Of a DNA stretch of 64,000 nucleotides, positions 1 to 64,000 are shown one piece after another; the stretch's first letter is position 1, and every line of letters starts with the position of its first letter. A program made the position numbers and the translations under genes. The notes under the pieces are model-generated. The model searched no databases. It had not been told where the DNA came from and saw only the letters and a program-made list of their open reading frames with translations. This DNA is from Bolinopsis microptera (taxonomy: Eukaryota; Ctenophora; Tentaculata; Lobata; Bolinopsidae): the NCBI RefSeq assembly GCF_026151205.1, contig NC_087082.1, forward strand, positions 14,231,365 through 14,295,364. Direction: 5' to 3'.

Positions 1-3000
1 GGCTTGCTTTGAGTTGGTCATAAAGGGGGCTGGTTTGAGGTGAGGCATAGTCTGGAGTTGGGGGCCGGCTGAACTGACCTGGTAAATAGGTTAGGTTACG
101 TGCCGTGAACTTGCATTTATGTGTTGCAGTATGTATACTTCAGCAAAATCCTTGATTACCACTTTTTTACCACTTTTTTCCACATTGATTCTCCGCAAAC
201 AAGTCCTTTTATGAATATCGTAGAAGGTTATAAATTGGACCAGTATGTTAAAAAATAATGGAGAACTTGGCCCTTGGAAAACATTTTATATTATAAAAAA
301 ATCAATTAATTGATTAATTAAATAATCAAGATATTTTGGATTTTTAAAATGTTTGAAACAATTTGTGAAAATTTTGAATTATCAATTAATTAAATAATCC
401 TCACTCCATAACCACTCAATCACATAATACAATTCCAGTTCTGCTCTCCCACAAGCTACTCAACAAATAATTATATCAAGCTCAAGTTGATAGGCGTGAG
501 ACTGATTATATTTCCGAGAATTTCAATGGACTAAATCTACTCTCCCAGAAGTTCACAGGGCAATCTCTTGTTAAGAGATTGCCATTGAATTATACACTTT
601 CTAACTTTGAGCAGTTCTTTCTAAATTAGGTAACACTTTCCAGTAACAACATGTGCTCGTCAAACTGTGAAACGATAACACCCGGCGCGGCCTGCAATTA
701 AAGTTAGCAAACCCATTTGACGGTGCTTTGTTATAATCTACCGGGTTATACAATGCAACCTAAAGTAACTTATAATATGATCTTATAATGAACCATTAAC
801 ATGTCTACAGTATGAACGCTACAATTATGAATAATAATTGCCAAAAATATACTACAATCTTGCTCGAGTTTTATGAATACCAAATCTGAGACTCAGTAAA
901 AACAACAAATACTTGGTTCTTATACATGACCCCTATAATAATATAAACAATTGTCAGGTAAATTAGTGACTTACTGAGCGGTTTAAGCGTTCTTTACAGA
1001 GATCAAGTATTTCCTTAGCATAGTTAGGTGGCTTAGCGTCAGTAGATATCTTCATTTTACTCAGCTTACCGTCCACCGAGCTGTCTTTTGAACTGAAAGG
1101 TGCTTTTTTAGATGGAATACTGGTTACCGGACAATAATACTGGTTACTGGACTATAATACTGGTTACCGGACAATAATACTGGTTACTGGACAATAATTC
1201 ACCGTGCGAATATAATGATGGAATACTGGTTACCGGACAATAATTCACCGCGCGAATATAAAGATATAAATGAATTATCGGATATTATTGAAATAATGCA
1301 GAAGGCGCGAGTGGTAATAATATCGGATATCTATAAATATATTATATCTGATTTATATACGGTCTAATGAAATGACTGACCTGTGGAACTCAGGCGTATC
1401 CCTCTTCCCGTACTGCAGAACCAGGCTCATCTCAGCTACAATATCAGAGAGAACGTTAATGTGGTCCGACTTGTTGCAGTGTGTTATTAGTCGTCTTACT
1501 GCCATGTTGTTGAGCTGATTCTGTGTTAGGTGGATGTCACTCTTTACTTCAAATACCTGGTAAAGTAAAGTAAAGTAAAGTAAAGTAAAATTTATGACAT
1601 CACATCATCACACATGTCTACAAAATATCATCGCACTGTGTGAAAAAATATATAATAAATATTTCCCCACCAACATTAATTCTTTATCAAATACAATATT
1701 TAAAAACAATTTTATAATAAATAATAATAATAAAATTTGGTAGCTTAAACACAAACTCTAAGCCCAGTGGATAAACCACAAAACTTATGCTCTATTGTGT
1801 GAAACAAAGATACTAGATCAAGATAACTATCAAGGAGTGTATGCATAGGACATAAAAAGTTTTGGAACGAAGATGACATGCTTATGAAGCGAGCTAACAG
1901 TCTAAATGCTAATAAGTTCAAAAAGATCATGACATTAGGTTGCATCCTAAACAGTTTAAGCAAATAACATAAAGTTATATTGTCAATTAATCGCTCATGC
2001 CATAACTTTTCTTAAACAGGTGAGTTTTTAATAATGTTTTGAACAGATCAACATCAGAACAAGTCTTAATTTCAATTGGTAGTTGGTTCCAGATTTTCGG
2101 AGCAACAGTCTGAAACGCTCTTGGGTGCGATCTTGTAGATCCGACAGGTAGGTGTAAGGAGGAAGTTCTTCTGCTACTCGAATTAACAAATGTTACTAGA
2201 TCACACAGATATGCAGGAGCAACACCATTGACTGCTTTGAAAATCAGTAAACATAACTTAAACTCAATCCTTTCCTTCACCTTGAGCCAATGAAGGGATT
2301 TGAGCTTCTCCTCGACTGAGTCTCTCTTCTTTAATCCAAAAACCAGACGGCATGCTCGGTTCTGAATGTTCTGCAGCTTCGTAATTGAGGCTCGACTACA
2401 ACCATAGTAAAGCGCATTGCAGTAGTCAAGCGATGAGATTACAATTGCTTGAGTCAGTGTTCCCATCTGTTTGGTTGTGAGGAATGTTTTCATCTTAGCA
2501 AGGTCTCTTAGTTTCAGAAAACACGATGTTTTAAGTTGCTTGATTTGCTCACCAAAGTTTAGTTGAGAGTCGAGACGAAATCCGAGGTTCTTTGCAACAG
2601 GTGACAGCCTGACACACGTCTCAGAGTTAACAAACACACCCCCTATAGACAGCTGCTGGAGAACAAGCGGTGTCCCAAAAACAAGAATCTCAGTTTTTCC
2701 TGCATTGAGCTGTAGATAATGTTTCTTCATCCAGTCATTAATTTCTTGGAAACATTTGGGAACATCGTTGATAAGGACGGTGGGCTCCTCGTTTGGCTTG
2801 AAATTTTTATACAGCTGATGATCGTCGGCGTAACCCTGGATGGAGAAGTTCAAATCATGTGCTGCTGAGTACAAAGAGCGAATGTAGATGTTGAACAGGA
2901 CCGGACCCAGCACAGAGCCCTGTGGGACTCCAAACTTAATCACTATCTCATAAGATTCCTCATTTCCAACTTTAATAGTTTGACATCTACCTGTGAGGAA

Positions 3001-4430
3001 GCTGCTGAACCATTTCCAAGCTGTCCCTGTTATTCCCAACTCATTTCTGAGGATGTTCAGTAGTTTGCAGTGGTCAACTGTATCAAAAGCTGCGCTGAGA
3101 TCTAGGAGAAGAACAACAGTTGCCTTGCTTTCTGTAGATGCAATGAGCAGATCGTTAACAACTCTCACAAGCAGAGTCTCGGTGCTGTGTTTTGATTTGT
3201 ATCCAGACTGCTGTGGGATGTTCAGGTTGTTGTTTTCTAGATGTTCATTTAGACGCCTGAGCACTACTCTTTCTATCAACTTGCCTACAAAACTAAGGTT
3301 AGATATTGGTCTGTAATTCTTGAGATTATCACTATCTAATCCCTGGCCCTTGATCAGGGGTGTGATATGAGCTAGTTTAGCGCCATCAATACTGCCAGAA
3401 GATAATGAAGCATTTACTATGTCAACTAAGACGGGTAGTAGATGCACGGCTGCCATTCTGCTTATTTGGTTCACAGGTTTTTCCTAGACTTTTTGTTCGA
3501 ACTTTAGCTTTCTGTACAAGATTTTTTGTTATCTTAGAATTAATTCCGCATTTATATTATTCCCACTCTCGACTCCTTGCTGCTAGTCCGGTTAATTTAG
3601 TACCTCTAGGTAACTTCTCATTTAATCATGAGGACTTATTAAAGAACATCTCACCCTCTAAGATTTTCACCGCTTTGTTCATTTTATAGATTTATTCTTT
3701 TTCTATTTTTACTACACTTACTAACACGTGCATATTACGAAGGAGTAGATAAGATGCCTCCGCAGGCATTTTAGAACGTTTTATATTTTATCACTTCATG
3801 CACGGCTGCCATTCTGCTTATTTGGTTCACAGGTTTTTCCTAGACTTTTTGTTCGAACTTTAGCTTTCTGTACAAGATTTTTTGTTATCTTAGAATTAAT
3901 TCCGCATTTATATTATTCCCACTCTCGACTCCTTGCTGCTAGTCCGGTTAATTTAGTACCTCTAGGTAACTTCTCATTTAATCATGAGGACTTATTAAAG
4001 AACATCTCACCCTCTAAGAAAACTTCGTTTGAAGATATTTTGTATTATTATCTATGTCATAAATTTTCCTTGTGTTTGAATTCTGTCACTTTTTAACTGT
4101 TTCTAGTATTTGTTATTTTCGGCCGATTTCTGCACTTTTTCACTGGGTCATCTTCATATTTTCTGGGATGGAGACGACGCATATCAGCATTTAAGGAAGA
4201 GTTACTTCATTAGACTCTTCTGGTCAAGGACAACATGACACCTAAAACTTTGAACATAACACGAGGAAACATGGACAAAACTGAACAAGAACCACATTCG
4301 AAGACTGAAACATCTGAATGACTCTGCAACCCAGGAATCCACTACTCAGTTATCATCGCTAAATGATCGGTTTGGTATCGACGTTACATACTTTATTATT
4401 TTTAAAAAAAAAGAAAATGAGGCTGATTTT

Positions 4431-4482
<52 letters not shown>

Positions 4483-7400
4483 CTTCCTTCAAAACATTCC
4501 AGTACATTGTGCAGAAAGTTGGAGATGAAGCCGTAGTACGTACATGTAGCATTCTACTGGATCGAACTTGCAGAGTGTGGTTTCCTCCAATCTGGGCCGC
4601 GCGTTTATATAAACATACACGGCGCAGATCGACTGGAGGAGATTGCACTATGTAGGCTCCGGTGTAATGTGATATGTATGTACTACGGCTTTACAAATTT
4701 TGGAAGCATGTAAGGATATATATCTGATACCTATCGTATATACTAAAAATACTCTAGCACAATTGTAACTGCAGTTTCACAGAACTCTAAATGCTTAATG
4801 AACACTCTTGCAGGTACCACCCGTATTCACACTCAGACCTGAGTTTAGTCATTTCCCGATACGAGATTGGGGACGGGTTCTATAAACAAACAAACAAACA
4901 AACAAGACGGGTAGTAGAACCTCAAGGTTTTCTTTAAAGATGTTTGCAGGTAGAGGGTCAATTGAAGAAGACTTGATCTCAGATGCCTTGATTATCTCCT
5001 CTAGTTCTTCTAGAGTAGTTGGAGAGAACTCAGCTAGTTTTTCTCCGCAGTAAGAGGGCGTTTGATCGTCAGACTCAACATGATCAAAGTTATTACGTAT
5101 TGCCTTTATTTTCTCCTGAAAATATACGTTAAAGTTTTCGACTGTGTCCTTGAGAGACTCCGACGAAGGCAACACAATGCTTTTATCCCGATCAAGAAAG
5201 GTGTCCACAAATCTAAAAAGACTCTTAGAAGAATAGGAATGCTTTATGAATTCGACTTTGAAAAACTCATGTTTCTTCCTGTCTGAGAGTTCTGTGCACT
5301 GCTCTCTGATTGATTCATAGTGTGTCTTGTCAGTTAAAGATCCGGAGATTTTCCACTTTGTCTCGGCTTTTCTTCTTTGGCTTCTAAGTGCTTTATATTC
5401 ACCATCGAACCAAGGGGCAGACTTACGTTCTTTGATTTCCTTTGTGAGGAGAGGAGCATGGTTATTCAGCACAGTTAGGCACTTAGAGTTGTATAGGCTG
5501 ATGCGGCTTTCAAATGACGGCATTTCAGCTTGTGATAGACCCTCAGGATCCATTACAGTAACCAATTCCTCAGCAAGATTATCCGCAAAACAATTTTTGT
5601 CAATTTCTTTGACATTTCTGAATGTGATAACTTTTTTCTTGTTGAGATTGCTTGCAACTGTTTTTGTGAGGCTAAAAGTAACCGGGAAATGGTCACAGTT
5701 TGGGAACATTTCCGAGGTGTGCGAGTCTACTGTGACACTCTTTGGATTGACTATCTGATGGGAGGAGATTACAACATCCAGAATATGTCCTTTGTTGTGA
5801 GTTGGATCTCTCACGTATTGATGCAGTCCATAGCTGGCCAATACTTCAGTCAGTTTGGCTGTGTTTCTTGATTTATGTTCATCCAAATGAATATTAAGAT
5901 CACCACAGATTAAAAACTTCTTGTATTTCATGAATATGTTCCCAATAAACTCATCCAAATCTTCAAAAAATACATCAGTCAATGACCCTGGTCGGTAAAC
6001 ACAAGCACAGAGGACAGTATCACCCGATGAGTCCCGAAATTTGCCTAAAACTGCTTCAAACGTATCTCCACACTTATCAAACACAGGAGTAAGGTTTAAA
6101 TCACTTGAATTGTAAATAATTCCAACTCCTCCGCCTCTGCATTTAACAGAGTCTTTCCTGATGTAGTGAATCAAGTTATAGCCGTAAGACTTGATGGTAG
6201 CAGTAACATCATTCTTCATGCTGGTGAGCCAAGTCTCAGTGACAAAAAGGACAGAGATTCTTTGGTCGATTATAGATTCCATGATTGGTTGAATCTTATT
6301 ATTGAGAGATCTCACATTCCAGCAACAGCCAAGAATCTCTGTCGGAGAGGATTTCAGACCACTGCTTACAAGTTTTTTGAACTGTAGTAATTGATAGTTT
6401 TGCGGAGATGCTGCTGTTCAGTAACATAAGCTGGACATGTCCTATCAAATGCCGTGTGTGTGTCTCTTTCATCCCGATACTTGCCCTTAGAGCAGTTAAT
6501 GCAGCATGGGATAAGACTATTAGTTTTCTTTTCTGGACAATCTTCTGACGTATGATTCTTGGAACAATAACCACAAATAGCTTTTTCTGATTCACACTCC
6601 GACCTGTAGTGTCCAAAACCTTGGCATTTGTTGCATCGTTTTACATGAAATTGATCATAAACTTTGCAACTAAACGAACTGATGTATAGCCGATCTCCCT
6701 GTTGTTCTATGATTTTCCTAATATTGTTACTAACTCGTATAGTAGCTTGATGCTTGCTGCTGTTTTTGATCTGAGGTTTAACTTTTAGTACGGAAAATGT
6801 TTCACCCTGGGATTTTAATGCCTTAATGTTGGGGTGAGCTTGAAGGAGCAGGTCTTCTAGATCTTCTTCAGAATAATTATCAGCAAGGTTAGCAACAGAG
6901 ATTGTGGGCAAACGTTCTGGTGGCTGGTGCGTTTTTATTTCTGGAAGTTGCTGGGATACTTTCTTGACAAGATTTTCCCTGTCAGCCGTTGTCGGACACA
7001 CAACCACAATTTCCCCTTTCTTGTTGACATACCGTTTGTCAGCATGAATGGCGTTGTCTTTGACGATTTTGTCAACATCTTTGCGATCTTTCTTTCTGGT
7101 ATTTTGCTGGACATTATTAATACAGAGCGATATGAAGGGGCAACTGGTGCTGGAGATGAAGGAGAAGAAATTTCAGTTATGTCCGGACATGTTTTCATAT
7201 TCACAACTTTCATAAGTAAACCCTTCATGTCCTCCATAGATTGGGTCAGATTATCTACTCGCCTGTCAATCAGGTCGACTTTACTTTCGGCACTGACTGC
7301 GGAGTTCTGTTCAGAGTGTGTCTTGCAGACATTACACACAAACGTAAAAGTCCCAAATCTGGAACTGTTAACACCCTTGGTTGCGTTTCTGTCGGAATAT

Positions 7401-9718
7401 GATTTGAAGAAAGTGCGAGGACAGATTACATCAGTATTAATCCTATCTTTATCAGCATCTCGACAAACAGCATGAAATGACGATTTACACAAAAAGCAGG
7501 TAAGAGCAGTGTCATTAGCTTGAGCATCATTACAGGTGTTACAAGTGCCGTCTTTGATGTAGGCAAACTGGTATTGAAGATTGTTACCTTGTCGCTGTTG
7601 AGTACTTTCAGAGGATGTGGATGAGTTCAGGAAAGGTGTGAAACGTTGCGGGGATAACATATCTTCGCTAACATTCCCGTCATTCTTTGGCATAACATCC
7701 TGTAACGAGATTGAGGACCTGTTACCCTCATCATCAAAACCACCTTCTCCGATCATTGCGCACTTCTTTTACAAAGTGAAACAGTGCAAATCAGCAGAGT
7801 CAGTAGAGAATCAAAATTGAGTTCGGGGTCCTCAAATTATTTGTTATATAGTAGTGTTATTTGTTATATAGTAGTGTTGTTATATAGTAGTGTTGTTATA
7901 TAGTAGTTATATAGTAGTGTTGTTATATAGTAGTGTTGAAAGTATTAAATATTATCAAAAACATTATCCTATTTTAAAGATTTCCCAGTAGAATAAAGAT
8001 TTATAAAACGCTTCTTTACTTCAAATACCTGGTAGTGGAGGTATTACATAATATTCAAGCAGTTTTATATTTTTATTTGTCTTTTAACAACTTAGTTTAA
8101 AAACTAAGTTTAGAGGTAGTTAAAAATAAACAAAACAATGTCTTAATCTCTTTCTAAAACAAAAATAAATCAATTAAATCGTGTAAACGATTTTTGTAAG
8201 TTTAAATTTAGTTGATTGAACTATATTTACTAACCCGCGTGCATGTATCCAAGCATAGAGGAGGTGAGTTCAACATCAACAGATAGTTCTCCAATTTGGT
8301 GAGCTGATCATAAGGGAGAGTCTCGCCCAGTGTATCATACAACTCCAGTACTAAACTCTGGGCATTTACAAAAGGTTATTAAAGTTACTAAAGTTACTAA
8401 AGTCATAAAGGAGAGTCTCGCCCAGTGTATCATACAACTCCAGTACTAAACTCTGGGCATTTACAAAAAGTTACTAAAGTTACTAAAGTTACTAAAGTCA
8501 TAAGGGAGAGTTTCGCCCAGTGTATCATAAAACTCCAGTACTAAACTATGGGCATTTACAAAAAGTTACTAAAGTTATTAAAGTCATAAGGGAGAGTCTC
8601 AGAGTCTCGCCCAGTGTATCATACAACTCCAGTACTAAACTCTGGGCATTTACAAAAAGTAACTAAAGTAACTAAAGTAACTAAAGTAACTAAAGTAACT
8701 AAAGTAACTAAAGTAACTAAAGTAACTAAAGTAACTAAAGTAACTAAAGTAACTAAAGTAACTAAAGTAACTAAAGTAACTAAAGTAACTAAAGTAACTA
8801 AAGTAACTAAAGTAACTAAAGTAACTAAAGTTACTAAACCTGGGTTGATCTACTGAGGACGTGCTGGGTAGTTATAGGAAAGTCTAGAGTGTACGGCTCG
8901 GTAGACCCAGGACGAGGGAAGCCTCTGTAGTCCGTGATAGTTACTATTAATTTGTTGTTTGATAGCATCATGTCTCCTAGCAACGGTACTAATTCGTCTG
9001 GAATGTCTCCCTGTTCTACACATCTGCAGTGCACAATGAGGTTGTGTTAGATCGGTTGTGAAACTAGGAAAACAAGCTCCATTACAGTTGAGGTTGTGAA
9101 ACTAGGAAAACAAGCTCCATTACAGTTGAGGTTGAAGTGAAGAGTCAAGAGGAGAGTTGGAAACAACAAACAGCGAATATGTATTGTTAGGAGATGAAAT
9201 AGTAACTAAAATAAACCTGATAAAATCAGACTCATCGTAAGATATTCGGTGAGTGGAGAGTTTGGAGTTAGCAGGGACTGTAACGGTGAACCCATCATGG
9301 TACAAACTCAGTACCATGCCTGACTCCCAATCATCTGGAACCTTCGTTATGTACACAATCTGCAAGGCATTTTAACGTTATCTAACAGCAACATATTTTG
9401 AGCATCTTTCGAGATATGAACCATAATATCGTTAGTACTAATAAATACACAAAACCCTCTCGAAAACCTTAAACAATTTCTATACCAGCAGGGTATATAA
9501 TACCTTTTCTCTTTCTTCGCAGTCATTATTGTTCAAATATTTCTTAACATCGCCGTCCCTGAAAAGTGAATTATTAATAACATTTTTCTCGAAAAACAGA
9601 GCATTTTCAATAGAAGCATTACTTTTTTCAAGCGATTAATCAAATTTGATATACCTTTTTTTTAAACTTACGACAAAATCTTTTTAGTTTTCCTCCGTTT
9701 TGGGCAGCTTCTGTCCAT
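1..9718 (-). CDS. SUPT20H: SPT20 homolog, SAGA coactivator subunit (partial, runs off left edge)
   Basis: Eight exons join with consistent phases: 9672-9718 (ATG 9716-9718), 9504-9558, 9217-9359, 8840-9023, 8235-8357, 1381-1556, 975-1092 and 1-78 (open at the edge), about 308 codons. All introns are GT-AG. The start reads MDRSCPKRRKTKK. The match to the SPT20 domain rests on successive landmarks: a hydrophobic strand pair (VLSLYHDGFTV), an IPDELVPLLG block, an ITDYRG motif matching the family's IRDYRQ, then STQSLVLEL and SPPLCLDTCTR (family: TAEPLCLDP). Exon 8 is Pro/Gln-rich, like the long C-terminal tail of the family. SPT20 is a scaffold of the SAGA histone acetyltransferase complex, acting in the nucleus in transcription. 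Intron 4 is filled with exon-5 copies and intron 5 with a LINE composite. PRMT7 ends only 165 bp upstream. Identification is from remembered family features, with no alignment run. Confidence 0.85.
1110..1246. repeat. Short tandem repeat in SUPT20H intron 6
   Basis: Five to six imperfect copies of a roughly 20-bp unit containing ATACTGGTTACCGGACAATA lie in the intron between exons 6 and 7. The last two copies are separated by a duplicated segment containing CACCG(T/C)GCGAATATAA. The next exon edge (1092) is 18 bp away. Confidence 0.75.
1541..1562. repeat. Target-site duplication, left copy (exon 6 acceptor)
   Basis: A 22-bp sequence is repeated exactly at 8013-8034 and brackets the LINE composite. 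On the gene's (minus) strand it contains the acceptor AG plus the first 16 nt of SUPT20H exon 6. This left copy is the one continuous with the rest of the exon. The right copy keeps the original intron end but leads straight into LINE sequence. Confidence 0.85.
1563..1736 (-). mobile_element. CR1-like LINE family B, 3' end with (TTTAC)n tail
   Basis: Minus-strand 3' UTR of a LINE family also seen at 41371-41800, 41801-41856 and 49119-50098. It shares a block containing ATGACATMACATCATCAC followed by an AT-rich stretch. The tail is GTAAA repeats on the plus strand, touching the target-site duplication. The missing 5' side is most simply the fragment at 7829-8012, so LINE A would have landed inside this copy. 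The exact A/B border near 1736 is uncertain. Confidence 0.6.
1987..3474 (-). pseudogene. LINE A ORF2, reverse transcriptase part
   Basis: 495-codon open frame. The RT palm is recognisable: NYRPISNLSFVGKLIERVV (finger), LLDLSAAFDTVDH (first catalytic Asp), GVPQGSVLGPVLF, then QGYADDHQLY (catalytic DD). The thumb and C-terminal domain end with a PIEIKTC..FKTLLKTHLF pattern typical of CR1/L2 elements. Its N-terminal residues past LLPVLV come from the insertion that splits ORF2. The preceding half of the protein is at 4849 and above. Confidence 0.9.
3443..4903 (+). mobile_element. 1.46-kb retroelement insertion splitting LINE A ORF2
   Basis: The block is bracketed by an exact 15-bp duplication, AAGACGGGTAGTAGA, at 3428-3442 and 4904-4918, and it ends in about five AAAC units (4885-4903). 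A target-site duplication plus a short-repeat tail is the mark of a non-LTR retrotransposon lying on the plus strand. There is no coding frame. Internally 3443-3660 is repeated almost exactly at about 3799-4017. A smaller poly(A)-tailed unit on the other strand is nested at 4433-4700. Confidence 0.8.
4433..4700 (-). mobile_element. Possible tRNA-derived SINE with 50-nt poly(A)
   Basis: 4433-4482 is an uninterrupted poly-T run, that is a poly(A) tail on the minus strand. The sequence preceding it on that strand (4483 to about 4700) contains GTTCGATCC (4559-4567), which fits an RNA polymerase III B box, and a weaker A-box-like CGGCCCAGATTGG some 20 nt upstream. A SINE is the likely reading. I could not define the 5' end or a target-site duplication, so this is tentative. 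Confidence 0.4.
4849..6390 (-). pseudogene. LINE A ORF2, AP endonuclease part
   Basis: Open on the minus strand from about 6390 down to a stop at 4849. The frame is open above 6315 and contains CCWNVRSLNNK, so the true start lies higher and overlaps the end of ORF1. APE endonuclease blocks are in order: LFVTETWL, GGGVGIIY, CACVYRPGS, ICGDLNIHLD, a PTHNKGHILDVVIS block and DHFPVTFSL with the catalytic His. After the linker (SSSIDPLPANIF) the frame runs into inserted DNA at LLPVL. The reverse transcriptase half resumes at 3442. Confidence 0.88.
6366..7756 (-). pseudogene. LINE A ORF1, zinc-finger nucleic-acid-binding protein (frameshifted)
   Basis: Two overlapping minus-strand frames (6935-7756 and 6366-7007) make one protein with a 1-nt frameshift near 7010-7030. 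The joined reading passes through GEIVVVCPTTADREN. Upstream is a PHD-like cluster (CNTCND..CFLCKSSFHAVC..CNVC) and a short coiled coil. Downstream are an RRM-like stretch and two or three CCHC-type knuckles (CNKCQGFGHYRSEC, CGYCSKNHTSEDC). Such ORF1 proteins bind LINE RNA in the ribonucleoprotein. Confidence 0.8.
7829..8012 (-). mobile_element. LINE family B fragment with 16-bp repeat tract
   Basis: 7833-7940 is about six imperfect copies of a unit containing TTATATAGTAGTGTTG. 7980-8012 matches the family B block with AGATTTATAAAACGCTTC, also found at 41575 and 49275. The same TTATATAGTAGTG unit precedes family B sequence once at 49125. The fragment stops exactly at the right-hand target-site duplication (8013), as expected for a 5'-truncated LINE. 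Confidence 0.6.
8013..8034. repeat. Target-site duplication, right copy
   Basis: Exact 22-bp match to 1541-1562. On the minus strand it keeps the pre-insertion intron end (CCTCCACTACCAG) before the first bases of exon 6, then runs into family B LINE sequence. It is therefore a decoy acceptor. Confidence 0.85.
8306..8839. repeat. Four partial copies of SUPT20H exon 5 acceptor plus (GTAACTAAA)n microsatellite
   Basis: Intron 4 (8358-8839) is built almost entirely of repeats. Units starting near 8306, 8401, 8495 and 8584 each hold the 3' end of intron 4, its acceptor AG and roughly the first 50-60 nt of exon 5, separated by a few GTTACTAAA units. Only the lowest copy (8235-8357) continues into a full exon. 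From about 8660 to 8838 follow some 19 near-perfect GTAACTAAA units that run right into the exon-4 donor. A repetitive VTK peptide frame across this tract is an artefact. Confidence 0.85.
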
Positions 9719-9883
9719 TTTGTAAAACCTCGTTCATTCCTGAGTTAGCTATTATAACGCTGTTATAGAGTCACAATACCAACACTAATTTAAGGAAAAT
9801 ATTCTTTACAGTTAATAAAATAATGTAACTATAGTTCTAGATCACAGAGCGAATCATTGATACATACATAATGTAATTACAGA

Positions 9884-11764
9884 TTAAGATTTATAAACTA
9901 AAAGGGAAACAATCTGACAATTCCGCAATTGAAAATCAACAATAACTTTATCCCCACTCTGTACCCTCAAATCGTCAACTAACGTGAAACAGTCCACCTT
10001 ATTGAAGTAATCAGAGTTACCAAATTCTAACAAAGAGTCACCAAAATAGTAACCCAGGGAGAATACAGCATTGGTAACCAGGCCGCGTTGTGTAATTGGT
10101 AGGGTAGAAGTAAAGTTATCATCACACTGCTGTAATGATGGTAGTTGTGTGGGAGTTGATAAAGTTGTGTAGTCATATTCCCACAGGTGTATTGGATCGA
10201 ACATGTCATCTCCACTGAGTTGACCCTGACATTGTCTCACTAGTTCACTGTAACCGGACATGTTGAACCCGTCTATAGTATCAGGAGATAACATCCTGTT
10301 AGCCAGCTGACAAGACTCTACTAACGTTATAGATAACACTACTTTACGAGGTACCAGACTACAATGTGAGCTGAGAGACTGTTCTAGTAGTTCCCTCCTG
10401 TAGTAATACGACACACAAGTTAAAGAGAAGGGGTGGTAACAACTATCCACTACTATGGTTCCTTCCTTTACTTTTAGTTCACTTGTTGAGAAGGGGTGGT
10501 AACAACTATCCACTACTATGGTTCCTTCCTTTACTTTTAGTTCACTTGTTGAGAAGGGGTGGTAACAACTATCCACTACTATGGTTCCTTCCTTTACTTT
10601 TAGTTCACTTGTTGTATCTGATACTCGAATAGTTTTAACTTTGCAGGAAAGGTTTTTACTGAGTAGTGCAGGAAGTGTGCTAGGTGGCCCAATATACACA
10701 ACACTTTTATCATCAGTCTTCAGCAATTCACATACACTACCACAGTAGGCTGCATTTAGGCGGCAACAGTTCATGTAACCTAGGTAACGGTAGCTCAACA
10801 TCTCTCCCGGATTGTCCTTTTTAGAGCAAACACAGTTGTTAAAGTTACCTGGTCCAGAGTGATCGATTTGAACCTCTAAATCAGTGATATTAACTTGTAG
10901 ACTTATATCACCTTTATTATAACACATGCAGTAAACAAGGGGCATCCAATGGTCTCTGAACTCCTGAAACTCCAGAAGAGGTTTAGGAGCTGTTGATATA
11001 ACGTTATCCTCATCAATATCACTCCTCCACCAGACCACTATACCGTTACAAAGTTCCTTATTTGTGATGCTGATATTCCTGGCACCTGTCCAACATTCCA
11101 CAGATGCTAGGTTAAATTCCCACTGCCACAATTCCACTGGAGCACCTGACTTGAGGTCTGATATCTTGTCAACGTGGACCTCCCAGGGTACGTCAAAAGA
11201 AATATTAGTTCTCTGTTGAGATTCCTTACTCGATGGTAACGAGCAGTAACTGTCAAGACTGGCTGAGAACACTGGCTGAGCAAACAATGTTGCTCTGGAT
11301 GGGATGAAGATACAGTTTCCAGATGCTAGTTGAGAGAGAGCGTGTTTGTAAGTGAGCAAACAACCCTCTCCTATAAGCTCACTGTCATAAACCTCGCTAA
11401 CAATGAGGTTAAAACTGTTTCTGTAACCGCTATTAAACTTATCTAAATCACATGACGACATAATCTCAACAACAATTTTGCAGGTTTTCTTATACATGTT
11501 TTCATTGTCCTTTATAACACCTTTCGCTATGTTAGCCATGGTCTTATTGCTCTCACAGGCCACAATAAAATCAGCACCAGCTTCAGCAGCGTATAAAGCC
11601 AGTAAACCAGTCCCTGTCCCGATATCCAACATACACACAGCTTCACCCCTACTGTGGATCTTCTTTATAGCAGTTTGGATTGCTGATCTGTACGCCTTGT
11701 GACGGTGAGTATCATTAAGCATTCCTGCATGTCCATTAGTGAGGATCTCGTCAGGATCTACCAT
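9884..11764 (-). CDS. PRMT7: Protein arginine methyltransferase 7, single exon
   Basis: 626 aa in one frame, near the usual 690. Methyltransferase core: SAM-binding LDIGTGTG at residues 46-53, an acidic post-I residue in ACESN, and the double-E loop SEVYDSELIGEG at 123-134. RDHW near 270-273 matches the conserved DHW of the family, preceded by VVWWRSDIDED. A degenerate second methyltransferase half and HLWEYDY near the C terminus follow, which is the tandem architecture of PRMT7 rather than PRMT1 or 5. PRMT7 makes omega-monomethylarginine on histones and splicing proteins. Residues about 384-446 are a 21-aa segment present three times, in the second domain. A polypyrimidine-TTTAG acceptor ends one base before ATG, so either a 5' exon or a trans-spliced leader may precede it. 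It lies 425 bp downstream of TRAPPC9 and 165 bp upstream of SUPT20H, all on the same strand. Confidence 0.88.
   Translation of the reverse strand: MVDPDEILTNGHAGMLNDTHRHKAYRSAIQTAIKKIHSRGEAVCMLDIGTGTGLLALYAAEAGADFIVACESNKTMANIAKGVIKDNENMYKKTCKIVVEIMSSCDLDKFNSGYRNSFNLIVSEVYDSELIGEGCLLTYKHALSQLASGNCIFIPSRATLFAQPVFSASLDSYCSLPSSKESQQRTNISFDVPWEVHVDKISDLKSGAPVELWQWEFNLASVECWTGARNISITNKELCNGIVVWWRSDIDEDNVISTAPKPLLEFQEFRDHWMPLVYCMCYNKGDISLQVNITDLEVQIDHSGPGNFNNCVCSKKDNPGEMLSYRYLGYMNCCRLNAAYCGSVCELLKTDDKSVVYIGPPSTLPALLSKNLSCKVKTIRVSDTTSELKVKEGTIVVDSCYHPFSTSELKVKEGTIVVDSCYHPFSTSELKVKEGTIVVDSCYHPFSLTCVSYYYRRELLEQSLSSHCSLVPRKVVLSITLVESCQLANRMLSPDTIDGFNMSGYSELVRQCQGQLSGDDMFDPIHLWEYDYTTLSTPTQLPSLQQCDDNFTSTLPITQRGLVTNAVFSLGYYFGDSLLEFGNSDYFNKVDCFTLVDDLRVQSGDKVIVDFQLRNCQIVSLLVYKS
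10425..10613. repeat. 63-bp in-frame triplication inside PRMT7
   Basis: Three exact head-to-tail 63-bp units at 10425-10487, 10488-10550 and 10551-10613. Each encodes the 21-residue segment beginning STSELKVKEG and ending YHPF. Identity at every base, including third positions, points to a very recent event or an assembly artefact. Confidence 0.93.
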
Positions 11765-12188
11765 TCTAAACAGGGGTAAGGAGCTGTCATTGAGTACTCA
11801 TCATGTTAAAATGTTTCTTTAAACTTGTAGAATCTTATATATTAATTTGACAGTATTTTTATTTTTCAATATTATAAGTTTAGTCCGTTTATTTGGAAGA
11901 TTGAATCTTATTTTGATGGTAGGAAGAAGGGAACAAAACAAAGAATAATATTAGCAAAATCATGCTGGTCAAAAAAGGCATCATTTAAACAGAATTTACA
12001 TCGACAATAAGAGACAAAATTTGAATAACATCCATATCGTAATTCAATGCTGTTAGATATTCTATCAATCATTTTACTATCATTAAATCATATCAAATCT
12101 GTCATGACTGCGCACCTGTAAAAATTAAAAACACAAAAACATTAATCATATAATATATTATCATAAAGATTTAAGAGTCCTTTAAACG
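11765..12188 (-). other. TRAPPC9-PRMT7 intergenic spacer
   Basis: No coding frame seen. Two acceptor-like sites are present on the minus strand: TTTTTAATTTTTACAG ending at about 12111, just after the TRAPPC9 stop, and CTCCTTACCCCTGTTTAG next to the PRMT7 ATG. No convincing AATAAA was found on the minus strand. The spacer is short for two independent genes in such AT-rich DNA. Confidence 0.4.
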
Positions 12189-15100
12189 TTAGTTGAAAAT
12201 TTCAAACTGTAATGATGGTCGCATCTTCCAGTTCTCCATGTACTTTGGTGGTGGCAGACCATCATTCAGGTACTGCATGATTATCTTTCTTGGAATGATT
12301 GGGCTCTCCTGATGTTCCTCATCAATGACCACAGAGTCCACCTCAGGAGTAAGCTGCTGGTTGCTGTACTGGATAGTACAAGAAGCAGTGCCACTTGGAG
12401 GGGGCAGTTGGCAGGCACTTACTTCCACAGAGAACTTACCACATGTCATGGGCATCAGGGTAAACTCATGTGACAGAGTAGAGTGAGGTTCAAGGCTCTC
12501 AACACTGTGGTCTCTAGTTCCAATAAAGGGAATATCACACATCTTCTTGAAGGCAGATGATCCTTCGTAAAATGCCCTTACAAACAACAGCAGTGAGCCC
12601 AGAGACTCATCTGAGACATTTGTCACCATGATGGATAGCGTTATAGGTGTTCCAATGGACACTTTGTGTGTTTTTTCTTCTCCAGGTCTGTCTAGCACGT
12701 TGCATGAAATGATCAGTTTCTCTTTTAAGGCATTTGTAAGGTCAGTATACTGAGTGACAGACTCGATAACATTTACTCTTCCTTGCCTATCACCAACTTT
12801 CCATGGGATATATTTAAAATCAGGATCCAGTAAGTCAGAGAACTTAACCCTATGATGACATGTTGGGGAGTTATCACAGCGAGTGACCCTGTCTAGAGCA
12901 ACATCCTTAGCAAACAGTTCACCAGAATCTACAAAATGTGAAATTCCAGCAACGTTTAGTTCCATTCTTTGAGGACACATTGATGCTAAAGAGAGATGCA
13001 TTTGGCATTTGCTGCTATCAGAGAGGTGCTGTGAAATGGAGTAACCAGCTAGCTGATACAGAAGATTTATTTGAGCTGTAAAAGTTGAATCAAGCTGTCG
13101 GAAATACTCTTTCTCCTTATCATAATATCTGAAGCTCAGAGAAAAGTTTTCCTCTACAAACACATTTTCAATTTTGGTCTGTCTAGCACGTCTAACAATA
13201 GGTGCATCGTCTCCTTCATCAAACTCTGACGAGTTCTCATAGATGGTACCACGTTGGGTTCTCTCGGGTCTACTGTCAAAACACTCAGCTCTCCTTTCAT
13301 GGCCTATTTTTGTGTTGATATTAATTTCAATATCAGCAAATGTACCCGGAAGAAGTGGAACTGGAACCTCACCATACTGAAAGACAAGACCGGTCCTGGA
13401 ACAGTTGTCGATAACATCAATATGCTGGATGGGAAAACTGCTGATGTTAGCTATCCTGCAGGACAGCTTTCTCTCTTCCCCCTCGTACAGAGTTAGTGTA
13501 GCTGGAATATCAGACTTCAAAACTAGTAGAGGCATTGGTTTTGATACTGATATAGTTTCTGCACATGTCACTTTAAAGTGAGAGGGAACACCACATAGTT
13601 GAAGTTTAATTCCAACCAGTTTTAGTGTACCTGGTTGACGAGGTTTGATTGTCAGAACTATATCAACTGTCTGCTTAGGGTATATTGTAATGGTGCCAGG
13701 GTAGCATTCCGCAATACCTCCCTCCACTATGCATCTTATGTCAAACAGTTGCAGAGAGTGCAGAAGTGGATTTTCCAGTTTCAGCAGAACTTCTCCAAAT
13801 TCGTCACAAACCCAATTAACTAAGTTTTCTTCCTCTTTGCTCTTGCTAGCATTAGGATTGAATATGAATATACTGTTGGTTTGTTTGTTTAATCGAGGTT
13901 CCAAAGATTTCCCTAAAGACTTGATCACAATCTTCTTGCAAACAGGTATGTTTGGTGCTTCAATCATGTCTTGACCAAGCCTGGTGTTATTCTTGAAGAT
14001 AAGGTTTAGAATACGGAGTTGATCGTCATGGTCCAGATGTGAGTAAAAGTTTTGCAACAAGCACATTCCATATTTAACAACACTGTCACTGTTGGCTAAT
14101 TTGTCACTGGTTGAGATCAGATCATTGAGCACAAGCTTCTGTAGCTGAGGCCAACCATGCGCACTTTGATTACCAGGAACAACACCGTACCTCTCTATGA
14201 CATTGCATAGTAAAGATGATGAAATTGTGTATGCTCTTGAAAGCATTTTTTCATGAATAGATTCAAGTGCAGCTCTTCGCAAGAAATAACTGTATTTTCT
14301 GTGCATCCCCATTTGCTCATACAAAAGAGCAATAGTACAGAAAAATTGCAGCTTCTCAACTGGGGTTAGATCGTCATAACAGTAAAATATTTCTGAATTA
14401 AGTATGACACATGCCTCCCTTTTACATTCTAAATCTATCATCAATCTGACAAACTTCAAAGTGCTTTCAAGCATTATCAAGGATGCTTCCCTTATCTTTT
14501 CCATGTGATTTATACCGGTCCTGAACAGCCCTTTAAGATTTTCTGTACTCTTCATTTCCGGTTCAGATGAGGCACTGTTCAAAGATTCCTGAGAAGAATG
14601 CAGTTTGCCACCTCCCATAGCAGTGGTAGACTCAGCCTCGTCTAATTGTAGCATCCTTGCAATCGCACAACACTGGCCTTCATATGCAGCACCAGTCCAC
14701 AAGCTGTCCCCGATTGATAGCAAGTTTCTTGCAGCTTCTTCATAGCTCTCATTTGCTTTTTCAGGTTTTCCTATGATCAGAAACATATCTCCCAGATGTT
14801 TCTTGTGTCTTGCTTGTATCCTTTTGCGGCCCATTTTACCCTCATCTAGTCCAGATTTGCTTCTTTCGTAAGGACTGTATAACAGCTGAGGGTTATACTT
14901 TTCACCTCCCATTTCAATGGTATTTCTGACAACAACAGAATATAAAGCCTGGGTAAATTCACCAATGAGAGCAGTCAATTCCTCACAGTGAACAGAACTT
15001 ACGTCACCACTATACTGTATCACCATTATGTCTGGCCTGATGCAATCTGGTGGTAGCATAAGAGATTCTTCGCTGAAAATGATACACCTTGAATCAATAA

Positions 15101-15431
15101 CAGTGCTGTCCATTCGCCGTTTTATCTTCTCGTACTGGGGTAAAATTCCAGCCAGGTTTGAGGAAGCATCAGCATGTGTGATGCAGAGTAAACCAATAGG
15201 TCTACGATAATATTGTACATCACTCCAATCAGAAAGAAGTGGCTGAGATTGCAGCACAAACTTGGCACTCAGCTGATTACGATTGGGCAAGGGTACTTTG
15301 CTCAGTTCAGAAGGTATTGTGCTCAAAAAGTTCTCATCAACAAGACCAACAGGTAAAAGGACAATATGAAGCCTAGAGCTATTATCACATTTTGCGTTGA
15401 AATCAATCCGAGATGAAAGAGATTGATTCAT
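12189..15431 (-). CDS. TRAPPC9: TRAPP II complex subunit 9 (NIBP/Trs120), single exon
   Basis: 1080 aa without an intron, close to the roughly 1150 aa of animal TRAPPC9. The N-terminal Trs120 region opens with LHIVLLPVGLVDENF and RRPIGLLCITHADAS. A YERSKSGLDEGKMGRKRIQARHKK-type segment precedes the TPR-like helices (KHLGDMFLIIGKPEKANESY). The C-terminal half is a series of beta-sandwich repeats (for example GTLKLVGIKLQLCG, and PHSTLSHEFTLMP near the end). The protein belongs to TRAPPII, a Rab-GTPase exchange complex at the Golgi and recycling endosomes, and is linked to NF-kB signalling in mammals. The ATG directly follows a pyrimidine-rich TTTTATCTAG, an acceptor-like context. Human TRAPPC9 has over 20 exons, so intron absence is notable. 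Confidence 0.88.
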   Translation of the reverse strand: MNQSLSSRIDFNAKCDNSSRLHIVLLPVGLVDENFLSTIPSELSKVPLPNRNQLSAKFVLQSQPLLSDWSDVQYYRRPIGLLCITHADASSNLAGILPQYEKIKRRMDSTVIDSRCIIFSEESLMLPPDCIRPDIMVIQYSGDVSSVHCEELTALIGEFTQALYSVVVRNTIEMGGEKYNPQLLYSPYERSKSGLDEGKMGRKRIQARHKKHLGDMFLIIGKPEKANESYEEAARNLLSIGDSLWTGAAYEGQCCAIARMLQLDEAESTTAMGGGKLHSSQESLNSASSEPEMKSTENLKGLFRTGINHMEKIREASLIMLESTLKFVRLMIDLECKREACVILNSEIFYCYDDLTPVEKLQFFCTIALLYEQMGMHRKYSYFLRRAALESIHEKMLSRAYTISSSLLCNVIERYGVVPGNQSAHGWPQLQKLVLNDLISTSDKLANSDSVVKYGMCLLQNFYSHLDHDDQLRILNLIFKNNTRLGQDMIEAPNIPVCKKIVIKSLGKSLEPRLNKQTNSIFIFNPNASKSKEEENLVNWVCDEFGEVLLKLENPLLHSLQLFDIRCIVEGGIAECYPGTITIYPKQTVDIVLTIKPRQPGTLKLVGIKLQLCGVPSHFKVTCAETISVSKPMPLLVLKSDIPATLTLYEGEERKLSCRIANISSFPIQHIDVIDNCSRTGLVFQYGEVPVPLLPGTFADIEININTKIGHERRAECFDSRPERTQRGTIYENSSEFDEGDDAPIVRRARQTKIENVFVEENFSLSFRYYDKEKEYFRQLDSTFTAQINLLYQLAGYSISQHLSDSSKCQMHLSLASMCPQRMELNVAGISHFVDSGELFAKDVALDRVTRCDNSPTCHHRVKFSDLLDPDFKYIPWKVGDRQGRVNVIESVTQYTDLTNALKEKLIISCNVLDRPGEEKTHKVSIGTPITLSIMVTNVSDESLGSLLLFVRAFYEGSSAFKKMCDIPFIGTRDHSVESLEPHSTLSHEFTLMPMTCGKFSVEVSACQLPPPSGTASCTIQYSNQQLTPEVDSVVIDEEHQESPIIPRKIIMQYLNDGLPPPKYMENWKMRPSLQFEIFN

Positions 15432-15542
15432 CTAGATAAAAGGTTCTTGTTCACAAATTACTGTCCATTAGCGGAAGTTGTCAACTTCTCCACCGACTTC
15501 TACATGATCTACTGAAGGATAATGATTAATAAATAATAAATA

Positions 15543-15764
15543 CAGTAAAACCCTGATTTACAAAGTAGTTTGTGGGAAAGGAAACAGCCACAGTAAATTG
15601 GGGGCTACTGTAGATCAAGGTTTTGATAGATCTTATATTATGAATGCTAAGCCCTATTTGAGGGAAAGAAAATTGCTGCCTTAAAATTATTTGCAGTAAA
15701 TCGGGGTTAGAAGTAAATCAGGGTTTGCAGTAAATTGGGGCATGGTAAATCAAAGTTTAACTTT
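15543..15764. mobile_element. Short TIR element, pogo/Tigger-like MITE
   Basis: The left end CAGTAAAACCCTGATTTAC is mirrored by GTAAATCAAAGTTTAACTT at the right, with an internal second near-copy (GTAAATCAGGGTTTGCAGTA). TA dinucleotides flank both ends. Size (222 bp), the CAGTA..ACCC..TTTA terminus and lack of coding sequence fit a pogo-type MITE. The right end is degenerate. Confidence 0.5.
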
Positions 15765-16749
15765 ATAATGCAAAAAAACACAAATCAACCTTAAAGAGAG
15801 AAGAGTGTTGGCTTTTTAGTGTTTTATTTGTCCTCTAACTGATGAAGTTAGGATTGGGAAACTTAATCCAATTTAATATTGCACTATTAGCTTTGCCCAA
15901 GGTGTGCCCCCAGGTGTTATCCAATTGTGCACCAAGTATTTTTAAATTATGTGCTCCTGTGTGCCTATATAATTTCAACTCCAAATATTTTGTTAAATCA
16001 TGGTGATTCATTTGGTCTTAAAGCTCTTAGGCTTAGTCTTGCATTTAGAAATAATAGGAAATAGATAGTTCCCATGGCAAATTATTTTCCTGATAAGAAA
16101 TATGATACAAAAAGTAAACCAAATTTCACTGTAGCTACTATAAGTGAGATTCTCAAGGTGCGTTATCTTCCTTGAAAGAAATTCGATACAAAATATCAAG
16201 TTTTTAGGATACAAATTAGGTAAAGTTTCTTAGTATTTTTTTGTAGTTCATTTCGAGACCGTATAATTAGTTTAATCCCTCCAAAACCTTGTAAAGTGAC
16301 CCCACAGAACAAAGATCTGGACAAATAATATGACTACCACAAACTTGCCTCCCAGTACGTCCATAGATTTGACAGTCATAACTGGGGCTTTCAGTATTTA
16401 TCCTCACTCAATATGACAATAGCTGTTTATATTATCATCAAGAACTCCATGATCATGTATGATTACCACAAGGACTGGAGAAGGATTTCGTGCCTATTCT
16501 TTATTATTGTTGCTGCTGTTGATGTGCTTGAAGGACCTTTCTATGAGGATGGATCCTTGGGCTTGTATCATCTGGATGGTGTTGGGTACAATATAATAAT
16601 TATTCAAACAATATACACATAATATAACAATGACCCTATATAAAATCAACCCTTTAAGAATTCAAAAAATTCCCTTAACAATTAAAAATTGGGTAAACTC
16701 TGCTACGCTATTTCCACTTTTTGAACAGGAAGAATCATTAATTGTAAAC
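15765..16749. other. Intergenic, nothing recognised
   Basis: AT-rich with only short chance frames (16008-16214 minus, 16413-16824 plus). I see no motif, splice pattern or repeat that would support a gene. Confidence 0.5.
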
Positions 16750-18045
16750 AAAGTAAAATACAATTTTTTAAGTAAAATACAATTTTTATTTTCCACAGAA
16801 GAATCAATACATATTGAATTATAAATATCCGATAATTCCATTAATAATCATTAAAAGTTGCTTTGTCATTTGTAAAATCAAAAACGAAAAGCCCCACGCT
16901 GAACGCGCGCGGCATTTTTTCTGCAGCTGCCTAGCTTCAAGCTTGTAGCCGCTAACATCAAAGCCGCCGCGCGCGCCCAGTGCTGGGGTGCATTCTCATT
17001 AACAATTAAACTTGGACAAAGATATTTATATACAATTCCTAAATTAAATCAATAATCATGTTAATATGAGTATTCAACACTACTCGACAACAAATATTTG
17101 CCGGCCCATCGACGATTCAGTCGCCGAAACAAAAATCAAATGTTTGCTTTTTCGTTTCGGGGACTGTTTGAACTCAGTACTATATCCGACTAATCACACT
17201 TTATAATGGTTAAAATACAAAGTAAAAAGTTTTTCCTCAATGGGCCGGCATTCGCAACCGCGAAACGTTTTGAGTACGACAAACGATGACACCACCACCA
17301 GCCGTTAATTGATAAGTCCATGGGTGACGGGATAAAGTTAAAGTAAGATGTGTAATTTCATATTGCCTATCACCTATCACCTAAGTTACTTTGCATATAC
17401 TGCTTCTAGTTACACGATAGCGATCTCAGTTCCCAATAACGTGCGACCCAACAGAGGGTATTGTGGAAGGACACGTACATTTTTCATTAACACGTGCCCT
17501 GATTACCCCCTCCGTTGAGCTACTATACGGGGAACGTTGACCGCCAGTCTGTAGTCAGATCGTTAATAAATTATACTTTAAAATTGGTTGCCGGGTGATG
17601 GTGTCAGTGAGAGACGTTAAGTTAGGTGAAAATTGGTACAAAAATATAATAATCTAGCAGTTTATCTCAAAGTTAAAATCACTATTTGTTAAAGTATACA
17701 AACAGTTCTATTCAAAAGAACAAAGTCCGAGAGCAGAGAGAAGATTTGGAGACTATACACGCATATGTGGGGTTTAAATTTGGTATTAGTTATTTTAGGG
17801 TTCGACCGAAAATGTTGGTCGGTTGGTTAATAGGGAGCAGTCACTGTCATTAGAATTATCAGATTAGGAGCAACAATTAGAATCAAATTGGACATATTGT
17901 GTATTGTGTATTGTGAAATCAGTGAAACCTAGAATGGCGGTAAAATGCTAACGCGCCTTGTTATGCGCGCTAACATACTAGCTGCTGAAAATAAAGAAGT
18001 ATTATATGCATGATTGATTGATTGATTGAAATAAATTTTCGTGCA
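16750..18045 (+). mobile_element. R1 repeat, copy a (structured non-coding element)
   Basis: Begins with a doubled AAGTAAAATACAATTTTT unit. A GC-rich core follows (CGCGCGCGGC near 16905), then three hairpin modules at about 17098-17249, 17449-17516 and 17795-17820. It ends near a (TGAT)n tract at 18012-18030. The part from about 16780 to 17690 is present inverted at 30830-32345. A more diverged copy is at 34808-36240 and another at 41857-43150. No open frame. The short-repeat tail suggests a retroposed element, possibly SINE-like, but no promoter boxes were identified. Confidence 0.65.
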
Positions 18046-18368
18046 CATACAGAATGAATGGTTAATAATTTAATATATATGTAGACCAAGGTCTGTGCAC
18101 GGGATGCTTCCTGGAAGAATCCAGTTCTTTTAGCGGGGCACCCTACCTAAAGCCAAATTGAGATATAATAATCATATTCCTAAGAGATAATCAGAAATCG
18201 AATACCAATCAAATAATATGATATATATGAGTAGTAACCATATTTAATATGCAAAATGCCCCAACCACATAGTGTAAATTTATATAGAATTCAAATTCCA
18301 TATCATCATTAAACCTCAATACCTAGTCAATATAATAGCCCAAGCAAAATTAAATAACTTCTTATATA

Positions 18369-19135
18369 CAGGGTGGGCCAAAAGTCAGTACCCATACGTT
18401 GGCCTTTATAGCTCAGTCACTGAGTGCCCAATTTAAATACTTCCTTCTGGTATGACTTAGTACCACCACTGGTTCGAGGAATTTGTCAACTCGAAAAATA
18501 TTCGTGTTCATTTTTTTCAAATGGAGGTTCATTTTCACATTTATTTGATAGTTTGGATAGTCGGATCAAGCTAAATGTTATTGAATTGTGTTTGGCCATT
18601 CGAATTACGTTTGTCCTGAAAGAATTAGAACTGTAGCTTCTCAGATGACCGAGATATGAAGCATAACGAGTTTATTCATTACGTGTGATCAGGTGATTGG
18701 TTTACCTAATCACGTGATAAGGTGACCTCGTTAACTACCCCGTTAAACATTATGGGAATTGTTAAGGGTGCCCAATTAAGGTGTTGTGTCACGGTGTCAC
18801 ATAATCACCCAGTCAATTTTGTTAACGAGATACAGAAAATGCTTGATAACTTCGTCATTTCTAATCCGTTTTGCCTCATGTTTTCAGATCATATGCAACA
18901 TTTGATAATCTACCGTCTCTGAAAAAATTAGGCGTTCAGCATGTTCAGAGAAAACAATATAGGTGTTTTAATATTGAATGGGCGTGGTCTAAAATATTCG
19001 AATTTTCAAATTTTGACGACAGAATCCTCGAACCAGTAAGTACAGTATGCCATCTGCAAAGCAAAAGCTCTCAAATATAACACACGGCGGAGCTATTAAG
19101 GCCAACGTATGGGTACTGACTTTTGGCCCACCCTG
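18369..19135. mobile_element. 767-bp Tc1/mariner-type MITE
   Basis: Terminal inverted repeats of about 46 bp begin CAGGGTGGGCCAAAAGTCAG at 18369 and are mirrored up to 19135, with one mismatch. TA flanks both ends (18367-18368 and 19136-19137), the target duplicated by IS630/Tc1/mariner elements. The CAGGGTG terminus is common in that superfamily. The interior has no transposase frame with DDE/D spacing, so the element is non-autonomous. Confidence 0.9.
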
Positions 19136-19137
19136 TA

Positions 19138-19695
19138 CCTTACTGTCATACTACAAATTAATTAAACATTTGAAATCTGTTGACCATAGAATAAATTCTA
19201 AGCCTAATGTAAGTGAAATAATTTAGATGCAATAATGAATGCCTAATGTGAGTATCATTTGTCAATGTCCTTGTAAAAACGTCTGTACAAGAGATATGAG
19301 TAACTAATATAGAAGAAAAAACAGGAAGATGTCGTCTGTTGTAAAATAAATAAAATATCTAGAATATAAATTAGAATATAAAATAACATTCAGTCAATGT
19401 GTCGTCAATAAACTGTACAATTATCAAATGTTAAAACTGGGTGATACAGTCACCAAAAATAAATACTAAGTATGATAAGTTAATAAATTAAATGTGGTCT
19501 ATAAAACTACCACTAAGTATAATAGGTCAATAAATTAAAAGTGGTTTATAAAACTACCACTGTGGGAACCCCTTCTCCAGTTAAAACATGTCAGTCATGT
19601 GCAAAATCAATCAGAATGGTAAGGTGGTAAAAAAGGGAATATCTTTTCGATACATCAATTATATATGCCTCAGATTTAAAAGAATTAGAAGTTAA
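19138..19695 (-). other. Probable 3' UTR of LINE D
   Basis: AT-rich, non-coding. It lies between the MITE and the end of the LINE D frame. Two related segments around 19460-19500 and 19505-19560 share CTAAGTAT(G/A)ATA and GTGGT(C/T)TATAAAACTACCAC. No defined tail was seen. Confidence 0.4.
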
Positions 19696-21540
19696 TTAGT
19701 TATCGTCGACTATGATTGCAGTGTAAAATTTTTCATATGAATTGTCGACGGTATAATTAGGGTCTGTTGTTATAGATGATAGTAGCTGTTTCTTATACGA
19801 ATCACTAAAGCTTTTAACATCGGGCAGATTTCGTATTATTCCAACATTTTGCCCCCAAGTATTGAAAGTTTTTATGTGATGTTGATCTATTGACATAAAG
19901 GTTGCAGCTTTCGCCGCTCCTACTACCTCCTGATATGTAACTAAATTTGTTCATAAAGTTTGTAGGACAATTGTCATGGATGATTCTAAACATATAATTT
20001 GACAGATGGAGTTGTCGTCTAAGATGGAGTGGTAACCATTTCATGTCTCTATAAACATTAAGGCTGCTCTCTGTTTTTGGAACGTTGAGAGCTATTTTGG
20101 CTACCTTTTTGTACAGAGTGTCAAGTTCAGCAAGTTTTGTCTTGCCAGCTCTACAATAGATCGTGTCTAAATAATCGAATTGTGGCAACATGAGTGCATT
20201 GGCAAACATTTTCCTATATTTAATGGGTAGCAGTGCTTTACTTCTATACATGGCACCAATTCTCTTCATGACCTTCCTAATAATATAATCTACATGGCTT
20301 TTGAAGTTTAATTTACTATCTAGAATGAGGCCAAGATATTTTGTCTCTTTGCACTCCTTGATTGTGAAAGTTACCTCATTACAATCAATGGTTATTTCAT
20401 CATGTTGGTCAACAGAATCAAACAATAGGAATTCAGTCTTCTTTTCATTGAGTGATAATTTATTAACACTGAGCCATTTAAAGATTGTCATAAGTTCTAT
20501 TTTCATGTTTATAAATGTGCTTCTGCAGGTTTGATCAAAGAATAGTGCACCATCATCTGCAAATAGAAAGGGCTTAGATAGGTTACAGGCATAAATGATG
20601 TCATTTATGAAGATACTAAATAATATAGGCCCAATGATGCTTCCTTGTGGTACACCACTCAGAACTTCTAAAAATGAGCTTAGATTGCCATTGATCCTAG
20701 TGCATTGATATCTACAAGATAAGAAGTTCTTAAACCAGGTTAAAGCAATGCCACCAATTCCATAATATGCCAATTTTTGAAGCAATATTTCATGATTCAC
20801 TGTGTCAAAGGCCTTCTTAAGATCAAGAAAGATGATTCCTGGTTTATAAGACTTAGATTTACTCATATATATTTCGTCCATCAGATCGTACATCAGATAA
20901 GTTGTGGAGTGATTTTTCCGAAAGCCATATTGATGCCGGATGAAAAGTTTGTTCTCTTCCATGTAATCAGTGAGTTGCTTGCCGACAAAATATTCTATAA
21001 GTTTTCCTACAAGTGGAAGGATGGATATTGGCCTGTAATTATTAGGATCATCTTTCATTCCTGCCTTATGGATGGGAGTTACTCTAGCTTTTTTACAAAG
21101 GGTTGGTACAACACCTGTATTAAGGCTCAGATTGACAATGTGGGTCAGTGGCTCAACTATGTGTGGTACAGCTTGCTTAAGTAAAAATAGAGGCACATTG
21201 TCATATGAGGCCTTGTCATTCTTGAGCGTTTCGACATACATTAGGATATCAGTTTCATTTATTTCTTGGAATCTATCAAATGAGATATTAGAAGTTCTAG
21301 GAGGTAAAAAATCAGTAAAACTAACTCTTTCAATATTGGGGGCCTGATTTTGTAATCTTGATCCAACATTTGCAAAATGAAAGTTAAATAGCTCAGGATC
21401 ATTCTCATTGATAGTTTGACAATTAGTTGTACCAGGGGTCATATTTGATGCCAGTTTGATAGTTTTCCATATCCCTTTAAGATCATTCTTGGCACATGAT
21501 AATGTCGTTTGGTGGCAGCGCCTGCCGATACCTGGATTAT
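19696..21540 (-). mobile_element. LINE D, 5'-truncated CR1/Jockey-like retrotransposon (RT only)
   Basis: The main frame 19814-21442 encodes an RT: NYRPISILPLVGKLIEYF, QYGFRKNHSTTYLMYDL, IFLDLKKAFDTVNHE, GVPQGSIIGPILF and PFLFADDGALFF with the catalytic DD. The natural C terminus (NLPDVKSFSDSYKKQLL..) is in another frame down to 19696, so a frameshift sits near 19830-19860. Upstream residues (NDLKGIWKTIKLASN) are readable to about 21520. The endonuclease is missing. Confidence 0.85.
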
Positions 21541-21552
21541 ATTGTGTTTAAC

Positions 21553-22122
21553 TTAGAATTCAGTGAAATTTTTGTCATTCCATTCAGCACCATACCTGTT
21601 TTGGGCATTCATCAATGACTTCTGTAATTTATTCTTAACAGAAGAACAAGAGGAATTAAAATTAAATGAGCCAATTTTACAAAACTCATTCCACAGCCAC
21701 GCTGATTTATAGATGAATTGTTTAGTTGGAGAAGGTGTGATTAACATATTGTCTTTCCTATGAGATATGGTGAACAAAGAGAACATTGAAATTGGTACTC
21801 TTGTCTTAATTATCTTAAAAAATTCCATTAGGCAACGTAGTCTATATAGGTTCTCTACAGCTAGTAATTTATGTTTTGCAAATAGAGGTTTGGTAGACTC
21901 CTTAACATAAAAATCGCAACCCAAACGTTGGGAGCCGAACGGTCTAACTCTAGCACATGTTTTGAATTTGTCTACATACCTTTTATGGTCTCCGAATAGA
22001 ATTCTTATACATTTCTTCTGAGTAATAAATAGTGGTTTTAACTGGATATTAGAAATACCTCCCCAGACAGAAATAGCAAAACCGAGATGTGATTCAAAGA
22101 GAGAATGGTAAATTTGTTTATA
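21553..22122 (-). pseudogene. LINE E reverse transcriptase C-terminal domain
   Basis: Minus-strand frame whose LINE part begins at YKQIYHSLFESHLGFAIS and runs through VWGGISN, KKCIRILFGDHKRYVDKFKT and LFAKHKLLAVENLYR to a stop at 21553. It closely parallels the LINE F piece at 43425-43958. The residues before YKQIYH in the open frame come from transposon P. Confidence 0.8.
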
Positions 22123-25100
22123 TGGGCGAATCCACGTAACGTAAATTACACATATTACAAAGTTTTGGATTCCATAGCTTGCCATAATTAGGCTAACCTT
22201 CATAGAGCAGTTATATCGCCAATAAGTGAAGTTCAAACCTTTGTGCCAATGTAGCAAAAAGAATTAAATGCCTATCTATCACTGTTTTGAAACGAGGCCC
22301 ATTTGAAAATGTATACGTAAATTACATAAGGAATTCGACAATACTAAATTTTTGTGTTCAGACAGCGTTATTGTAACCTTTTATAAGTAATCGTGGCAAA
22401 ATGATAAATGAGCCTTGTGCTCTTATTGTTTTATGACTGAGTGAGATGCTTACAATTTTCGAAATCTGAAACATGAAATCAGTGGGATGAATTTTAAATG
22501 TATACGTAAATTACATTTTGATGTAGCGTAAATAACACCCTTACAATTTAGCTTGTTATCGTGCTGTTTGGTGGTCTGTTTTAGTCAAAACAAGTTACCC
22601 TCACTGTAATAGCCTGTGCATGAACAAATGTGTGTGATTGAATTCTTAATTGGGCTAAAAACGGGTGTAGTGTAAATTACATGTAACGTAAATTACGCAT
22701 TGCGTATCGCAAATTACACCCTTAGAAATAAATAAAAACTCTCAAATTCAACAGTTGAAATGAAATAAGTGGTAATTTTATGATATCTTTAACAATTCTA
22801 TTTGTGATTTGATACAATAGCTGTTAAAATTTGATTAAAATTCGGTGAAAATTACATTAATATTTGATTAAAATTCATTAAAAGCAATAAAAATGTTTGT
22901 AATCACAATTTCATTGACGTCTCTTAACCCCCATAAGGACACGTTCATAAAAAAGATGAAATTCAGCCAAAATTTGTTAACTGTGATTTTTGTGTCTTCT
23001 TATCAAAATGAGAAACATGATAATCATCCCATGGTTAAGTTAAACGTTCAAATTTTGCGATGCTGAAATCGCCAAATAATTTTTTTCCTTAGTTACGGAG
23101 TGATAGTCGTTTAGTTTGGGGCTCTGAAAATAACACAAAAGTCACAAAATTTCTATTTTTGGTTTAACACAACCTCTATTATGGGGCCTATTTTTCATTT
23201 TGTATGGTCAATATTGATAGTACAAGTTCTTATCAGTCATATGATACGATTCTACACGTTTTTATTCGTTAAGAGGGCCAATTTAGCACAATAATCACAT
23301 TTCAATGTAAAAAATGGCCGATTTTCAGAGGTGAATTTGAAGTGCTTAATTCACTAATTGGATATTAAAATGTTGCTAGATGTCATCGTGTGTGTATACA
23401 TTCTTGAGTTTCGTGATTCTGCTTGCCAAAGTGGGGCTAAATTCCACACAATAATCACATTTCTGTGTAGTGTGTTACTAGGCAGGAAATTTGTCAGTAC
23501 TTCGTGTGTTTGTTTTTGTTTACCGTGTTTTAGGTTTTGAACTGCTGCTATGTATCATGAATTTGACTAAACACTTTAAATAGTAATCTGAATTGAAAAC
23601 TGTAACACCAGGCAAAAACTTAACACGAAAATCACATATTTAAAGTTACTGTGACTATCAACTTCCTGTTCAGGCCCATTTATCGTACATTTTTTCATTG
23701 CTCTTTGGTCTATAATATCTCTTATTGAGACCATTTTAGACTTGAAAAGTTGGTTTCAATCGATAATCGGTCAATTTTTAGCACAATAATCACACAAGAT
23801 AAAGTCCTAACTTATTTTCTATTCTTGTAGTTTTCAAGTCAAGTGTGATATTTGAAGCGGAAATCGGTTTTGAAGCTATCAAAATCGTTTATAATTGATT
23901 AATGAACAATAGTGTCAGGCATGATGACAAAAAAGGCCGACTTTGAACACAAAAATCACGTATAAAAGGCGATTGTGACTATCTAATTGCAGTTTCAGCC
24001 CATTAACGATTATGTATGCGTTTTCTATGCTATCAACTCTTTTTCTTGAGACAATTTTAGACCTGAAAAGTTCATTGAAATCGATATTCGGTCAATTATT
24101 GGCACAATAATCACACGAAAAAATCTCGACCTATTTGCTGAACCACAGAGTTAATTTTATTCTGCGTTCTATATCATCAACTTTTATTGTCTCTAGTTAA
24201 TGAAGGAGTTTCGGCATGTGTGCTGTGTGATATTTGAGTCAACAGTGGCACCAACTTACCAGTTTTTAACGTTTTTTAACAGCAATTTCAGATCGATTTT
24301 ATAGTTCTATGATACAACACAGTTGGTCTTTCTCTATCATACATATTGCAATTTATTGGATTTAATTTAACCAATTGATGTGATTTTATTGTCTGAAACA
24401 AGCCCTATATCACTTGAACATAAGATAGGAGAATCAAACAAGCTAAGATTCATCATTTATATTCTATTTCAGAAGATAATTAAGTGACAATGGCAAATTT
24501 GAGAAATAAACTCAATCTCTCGCATTTCAAACTTTCAAACGTGATAAATGTGTTTTATATGTAGCCTTACATGCTCAGAACAGTCTAAGATAATTTCAAA
24601 TGTAGCAAAACAAAATAGTAACAGTCTAAATGTCTAATTATGAGTCTAGAAAATGATTAAAACTTTGTTTTAAAATTAGATGTGATTTTTGTGTTGATTG
24701 TGACCGTTTAACAGAAAATAATTGATTAATTTCTTGCTTGCGCCATATTTTGAGCTGTAAAAAATTGTTTCTGAACTTTGATATTGGCTATCTATCGTTA
24801 AAAACGTTAATTTCCACAAATTTGGCCATATTGTGATTTTTTTGCTCTATCTCAGCCATTTATATGTGACTCTCTGACCCTTTATCGCTTAACTTACCTA
24901 AAAGTGTGTATTAAACACCTTCAAGTACGTTGCACAACAATCTGGTTTTAAATGAATGGGTGAGTGGCTTCCAAAGTCACAAAAGTGAGTTTTGTGTCAT
25001 AACTTGCCCAAATATCAATATTTGTTAATTATTCTGCCAACATAGCCTTCATTATGTAAAAACAAGCATATTCTGAAAGTTTGGTTGAAGTTGGTCAATA

Positions 25101-25770
25101 TTAAGGTTCATTTTTGACAAAAAACAAATTTTGGCTAAAAAAATTGAGAGCTGAATTGCACCTTTTTTATGAACGTGTCCATAATCAGATAATATTATAT
25201 ATAACGATGTAACAATAAACAAGACGTATATTAAGCAAAATTAACTACGTAACTTAAGTAATTAAAATTCAGTTGACGGAAACTGTAATGAATCAATTTA
25301 ATCATCTGAATTTTAATTACTGTACACAATAGCAGAGATGGATTTATAGATGAAATCAAGCATTATTCTTCCTGTAGTAAAACTATTTCACGTATTGGTG
25401 TAGTGTAAATTACATAAAAAATCTAAAAATGTTCGTCAAAATTACAAAAAAAGTGTTCAACATAGGACACTGACATTTTTCATACATTCTTTTTGAACCT
25501 TTCTTAGTATGTTGAAACCCTATTTAGGCTAATTCTCTGAAAAATTAGACCTGTCCAAGCAATCAGTAAATTGCAAGAAAATTGCACTAAGTGTGCACAA
25601 AATTTGAGACAACTTTGACGCGCTGCCATTCAAAAGTGGATTGATATTTTTTGAAACGGTTTTTTGCCCCTTAAAGTTTAGTTTAATGGCTGTTGGCCTG
25701 GTAGGAATAAAAACCATCACCTTAAAATTTTTATTTTGGTCAGTGGGTTCACTCACCGTGGATTTGCCCA
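22123..25770. mobile_element. Transposon P, 3.6-kb TIR element without transposase
   Basis: Ends TGGGCGAATCCACG at 22123 and its inverse CGTGGATTTGCCCA at 25770 (13 of 14 match). TTATA is duplicated at 22118-22122 and 25771-25775. It sits inside the LINE E coding region, and removing it brings the flanking LINE sequence together. GTAAATTAC and close variants occur at least six times in the first 600 bp and again near 25398. No credible transposase frame. Transposon Q is nested inside. Confidence 0.7.
22937..25180. mobile_element. Transposon Q, 2.2-kb TIR element nested in P
   Basis: Inverted termini begin GGACACGTTCATAAAAAAG at 22937 and match the inverse at 25180 for about 32 bp with two mismatches. 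ATAA flanks both ends (22933-22936 and 25181-25184). The interior lacks long frames. It contains diverged internal repeats of about 320 bp (for example 23650-23800 against 23970-24125), each ending in a GCACAATAATCACA motif that also recurs near 23288 and 23447. Superfamily not assigned. Confidence 0.7.
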
Positions 25771-25781
25771 TTATATAGTGA

Positions 25782-26544
25782 CTAGTGTAACCCGGCCTAC
25801 GGCCGGGATTTCACTGCCGCAGTTAAAAAGGGTAGGAGTAATTACCCGCTGAGTCAAAACCCGCATTAGGTGACCCAATAGTTTCTTAAACAATAATCTA
25901 ATCAGTTATTTCTTGTGGATAATTAAGTCATTATTAGCCATGAGGCACCACACTCCATGATCATAAGGTCTGAACACCGAGTATTACACCTCATCACTCC
26001 CGTCTTGAACCGCTTTCTATTTTTATTTAAATCGTTATAGAAATTAACCCTTGTTAACTCCGCACCACACCCGCATATTATATTTGAAAACACGCATAAC
26101 ATTGTCGTATGAACTCTCTCTCTCTCTCTCTCTCTCTGCAGTCCAAACAGACCCCAAACACTAACAGTCCCCCCTCCCCTAATAAGCTTAAGGTATAACA
26201 TTACAGCGAATCTTCCGGGATAATCCAATTATGACGCTACTTAAATGCAGCTATAACATATTACACAGTAATTAGAGAGAGAGCAAGCCCCGTAACTCTT
26301 GCCGTTCTGCTCACGCAATTTTATGTAACATTTGTGGTACAAAACCATCAATTAAACCACTTACCATCGGCCGATTTTTAAAAAAATTTCCTATGGGCTT
26401 CATCAGAGTTTTGTCGACACTATACCGAAAAAATCAGTCCCGTAACTCTTACCGTTTTTTTTGTATAACCGACCGGAAATTACACACGGACAGACAGACA
26501 GACAGACAGACAGACACACACACATTCTGGTGTTATTAAGGTGA
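25782..26544 (-). mobile_element. Non-autonomous Helitron, copy 1
   Basis: On the minus strand it begins TCACCTTAATAACACC and ends with hairpin CCCGGCC-GTA-GGCCGGG, then TTACACTAG (terminal CTAG). Insertion lies between A and T with no duplication. TC start, hairpin about 10 nt from a CTRR end and AT target are the Helitron signature. It carries GACA/CACA and GA microsatellites and no Rep/helicase frame. A closely matching copy follows in tandem. Confidence 0.85.
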
Positions 26545-26546
26545 TA

Positions 26547-27314
26547 CTAGTGTAACCCGGCCTACGGCCGGGATTTCACTGCCGCAGTTAAAAAGGGTAG
26601 GAGTAATTACCCGCTGAGTCAAAACCCGCATTAGGTGACCCAATAGTTTCTTAAACAATAATCTCATAATCAGTTATTTCTTGTGGATAATTAAGTCATT
26701 ATTAGCCATGAGGCACCACACTCCATGATCATAAGGTCTGAACACCGAGTATTACACCTCATCACTCCCGTCTTGAACCGCTTTCTATTTTTATTTAAAT
26801 CGTTATAGAAATTAACCCTTGTTAACTCCGCACCACACCCGCATATTATATTTGAAAACACGCATAACATTGTCGTATGAACTCTCTCTCTCTCTCTCTC
26901 TCTCTGCAGTCCAAACAGACCCCAAACACTAACAGTCCCCCCTCCCCTAATAAGCTTAAGGTATAACATTACAGCGAATCTTCCAGGCTAATCCAATTAT
27001 GACGCTACTTAAATGCAGCTATAACATATTACACAGTAATGAGAGAGAGAGAGCAAGCCCCGTAACTCTTGCCGTTCTGCTCACGCAATTTTATGTAACA
27101 TTTGTGGTACAAAACCATCAATTAAACCACTTACCATTGGCCGATTTTTAAAAAAATTTCCTATGGGCTTCATCAGAGTTTTGTCGACACTATACCGAAA
27201 AAATCAGTCCCGTAACTCTTACCGTTTTTTTTGTATAACCGACCGGAAATTACACACGGACAGACAGACAGACAGACACACACACACACACACATTCTGG
27301 TGTTATTAAGGTGA
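26547..27314 (-). mobile_element. Non-autonomous Helitron, copy 2 (tandem)
   Basis: Same ends as the neighbouring copy and separated from it by two bases (TA). It differs by a handful of substitutions and by microsatellite length (GA and CA tracts). The short minus-strand frames inside (25923-26228 and 26691-26969) are paralogous chance frames through the GA repeat. Confidence 0.85.
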
Positions 27315-27418
27315 TTCTGGTAAGCATTTCTTAATACGGTAGATACGTCCACAAGCACTGCTTAGTTTTTTGTTAAGAGATTGTATGTGTGGTTTACAAC
27401 TTAATTTGTCATCAATAA

Positions 27419-28732
27419 TTACTCCAAGGAATTTATTGTAGTTTGACTAACACGCTTGATTACCTTGTTATTCATGGATAGGTAATAGCTATCTATATCG
27501 GCGTCTAATTCATTATTGTTACGTTTATTTGGAGAGAAGTACATGTAACAGCACTTTTTTACATTAATGTGTAGTAGGTTTACTATCATGTACTTATTAA
27601 CAGCCTGCAGTATTTTGTTAGCCATGTCATATACCTTATCCTTTGAGTCGGCTGCAACAAATATATTAGTGTCGTCAGCAAATAGAACAAATTTACCTAG
27701 ACTTGTTATATTACAAATATCATTTATGTACAGTATGAACAGTAGAGGTCCGAGCACACTCCCTTGGGGGACTCCAAATTCTACAGGTAATTCATCAGAT
27801 TTTACATCAAGAACGTCCACAAATTGTTTTCTATTAGATAAATAACTAGAGATAAGATTTAGAGCATTTCCTCGGATACCATAGTTATTTAATTTTGTTA
27901 TTAGCTTATAGTGGTCTAGGGTATCAAAGGCTTTAGAAAGATCTACGAAGACACCTAGTACGTGCTGCTTTTTGCTAGTTAACGATTCAATATGTTCTAC
28001 AGAATAATTAAGTGCATGACTAGTGGAATGCCCTTTTCTGAAACCAAATTGGTTTTCATGAATTATTCCCTTAGAGGTTAAGAAACTATACAACCTAGCA
28101 TATATCAGTTTTTCTAGTATTTTCCCAAAAACAGGTAGTGTCGATACGGGTCTATAATTTCCTAAAAGCTGTTCATCTTCCTTTTTGTAAATCGGACTAA
28201 TTCTCCCTGTCTTAAGTTCTTCAGGAAATAGGCCTTCTTGCATGCATCTATTGAAATACTTCACTAAATACGGTGCAATTACTTGGCACGACTTCTTAAT
28301 TACATGAATAGGTATGTCGCTTGATTTACCATTTTTTAATTCGTTTATGGTCTCTATCATTTCAGCACTGTCACAGTCTTTAAGATAAATACTGGATGTG
28401 ATGGATTTCGGGAGGTAGTCAGTAAATGTTGGTAAATCATTTATTCTTAAATAGTCATGAGAATACACTTCATTAAGATTAGATGCAATGGAAGCAAAGT
28501 ACTTGTTGAACTCATTTGCAATTACACGTCGATTGGTTACACGCTCATTATCAATAATAAAGTTAGGTTTCGTCTGACGTCTCTTCTTACCACGTAATTC
28601 GTTAATTATCTGCCAAGTTTTCTTGCTGTCACCAATACATTCAGCAATCTTTCCCCCGTGATACTTATGTTTTGCACAATTAATGAGGTGGTTTAATAAC
28701 TTCCGGTGTGCTTTAAATTCCTGATGACGCAT
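27419..28732 (-). pseudogene. LINE E linker and reverse transcriptase
   Basis: 437-codon frame: GDSKKTWQIINELRG linker, NYRPVSTLPVFGKILEKLI, NQFGFRKGHSTSHALNYSV, VFVDLSKAFDTLDH, GVPQGSVLGPLLFI and KFVLFADDTNIFV with the catalytic DD. It ends early at 27419 by frameshift. The family sequence continues in another frame (FLGVIIDDKLSCKPHIQ) until the Helitron at 27314. Upstream the frame continues to the LTR insertion at 28923. Confidence 0.88.
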
Positions 28733-28923
28733 TACCTTATTTGTACAGTGATAACAAAGACAGTCTGATTGGTTGGGTGTTGAGGTGTTAAGACATGCCT
28801 TTTTTCCTGCCTTTATCTTAAGTTCATAAAGCTCATGTTTTCTATTTATAGAGTTAATTAGGCCTGACGTAATCCACGGATTATTCCTAGCGGTTCGTTT
28901 AGAACACTTAGGTTGCTCTAGTT

Positions 28924-30237
28924 TGTTAGAATCTTAATTCTATTTGTAGCTTGTTTTTGTACTTCATATTACTAACCCTGTATCTCACTTTAGCAAAGGT
29001 TTAGTTCCAGTGATTGTATATACAGTGTTGGGGTAAAGGGACTCCAGAAGGCAGACAAGGCTCGACTCCAGACTCTAGTTGAAGTAACAGAAGAGAGAGG
29101 AGTGTCTAGTGTTTAGTTGACTCCAGACTCTAGCGAAGCAGAAGGGAGAGGAGTGACGTTGTCGACTCCAGACTCTAGCGTAGCAGAAGGGAGAGGAGTG
29201 ACGTTGTTTTAGTGATCCCACAGATTCCAGTTGACAGATACTATCTGTGTTCTGTGACGTGGAAAGAGTGGTAAGTAGTTTATAGTTATAGTTTAGTAGT
29301 TTAGTCTAGGAGTTCCCGCTTCCTCTTTCACTTTCATTTATAGTTTCACGTGGATTACCTTTCACTTCACTCACGGTAGTTTTCCCCCAGGGTTTTGTTT
29401 TATAGTTATCAGTTCCAGTTTCATCTAATTTGTATTTATAATAATTGAGTATTATTTGTTATTTAATTAACCCAATAACAGGGTTTCAACAGTGGTAGCA
29501 GGAAGTGGTTATCAGTTATCAGTTCCAGTTTAGTTGAAGTCCTCATCATTCAGAAGTCCCTCATATAGTAAGAAGAACATCATCATCAGAGTAGTAGTTT
29601 TAATTTAATAGTTGTTTAATCTAATAGTAAAAAGACATTATTTAGTTTAGTATTGAATTGTGTATTAGTTTGAGCAGTGTGAGTAACTGAGTCACACCAA
29701 TCACATTTCAATCACTCATTCACTATTTGAGGGTGAGTACATAGAGTAACAAGGTTACATTTGAAACACCATTTATTTGTATAACCTCTTTATTCATCTA
29801 ATTTGTATTTATAATAATTGAGTATTATTTGTTATTTAATTAACCCAAGAACAGGGTTTCAACAGTGGTAGCAGGAAGTGGTTATCAGTTATCAGTTCCA
29901 GTTTAGTTGAAGTCCTCATCATTCAGAAGTCCCTCATATAGTAAGAAGAACATCATCATCAGAGTAGTAGTTTTAATTTAATAGTTGTTTAATCTAATAG
30001 TAAAAAGACATTATTTAGTTTAGTATTGAATTGTGTATTAGTTTGAGCAGTGTGAGTAACTGAGTCACACCAATCACATTTCAATCACTCATTCACTATT
30101 TGAGGGTGAGTACATAGAGTAACAAGGTTACATTTGAAACACCATTTATTTGTATAACCTCTTTATTCATCTAATTTGTATTTATAATAATTGAGTATTA
30201 TTTGTTATTTAATTAACCCAAGAACAGGGTTTCAACA
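28924..30237 (+). mobile_element. LTR retrotransposon remnant with tandem leader/LTR-end units
   Basis: TAGTT is duplicated at 28919-28923 and 30238-30242. A 568-bp LTR starts TGTTAGAATC and ends GGGTTTCAACA (28924-29491), with TGTT/AACA termini. One base further, TGGTAGCAG looks like a tRNA primer-binding site. Then a 373-bp unit (302-bp leader plus the last 71 bp of the LTR) occurs twice, 29492-29864 and 29865-30237. There is no gag or pol. Strand is inferred from the primer-binding site. It is comparable to a TRIM element, but the short 3' LTR is odd. Confidence 0.8.
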
Positions 30238-30266
30238 TAGTTTACATGCGTTGTCTAGTTGTTGAT

Positions 30267-30829
30267 TAAATACAAAAAAAAATATATAAAACAAAGTTCT
30301 AAATGCTAAACTGGAACAACATTTCCAACTGCGCGCGCTCTCAAAATCTGACTACTTGCTTGCATGGCAGTACAATTAAATACAAATTGCTTTTAAGGAA
30401 AACAGTTAAACTATTAAAATAACTGACCGTAATTCGATATATCATAATATTTATTTGATGATATTTGTTTGAATGATATTTGTTTGAATGATATTTGAAA
30501 TCATCGCATTATATTATTATGTAATTTCTGGTTCTATTTTTAAATAATTTTACAAAAAGACAGTATTTCCGTTAACAGCTCAGTTCAAAATTGTTTTGAT
30601 TAGTATTAATTCTGCAAATTAATATTTATATTTAATAAATTAATCTCTTTTGTAATATCAATTGTGTTTTTGTACAGAATCTGTTTAAATTTTATATCCT
30701 ATTATGTTGTACGTGTAGCCTCACCAAAACACGTGCCGAGTAATATAATAATAATTGTACTTACGATAAATTAAACAGGAATTAGACAGGAATTAAAAAT
30801 AAAATAACCAAAAAGAACAATAACGAAAT
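30267..30829. other. Unassigned, AT-rich
   Basis: No coding frame. Contains two GATATTTGTTTGAAT units near 30460-30490. It lies between the LINE E end and R1 copy b. Confidence 0.4.
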
Positions 30830-32376
30830 TGCTTTGGCTTTAAGATTAACTTTGAGATAAACTGCTAGATTATTATATTTTTGTACCAATGCACCTAACT
30901 TAACGTCTCTCGCTGACACCATCACCCGGCAACCAATTTTAAAGTATTATTTATTAACGATCTGACTACAGACTGGCGGTCAACGTTCCCCGTATAGTAG
31001 CTCAACGGAGGAGGTAATCAGGGCACGTGTTAATGAAAAATGTACGTGTCCTTCCACAATCCCTTCTGTTGGGTCACACGTTATTGGGAACTGAGATCGC
31101 TATCTTGTAACTAGAAGCAGTATATACAAAGTAACTTAGGTGATAGGTGATAGGCAATATGAAATTACACATCTTACTTCAACTTTATCCCGTCACCCAT
31201 GGACTTATCAATAAACGGCTGGTGGTGGTGTCATCGTTTGTCGTACTCAAAACGTTTCGCGGTTGCGAATGCCGGCCCATCGAGGAAAATCTTTTTACTT
31301 TGTATTTTAACCATAATAAAGTATGATTAGTCGGATATGGTACTGAGTTCAAATAGTCCCCGAAACGAAAAAGTAAACATTTGATTTTTGTTTCGGCGAC
31401 TGAATCGTTGATGGGCCTGCAAATATTTGTTGTCGAGTAGTGTTGAATGCACATAGTAAAACAAAATTTAGTAAAACAAAATTTGTATTTACCACAAAAC
31501 AATCAATACATATTTAATATTATTATACATTTACAAATAAATCTAAATTTAAATTCAGCTATATACACAATACACAGCCCGCCGCGCAGACAGCCACACA
31601 TTGCTGAGAGATTCTCTGGTGCAGATGTAAGCGCCGCGCGCGCGAGGTTTGTTATCTTACAATTACATGTCACGATATATTATTAATTATCAGAGAATTT
31701 TAGAAGCAAAATAATAATTGCATATTGGGAAAATTTCGGTCGTTAACGCAGTATAGGGCGTGGACACTGCAATGCTAATACGGAAAATTTTGAGGCACGA
31801 GTTTCATTCAGCTACCCAATTTATATGTGACATGTACTTGTATTAAATTCAGATAAATGTTAGTAACAATCGACGCCAACATTGTGCAACTGTAAACTGC
31901 AAAATGTTAACGTCGATTATCATTAAATCACATCTCGCAAGTTACTAATTCTTTGCACTATATATGTTACGTCACTATAGCATATGTCATTCATATTGTA
32001 CGTTATTGGTTATATAAGATAAAAATAAACATTTTATAATTGTTTCAATGTTCAACACTGCATATTAACATGATTATTGATTTAATTTAGGAATTGTATA
32101 TAAATATCTTTGACCAAGTTTAATTGTTAATGAGAATGCACCCCAGCACTGGGCGCGCGCGGCGGCTTTGAAATTAGCGGCTTCAAGCTTGAAGCTAGGC
32201 AGCTGCAGAAAAATGCCGCGCGCGTTCAGCGAATGGCTTTTCGTTTTTGATTTTACAAATGACAAAGCAACTTTTAATGATTATTAATGGAATTATCGGA
32301 TATTTATAATTCAATATGTATTGATTCTTCTGTGGAAAATAAAAATTGTATTTTACTTAAAAAACTTGTATTTTAC
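30830..32376 (-). mobile_element. R1 repeat, copy b (inverted relative to copy a)
   Basis: Near-identical reverse complement of 16770-17690, so the two form a 13-kb-spaced inverted pair. It ends at 32376 with the doubled AAGTAAAATACAA unit. The copy is interrupted at 31449-32061 by a roughly 610-bp R1-type segment in plus orientation. Confidence 0.7.
31449..32061 (+). mobile_element. 610-bp R1-type segment inserted in copy b
   Basis: Almost identical to 34812-35421 (R1 copy c 5' half), starting with a doubled TAGTAAAACAAAATTT unit and ending TTCAACACTGC. Both edges show AGTGTTGAA/TTCAACACT, which could be terminal inverted repeats. Contains a CGCGCGCGCG core. No coding potential. Confidence 0.6.
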
Positions 32377-34807
32377 TTAATTGACGATGTCAATTTTCAG
32401 CGCAGCACAATAGCGCATTTTGCCGATCTATGATCTAGTAACGTATCGCGCTACAAGCTTTGGGCTATACATAAATTCATAAAGACGATCAGAACTGAAA
32501 CAAAAACCGAAAGAAATCTATGAAAATAAAATTATAAAATTTAAACGGTTAAGCGCGCGCGGCGTTACATTTTCACGAAATTGAAAAACAACGTTGAATA
32601 TAATTATTAAAATTTATACGAGTAAAAAATTTTGAGATGTGCATTGAAACAAATATATGGAGACCATAAGTTGTAAGTTTAAAACAATAAAAGGTTCATG
32701 AGACGTTGATGCAATGAAGATAAATAGTTCTAGTTTTTATTATTTTACATTTTGGAATGGAGTTGGGTTAGAAATATATAAGAAATACAATGGTTTAACT
32801 TGTAGAAGCTTTCAATAAACTTGTGTTAATCGTCGTCAGCTGAATGTGATGGGGTGGACAATGCTTATATGTGATGGAGTGGTGGCAATGATGGAGCACG
32901 ATGGGACCACGTTGAATAGAGCCGCGCTATTTTCTATCCCGTTAGGCGCTGCTAGTCGCGCTTGCGTCCGCGCGTTACGCGTACGTCATGTAAAATATTG
33001 AAATCACAAATGCGACCTTATTGTTGCGCGCGCGACCATGCGCTACCCATTTCCATGTTTTGAATTAAAAAATCGACGTACGACCACAGTATATAAATTT
33101 TGAAACAATTAATTATTTGGTAATTGATGCATCTAGAGTCATTTTAATATAGCTTGTATACATTTTTATTGTTATGCATAGATAGATAGCCTGATGAATC
33201 GAGCGCTAATTCTAATGCAGAAGAAATGACTACTTATGAGCAAACAAACCGCCTAGTTTGATGTTAACTTTCGTATTCTTTACTATTTAAGCAAATTGTA
33301 TTGTTGGCTGATATTTTTCCAGCTTTAAATTTGATATCGTCCACAAGTTTCGGGAAATGATGTTTGTAGACTTGAGACTGTATGCTCACGACCTTTTGTA
33401 AATACATATATGAAGAATAGAACATCATATCACCTATTATTATTATTATATTCTTTGATATAAAGTGAAAAAGATATTCAAATCATTGGTAACATATTGA
33501 TTGTTGTAGATCACAGGTCTATGAATTCTCACATACCAACTCCATGACGAAGTACACAATTTTTCTTACTTGAGGCCGTACAGTGAGTTCTAATGGCTTG
33601 TCCCAAATGCATCAATGTGCTTGACTTCTATAACTTAACATTATGAGCCTTTAATCTTATGTCCCAACTCCCATCGTATAGATGATTGATATTTCTTACA
33701 AGCACACAAGCAGAATTTCTTCTATAGGCTTCTTTTGAAAATTTCTTTGTTGTCTTTTTAAACCAAGAATATATTGCTCTATGAGATAATGCCATTTTCG
33801 AAAGATTTGAAGATGAATGTTTATTAGTGGGCTACAAAATCCTGCCACTCATCATTGCCTATTGTAAAGTAAAATTATTTCTTGGAGCACTTAAATCAAC
33901 CACTTGCCACAATACAAATTCTCGCATTCCAATAAATGTTATTATATGTTTATTGTTTCTTTTTACCCATATTTTGACCAATTGTAAAAATATATATGCT
34001 CAAATGGATATTCTTTTAATTAAGTACCGGGGAAAGAAGGTGGACACCAAACATGAGATCCATCTATCAGAAGTCTCCTACAATCTCATCCCTGCCCCTT
34101 TAATGGAGTCTAAATAATGGAGCAGATCATGCGTTTTGAAACTTTTATATATTAGATTGTTAAAGATTTAAAATATTGTGCTCTGCCAATTGCAACACTA
34201 AAAATTTGATTGTGCTCTGCCAATCGCATCACTTGATTTAATTGAATGTATATTAAATAAATTTTGACACATTTTTCCTTTTATTTACTATCGAAACTTC
34301 TATTAGGGAAAACGAAATCTTTGACATACTTATTCTAATCAATTCAATTTAGGTGCCTACAGTTCATGTATGATGAATCTACTGGTTAGTGGTGACGACG
34401 CAGTCTTAACATTGGAGTGAGCCAGTCTAATCCAAGCAAGTGAGGGAAATAATTTTGTTTTAAACCTGGCGTGCACCAAGTTGGAAATGCAGTATCCAAG
34501 ACAACCCACCATTATTAAAGGCTAGTTAGACATTTAAATTGAGTACACAACAGTTTGGTTAGGAGTAAGGTTAAGGTTCCTAAAGTCATAATAACTATCT
34601 GTAACCCCTACCCTTGCATTATTTTAAATTTGTTTCACTAAAAAGTTTGTTTCACTATTTCTCACTCTTATCCTAAAAGTAGTTTATTATGATCATAGTT
34701 CTATAATACATGGGAAGTATCTGTGAAGCCCCACAACCAAGTCTACTCTTGGTTTTAGGGCTGCACAGATACTGCCCCACTCAATTCCCAATCCAAAACT
34801 GGACACC
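32377..34807. other. Unassigned, no gene supported
   Basis: Only short frames (for example 33827-34117 plus). A GC-rich block at about 32920-33000 recurs in diverged form at 36865-36945 (shared CGCGCTATTT, TCTGCTAG/GCTGCTAG and GTACGTCAT). A hairpin lies at 34717-34772. Otherwise AT-rich sequence with no pattern I could assign. Confidence 0.45.
34717..34772. repeat. Imperfect hairpin
   Basis: GTATCTGTG pairs with CACAGATAC, followed inward by AGCCC/GGGCT and AACCAAG/CTTGGTT, with small bulges and a 6-nt loop. Immediately upstream of R1 copy c. Function unknown. Confidence 0.6.
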
Positions 34808-36240
34808 TTTTAGTAAAACAAAATTTTTAGTAAAACAAAATTTTTATTTACCACAAAACAATCAATACATATTTAATATTATTATACATTTACAAATGAA
34901 TCTAAATTTAAATTCAGCTATAGACACAATACACAGCCCGCCGCGCAGACAGCCACACATTGCTGAGAGATTCTCAGGTGCAGATGTAAGCGCCGCGCGC
35001 GCGAGGTTTGTTATCTTACAATTACATGTCACGATATATTATTAATTATCAGAGAATTTTAGAAGCAAATTAATAATTGCATATTGGGAAAATTTCGGTC
35101 GTTAACGCAGTATAGGGCGTGGACACTGCAATGCTAATAACAGAAAATTTTGAGGCACGAGTTTCATTCAGCTACCCAATTTATATGTGACATGTACTTG
35201 TATTAAATTCAGATAAATGTTAGTAACAATCGACGCCAACATTGTGCAACTGTAAACTGCAAAATGTTAACGTCGATTATCACTAAATCACATCTCGCAA
35301 GTTACTAATTCTTTGCACTATATATGTTACGTCACTATAGCATATGTCATTCATATTGTACGTTATTGGTTATATAAGATAAAAATAAACATTTTATAAT
35401 TGTTTCAATGTTCAACACTGCTAAAAAACAAATACCTACTTGCCCATCGATTAAGCAGTCGCCAAAACAAGGCTCAAAGTTAATTTACCTTCACACCTCG
35501 TTTTGGAGACTGGAGGATGTCAATAAATAAATAATGGATAACATTAATACTGAATATGATGGATAATCAGTAATATCAATAAAATCCACAATCACTAATC
35601 ATGTTTTCGATGGGCAAGCACTCGCAACTGGATGCTGAAACAAACGGCGCAAGTCTTGATCTTGCACCGTTCATGCAGCATACGTCGCGAGATATCATGA
35701 GCTCCGCTAACTCTGCGATTCTAACGGATGAATTAGGCTACCCCGACAGAAACACAGGTAACAGGGGGTTGTGGAAGGACACGAACACTGTTCGTTAACT
35801 CGTACCCCGGGTACCCCCTATATAGATCTATGTCCCGCCGGAGACAGCCCACCATCAGTCATATCGAAAGCAGCTTTTAATTCTGCATTATAAATATCGC
35901 GTCGTCATAATAAATAATATACATTACCACTACACACTTGTCACTACACACTTTTATGCACAGTACAACTAAAATATTAACAAGAGACAGAAGAGTTTTA
36001 CATCGGCTCAGCACCGCAAGGACGTTGGCTATACACGTGGTTTATAAATTAGTTTGATTTGGGTACGGTTCGACCGGGAAAGTGGTCGGGGTTAGTTCTC
36101 ATAATGAGTAATCACTGTCGTCAGATATATTAGAGCGGGAACTCCCCCAGGTTCCGGACGAAACGCGCACAGTATTTAGAGTATCAGCGCGCAATGCTGT
36201 GCGCGCTCCCATATTGTTTTATCATTCGGCGATCGCGTTC
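34808..36240 (+). mobile_element. R1 repeat, copy c (diverged in 3' half)
   Basis: The first 610 bp match 31449-32061. After 35425 it aligns with copy a only in structured blocks: 35439-35618 (double hairpin), about 35758-35822 (second hairpin) and 36068-36090 (CGACC/GGTCG hairpin). It ends in a GCGCGC-flanked stem near 36190-36210, like copy a near 17950. Substitutions in stem arms are paired. Confidence 0.65.
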
Positions 36241-39200
36241 AACGTGACTGGTTAGGAAGTGCTATGTTGTTTACCTAATTTCAAGCATGGTATCCATAGA
36301 TAAGATTATCAGTCAGTAAGTGGGAATAACAGGCAAGTATCACTTCTCACTCAGAATTCAGTGAAATTTTTTTGAAATTTTTAGGTTACATAACTCAATG
36401 CACTCAATGATGGTAGCCATAAAGCACATCACTCCATTTGTATCCTTTAACACACTATGATTTATTAAAACATTGTTGCAGGCATTATTACTCAAATTTC
36501 TATTAAAATGAAACTGTAACCTTGCAGTGCAGAGTATGAATCAACCCCGAAATGTTGCTATTTAACAATTAACATAGCAATTAGAAAGATAGATTATTGT
36601 GTTTATCCTTAGAATTCTATTAGTTGTATAATGTAAAACCGGTATAGTGTTGGAATTGTTCTCTGAATTTTGTAAAATTGATCCAGAAGATCAGAAAGGG
36701 ATGCACTTATGCATCAAAATGTTATGTATCCCAAATTTCTTGTTCCCAAGGTATTACATTTTTCACTCAGTGAGTGTTTCTGATTATAGTATGAGTGTTG
36801 GGTGTTTGTCATGTAATGTAGGGCTGATCAGTGGTCAGTTATTTTGATTGATAATTAACTGGGACTGTTGAAAAGCACTGCGCTATTTCTATTCCGTTTG
36901 GCTCTGCTAGTTGCGCTTGACCACGCGCTACATGTACGTCATATCATTGATCATGTTTTTATTTGTTTAGATACAAGCTTGTCACGTTTGGCCATCATAA
37001 TTAAAGTGAAGTAAATAATTCAGTATCTTAATTAGGTGGCTGCATTTTGTTTTGAGTTTAGTAGGTCCTAGTATTTATCCCTATGCAGTCACTCAGATAA
37101 GTTTTATACCAGGACACTTCAACAAAAACACATATTCTGCCCACAATAAGGGGCCATAATTGTTTCAATTATGCAAATGTATAGGATTATTATTATCATT
37201 ACCTTGATGCAGTTATCTGTGCACATATGAATAGTCCAAATATACATTTTTTTAAAAATTGTGCATAAAAAGCGGCCACTTTGTTGATTTTATTTGGATT
37301 CGATCTAAGTACCACTGATCTGATATTATTTTCATTGTCGGGCTGAAATAAAACTTGTGAAAATTCCAAGAATGCACTGAGCACATTTATGCGCATTGCT
37401 AAGCATCTGGCTAATTTAATACTGCAACTGGCTAATGTATAATTGAGATAATTAACATGACCTTTATTCAGATGACGGTAAGATGATTTCGATGATGTCA
37501 AAACCGTTGGAGAGATGGATGCCTCATCTACCCCTGGTTGGCTCACAATACATATGATTATTCTGTTTGATATTTTTTCCTCCTCTTCAATCATTGTTGG
37601 TCTTCAGCTGTATGAGGTAATTTATTTCAAACAACTAAGCCTTATGCAAATGATGTTAAATATTATTAAGATCTGTCTTTCTTGTATGATCACATAATTC
37701 CGTGTTCTTGATAGAAGGCCACATGCACTGTTTTCAAACTTTAAAACAACGACCAAGCACTGTGTTGTTTTTGTTCTTATCATGATCAGTTTATAGTTAT
37801 CTTCTGATCTATTTAATTTGAGGCAAGCCACGCTTATAATACTTATTGTATCTTTACTAATAAGCTTGATCATATTCTCAGTAAATGAAGGTTTTTTAAT
37901 GAGCATGTGCTTCGTTACTTTTAGGATAAACTTACTTGTCGCTAGCTGCTGTAATGGCTACATTGTTATTTGTTGTGCTAATGATACCAAAATCGTAGAA
38001 TAGAGAGAGAGAGACTGAGAGAGAGAGAGAGATTGTGCTGACTGAAATAGTGGTGACTGGAGAACTCAGAAATACAAATCTGTGCAACATCTTAAAATTC
38101 CTAGTTTGATAGCCCTTATACAACTCCCTCTGACACACACCGTTTAGTAAGTACTGTAATACTATTTTAAATACCTGCTGCTCATTTCCCAGAAAAACAG
38201 TTTGTACTGTATGCTACTAAATAGTGAGTCTTAGGTCTAATTTGCCCAAAAACAGTTAGTAAATTAAGATATAATTTATTAAACAGAGTGCGCGATTGAT
38301 CTTTTGTATAATTTTAAAAAGTGGCCTTTGGCTTTGTTGACTTTTCCGTTTGAGAAGGTGCAGTGTTTAATTTATTTTAAAATGTATTTCAACTACTGGT
38401 TCTTAAATGATGTGTGATATGTATAGTACACATTACATACATGCCATGTGTGTAATTGTAATCTGTAAACATGTGGGCGTGTGTTAGTGTATGTTTTTAA
38501 TTAAGCATAGATATCTCAACTGTTAGTTTCATTGTTTACATTCAATATCGGATCCTTTTAAAACTAAAAAGTCGTATTTAATGAGCTGTTTAAAGCAATT
38601 TCTGGGTGGGTATCTTATTTTATAAACCAAGACATAGTACAGTGATTTCTCAACAGTTAGTACCACAAAAGCCGGTAAAAGGGGGTGGGTGTCTTAATTA
38701 TTATCCTAAAAACAGTTAATACATGATCCCTTACCCCCGGCCCCCCCCCCCCCGATTTTACTGCTGCTAGGTAAAAATACTTTCATAGGTTCAATAGGTA
38801 GGTACTGCAATTGTATGGCATGAATATCTATAAAATTGTTTACACGTTTAGCGACAGTGAAAAGAAATCATAACAGCCACTTATTCTTGGAGATGGCAAA
38901 AAGATTTAATAAGCTAAAAGAAGCTTGTATTAATCCTCTGGATGTGGTATCTCCTCTATTTCAGAAGTCTTGGCCCAGATTTCTCTGGTCTACTAGACGT
39001 AGAGCACAGGTGTAAGTCTACTTCAAATGTTTGTTGAGAGTGTCGGTTGAGTGTTAGCAAATAACTCTTTCCAACGTAGATTGATGGCCATTGCAGAAAT
39101 ATTCTCCTGTACCGTAGCGAGTAGATCATCTTTTGCTTTCTTGGACCAAGACTGAGTGCTGTGTTGTGAGTGTGAGTAGAAATGGTGACCTTTCCTCTTC

Positions 39201-39894
39201 GGGGGCGGGGGAGGAGTGGTAGTGAAATACTGTTATGTAGGATAGACTGTTATGTAGGATAGACGGAATCGTTTCAGTAACTTTCTTGATCATCTTTAGA
39301 AACTCTTTCAACAACATTGATAAAGTCCAGTTTGCCTGCTGAAATTTCAGAATCTTGCTCTACTTTACGGAAGGCGCGAATGTAAAATCTATGAATTGTA
39401 AAAAAAGCAATAATTGTCAGTTAAGAGTTAAAATTTGAATATGCATGATATGGTCGGTCGAATATAATATAATGAATTGATCCAAAGCCAGCAGGCTTTT
39501 CGCACTGGCCAGTAATGCTTTTTGAAGGGAAACGCTACAATGCTCATCAAGGAGCAAATCCTGGTTCGCGTAACCAATATCAAACGCATCATGGAATCCA
39601 TTTTCTGAGATAGGATTCACATCACTCTTTTTACTGTTTGTTTAACAGAATGATATTAAGTAGTGGTCGTTTTGAATTATTTTCAGACTTTCAATACCGA
39701 TGGGGTTTGAGAATAATTAGGTCTTGGGAACATAGTTCTACTCCGGAGTTATGGCAAATTACGTGTTAGTAATAATGTCAATGATTATATCGGTGTTCGT
39801 GTTTTAATCTAACTACTGACTTTATTTGTTTATTTCAATAAGATATTGTATTTACCTTATATTTATAAATAATATAGATAGAGCAAAAGCATTC
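36241..39894. other. Unassigned, no gene supported
   Basis: AT-rich with short frames only. 36647-36757 could be an exon (LELFSEFCKIDPEDQKGMHL, then AAG before GTATTA), but no partner exon was found. A poly-C run sits at 38740-38753 and a GA-rich tract at 38000-38033. No repeat family recognised apart from the diverged GC block at 36865-36945. Confidence 0.4.
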
Positions 39895-39985
39895 GACCGG
39901 ATGTGGGTTCGAGTCCAGGCCAGGGGTTGAAATCTTCGATTCGAAGATTTCAACCCCTGGCCTGGACTCGAACCCACATCCGGTC
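39895..39985. repeat. 91-bp perfect palindrome with tRNA T-arm sequence
   Basis: Arms 39895-39939 and 39941-39985 are exact inverse complements over 45 bp around a single central T. Each arm holds GTGGGTTCGAGTCCAG, which matches a tRNA T-arm (B box GGTTCGAGTCC). Arms this exact indicate a recent foldback duplication, or a fold-back assembly artefact. Confidence 0.92.
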
Positions 39986-40689
39986 TAACTTTTACTAGTA
40001 TCTGTTCTTTGGAGTAGTCCTCTGCTCTCATGATCAAGCCATTGTGGTAACTGATCATTTTGATACTATGTGTTATTATATTGTGCTACAATGCACTAAT
40101 CGATCAAATTAATAATAGTTTCAATTCTTATATTGGTAGAATTGGCGTTAAAAATTGCACGCGAATGTATTAAAATTACACAGAAACATCGTCTTTGATC
40201 ATCTCTATCTCAAAACGATCACAAAGTAGCATCCTGAAAATTTGCACACATACAGTTGAGATGATGTCTAATATTTTCTAAGTTTTCTGGGAGCCTACTA
40301 TGTAAGCTTCACTTGCAGTGGTCTGTCGAAAATTGGTTACTTTGCGCACATTTAATAGTCGACTTTATGAAAAAAGTTAACTAATCAAATTTATACTGGG
40401 ATGCAGAACAAAGGATTCTCTTTAAAACTGAAACATGAACTAGTGATATGCTAAGTAAAGATAGGGCTGGTGGTCAATAGGAATCATGATGAAATATTTG
40501 CCTGGCAACACTCAGCGCGCGAAAAAATCTGTAGTGCAATGCGCTTCCAGTGGTCCCATCGTGTGGAGGGTGGGGGTGGTCTGGGTGGGAAAGTGAAAAT
40601 TTCAGTACAATGTCAATAAAAATTGAAAATTGAGGCTTCTGTTGAGGTTGAGAAGGAAATGCCAGATGGTCTGGATTTTAAGGATTTTA
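39986..40689. other. Unassigned
   Basis: No coding frame longer than about 60 codons. A short GC-rich patch (CTCAGCGCGCGAAAA near 40511) is similar in flavour to R1 cores, but the alignment is too short to call. Confidence 0.4.
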
Positions 40690-41345
40690 GGAAGGATGGG
40701 GTTCCAGTGGGAAGTACATTTGGGTGCGCGGTCTGTTCGTAGCGTATAATGCAGTCTTTATGCACCTTTCAAAGACTTTCATTACAAGAGATGTTAACGA
40801 GATAGGCCTGTAGTTCTCAACCAAAGGCTTATCGCCCTTTTTGTGCACTGGTACTACAAGTGCCAGCTTCCAATCAGGGGGTATGCATCCGCTTGAGAAA
40901 GACAGGTTAAATAAAACACTATATGAGTATGCAAGGCTTTGGGCACAGTTTTTGAGGACTATCCCATGAATCCCATCAGGGCCATGGCCTTGTTAGGATT
41001 TAACTTTTTAAGAATCAACAGAACATCTTCTCTACTAAACACAAGACTGGAAAAACAATCATCACGAAAATCTATGTCAATGCCATAATCGCTCTCTTGA
41101 GAAAACTGCTCATAAAAATATTCGTTAAAAAGGCTAGCTTGATCAAATGGATTGTTTCGAAAGCGATTATGATATTTAACAGTTTCAGGGATCCTGGTTG
41201 ACTTTGTTTTAGATTTAACGTAGGTCCAGAATTTCTTGGAGATAAGAGCATCATCGGAGTCATCCTCAACACTGAGTCTCATTCTTTCGTCCATCATATT
41301 TTTAAATTTTGTTCGAAATGCACGATCTTTATAGCCCCAATGTTT
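40690..41345 (-). mobile_element. LINE G, fragment of an L2/CR1-like element
   Basis: The minus-strand frame 40959-41297 gives a pre-RT linker (KFWTYVKSKTKSTRIPE, FNEYFYEQFS). After a frameshift near 40980 it continues with GPDGIHGIVLKNCA, LVVPVHKKGDKP and ENYRPISLTSLVMKVFE, the N-terminal RT motifs. Catalytic motifs and the C terminus are missing, so it is a short internal piece. Confidence 0.8.
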
Positions 41346-41370
41346 CTTTATAGCCCCAATGTTACACAGT

Positions 41371-41800
41371 AAGTAAGTAGGTAAGTAAGTAAGTAAAGAT
41401 TATGACATAACATCATCACAAGTGTCTACAAAATATCATTGCACTAAATAAAAAAATAATTTAAATAAATATATTTTTCCATCAACATTAATAATTTATC
41501 AAATTCAATTTTATTAATAAATAAAATCTAATACATTAACTATAAACAATTCATTAATACTTCCCAGTGGAATAAAGATTTATAAAACGCTTCTTTGCCA
41601 CAAAAGGATGAAACCAAAGATATTCATTATGTGTCTCCTTATTGCTTAAATAACTGGGTCCTTCAATTTTCCCTAAAACTTTGTTCGAAACATTCCAAAA
41701 ATAAAAATCATTTACACTGTTTTTAGAAATCATTTCTTTCTTAAATCCTTCCAATCTAACTTTAAAGCTTAAAACTGTCGAGCAGTTCTTGACATCTGAA
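41371..41800 (-). mobile_element. LINE family B, 3' fragment
   Basis: GTAAG/GTAAA-repeat tail at 41371-41395, 3' UTR, then the C-terminal RT frame 41554-41754 (DFYFWNVSNKVL, YLWFHPFVAKKRFINL). 5'-truncated near 41800, where the next family B tail begins. Confidence 0.8.
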
Positions 41801-41856
41801 AGTAAAGTAAAGTAAAGTAAAGTAAAAATTATGACATAACATCATCACTAATGTCT
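41801..41856 (-). mobile_element. LINE family B, minimal tail fragment
   Basis: GTAAA repeats plus about 30 bp of the family B 3' terminus (TTATGACATAACATCATCAC). A severely 5'-truncated insertion abutting the previous copy and R1 copy d. Confidence 0.65.
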
Positions 41857-43150
41857 AGTGAAACAAATTTTTTAGTGAAACAAATTTAAAATTTTATCCT
41901 TTATTTTACAATCATAATATAATAATATTTATAAGCCTCCGTTTTGAAAGTTTTAAATTTTAATACATTCACAATTCTATTTAAAATTCAATTTTATGTA
42001 CAAGTCAATAACTGGCCGCCAAAGCCGCGCATTCTTGAAAACAGGATTAACTTGATTATAGTTATACGACTATGTAAATTTAAAACTATCCGTGGTTTTT
42101 TCTTTTAAATAAATAAATGATAATTTTACCTAAGTCCAAAGCCAGCTTTGAAAAATTTACTATTAAATCATAATATATCGTCAACTTTAAATATTTACAA
42201 TGCAACAATTCATTAATTTGTAAACACGCGTACTCCAGCCCCTAAACGCATAAATTGTTATGCGGCGCGGCTCAAGCCGCGCACGCACGTATTATTTTAT
42301 ACTGTTTGCTTTCTAATAAATATCATGCCAATGTGTACGTCTAAATTGTAAACGTTCATGTTTTGTGTAAAGTGAATCCAATTGGGACTAGTGACAAGGA
42401 TAAGGACCCAAGTGCCTGTACGGCTTTTTCGGGCCCCTGTGGACCACTACTCTTGAAATCACTCTACAACATTGAACATCTATATCTACTACGTCATTTG
42501 GCAATTGTTGTCATTAATCTAACTTTCTAATTAATTGCCGAGGGGGAAGAGTAAACGCTTCACATTAAAATTCAATATACAAAATTCAAAACCATCAATA
42601 CGGTATTAAATATTATGGACAAGTCTATAGATCTATTTCGTAGTCATATATTCACATGATTTGCTTTATATTATCTTAATACTGTAATGAAGTACAGTAG
42701 GATTTGTGTTTCGAGAAAGAAAGGTTGCGGTCAAATTATTAACAAAAGTAAACAAAAGTCCATCAGGGACTCCGTGGAGTCGAAAAAGGTACACGGCTGC
42801 TGTCTGGTGCTGCTAGGCATTTATTGATCAAGATGTTTTATTGTATTGATTTATAATGATTCTATTGTTCGTGACTAATCAAGTTCTAAGTGGAGGTATA
42901 ATAAAGTGCTGCTCAAGATACTTCGTCATCTCATGTCCAGTATAATGATTAAGATAGTATACAATGCAGTTTTAGTAGTTGACCCAAACAGTTAAGTCCG
43001 TCATAACTCACAATCGTTAAGTCGTCGGTCAATTGTCAAAGTCGTCGTGTGTTTATTCGTTGAGATAGCAGCAAGATAAGATGTTACGCGCGCGCGCGTT
43101 TAATCCCGTCGACGTGAGATGTGACAATGAAAACGCCATAGAATTATTAT
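41857..43150 (+). mobile_element. R1 repeat, copy d (most diverged)
   Basis: Starts with a doubled TAGTGAAACAAATTTTT unit, has GC-rich cores near 42260-42290 and 43085-43100, and a long-range stem: CCTGTACGGCTTTTTCGG (42414-42431) against GTCGAAAAAGGTACACGG (42780-42797). Primary sequence similarity to copies a-c is low. Membership rests on shared layout. Confidence 0.45.
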
Positions 43151-43424
43151 TTTCGCGCGTTACGTAGAGTTTACCAGTGTGTAATACTAGTTAACACTGG
43201 GTGTACACTGAGTGTAAGTGTAAGTTTCATATACAAGCCGTTGAATATTTCCAATTTTGAGTGTATCGTGAGCATGTTTTACAGTGCGATTGCTCGGTAC
43301 TAGTGTGTTTGTGTATATATATATATATCATTTGTGCAGTATGGTGTAAGTAATGTTTTTGGTTGGAGTGCAGTGGTTATATGTATGAGAAAAGATATAT
43401 GGTCATTTTAGTAACTCAAATAAA

Positions 43425-46400
43425 TCAGAACTTGAGCTCATTTGTGGCAAAATTAAGCTCACACCAATCAAGTGTATCATGCTTGAATTGCAATTCTCGT
43501 AAGGCAATTTTCAATATATTCTTAAACCCGTTTGTTGGAGTATTAAAACTTATCTTACTTGATGTTTGTCGACAGCTGTTCCACATGTAGGATGATTGGT
43601 AGATGAATTGTGAGGATGGTTGTGATGTAATGAAATAATCCTCTCGTCGTGGTGACCTGTTAAATGATGAGTACAGTGATAATGGTTCCTCTAACTTATT
43701 AATTTTGAATAGTTCTAAGAGACAAGTGTACTTGTACAGATTGTGGACCGTCAACAACCTGTGGGTTTTAAACAAGGGCTTGGAGTGTTCTTTTTGGTAA
43801 AAGTCCACCCCCAGTCTTTGCTTATCAACAGGTCGTGTTCGGGCACACGTTTTAAACTTCTCTAGGTAAGCTTCTCTATCCCCAAACAGAATTCTTATAC
43901 ACTTTTTCTGTGTTTTAAAGATAGGTTCAAGTCGGTTATTGCTAATACCACCCCACACAGATATTCCAAATCCTAATGTGATTCAAATAGAGTATGATAT
44001 AAATCCTTATAATACTGCTTTGGGACAATGTGTCGTATTCTGCACAGCTTTCCTACTTCGCATTTAAGTTTTGAGTTAAGTGACTGCGTATGTGATTTCC
44101 AGTTAAGTTGGTCGTCAATAATAACGCCTAGAAATTTAGCTTCTTGAACTCTTTTAATAACTACATTATTTAAAGTTAGTATGTTCTCGTCATTTTCTAC
44201 TTCCTCTTTGGCCCGTGAGGGTTTAAAATGAATAAAACAACATTTCTTAATGTTAATATGTAATAAGTTTAGTTTCATATACTTGTACACAAATGATAGA
44301 ACTTCATTTCCTTTTTCGTATAGTCTTTTGACACATGTGTCTTCTATAAATATGTTAGTGTCGTCGGCAAATAGTATAAACTTTCCTATAATTGATGAGT
44401 TACGGATGTCATTAATATAAATAATAAAAAGTAAGGGACCAAGACAGCTCCCCTGCGGCACTCCATAGACTACTGGAAGTTTCTCGGATTCTTCACCTAA
44501 TACCGAGACATACTGGTATCTGTTCGACAGGTAACTTGCTATAAGGTTATTTGCATTTCCACGGATTCCATAATTTTCTAACTTATGCAGTAACTTTTCA
44601 TGTGATATTGTATCAAAGGCTTTACTAAGATCAATAAATATTCCAAGAACGTGTTGTTTTTTCTTGAGGCAAGATTCTACGTGGTTCACTGAGTAATTTA
44701 GGGCATAACTGGTCGAGTGATTTTTACCGAATCCGTACTGGTTTTCATATAAGGAGTTCTGTGAATGAAAGAAGCTGTATAATCTATTGAATATAATCTT
44801 TTCAAATATTTTACCAAACACAGCTAGCGTTGATACAGGTCTATAGTTTTCAAGGAGTTCCTGGTTATCTTTCTTGTAAATGGGACTAATCCTTCCAACT
44901 TTAAGGTCATCTGGAAATATGCCATCTTTCATACATTCGTTTATACAGTACAGTGAGTAAAGGAGTAACTATTTTAGAGGACTGCTTAATTACATGAATC
45001 GGTATGTCACTTGCCTTGCCATTTTTAAGTTCAGATATGATTTTTGCTAACCTCGTCTGTTGTGCAGTCATGCATGTAAATGCTGGAAGTGTTTGAAAGC
45101 GGTAGATAATCATAGAAACTAGGTATACTGTTTATGTTAATTTGTCCAAGATCATTGTAAGCGGTATTTAGGTCAGAGGCTAATGATACAAAATATTTAT
45201 TGAATTCGTTTGCTATGATCCTTCTATTTGTTATCTTAACGTTGTCTATGGTGAACAGCGGCTTTATTTCACGCCGCCGTTTACCTCTTATACGATTTAT
45301 TAGTTCCCAGGTCTTTTTACTATCACCGCTATTTTCAGCAAATTTACCAGAGAAGTATTCTGTTTTCACAGTTTGACGTGTTTTCTTTAGGACTTTTCTG
45401 TATTCTTTGTAGATAAGGTAGCGACTACGTTTTAGTGAGCATTCAGGGCACTGGCAAATGCCGCCCTTGTTATCAGTTTCCCCGAGTTTACATTTTCTAT
45501 TTCTTATCTCAACCCAATTTTCGTACAGTTTATGCCGATTATTAATTGAGCAAATGAGACCGGGAGTTATCCAAGGGTTAACCTGAACAGTTCTCTTAGA
45601 GGTTTTCGGGGTCTCTAGTTTAAACGATTTTTCGACGCAGTTTTTGTAAGTGTCATGGAATTCAGTAAAGTTATGGATTGTTTTAGTTTTAAGCTCATCT
45701 TCAAGATCCACTAGGAAGCCGTTAACATTTGATTGACAGAAGTCGTAATATTGTTTAAAAGAAGTTTTTTCAGAGTTGACTTCAACATTCCAGTTAAATG
45801 TGTTAAAAATAGGTGAGTTATGAGTTATTCGTTCTTTTAGGGTGCCTGAAGTAATCACATTCTCAATATCGTTAGTAATAATGTTATCTATGCAGGATGC
45901 TTTACAGCCTGGTTTTTCGTGGGTAACAATAGATATTAACGGACAAAATCCTTTACTGAATAATATTTCTTCATATTTTTGAACATTTTTGTTATCTTTA
46001 TCATGAAGATCGATATTAAAGTCTCCAGCTAGATAACTAAACTTCGGCATGTGATCAAGAAGGTTAGAAAGTTCAACTAGAGCTTGGGAAATACAGCCAC
46101 TTGGTGGACGATACAAAACACCTACATTAACAGGTTGATCTTCGTTACTTAATGATAAGACAAGTATTTCTAGATGTTCTGTGACTTGTGATATATTCTC
46201 AATTACAGTAGCATTTAATTTATCGTCAACATAAAGGGCTACTCCAGTGCCCTTTTGTTTGTTAGGTGCTGTGTCCTGATAGTAACTATTATAACCGTCG
46301 AGCTGAAATAGATTGCTTAATTCTTTTCCAGTGTTGGTTTCAGCTAGGGCTATTACGGAGAATTTTGTTTTGTACCTACAGGTTTCAATGGCAAGGTTGT

Positions 46401-46570
46401 CAAAATTTGATTTATTTCCATCAATATTTTGAAAGAGAATAGATGATTGTTTCTTTACTTGGTTGCAGAGAATATTTGTAAGGTCAGATGCAGTGTATGA
46501 GTTACAATCATTTAAAGTATTTGAGATTTGGTTGTGTATTCGTCTAGGTTGTTGTCGTCGTCGTCATTGT
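43425..46570 (-). pseudogene. LINE F ORF2, endonuclease-reverse transcriptase (frameshifted)
   Basis: The frame is open, without an ATG, above 46116: SSILFQNIDGNKSNFDNLA, FSVIALAETNTGKE, KGTGVALYVDDKL, then VGVLYRPPSG, YLAGDFNIDLHD and CIDNIITND, all AP-endonuclease blocks. The RT (43973-44932) has NYRPVSTLAVFGKIFEKII, GIFIDLSKAFDTISHEKL, GVPQGSCLGPLLF and KFILFADDTNIFI. The C-terminal domain is 43425-43958. Frame changes occur near 45000-45100 and near 43965. Confidence 0.85.
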
Positions 46571-46774
46571 CAGTGAGTAGTTTAAATGGGTTGTATTTAA
46601 CCTTGTCTAATGGATACAACGAGTACAGTAAAACTCATTAGATTGGCTATTTGGATTTGATTTGCGATAGCATTTATGGTGCATTATGCAGTCACAGTGA
46701 AAACATTCAACTATTGTTTGGCCGATGGACTATGTTCTTAGAACAGACAGGACATACCTCCTTAATGAGGGGAG

Positions 46775-48917
46775 TCATGGTTGGTAACCATCCACGTGAC
46801 CCTGACTAGCAGCAGCAGGAACAACAGGACCAGTTTCTCTTCCAGCAGTCGCATCCCTGTAGGATCTATCGTCTACCCTTGTGGACCTCCTCTTCCTTTT
46901 GTCGATACCACCGTTAATCCTGAGAAGAACAGTGTTACGAATAAATTGACCTAACTTGCTAGTCCCCTCCAGTTGAGGTGAAGGAAGTCCGGTTTTTGGT
47001 ATTTGTTGAGGTCGCGAGAGAGAGAGAGCGGTCAAGGAGACCATCCCTATCACAGAACTCATCAAATCCATCCACATAACTGACACCAAAATTGGACGGG
47101 AGCAGCCTACATCGATCAAACTGTTAAAGTATATAAGCTTTCTATTTAAATCAGCACGTTTAGAAGGAATTGTTGGACAAACATATACATGCACACCCGG
47201 ATTAATAGATTGAATCTGGGCAATTTTTGAAACTAGATGGTTGTAGATTATATCAATATCGTTTTGGCTTTTTACATCTGTTTGTTTCAGGTCATTAACC
47301 CACACAATATAACACAGTTTCTATAGCCACAGGACACATAAGGATCAATGCTATCGACAGTTGGGGCAAAGAATCGTTTTCCAGGAAGCCATTTGCCGAA
47401 TGACTTGGCAGGATCAGAACCGAATTTCAGTCCGCCGGTGTTCGAGTCCCCAATGATACATGTAGCGTTTCTATTCAGGGAACTGACTGATCTCAATGTT
47501 ATACTGTAGCGCAGCCCAGTTATCTCGCCTGCATCGATACGATGGTGGAACAGTGCTTGGCTACGACGAGTCATTACATATAATGATCCTGGGCCACATA
47601 GTTGCTTGTGCTCATCAATACCTGTACTAGCATCAGAGAAAGAAACATGACATGCAGTACCAAGAGAGACTGTAAAGATACTTGATTCCGGGTGGATAGA
47701 AGGCTCGTTATCAGAGTGTCTAGGCAAGGTGCTGCTTGTGCCGTCAAACCGATTCACCAAACAGCTGTTAACCTGAGGTTGGTCACCTGAACAAAACTCA
47801 CTGTTGATTCTGTCGATGAGTTTTCTCAAGGGTGGTGGTATTGCCTTTGGTGTCTTGGACGACTTAGATCCAGGATAATCGTACCGTTCCCCATATGATA
47901 GGCAGGAGCGTTCGTTTTCAATTTTGAAGTCTGTGCTGCTCAAATCAAATAGGTCAACTAGTTCTTCCGCAGTCTTCTGATCTATAAAATCGTTTTTGAA
48001 CAGTTCCACAGGTTTCTGCTCATGATGAGGTGGCTGCAAAAGGACAGGTGGTGCTGGAGGACGAGGATGCTGTGCAGGAGGTAGGTTGGGAGGAATGCAA
48101 GGACCAGGGTTATGCAATGGCTGTATAGAACTTATAGACTGTTTTAGTTCAGCAATGCCTGCAGCTACAGTGGGCTCATTTGCAGAAAGTGCGGTGAGTT
48201 GTTCTGAGATGCTCTCAGAAACTGCTCAGATGAGTCTGTAGATGGGGATGATTCAGGGGAAGGTCTAGATGCTAAAAGTTTAAGGTCCCTCTGTAGTTCA
48301 GCTATGTTGGTATTTATTGATTCTAATGATTTGTCATGGAGCTTTATTTCATTATTTAGGCCATTAAGGGAGTTCTCTTTAAGAAGCAGGTGTTGAAGGT
48401 GAACGTCGAACTGGGAGAGAGTGTCAAGGTTCCTAGAGAACTGTTCGAAGTCAAATTTTTCAAGAGCTGAGCCTGCTGAGCTTGCTGATGCCACAAGTGC
48501 ACTGACAGTTTCAAGATTCTTAACAGCTGTAGATGCTTCAAAATCTGAGTTGGCCTGTTGCAAAGCCCTTGTGTTCCTGCAGCTGTAACAAAATTCGTCT
48601 CTCTGTTTCTTCAGTGTTGATACTGGTGCCACGAAGCAGTATGGGCACAGCCATTCTACCATGGAGTTGATAGCTGACCTCGTTATACCCTTCATAGACA
48701 AGCAGTCCACATGCCACTCTTGATGACACTTAGAACAGTCAATGAGGTAAACTTTACCGTTAAAAGAGCGTTGACATGGACATTTCTTCTTGTCCCTATG
48801 TTTCCTGTTTACCTGATCTTCATTGTCCACTGTAGATTCGGCTAAAATGTTGCGAGACAAGCTATTAGATGTTTTAGGAGTACCTGAATTCTTCCTAGTA
48901 TTTGACGCCATTTTCAA
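46775..48917 (-). pseudogene. LINE F ORF1: PHD finger - coiled coil - AlkB dioxygenase - SGNH esterase
   Basis: Three main frames belong to one protein. 48165-48917 gives an N-terminal PHD finger (CPCQRSF, LIDCSKCHQEWHVDC, WLCPYC) and a coiled coil (FDFEQFSRNLDTLSQFD). A frameshift near 48200 leads through AELKQSISSIQPL into 47287-48117: a Pro-rich linker, then an AlkB-family fold. It shows NRFDGTSSTLPRHSDNEP with iron ligands His134 and Asp136 (numbered in that frame), PGSLYVMTRRSQALFHH with a third His, and RYSITLR, the R-x5-R 2-oxoglutarate clamp. Directly after comes GDSNTG (about residue 223), the SGNH nucleophile block, continuing in other frames to the catalytic KPDFLHLNW Asp/His. PHD and esterase domains are known in CR1 ORF1; the dioxygenase is unexpected. 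Activity is unknown. Confidence 0.85.
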
Positions 48918-49118
48918 ATCAAATGTAAGTAATACTGACCAAATAGATCCGACTTGGGGTCGGCTCCCGTTAAGTGTTTTGTTTTGGAGGAGATTAGGAC
49001 TTCAGAGTTGATGACCCTAGTAAAGTGTAGATGACCATAATAGAGTGTAGAATGTAGATGACCCTTAGCTTAGTACGCCCCTTCGGGGGAGTTGTAACAT
49101 ACCATTCCTGAACACTCA

Positions 49119-50098
49119 AATTATTTGTTATATAGTAGTGTTGAAAGTATCATCACACTACATGGAAAAATAACTATTTCTCCATCAAATTTAAAGGTAA
49201 TAATTTATCAAATATTAATCATGAATAAAACCAACATTACAAAATTTAATTTATTCATACTTCCCAGTAGAGTAAAGATTTATAAAACGTTTCTTTGCTA
49301 CATAAGGATGGAACCACAGATAATCATTGTGTTTTTCCTTATTACTGATATAACTGGTACCTTCAATTCTTGTTAAAACTTCTTTCGAAACATTCCAAAA
49401 ATGAAAGTCATTTACAATACATTTAGAAATCATATTCTTTTTAAAACTTTCCAATCCAATTTTAAAACTCAAAACTGTCAAGCAGTTCTTCACCTCCGAA
49501 GGGAGTTTGTTCCAATAAGGAACAACCCGCTCTGGAAGAAAAGAACACTGAAGATTCTTGACCTTTGTGAAGGGAGTTTGTTCCAGTAAGGAATGACTCG
49601 CTCCGGAAGAAAAGAAGACTGGAGATTCTTAACTTTAGTTACACTCTTACTACACATTGGTTGAAACTAGATTAAGACCAGATCTGCTCATTCTGAACAA
49701 ACCCGATCCATATTCAGTCAAACCACTAGTTACTTTAAAAGCTTCAATAAGGTCCCCACGTATTTGCCGCTCTGCCAGCGTTGTCAAATTGAGGATATCC
49801 AGTCTACGGCTGTATGGAAGAGTACCCACCTCATCAATAAGACAGGTAAACCGCCTCTGGACGCTCTCCAGCTCCAAAACAGTCCCCCAACTTCCATGAG
49901 CCGCAACTGGATTCCACAATTGGACACAATACTCAAGATGAGGTCTTATCAAAGCTTTATAAATAGCTATCATTACAACCTTTTCTCTAATAACTAAGTT
50001 CCTTACAATCCAGCAGATCATACGATTTGCTTTAGAAATACATGCTTTTATCTGTTCATTCCAAAGCAAGGAGCTATGGGTAACAGCATTGATAAACT
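49119..50098 (-). mobile_element. LINE family B, 5'-truncated copy next to WBP11
   Basis: 3' end at about 49119 with one TTATATAGTAGTG unit. C-terminal frames 49251-49493 (DFHFWNVSKEVL, YLWFHPYVAKKRFINL) and 49650-50069 (LIRPHLEYCVQLWNP, LPYSRRLDILNLTTL, a CR1-type thumb region). Two nearly duplicate segments around 49500 and 49575 both contain AAGGGAGTTTGTTCCA. It ends about 20 bp before the WBP11 acceptor. Confidence 0.8.
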
Positions 50099-50100
50099 TT

Positions 50101-50121
50101 ATTAAACTTTTTCCTTTTTAG
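50101..50121 (+). promoter_or_regulatory. Strong 3' splice site 22 nt upstream of the WBP11 start codon
   Basis: CTTTTTCCTTTTTAG ends at 50121, followed by CCTGGACTATTAGCAAGGCAAA and the ATG at 50144. All DNA immediately upstream is LINE-derived, so the partner donor is either a distant 5' UTR exon or a trans-spliced leader. Confidence 0.6.
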
Positions 50122-50143
50122 CCTGGACTATTAGCAAGGCAAA

Positions 50144-52665
50144 ATGGGCACTAAAAGGCCAACAAAAACCACTAAAAGTGGGCGCTACATGAACCCCACT
50201 GACCAAGCGAGAAAAGAGGCTAGAAGAAAAGAATTGAAAAAGAACAAAAAGCAGCGTATGGCAGTGAGACAGGCTGTCTTGAAAGGAAAAGATCCATTGA
50301 TGCTGGTTTGTGTTACTTAACATGTTGATATAACTTTAGTACTTCTCAACCTTGTTATATATATATATAAAAGCACAAGCTTCAGAATTTTGAAATTATT
50401 GTTAACGATATTGACTGTATTTCTCAGGTAAAAGAGCTAGAACAAGTGGAACAAATGGAGCTCGAAACTCTAGCAGAAGCTTTGCCTACAAGCAAAGCAC
50501 TTCGTGAGAAGAAACTGAAAATGAAGGAAACAATTGACAGAGTGATTAAATGCTATGAAAAGGAAAGCGACAAAGATATGGTTAGTTTTTCAACTTTTTC
50601 ATTGAAATTTAATTACAAGTTTCATGAATTTGATTTTAAATGGACAGTTTTGTTAAAACCGTTAAAATGCTAACAACAGGAACTGAGTTTGATGTTTAAT
50701 GTGATGAATACAGTGATTGACATGATGATCCAGTGTTACTGTTATGAAACATAAACTCATCCATAGGTGGAAAAGATCAAGAGATCGATGGTAGAATATG
50801 AATCAAGACGAAGGAAGTACGTCGCATATTATCAGAGCAAAAAAGACATCCAGATGGATAACGTGTTAGAACTGCAAAACATTCCACTGCCAGACAATAT
50901 ACCCCTTCCCAAGGAGCTGCCTCCTAAAATGAATTCAGATGATAGTCATGAGTCTGTTATCAGTATTGTTAGTTTACCATCTAATGTTGCTCCCCCTCCA
51001 CCGCCATCAGGTTCTTTATTTACCTACTTGAGATATCTTATTTGTGTTATATTCGTTATTTAACTCTAGAATACTGCTTCAGACGTTTAATTAATTGTCT
51101 AGTTTCGATACCAACGTATCTGTGAACTGTTTCTTTCACTCTGTATCATTTATCAGTAATGTGATTCGTGCTTATTTTAAATCCAAACATTAAATTTAAA
51201 CTATTTGCTGAACACTATGTATCTCAAAATTTCTTGTAATCTGGTTTGTAATTCTATTAATTTCATGCTAGAACAATCATCATTAATCTCAATATAATTG
51301 GCAATAACTGGTTGTTGACTTTCAGACGATCCTCCCAAATGCTGTATAAAGACAGAAGCGTTATATAACTACAGTAACAAGTCTGACGGACCCAATCTAA
51401 CTACCACTGTGAGTTCAGCTAGATGTTGTTATTTCAGTTTAAATTATAAAAACAAGCCTTGTTTCACGTATACACTGTTGAATGTGTAATCTAATATTAT
51501 ATGAACACCTCAGTATGTTACTAAATGTCGATACTTATTTCAAATTCTCTCAGAATTCTAAGAGTGACACATTAAAAGCACCTGGTCCGCCTCCAGGGCC
51601 CCCTCCTGGCCCGCCCCCTGGGCCCCCTCCTTCAATGCAGGCCGGATTCGCCGGTGCTCCCAGAGGTTTACAGTATACAGTTATTATTATTATATAATTG
51701 TGATATCTTATACTTAATTTATATACTACAATTACTGTGCGGTATCGTAATATCACATACATCATGTACTGTTATTCTATAACATCAGGCCACGGTTATT
51801 AAATGCACGGTAATAATGTAAAAGTCCTTATCTTTTTAATACTTTTCAAAAAAGTTACAACGAATTTACCATTTAACATGTAACATGTATTAACCTGTAA
51901 TCTTGTGTGTAACCAGTGATGTTGCAGGAATGGGAGGACTACCCCAGATGCGGCCTGGTGCACTTCCCCCAGGAGTTGTCTTGTACGCTCCCGGAGGTCC
52001 TGACGGGGTCTCACACCAGATCCGACCAATGTTTCACTCTCATGGTCTGTATTTTCTATCTTTTATTAATTCATTTATAACCGCAATTCTAATTCCTTAG
52101 TCATATTATTTATATTATTTAAATCTCATTTATTAATACTTGAAACTATAAATAAAGATACTAAAATGTTTAACCTTGGTTATGTGACAGTGTCAGGTAA
52201 CCCGTACCTCAATAAACCTCAAGACAAGTACGCATCAGCCACCATCTCCAAGAAGGCCACCACGATAGTCACGAACTCTAAAACACCGGGCAGCTCAGCC
52301 CCAACCGCACCTGTCCAAAACAAACAAGAGAGGGTATGTTCAATTCTTTAAAACAACAGTCTTACATTTATCAGATCCAAGTTCCAACTGCTTAATTTGT
52401 TACCTTTTTCTAATCCAAAAGAGCTTTTTTGAGTTAGCAATTTTTTGTAGGAGGATGACACAAGTTTATAAACAGTTATGCTAAAGGTTTACATTTCCAG
52501 GTAACCAGATTTGTGCCAGTGTCAGTGAAGTTACGGAAGCGTTTGCCGGAAGAACGTCCCAAACAACTACCTGTCCAACAAACACCTACCACAGAGAAAG
52601 CTAAGCCTGAAGAGGGTGTGGACGCGTACAGCGCCTTTATGGACGAGATGGAGGGGCTTATGTGA
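50144..52665 (+). CDS. WBP11: WW domain-binding protein 11 (spliceosome-associated)
   Basis: Eight coding exons with matching phases: 50144-50305, 50428-50580, 50767-51010, 51326-51408, 51554-51665, 51928-52044, 52197-52333 and 52501-52665, giving 390 aa. The start [13 protein letters not shown] and the next block [20 protein letters not shown] are hallmark WBP11. Then a charged helix ([15 protein letters not shown]), [11 protein letters not shown], a PPGP repeat (exon 5) and [11 protein letters not shown], with the family-typical end [18 protein letters not shown]11 (Npw38BP/SIPP1) binds WW domains of PQBP1 through the PPGP/PGR tracts and activates pre-mRNA splicing in the nucleus. It is much shorter than the human protein (641 aa); the acidic Ser/Asp-rich middle is absent. 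A triple TGATCACG palindrome immediately follows the stop. Confidence 0.92.
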
Positions 52666-53111
52666 TCACGTGATCACGTGATCACATGATTATGCTATCT
52701 GTCTTGAGAGTGATTTAATTGTGTTTAAAATCTGTTTTAAAACACAGAGTTCTGATGACTGTACAGCTCTATTTCACAGTGTTTTTTTATTAAAAATGCT
52801 TATTTATATCCAGTGTTTCATGACGTTATGTGGTTTAAGATAAGGTGGATTTATATTTATCAGGATAACACCAGTTTAAAAACACTATAACTTGATGTAG
52901 ACCTATCTTTAACAGATCAATAAATATACCAATTATAATGTTCATAGTTGGGAACTGTAGTTTTAATGTTTCTTATATCGTTATCAGTTTCAGCTGAATT
53001 TATACTGTAAAGATGTTTTAAAAGAATTGCATTTTTCGTTAAATTTCCATTTTCAATCTATTCCATTTTTATTGAAACTCAGATTATTGAAGGCTAAGTT
53101 CAGGAGGAGCT

Positions 53112-53190
53112 ATGTCAGAAAAGAGGGAGAGTCACGTGAATGAGCTGCTAAAACAGCTGTGTTCCCAGCAGCTCTCCGGAGTTAGTGCAG
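53112..53190 (+). CDS. First coding exon of an unidentified gene
   Basis: ATG 53112, reading MSEKRESHVNELLKQLCSQQ and six more residues, then GCAG before a GTTCGT donor at 53190, leaving phase 1. An acceptor-like TTTATTGAAACTCAG lies about 35 nt upstream. I see no second exon before the BCCT gene on the opposite strand (58.05 kb). The gene may continue beyond the satellite or be dead. The exon 3' part is the seed of the adjacent array. Function not recognised. Confidence 0.5.
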
Positions 53191-56100
53191 GTTCGTACTT
53201 CTAATTAGCTGCTAAAACAGCTGTGTTCCCAGCAACTCTCCGGAGTTAGTGCAGGTTCGTACTTCTAATTAGCTGCTAAAACAGCTGTGTTCCCAGCAAC
53301 TCTCCGGAGTTAGTGCAGGTTCGTTTCTTATTAGCTGCTAAAACAGCTGTGTTCCCAGCAACTCTCCGGAGTTAGTGCAGGTTCGTACTTCTAATTAGCT
53401 GCTAAAACAGCTGTGTTCCCAGCAACTCTCCGGAGTTAGTGCAGGTTCGTACTTCTAATTAGCTGCTAAAACAGCTGTGTTCCCAGCAACTCTCCGGAGT
53501 TAGTGCAGGTTCGTTTCTAATTAGCTGCTAAAACAGTTGTGTTCCCAGCAACTCTCCGGAGTTAGTGCAGGTTCGTACTTCTAATTAGCTGCTAAAACAG
53601 TTGTGTTCCCAGCAGCTCTCCGGAGTTAGTGCAGGTTCGTACTTCTAATTAGCTGCTTAAACAGCTGTGTTCCCAGCAACTCTCCGGAGTTAGTGCAGGT
53701 TCGTACTTCTAATTAGCTGCTAAAACAGCTGTGTTCCCAGCAACTCTCCGGAGTTAGTGCAGGTTCGTTTCTAATTAGCTGCTAAAACAGTTGTGTTCCC
53801 AGCAACTCTCCGGAGTTAGTGCAGGTTCGTACTTCTAATTAGCTGCTAAAACAGCTGTGTTCCCAGCAACTCTCCGGAGTTAGTGCAGGTTCGTACTTCT
53901 AATTAGCTGCTAAAACAGCTGTGTTCCCAGCAACTCTCCGGAGTTAGTGCAGGTTCGTTTCTAATTAGCTGCTAAAACAGTTGTGTTCCCAGCAACTCTC
54001 CGGAGTTAGTGCAGGTTCGTACTTCTAATTAGCTGCTAAAACAGCTGTGTTCCCAGCAACTCTCCGGAGTTAGTGCAGGTTCGTACTTCTAATTAGCTGC
54101 TAAAACAGCTGTGTTCCCAGCAACTCTCCGGAGTTAGTGCAGGTTCGTACTTCTAATTAGCTGCTAAAACAGCTGTGTTCCCAGCAACTCTCCGGAGTTA
54201 GTGCAGGTTCGTACTTCTAATTAGCTGCTAAAACAGCTGTGTTCCCAGCAACTCTCCGGAGTTAGTGCAGGTTCGTACTTCTAATTAGCTGCTAAAACAG
54301 CTGTGTTCCCAGCAACTCTCCGGAGTTAGTGCAGGTTCGTACTTCTAATTAGCTGCTAAAACAGCTGTGTTCCCAGCAACTCTCCGGAGTTAGTGCAGGT
54401 TCGTACTTCTAATTAGCTGCTAAAACAGCTGTGTTCCCAGCAACTCTCCGGAGTTAGTGCAGGTTCGTACTTCTAATTAGCTGCTAAAACAGCTGTGTTC
54501 CCAGCAACTCTCCGGAGTTAGTGCAGGTTCGTCTTCTAATTAGCTGCTAAAACAGTTGTGTTCCCAGCAACTCTCCGGAGTTAGTGCAGGTTCGTACTTC
54601 TAATTAGCTGCTAAAACAGCTGTGTTCCCAGCAACTCTCCGGAGTTAGTGCAGGTTCGTACTTCTAATTAGCTGCTAAAACAGCTGTGTTCCCAGCAACT
54701 CTCCGGAGTTAGTGCAGGTTCGTACTTCTAATTAGCTGCTAAAACAGCTGTGTTCCCAGCAACTCTCCGGAGTTAGTGCAGGTTCGTACTTCTAATTAGC
54801 TGCTAAAACAGCTGTGTTCCCAGCAACTCTCCGGAGTTAGTGCAGGTTCGTACTTCTAATTAGCTGCTAAAACAGCTGTGTTCCCAGCAACTCTCCGGAG
54901 TTAGTGCAGGTTCGTACTTCTAATTAGCTGCTAAAACAGCTGTGTTCCCAGCAACTCTCCGGAGTTAGTGCAGGTTCGTACTTCTAATTAGCTGCTAAAA
55001 CAGCTGTGTTCCCAGCAACTCTCCGGAGTTAGTGCAGGTTCGTACTTCTAATTAGCTGCTAAAACAGCTGTGTTCCCAGCAACTCTCCGGAGTTAGTGCA
55101 GGTTCGTACTTCTAATTAGCTGCTAAAACAGCTGTGTTCCCAGCAACTCTCCGGAGTTAGTGCAGGTTCGTACTTCTAATTAGCTGCTAAAACAGCTGTG
55201 TTCCCAGCAACTCTCCGGAGTTAGTGCAGGTTCGTACTTCTAATTAGCTGCTAAAACAGCTGTGTTCCCAGCAACTCTCCGGAGTTAGTGCAGGTTCGTA
55301 CTTCTAATTAGCTGCTAAAACAGCTGTGTTCCCAGCAACTCTCCGGAGTTAGTGCAGGTTCGTACTTCTAATTAGCTGCTAAAACAGCTGTGTTCCCAGC
55401 AACTCTCCGGAGTTAGTGCAGGTTCGTACTTCTAATTAGCTGCTAAAACAGCTGTGTTCCCAGCAACTCTCCGGAGTTAGTGCAGGTTCGTACTTCTAAT
55501 TAGCTGCTAAAACAGCTGTGTTCCCAGCAACTCTCCGGAGTTAGTGCAGGTTCGTACTTCTAATTAGCTGCTAAAACAGCTGTGTTCCCAGCAACTCTCC
55601 GGAGTTAGTGCAGGTTCGTACTTCTAATTAGCTGCTAAAACAGCTGTGTTCCCAGCAACTCTCCGGAGTTAGTGCAGGTTCGTACTTCTAATTAGCTGCT
55701 AAAACAGCTGTGTTCCCAGCAACTCTCCGGAGTTAGTGCAGGTTCGTACTTCTAATTAGCTGCTAAAACAGCTGTGTTCCCAGCAACTCTCCGGAGTTAG
55801 TGCAGGTTCGTACTTCTAATTAGCTGCTAAAACAGCTGTGTTCCCAGCAACTCTCCGGAGTTAGTGCAGGTTCGTACTTCTAATTAGCTGCTAAAACAGC
55901 TGTGTTCCCAGCAACTCTCCGGAGTTAGTGCAGGTTCGTACTTCTAATTAGCTGCTAAAACAGCTGTGTTCCCAGCAACTCTCCGGAGTTAGTGCAGGTT
56001 CGTACTTCTAATTAGCTGCTAAAACAGCTGTGTTCCCAGCAACTCTCCGGAGTTAGTGCAGGTTCGTACTTCTAATTAGCTGCTAAAACAGCTGTGTTCC

Positions 56101-56970
56101 CAGCAACTCTCCGGAGTTAGTGCAGGTTCGTACTTCTAATTAGCTGCTAAAACAGCTGTGTTCCCAGCAACTCTCCGGAGTTAGTGCAGGTTCGTACTTC
56201 TAATTAGCTGCTAAAACAGCTGTGTTCCCAGCAACTCTCCGGAGTTAGTGCAGGTTCGTACTTCTAATTAGCTGCTAAAACAGCTGTGTTCCCAGCAACT
56301 CTCCGGAGTTAGTGCAGGTTCGTACTTCTAATTAGCTGCTAAAACAGCTGTGTTCCCAGCAACTCTCCGGAGTTAGTGCAGGTTCGTACTTCTAATTAGC
56401 TGCTAAAACAGCTGTGTTCCCAGCAACTCTCCGGAGTTAGTGCAGGTTCGTACTTCTAATTAGCTGCTAAAACAGCTGTGTTCCCAGCAACTCTCCGGAG
56501 TTAGTGCAGGTTCGTTTCTAATTAGCTGCTAAAACAGCTGTGTTCCCAGCAACTCTCCGGAGTTAGTGCAGGTTCGTACTTCTAATTAGCTGCTAAAACA
56601 GTTGTGTTCCCAGCAACTCTCCGGAGTTAGTGCAGGTTCGTTTCTAATTAGCTGCTTAAACAGCTGTGTTCCCAGCAACTCTCCGGAGTTAGTGCAGGTT
56701 CGTACTTCTAATTAGCTGCTAAAACAGCTGTGTTCCCAGCAACTCTCCGGAGTTAGTGCAGGTTCGTACTTCTAATTAGCTGCTAAAACAGCTGTGTTCC
56801 CAGCAACTCTCCGGAGTTAGTGCAGGTTCGTACTTCTAATTAGCTGCTAAAACAGCTGTGTTCCCAGCAACTCTCCGGAGTTAGTGCAGGTTCGTACTTC
56901 TAATTAGCTGCTAAAACAGTTGTGTTCCCAGCAACTCTCCGGAGTTAGTGCAGGTTCGTACTTCTAATTA
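53143..56970. repeat. 64-bp satellite array, about 60 units, derived from exon/donor sequence
   Basis: The unit is the last 48 nt of the exon at 53112-53190 plus the first 16 nt of its intron, repeated head to tail. Variants are a 62-bp form lacking AC in GTTCGTACTTC, CAGTTGTG for CAGCTGTG, and CTGCTTAAACAG. Variants cluster near both ends (53.1-54.6 kb and 56.5-56.97 kb) while about 54.6-56.5 kb is nearly homogeneous, as unequal exchange predicts. The unit length is not a multiple of three, so the array does not encode a repeat protein. Confidence 0.97.
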
Positions 56971-58055
56971 TATCTCTTTTAATAATGAGGTCTGAATCAG
57001 AAAATCTATTTATTTGCTAATTGGAAATTATTTGCGTGTGAACGACCAATTATTGGTCGTATGGTACTAATAAAAACAAAAGTTTGATACATCAAACTGG
57101 GCAATCTTGTGTGATTGGTCGGCTTGGAGATGGCTAGATAGTGAAGGATCTTGACCTGGGGGTCTGATCGTCATCTTCTTACAGCTTATCTCTTTAAGGT
57201 ATCTTTTGTTTCGCACTTGTGAGTGGGTCGATCATATTTGATTGTTAGGGACGAAATAAGTGGAGACTCTCACTTCGTCCCCAACAATCAAACATATTCT
57301 CTTTTACCTAGCTCTGTATTTTCAGTATGAATAAGTTGTATGTCTAATATGTTTTACTGTGCCAATTACTCAGTTTGGAGTATTATTTTCAACAAAGGGA
57401 TGTGAATTTCTAAGGTCATATAAAGTTTCTAGAATTATATCTACATATATTTTAAACTTAACGAAATCCCCTCGGCAAACGCGCGTTGCCATGCTTTATG
57501 ATACGTCATAACTAGCTCACATTGCATCGATAGCTCACATCTACGCTCACTTTGGTTGTGATTGATATTTTTCGATGCGGTAAAAAGTGTCGTTTAGGGA
57601 ATCGGAATACTTACAGCGTTGTCGTCATAGTAAAATAAAATTCATAATTTCTACTGTACAGAGCTAAACGATGAAGATAAATTATATTAAAACAAAGCTG
57701 ATTTTTAAAATTTCCTCGAACAAAGCTTTCGACTTACGGGTTTCTAGTACATAATATTTTATAATACATTACTACACACATTTAAATTGTTTTTATTTTC
57801 GAATCATCTAATCTCTAAAAATTATTAAAACTGAGATGAAAATTAACATTGTCATTAAAGTATAAGTTTTATAAACATAAATCTGAAATTCCATGCTCCG
57901 TGAACGATATACTGTAGCAAAAGCAGTTTTACCCATTATATCCAACGGCATTAAACCTGCCAACAGGCTAATAAAGTTAGTAGAGTCTAGAAAATTAGAA
58001 AATAATCCCCCAATCAATCTATAATATTGTTTCAACTGCTATTTCAAACGTCTCT
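56971..58055. other. Satellite-BCCT intergenic region
   Basis: No gene. A 19-bp inverted repeat (TTTGATTGTTAGGGACGAA and its inverse with one mismatch) lies at 57238-57293 around an 18-nt loop. A MITE-like repeat at 57434-57752 is shared with a BCCT intron. The remainder is the AT-rich 3' flank of the BCCT gene; no clear polyadenylation signal was identified. Confidence 0.5.
57434..57752. mobile_element. Short interspersed repeat, copy 1
   Basis: Aligns with 59808-60420 from TATTTTAAACTTRACGAAAT to CGGGTTTCTAGTA, with an internal gap. Shared blocks include GATGCGGTAAAAAGT and TTCCTCGAACAAAGCTTTCG. Non-coding. Ends are not well-formed inverted repeats, so the class is open. Confidence 0.6.
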
Positions 58056-60997
58056 TCAAAAATCTGTAACATCATAAACGTTTTCATTATCAGCTGCTCT
58101 GTTCTCTATAACTACAGTTTTGTTCTCGGGCGTTTTCTCTGGCTTGATTCGAGTATCAGGCATAAGGGTGGAGAGACCACCTCTTTTACTCACCGTCTCT
58201 AACTGAATCATCACGCACGGATACACAAACAACACCGCAAAGAAATCCTCTATGGGGTTACCGTTTATTCCGTAACGGTTCCTAATGGATACCCTGGTTG
58301 CTGTGATTATACTAACGAACCCCAGGTAAAATACCCAGCCCAGCGCGTAGATACCTTCTGCTTTCCAGTGAGCACTGTGGAGGTAGCCAATCTCTACTAT
58401 CATGAGGGCTATCCAGACCAGCCAGCACACTCCTGCTCCAATGGACGCCCACAGACCTTTTATCTTGTGTTTCTTCAGGCAGCTGTACAGGGTCATGGGC
58501 CTGAAGTTTATCTCTTATCAAACTCAAAACTTTTGGGTGTAAGGTGATAATAATCTGTGTATTTGAAAGTAAATTATGAATTCTGAAAAGCAAAGAAACT
58601 GATGTTAACTTACGCGACAACAATGTTTTTGAGGAATCCAAGCCAAAGTTTAGGTCGCATTGTAGAGAAAGGATCAATGAGGGAAATTGTAAAGTCAGGT
58701 CCATAGGGATTCAGATCTCCAACCTCCATAGCTAGTGCTCGCCAGGTTGCTATGGTAACAAAACAGAGGATTATAGTGTAGGGTAAACCTGCAGCTACAC
58801 TCGCCGTCTGGAAATGTTTTTTATAAAGGAGCACTGTAGTGATACTAAGGTTACTGAGATTATACGACACCGTTTTTGCATATGATATTAATAAAATAAA
58901 CAAAGCCTTTTAATTTGAAAATTCAATTAATAATTAAGGGGCCTATTCAGTGTTAATAGAGGGTAAAGAGAATGATTACCTGGAGAGCTTTAAGAGAATC
59001 AGTTCCTCCGGCCACAAGAAGCGCAGTAGCTGTAGCTCCTTCAACTAGAGCCCAGAATATTCTCTGTAAGATTGGCGGGTCCTGGTCCCCGTTCGCTCCC
59101 ATAATGTCTATCACTAAACTACCTGTGGTTTTAATTTATTATACCAGGGTCGTGATCTTTTTTGTATTGCTGAAATCGTTATTTTGGGCCTCGAAATTGA
59201 AAATACAATAATTCAAGCTGTCAAACTGTTTTTAGTTTTACATTATTTTGGTCCTTCTCCGTTATCGTGTTGACATTATCATGAAGTGTGTAATAATACC
59301 TGAGTCGGAGCTGGTAACGAAGTAGAGGATAATACCAACTATTGATATAACAGACAGGAAAGGTCCCATGTCTCCGTAGGTGGACACTGTTGCAAACCAC
59401 ATCTCCTCACTTGCCATGCAAGACAGTCTTGCGCGGCTTCTACAGTGATAAAGCACATGTTAGTGGGACCGGGACTGACAGTTCAGCCACTATGTTACTT
59501 AAACCATGTCTACCGATATATATTATATTACAAAGTTGTAATAAGTCTTACTTGTCATCTGGACCCAGATATTTGCCCAGCCACCTCTGGTTATTGTTAA
59601 CATAGTCCACCACGTTTCTCACTGTAGCACCCTTGTTTGTTTTCAAGTAAACTGATACCAGCCCCCAGCTACAACTGTCGCAGTTTGCCCCTATTTCATT
59701 ACACGCACTGAAGGTACTCGCTTCCAGCCCAAAGCTTGCCAACTGAGGTGATGATTAGATATTATTTTTCTAAATAGTAATGATCTGACTATAATAACTG
59801 GATTATCTATACAATATTTTAAACTTGACGAAATTTCCCCGGCAACGGGGACATAGAAGAAAAAACACCGAAAATCGACCTCAAAATGACCCTCTGGTGA
59901 AGCCAAACCCAGCTCGCAAATGGAGTTGAAACCTCGCCATTTTTAGCAGGGTTGTAGAAAAAGGATAGGAATAGGCTATAGCATTCTTAGAATTTTGATT
60001 TAGGCTTTAGATTTTTTATAATTAACGTCGGAAGTGAGGTTAAATAATCGTTAGAATAATGGCGTTATTTTAGCAAAGGTTTACTGCGCTGTTGCGTAGC
60101 AACGATAAAAATGCACGTGCGCGAGCAAGAACATCTTAACTACGCGCGTTGTTATGCTGTATGCTACATCATAACTTCAAAACTAGCTCACATTTACGCT
60201 CACGCTATGACTTATATTCATAACTTTGGTTGTGATTGGTATTTTTTGATGCGGTAAAAAGTATCGTTTTGGGAATCCGAATACTAACAACGCTGTCGCC
60301 ATTGTTAAATAAATTCCATTATGTCTACTGTATAACAGAGCTGTATGATGAAGAGAAATTAAAACATAACTGATTTTTAAAATTTCCTCGAACAAAGCTT
60401 TCGACTAGCGGGTTTCTAGTATAATATATAATATATTATATATATTTTATAATATATTATATAAACCTGAGCATTGACCAAAGAATTGGTGGTATTACCT
60501 GGACGTCATTGTATTCCAAGACGGTTGAGTTCCATTTGGGACAACACAATCCAGACTTAGCAGCTAGCCTCTCTGTCTTGATAGCAGCTCCTCCGAATAT
60601 AGTGAGCCACATGAAGGTGTAGATCATGGGTGCTGTCAGTGCCCCTGTAAGTTAACACTCATGTTAACACTCATGTTAACAATCATGTTAACAATCATGT
60701 TAACACTCATGTTATTATACATAGTTTAGCAAAGCAACTGCTTCACTCAGTTTCACTTGTAAATTGTGGCATTTTCAGGGTCTTTGAGCTTTCACATTTC
60801 AATCAACAATAATGTCATCCAATAATTCCACACACATAAGCATATCAAAGTGTCTTACCGTTGATAAACTGTCGGATGGTTCTGCCGCGAGATATTTTAG
60901 CGATAAACATGCCCACGAATGGGGACCACGAGATCCACCAGCCCCAGTAGAAAATAGTCCATCCGTCCATCCAGTTCTCAGGACCGTCTCCTTCTCC
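58056..60997 (-). CDS. BCCT-family (betaine/carnitine/choline) transporter, C-terminal two-thirds
   Basis: Exons on the minus strand, all phase-consistent: 60859-60997, 60499-60644, 59552-59742, 59300-59439, 58980-59122, 58614-58807 and 58056-58500, about 465 aa. The family signature is exact: [19 protein letters not shown] followed by [14 protein letters not shown] (TM8 substrate site). Next are [34 protein letters not shown], an [16 protein letters not shown] helix and [15 protein letters not shown], then an extended cytoplasmic tail with [19 protein letters not shown] carriers take up trimethylammonium osmolytes at the plasma membrane, usually with Na+. An in-frame exon insert, [15 protein letters not shown], is Cys-rich. 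The N-terminal 250-300 residues are not found. A further stretch at 60998-61121 (EYASDRLFVIFGSSISAVD) abuts in a different frame, so a frameshift or assembly error is likely there. Confidence 0.85.
59808..60420. mobile_element. Short interspersed repeat, copy 2, in a BCCT intron
   Basis: Longer relative of 57434-57752, lying in the intron between exons 59552-59742 and 60499-60644. It carries an additional 250-bp segment missing from copy 1 and is followed by an AT palindrome (60418-60470). Confidence 0.6.
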
Positions 60998-61121
60998 CTT
61001 ATTTTACCCCCAGAAAAATACACGATGCTGATGATATCAACAGCAGAGATCGACGAGCCAAAAATGACAAAGAGTCTATCTGAGGCATACTCAGGCGTGA
61101 TTTCGGTGTTTAATATCGTGA
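60998..61121 (-). pseudogene. Possible BCCT exon extension in shifted frame
   Basis: On the minus strand the frame reads TILNTEITPEYASDRLFVIF and on to [12 protein letters not shown] before meeting the confirmed exon one base out of frame. An acceptor-like TTAGTTTAAG ends at 61122. It is either part of the same exon with an indel, or a chance frame. Confidence 0.35.
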
Positions 61122-61129
61122 CTTAAACT

Positions 61130-61471
61130 AATTACAAGAACTGTTTAGATGTTCACGTGACATATTGGTATCAGAATACCCACACTCCACAGTCGCTACG
61201 TTGCCAGGTTTAGAAGTGTGATAAAAGGTGTTGATTAAAGTTGGGGAAGTACAGCAACGAAACACAAAACTTTTATCGCAGAACGCAATATGCGACTATC
61301 TTCGAGGTATTTACAATGCTACACGCCATCAAACAATTTCACTGCCATTTTCCTGATACGATATCTGTGATTCTTTCAGACTCTGTATTACTGTTCTAAA
61401 TAATGTAAGACGATAAGAACTAATTTCATTCCCTAATAGTGTTATTATATTTATGTATGTGTGTATATCTT

Positions 61472-61472
<1 letters not shown>
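61130..61472. other. Non-coding, probably BCCT intron or 5' flank
   Basis: No coding frame or splice-bounded segment was found. The missing BCCT N-terminal exons should lie on this side. Confidence 0.35.

Positions 61473-61503
<31 letters not shown>
61473..61503. repeat. 31-nt poly-C run
   Basis: Uninterrupted C at 61473-61503. Long homopolymers are prone to length errors in sequencing. Confidence 0.95.
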
Positions 61504-61506
<3 letters not shown>

Positions 61507-61689
61507 AATGATTGTAATTAAAACATTTTAAGGCGTTAATGCGGAGTACTGCCTCGGGGTAGTGCATCATCAATACTAAAACTTTCGTATTCACTTCATT
61601 TATACGATAAAATCATATTCTTTTGTTCAATAACATCATATTGACCATTGCATGAGTTCGAGTTCATACACGGCAGTATTAATACAAGT

Positions 61690-63130
61690 GATATAAAGAC
61701 TGACTAGACTGAAAGTACAGAATACTGACTGAACTACACGACTACTGATCTAAAACTACACGACTACTGACTGAACTCACACGAACTACTGACTGAACTA
61801 CCAGACTACTGACTGAACTACAGACTACTGACTGAAGGTACAGACTAACGACTTGAACTACAGACTACTGATGAAGTACAGACTACTGACTGAAGTACAG
61901 ACTACTGACTGAACTACAGATACTGACTGAACTCAGACTATGACTGAAAGTACGACTGCTGACTGAAGTACTGACTACTGCTGAAGTTACAGACTACTGA
62001 CTGAACTACAGGACTACTGACTGAAACTACAGATACTGGACTGAACTACAGGACTACTGACTGAACTACAGACTATGACTGAACTACATTGCTACTGACT
62101 AACTACAGACTGACTGGACTGAAGTTACAGACTACTGACTGAAAACTACAGACTACTGACTGAAGTACAGACTATGACTGAAGTACAGACTACTGACTGA
62201 AGTACGATACTGATGAAGTAAGACTACTGACTGAAGTACAGACTACTGACCTGAAAACTCCAGACTACTGCACCTGAAACTACAACGTACTGAATGAACT
62301 ACAGACTACTGATGAACTACAGACTCCTGGACAGAAACTACATGCTACTGGACTACAACTACAGGACTACTGACTGAAGTACGACTACTGACTGAACTAC
62401 AGGACTACTGGACTGAAGTACAGGACTACTGAATGAAAGTACAGACTACTGACCTGAAGTACAGACTACTGACTGAACTCAGACTACTGACTGAAGTACA
62501 GACTACTGACTGAAGTACAGACTACAGACGGAAGTTACAGACTACTGAATGAAGTACGACTCTACTGACTGAACTACAGACTACGGACTAAACTACGACT
62601 CACTGACTGAACTACAGCCTACTGACTGAACTACAGACTACTGACTGGCTGAAGTACAGGATACTGACTGACAGTACAGGACTACTGACTGAACACAGGA
62701 CTACTGACTGAACTACAGACTATGACTGACGTACAGACTACTGACTGGAGTACAGACTATGACTGAACTACAGACATCTGACTGAACTACAGGACTATGA
62801 CTGAAGTACAGACTACTGCTGAAAGTACAGACTACTGACTGAAGTACAGCTTACTGACTGAACTACTGACTACCGACTGAAACTACAGGACTACGTCTGA
62901 AGTAACAGACTCTGACTGAAGAATACAGACTACTGACCTGAATACAACTATGACCTGAACTACCGACTACCGACCTGACGTACAGACTACTGACCTGAAG
63001 AACAGTCTACTTGGACTAACTACAGACTACTGACTGAACTACAGCTATGACTGAACTACAGATATGACTGAACTACAGACTACTGATGAACTACATGCTA
63101 CTGGACTCTAAACTACAGACTACTGATCTG
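61690..63130. repeat. Degenerate ~19-bp tandem repeat (GACTACTGACTGAACTACA)
   Basis: About 75 units of a GACTACTGACTGAACTACA-type motif, alternating AACTACA and AAGTACA forms. Single-base insertions and deletions are scattered through almost every unit. This error style differs from the clean arrays elsewhere in the window and looks like poorly polished long-read sequence. It occupies the place where the BCCT 5' exons are expected. Confidence 0.9.
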
Positions 63131-63174
63131 AAGACGATCTATGACCGTCATTCAGTGAGACATACACCCCACGT

Positions 63175-63574
63175 CTAGTAACCCTGACCACTCCACATCT
63201 CCACCACATCACCCTTCTTTAGTGGTAGCAGGGTGTGTCTCCATGGTTTACTTGGCAGTTCAATGTACTCACCGCCACTGTCTGTGAGTTGTAACAATGT
63301 TACATTATCACTGTTACATTTGCAATGATTCTACACTGTTACATTTACACTGTTACATTTACAATGATTGACACTGTTACATTATGTTTACAAACTTCTA
63401 ACAATATTCTAGTGAGGTAGCTCAGTAGAGAAATGTGTCCTTATCACACAGGAAATCCTTTAATTTATCTACTAAAATGAACCTATAGCATCATCAAGAC
63501 CAGGGTACAACTCACTTGTTTTCAGGGTTAATGAGGAGGACTCTGGCGGCTAACTGGCGTTTAGCAGGGTACAC
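63175..63574 (-). CDS. Last two exons of an unidentified gene
   Basis: Exon 63516-63574 (VYPAKRQLAARVLLINPEN, phase 2 at its GTGAGT donor) joins exon 63175-63277 (GGEYIELPSKPWRHTLLPLK, then KGDVVEMWSGQGY and stop at 63175-63177). Both splice signals are present and the phases fit using the CAGACAG acceptor. The peptide looks like a genuine soluble C terminus, but I do not recognise the family. Upstream exons would lie beyond base 64000 or in unassigned sequence. Confidence 0.5.
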
Positions 63575-63599
63575 CTACAGTTACATTTACTGTTGTAAT

Positions 63600-64000
63600 G
63601 TCCTTCGGATGTATTAGGTGTACGGAGCCCTGTTAGGGAATATTCAGGGTCATATCGGGGATTATTTAGTTGTGAAGAAAGGAAACATCGCGATAAAATA
63701 ACACATAGTAAGTTTTTTAAGTAAACAAGGTAAATATATTTAATAGCCAGAAGAAGATATATCTCCATGGAACTAGTAGAAATAGAAATAAAGCTCCTCT
63801 AGCATAGGGGAACTGACCGGATTATCGGATGAATCCGGTTCAAGCCGGATATTCGCTTTAATCTCGGTTCCGGCTTCCGGTTTCGGTCGGTTTCCAAAAA
63901 ATTTGGCCGGATATTCAAACAGGACATTTCTTTTTTTAAGTGTTCCTAAAATGTCAAAACATTTCTGCAAAATTCTTACTACGGGGCATCCAGTCATTGC
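63600..64000. other. Unassigned right edge
   Basis: Contains a CGG-rich stretch (63815-63910) with repeated CCGGAT/CCGGTT motifs that creates a short minus-strand frame at 63773-63997. No family recognised. Confidence 0.4.

Follow-up and report, generated by a model that had tools for sequence, protein, structure and literature searches.

Layout of the locus

The 64,000-nucleotide stretch of Bolinopsis microptera contig NC_087082.1 considered here (the window) contains a LINE copy whose ORF1 carries an AlkB-type dioxygenase domain, with a coiled coil before it and an SGNH esterase after it, and whose ORF2 holds zinc-finger, endonuclease and reverse transcriptase (RT) segments (Table 1). All of these features lie on the minus strand. 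In blastn it aligns to L037, a copy on another large contig, at 99.28% identity across 7195 bp (window 49036-41856), and an extra 37-base 5' piece at 49148-49112 is likewise matched by L037. The two differ by 29 mismatches and 15 indels, with zero of either in the AlkB domain. The frames flanking this domain on both sides, as well as ORF2, are broken in the window copy, through either real indels or assembly errors; ORF1 is split by frame changes (tblastn of P0046/P0048), including one in the coiled-coil region near 48210 (tblastn).

Table 1. Features of the AlkB-bearing LINE copy, in window coordinates
Feature	Position	Strand	Basis and remarks
Whole LINE copy	41856..49148	-	5' end ~49148, 3' end ~41856; blastn against copy L037 and ends of other copies
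5' UTR	48912..49148	-	precedes ORF1 ATG at 48911, placed via alignment to P0046 start
ORF1 including stop codon	46775..48911	-	PHD, coiled coil, AlkB, SGNH esterase; followed from frame to frame with P0046/P0048 in tblastn
ORF1 zinc finger of PHD type, bounded by its outermost cysteines	48636..48782	-	Pfam PHD E 0.00068
Helical coiled-coil region (approximate)	48031..48600	-	AlphaFold model of P0048, helices within 137-281
AlkB 2OG/Fe(II) dioxygenase domain	47476..48030	-	reading frame intact
HSDNE	47704..47718	-	iron ligands H 47716-47718, D 47710-47712; glutamate at +4
Third iron ligand H	47542..47544	-	
RYSITLR (R-x5-R)	47491..47511	-	
SGNH/GDSL esterase domain	46778..47475	-	frame-broken in window copy; GDSNT at 47437-47451
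ATGA, ORF2 start overlapping ORF1 stop	46775..46778	-	P0131 residue 1 maps to 46778
ORF2	43426..46778	-	broken in window copy; relative P0131, 1117 aa
N-terminal zinc-finger segment of ORF2	46610..46726	-	matches P0131 residues 18-56 at 100%
Endonuclease and linker of ORF2	45043..46530	-	Exo_endo_phos E 7.3e-05; 96% to P0131
Reverse transcriptase	43976..44941	-	RVT_1 E 1e-36; 95% to P0131
3' UTR	41856..43425	-	short AAATTTGTTTC(A/G)CT tail at end in 8 printed copies, doubled in 6

The PHD match in the window ORF1 falls below the Pfam cut-off (20 bits versus 24), and its Cys/His columns are kept at 97-100% across 88-92 alignment rows. P0131 matches the window ORF2 at 92% over the query and at 92-100% over four main segments; the N-terminal finger was recognised by eye from its C/H pattern, and the Exo_endo_phos match, at 23.1 bits, lies slightly under its cut-off of 24.5. 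Rfam at gathering scores returns nothing for window 42500-50500.

Further LINEs occur in the window. That at 27318-29248(-) has a related RT (61% identity) and is probably 5'-truncated, because no ORF1 is seen upstream. Another, at 1987-7768(-), has an RVT_1 match (E 9.3e-33) and an ORF1 that has a PHD-type finger and, judged by eye, CCHC-like knuckles; tblastn with the AlkB-bearing ORF1 finds nothing at this element. A TRAPPC9/Trs120-like protein of 1080 aa (PF08626, E 1.1e-39) is encoded by a single open frame at 12189-15431(-). The methyltransferase-like open frame of 637 aa at 9884-11797(-) contains a short stretch, TSELKVKEGTIVVDSCYHPFS, repeated three times, possibly as a minisatellite or an assembly artefact.

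The AlkB domain: profile, fold and likely class

The first-pass annotation of this DNA, made from the sequence alone, had proposed that a LINE ORF1 carries an AlkB-type domain, and Pfam, fold and RT linkage agree with it. Of the motifs that it had listed in order, HSDNE, the third histidine and RYSITLR can be placed in an intact frame, so that the HxD, H and RxxxxxR pattern is present in the window copy. The profile and structure searches it had suggested are equally clear: PF13532 matches the window domain at 61.9 bits against a curated cut-off of 31.2 and reaches E <=0.01 in 37 of 38 relatives, and the predicted structure matches the AlkB double-stranded beta-helix fold. Chance occurrence of the motif is ruled out by Pfam, fold and conservation. 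In NCBIfam the only match is TIGR00568 (AlkB), far under cut-off, in two of three proteins. The full-length relative P0048 (738 aa), modelled whole with a mean pLDDT of 76, comprises a zinc finger, helices, AlkB and SGNH, the latter two with pLDDT >90 over most of their length.

Among the matches listed, the nearest solved relatives by sequence profile are ALKBH2 (E 3.9e-10) and ALKBH3 (E 1.1e-9), with ALKBH6 (E 8.9e-4) and E. coli AlkB (E 1.4e-3) lower. ALKBH2 and ALKBH3 are m1A/m3C demethylases. The acid of the HxDxE pattern, a glutamate in 125/125 ORF1 rows, is aligned with an acid in ALKBH2 as well; together with the profile ranking, it points to enzymes of the m1A/m3C type. It is also conceivable, though unlikely, that the domain is an m6A eraser, removing host-deposited m6A from the element's mRNA and so allowing escape from m6A-reader-based decay or sequestration. 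ALKBH5 and FTO do match the domain by fold in structure comparison; neither is among the profile's best 60 PDB rows, which ALKBH2 and ALKBH3 top. For human L1, passages of PMC7873242 describe m6A as helpful and ALKBH5 as harmful, which argues against simple transfer of the m6A model.

Among viral fold matches (BFVD), the best row for the domain has E 1.2e-14 and 25% identity, and the next rows are named Picornavirales, grapevine leafroll virus and pithovirus. Two scans confirmed no relatives in viral contigs. Genome contigs yielded no confirmed relative in a first scan and, in a second, five bacterial loci with 28-32% identity. Phage matches comprise three records, at E 2e-3 to 3e-3.

The esterase domain

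PF13472 is found in 28 of 38 relatives, and the SGNH catalytic S, N, D and H are kept in 110/111. Among the matches listed, the solved SGNH proteins that rank highest are PatB and a DUF459 protein (E 0.0025-0.0075); the ZfL2-1 esterase, a possible relative, is not among the best 60 PDB rows. An esterase ORF1p binds lipids, with a proposed role in RNP assembly at membranes, and LINE esterases are also known from cnidarians and sponges (both from passages of PMC3905857).

Copies in the genome and relatives elsewhere

Other copies of the domain, which the first-pass annotation had thought worth seeking in the same genome, are abundant. Searching 264,652,675 bases in 232 contigs with the AlkB fragment gave at least 127 scored matches, a lower bound because the first look contained 1108 candidates. 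No stop interrupts the matched part in 119 of the 127 (8 have one), and 64 lie inside open frames of >=680 aa. Fifteen copies besides that in the window match at 99% identity; others match the window fragment at 75, 55, 53, 50, 46 and 43%.

Twenty of the 127 copies were fetched, a sample biased towards intact copies because it was picked mostly for long frames and spread over subfamilies. The AlkB pattern is present in 20/20, a PHD-type motif in the ORF1 of 18/20 (exceptions L045 and L055), and an ORF2 of 1025-1133 codons directly after ORF1 in 18/20 (L036 has 860 codons; none was found in L041). ORF1 ends in ATGA in 14/20, with the remaining six showing a larger overlap of the two frames (L046-L049, L051) or no overlap (L054). 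ORF1 and ORF2 relatives were also paired by equal contig size, giving four long coincidences (one Mnemiopsis chromosome; shift control mean 0.0025) and four on short contigs (mean under the shift control 0.86 and maximum 5, with 4 reached in 1.75% of shifts), where a contig of 3550 is too small for ORF1 and ORF2 side by side; this pairing is superfluous, because the fetched copies show ORF2 directly after ORF1.

Within the window subfamily, eight of nine other copies align with L037 over 6.5-7.2 kb (99.0-99.7% identity), and the ninth, L041, over 2.6 kb. Flanks differ among the eight copies whose ends were compared. The same 5' sequence starts six of the eight printed copies (not L039 or L043), and the same short tail ends all eight. 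Comparison of flanking 8-mers in eight copies found none shared in five and one shared in three, only that of L044 lying at the junctions, so that a plausible target-site duplication is seen in one of eight (L044). Self-comparison of L037 (plus strand, E 1e-10) returned the full-length row only, with no long terminal repeats. The window copy belongs to a large, recently active LINE lineage in B. microptera, which by architecture only is CR1/L2/Jockey-like.

Protein searches for ORF1 returned 17 relatives and then 284, the best 120 of which are listed, among them P0074 (LOC134813758, Bolinopsis microptera). Two hosts are named for the ORF1 and ORF2 relatives listed, B. microptera and Mnemiopsis leidyi; the genus Bolinopsis belongs to the ctenophore order Lobata. 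P0011, P0012 and P0123 form a divergent group carrying AlkB-SGNH; P0123, the longest of them, has no PHD motif and differs at its N-terminus. In P0130, a Mnemiopsis leidyi gene model, AlkB-SGNH is followed by a PHD finger and then by a segment that we take to be the RRM-type part of another LINE ORF1. The order of its parts looks like a nested insertion or a fused gene model.

Selection and exchange

Conservation was counted over an alignment of 130 proteins and two window rows, using the rows with a letter at each position; the aligned proteins favour conserved ones because they were found by similarity. The iron ligands are kept in 125/125 (H), 125/125 (D) and 128/128 (third H) rows, and the R-x5-R arginines in 127/130 and 128/129, so that the five positions singled out in the first-pass annotation as candidates for selection are near-invariant. 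All five are kept in 110/111 proteins covering both domains by >70%; for five AlkB columns drawn at random the mean is 3.6%, and 0/20000 draws reach the observed value.

Between subfamilies, the AlkB domain has a dN/dS of 0.13 for L037/L046 (dS 1.21, dN 0.16) and 0.07 for L053/L055 (dS 0.46, dN 0.03), the other 26 of the 28 subfamily pairs being saturated at synonymous sites. The corresponding SGNH values are 0.11 and 0.08, and the coiled coil of L037/L046 gives 0.18. Two young sets, of 10 and 4 copies, were compared by pooled pairwise pN/pS, giving 0.30 and 0.26 for AlkB, 0.16 and 0.78 for SGNH, 0.77 and 0.60 for the coiled coil, and 0.15 and 0.12 for PHD. The 0.78 of SGNH comes from 4 synonymous differences and 11 others. 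AlkB is therefore constrained about as strongly as the esterase between subfamilies, and more than the coiled coil within young sets. The domain might instead be a catalytically dead nucleic-acid-binding module or functionless captured host sequence; the window copy is itself broken in ORF1 and ORF2, but the near-fixed catalytic residues, the low dN/dS and the number of genomic matches make this very improbable. The narrower idea of a one-off capture of host sequence is ruled out by copy number, purifying selection and RT linkage.

Pairwise identities of AlkB and SGNH are correlated (Spearman 0.73), and those of PHD and AlkB weakly (0.24). Along L037 versus L046, pS is 0.03 in the PHD-holding segment, rises to 0.5-0.8 across AlkB and a large part of SGNH, and drops to 0.03-0.05 in the tail of ORF1, with 0.25 across ORF2. 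Judging from this sharp mosaic, subfamilies appear to have traded the AlkB-SGNH block, which fits the reticulate ORF1 evolution described in passages of Metcalfe and Casane (PMC4120745).

In copy L055 (C10:10006043-10014268 of the same genome), a 1003-aa open frame precedes an ORF2 of 1127 codons. The frame joins what by eye is the ORF2 zinc-finger and endonuclease part of another LINE, in frame, to AlkB-SGNH, and reads as a natural chimera.

A possible role in copying

The domain, of a type that takes methyl groups off RNA and DNA, is well preserved and occurs in many copies. This suggests a cleaning or unmasking of nucleic acid, perhaps the element's RNA, while the element is copied. By analogy with other LINEs, ORF1p would coat the element's RNA in an RNP. 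The AlkB domain, with Fe(II), O2 and 2-oxoglutarate, could then strip from this RNA Watson-Crick-face methyl groups (m1A, m3C) that would otherwise halt the element's RT in target-primed reverse transcription, and the esterase may anchor or release the RNP at membranes.

Alternatively, the domain could act on DNA under guidance of the PHD finger, repairing or demethylating the target site or nascent cDNA, or removing 6mA from chromatin. We think such action improbable, since the ORF1 proteins of known LINEs are mainly RNA-binding RNP components. Host RNAs, such as transcripts or small-RNA precursors of transposon defence, are a still less probable substrate, as LINE proteins mostly work in cis on their own RNA. 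Host-directed action has been put forward as one possibility for an orchid element (passages of PMC9289625).

That AlkB demethylates the RNA of the element itself, ahead of reverse transcription or in its course, we would give an even chance. This reading is favoured because of the m1A/m3C-type signals and because both modifications hamper reverse transcriptases; treatment with AlkB removes m1A and m3C, after which most 3' tRNA halves are better recovered by the R2 RT (OTTR) and intact tRNAs show only modest change (passages of PMC12140624). We rate slightly below even a broader picture of a diversified LINE lineage resident in ctenophore genomes, whose ORF1p would unite a finger that reads chromatin with an RNA demethylase and a lipid esterase, with the demethylase obligate for clearing RT-blocking methyls from the template and AlkB-SGNH exchanged by recombination.

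How RNA methylation controls retrotransposons is under debate, the effects reported for human L1 and for plants pointing in opposite directions (passages of PMC7873242 and PMC9289625). Because this LINE encodes its own AlkB, kept under selection, the question becomes directly testable. If the broader picture is true, the element carries its own epitranscriptomic counter-measure. A LINE with AlkB also mirrors laboratory practice, in which AlkB is added so that a non-LTR RT can read methylated RNA (PMC12140624, in part).

Comparison with known systems

ORF1s with a PHD finger or an esterase have precedents, as does AlkB in RNA viruses and in LTR elements of plants. The PHD/esterase ORF1s of CR1/L2 LINEs are types III and IV (Kapitonov and Jurka 2003, as cited), the esterase of ZfL2-1 (PMC3905857) being one example. 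These elements share with the ctenophore LINE an ORF1 upstream of an endonuclease-RT ORF2, the PHD finger, the coiled coil and the SGNH esterase; the ctenophore ORF1 differs in adding AlkB between coiled coil and esterase, and in holding PHD and esterase within one ORF1. Among the 448 elements of Metcalfe and Casane 2014 (PMC4120745, in part), esterase ORF1s occur only in two vertebrate groups, and AlkB is absent from Table 1 of that paper. Within the titles and abstract openings searched, no LINE with AlkB was found; Repbase and subscription journals lay outside that scope, and an unremarked Repbase entry is possible.

AlkB in RNA viruses, which the first-pass annotation had mentioned for those of plants, is documented in passages of PMC544882. 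There and in other viruses the domain is likewise borne by a parasite; in the RNA viruses, however, it lies within polyproteins or replicases, without reverse transcription. Human ALKBH2 and ALKBH3 are host enzymes, outside any mobile element. Orchid Ty3/Gypsy elements with an AlkB (2-ODD) ORF, for which m6A erasure has been proposed (passages of PMC9289625), are likewise retrotransposons that acquired and kept AlkB. Those are plant LTR elements with a separate, ALKBH5-like ORF, whereas in the ctenophore element the domain sits inside a LINE ORF1, has no LTRs around it, is nearest to ALKBH2/3 by profile and is carried by many diverged subfamilies.
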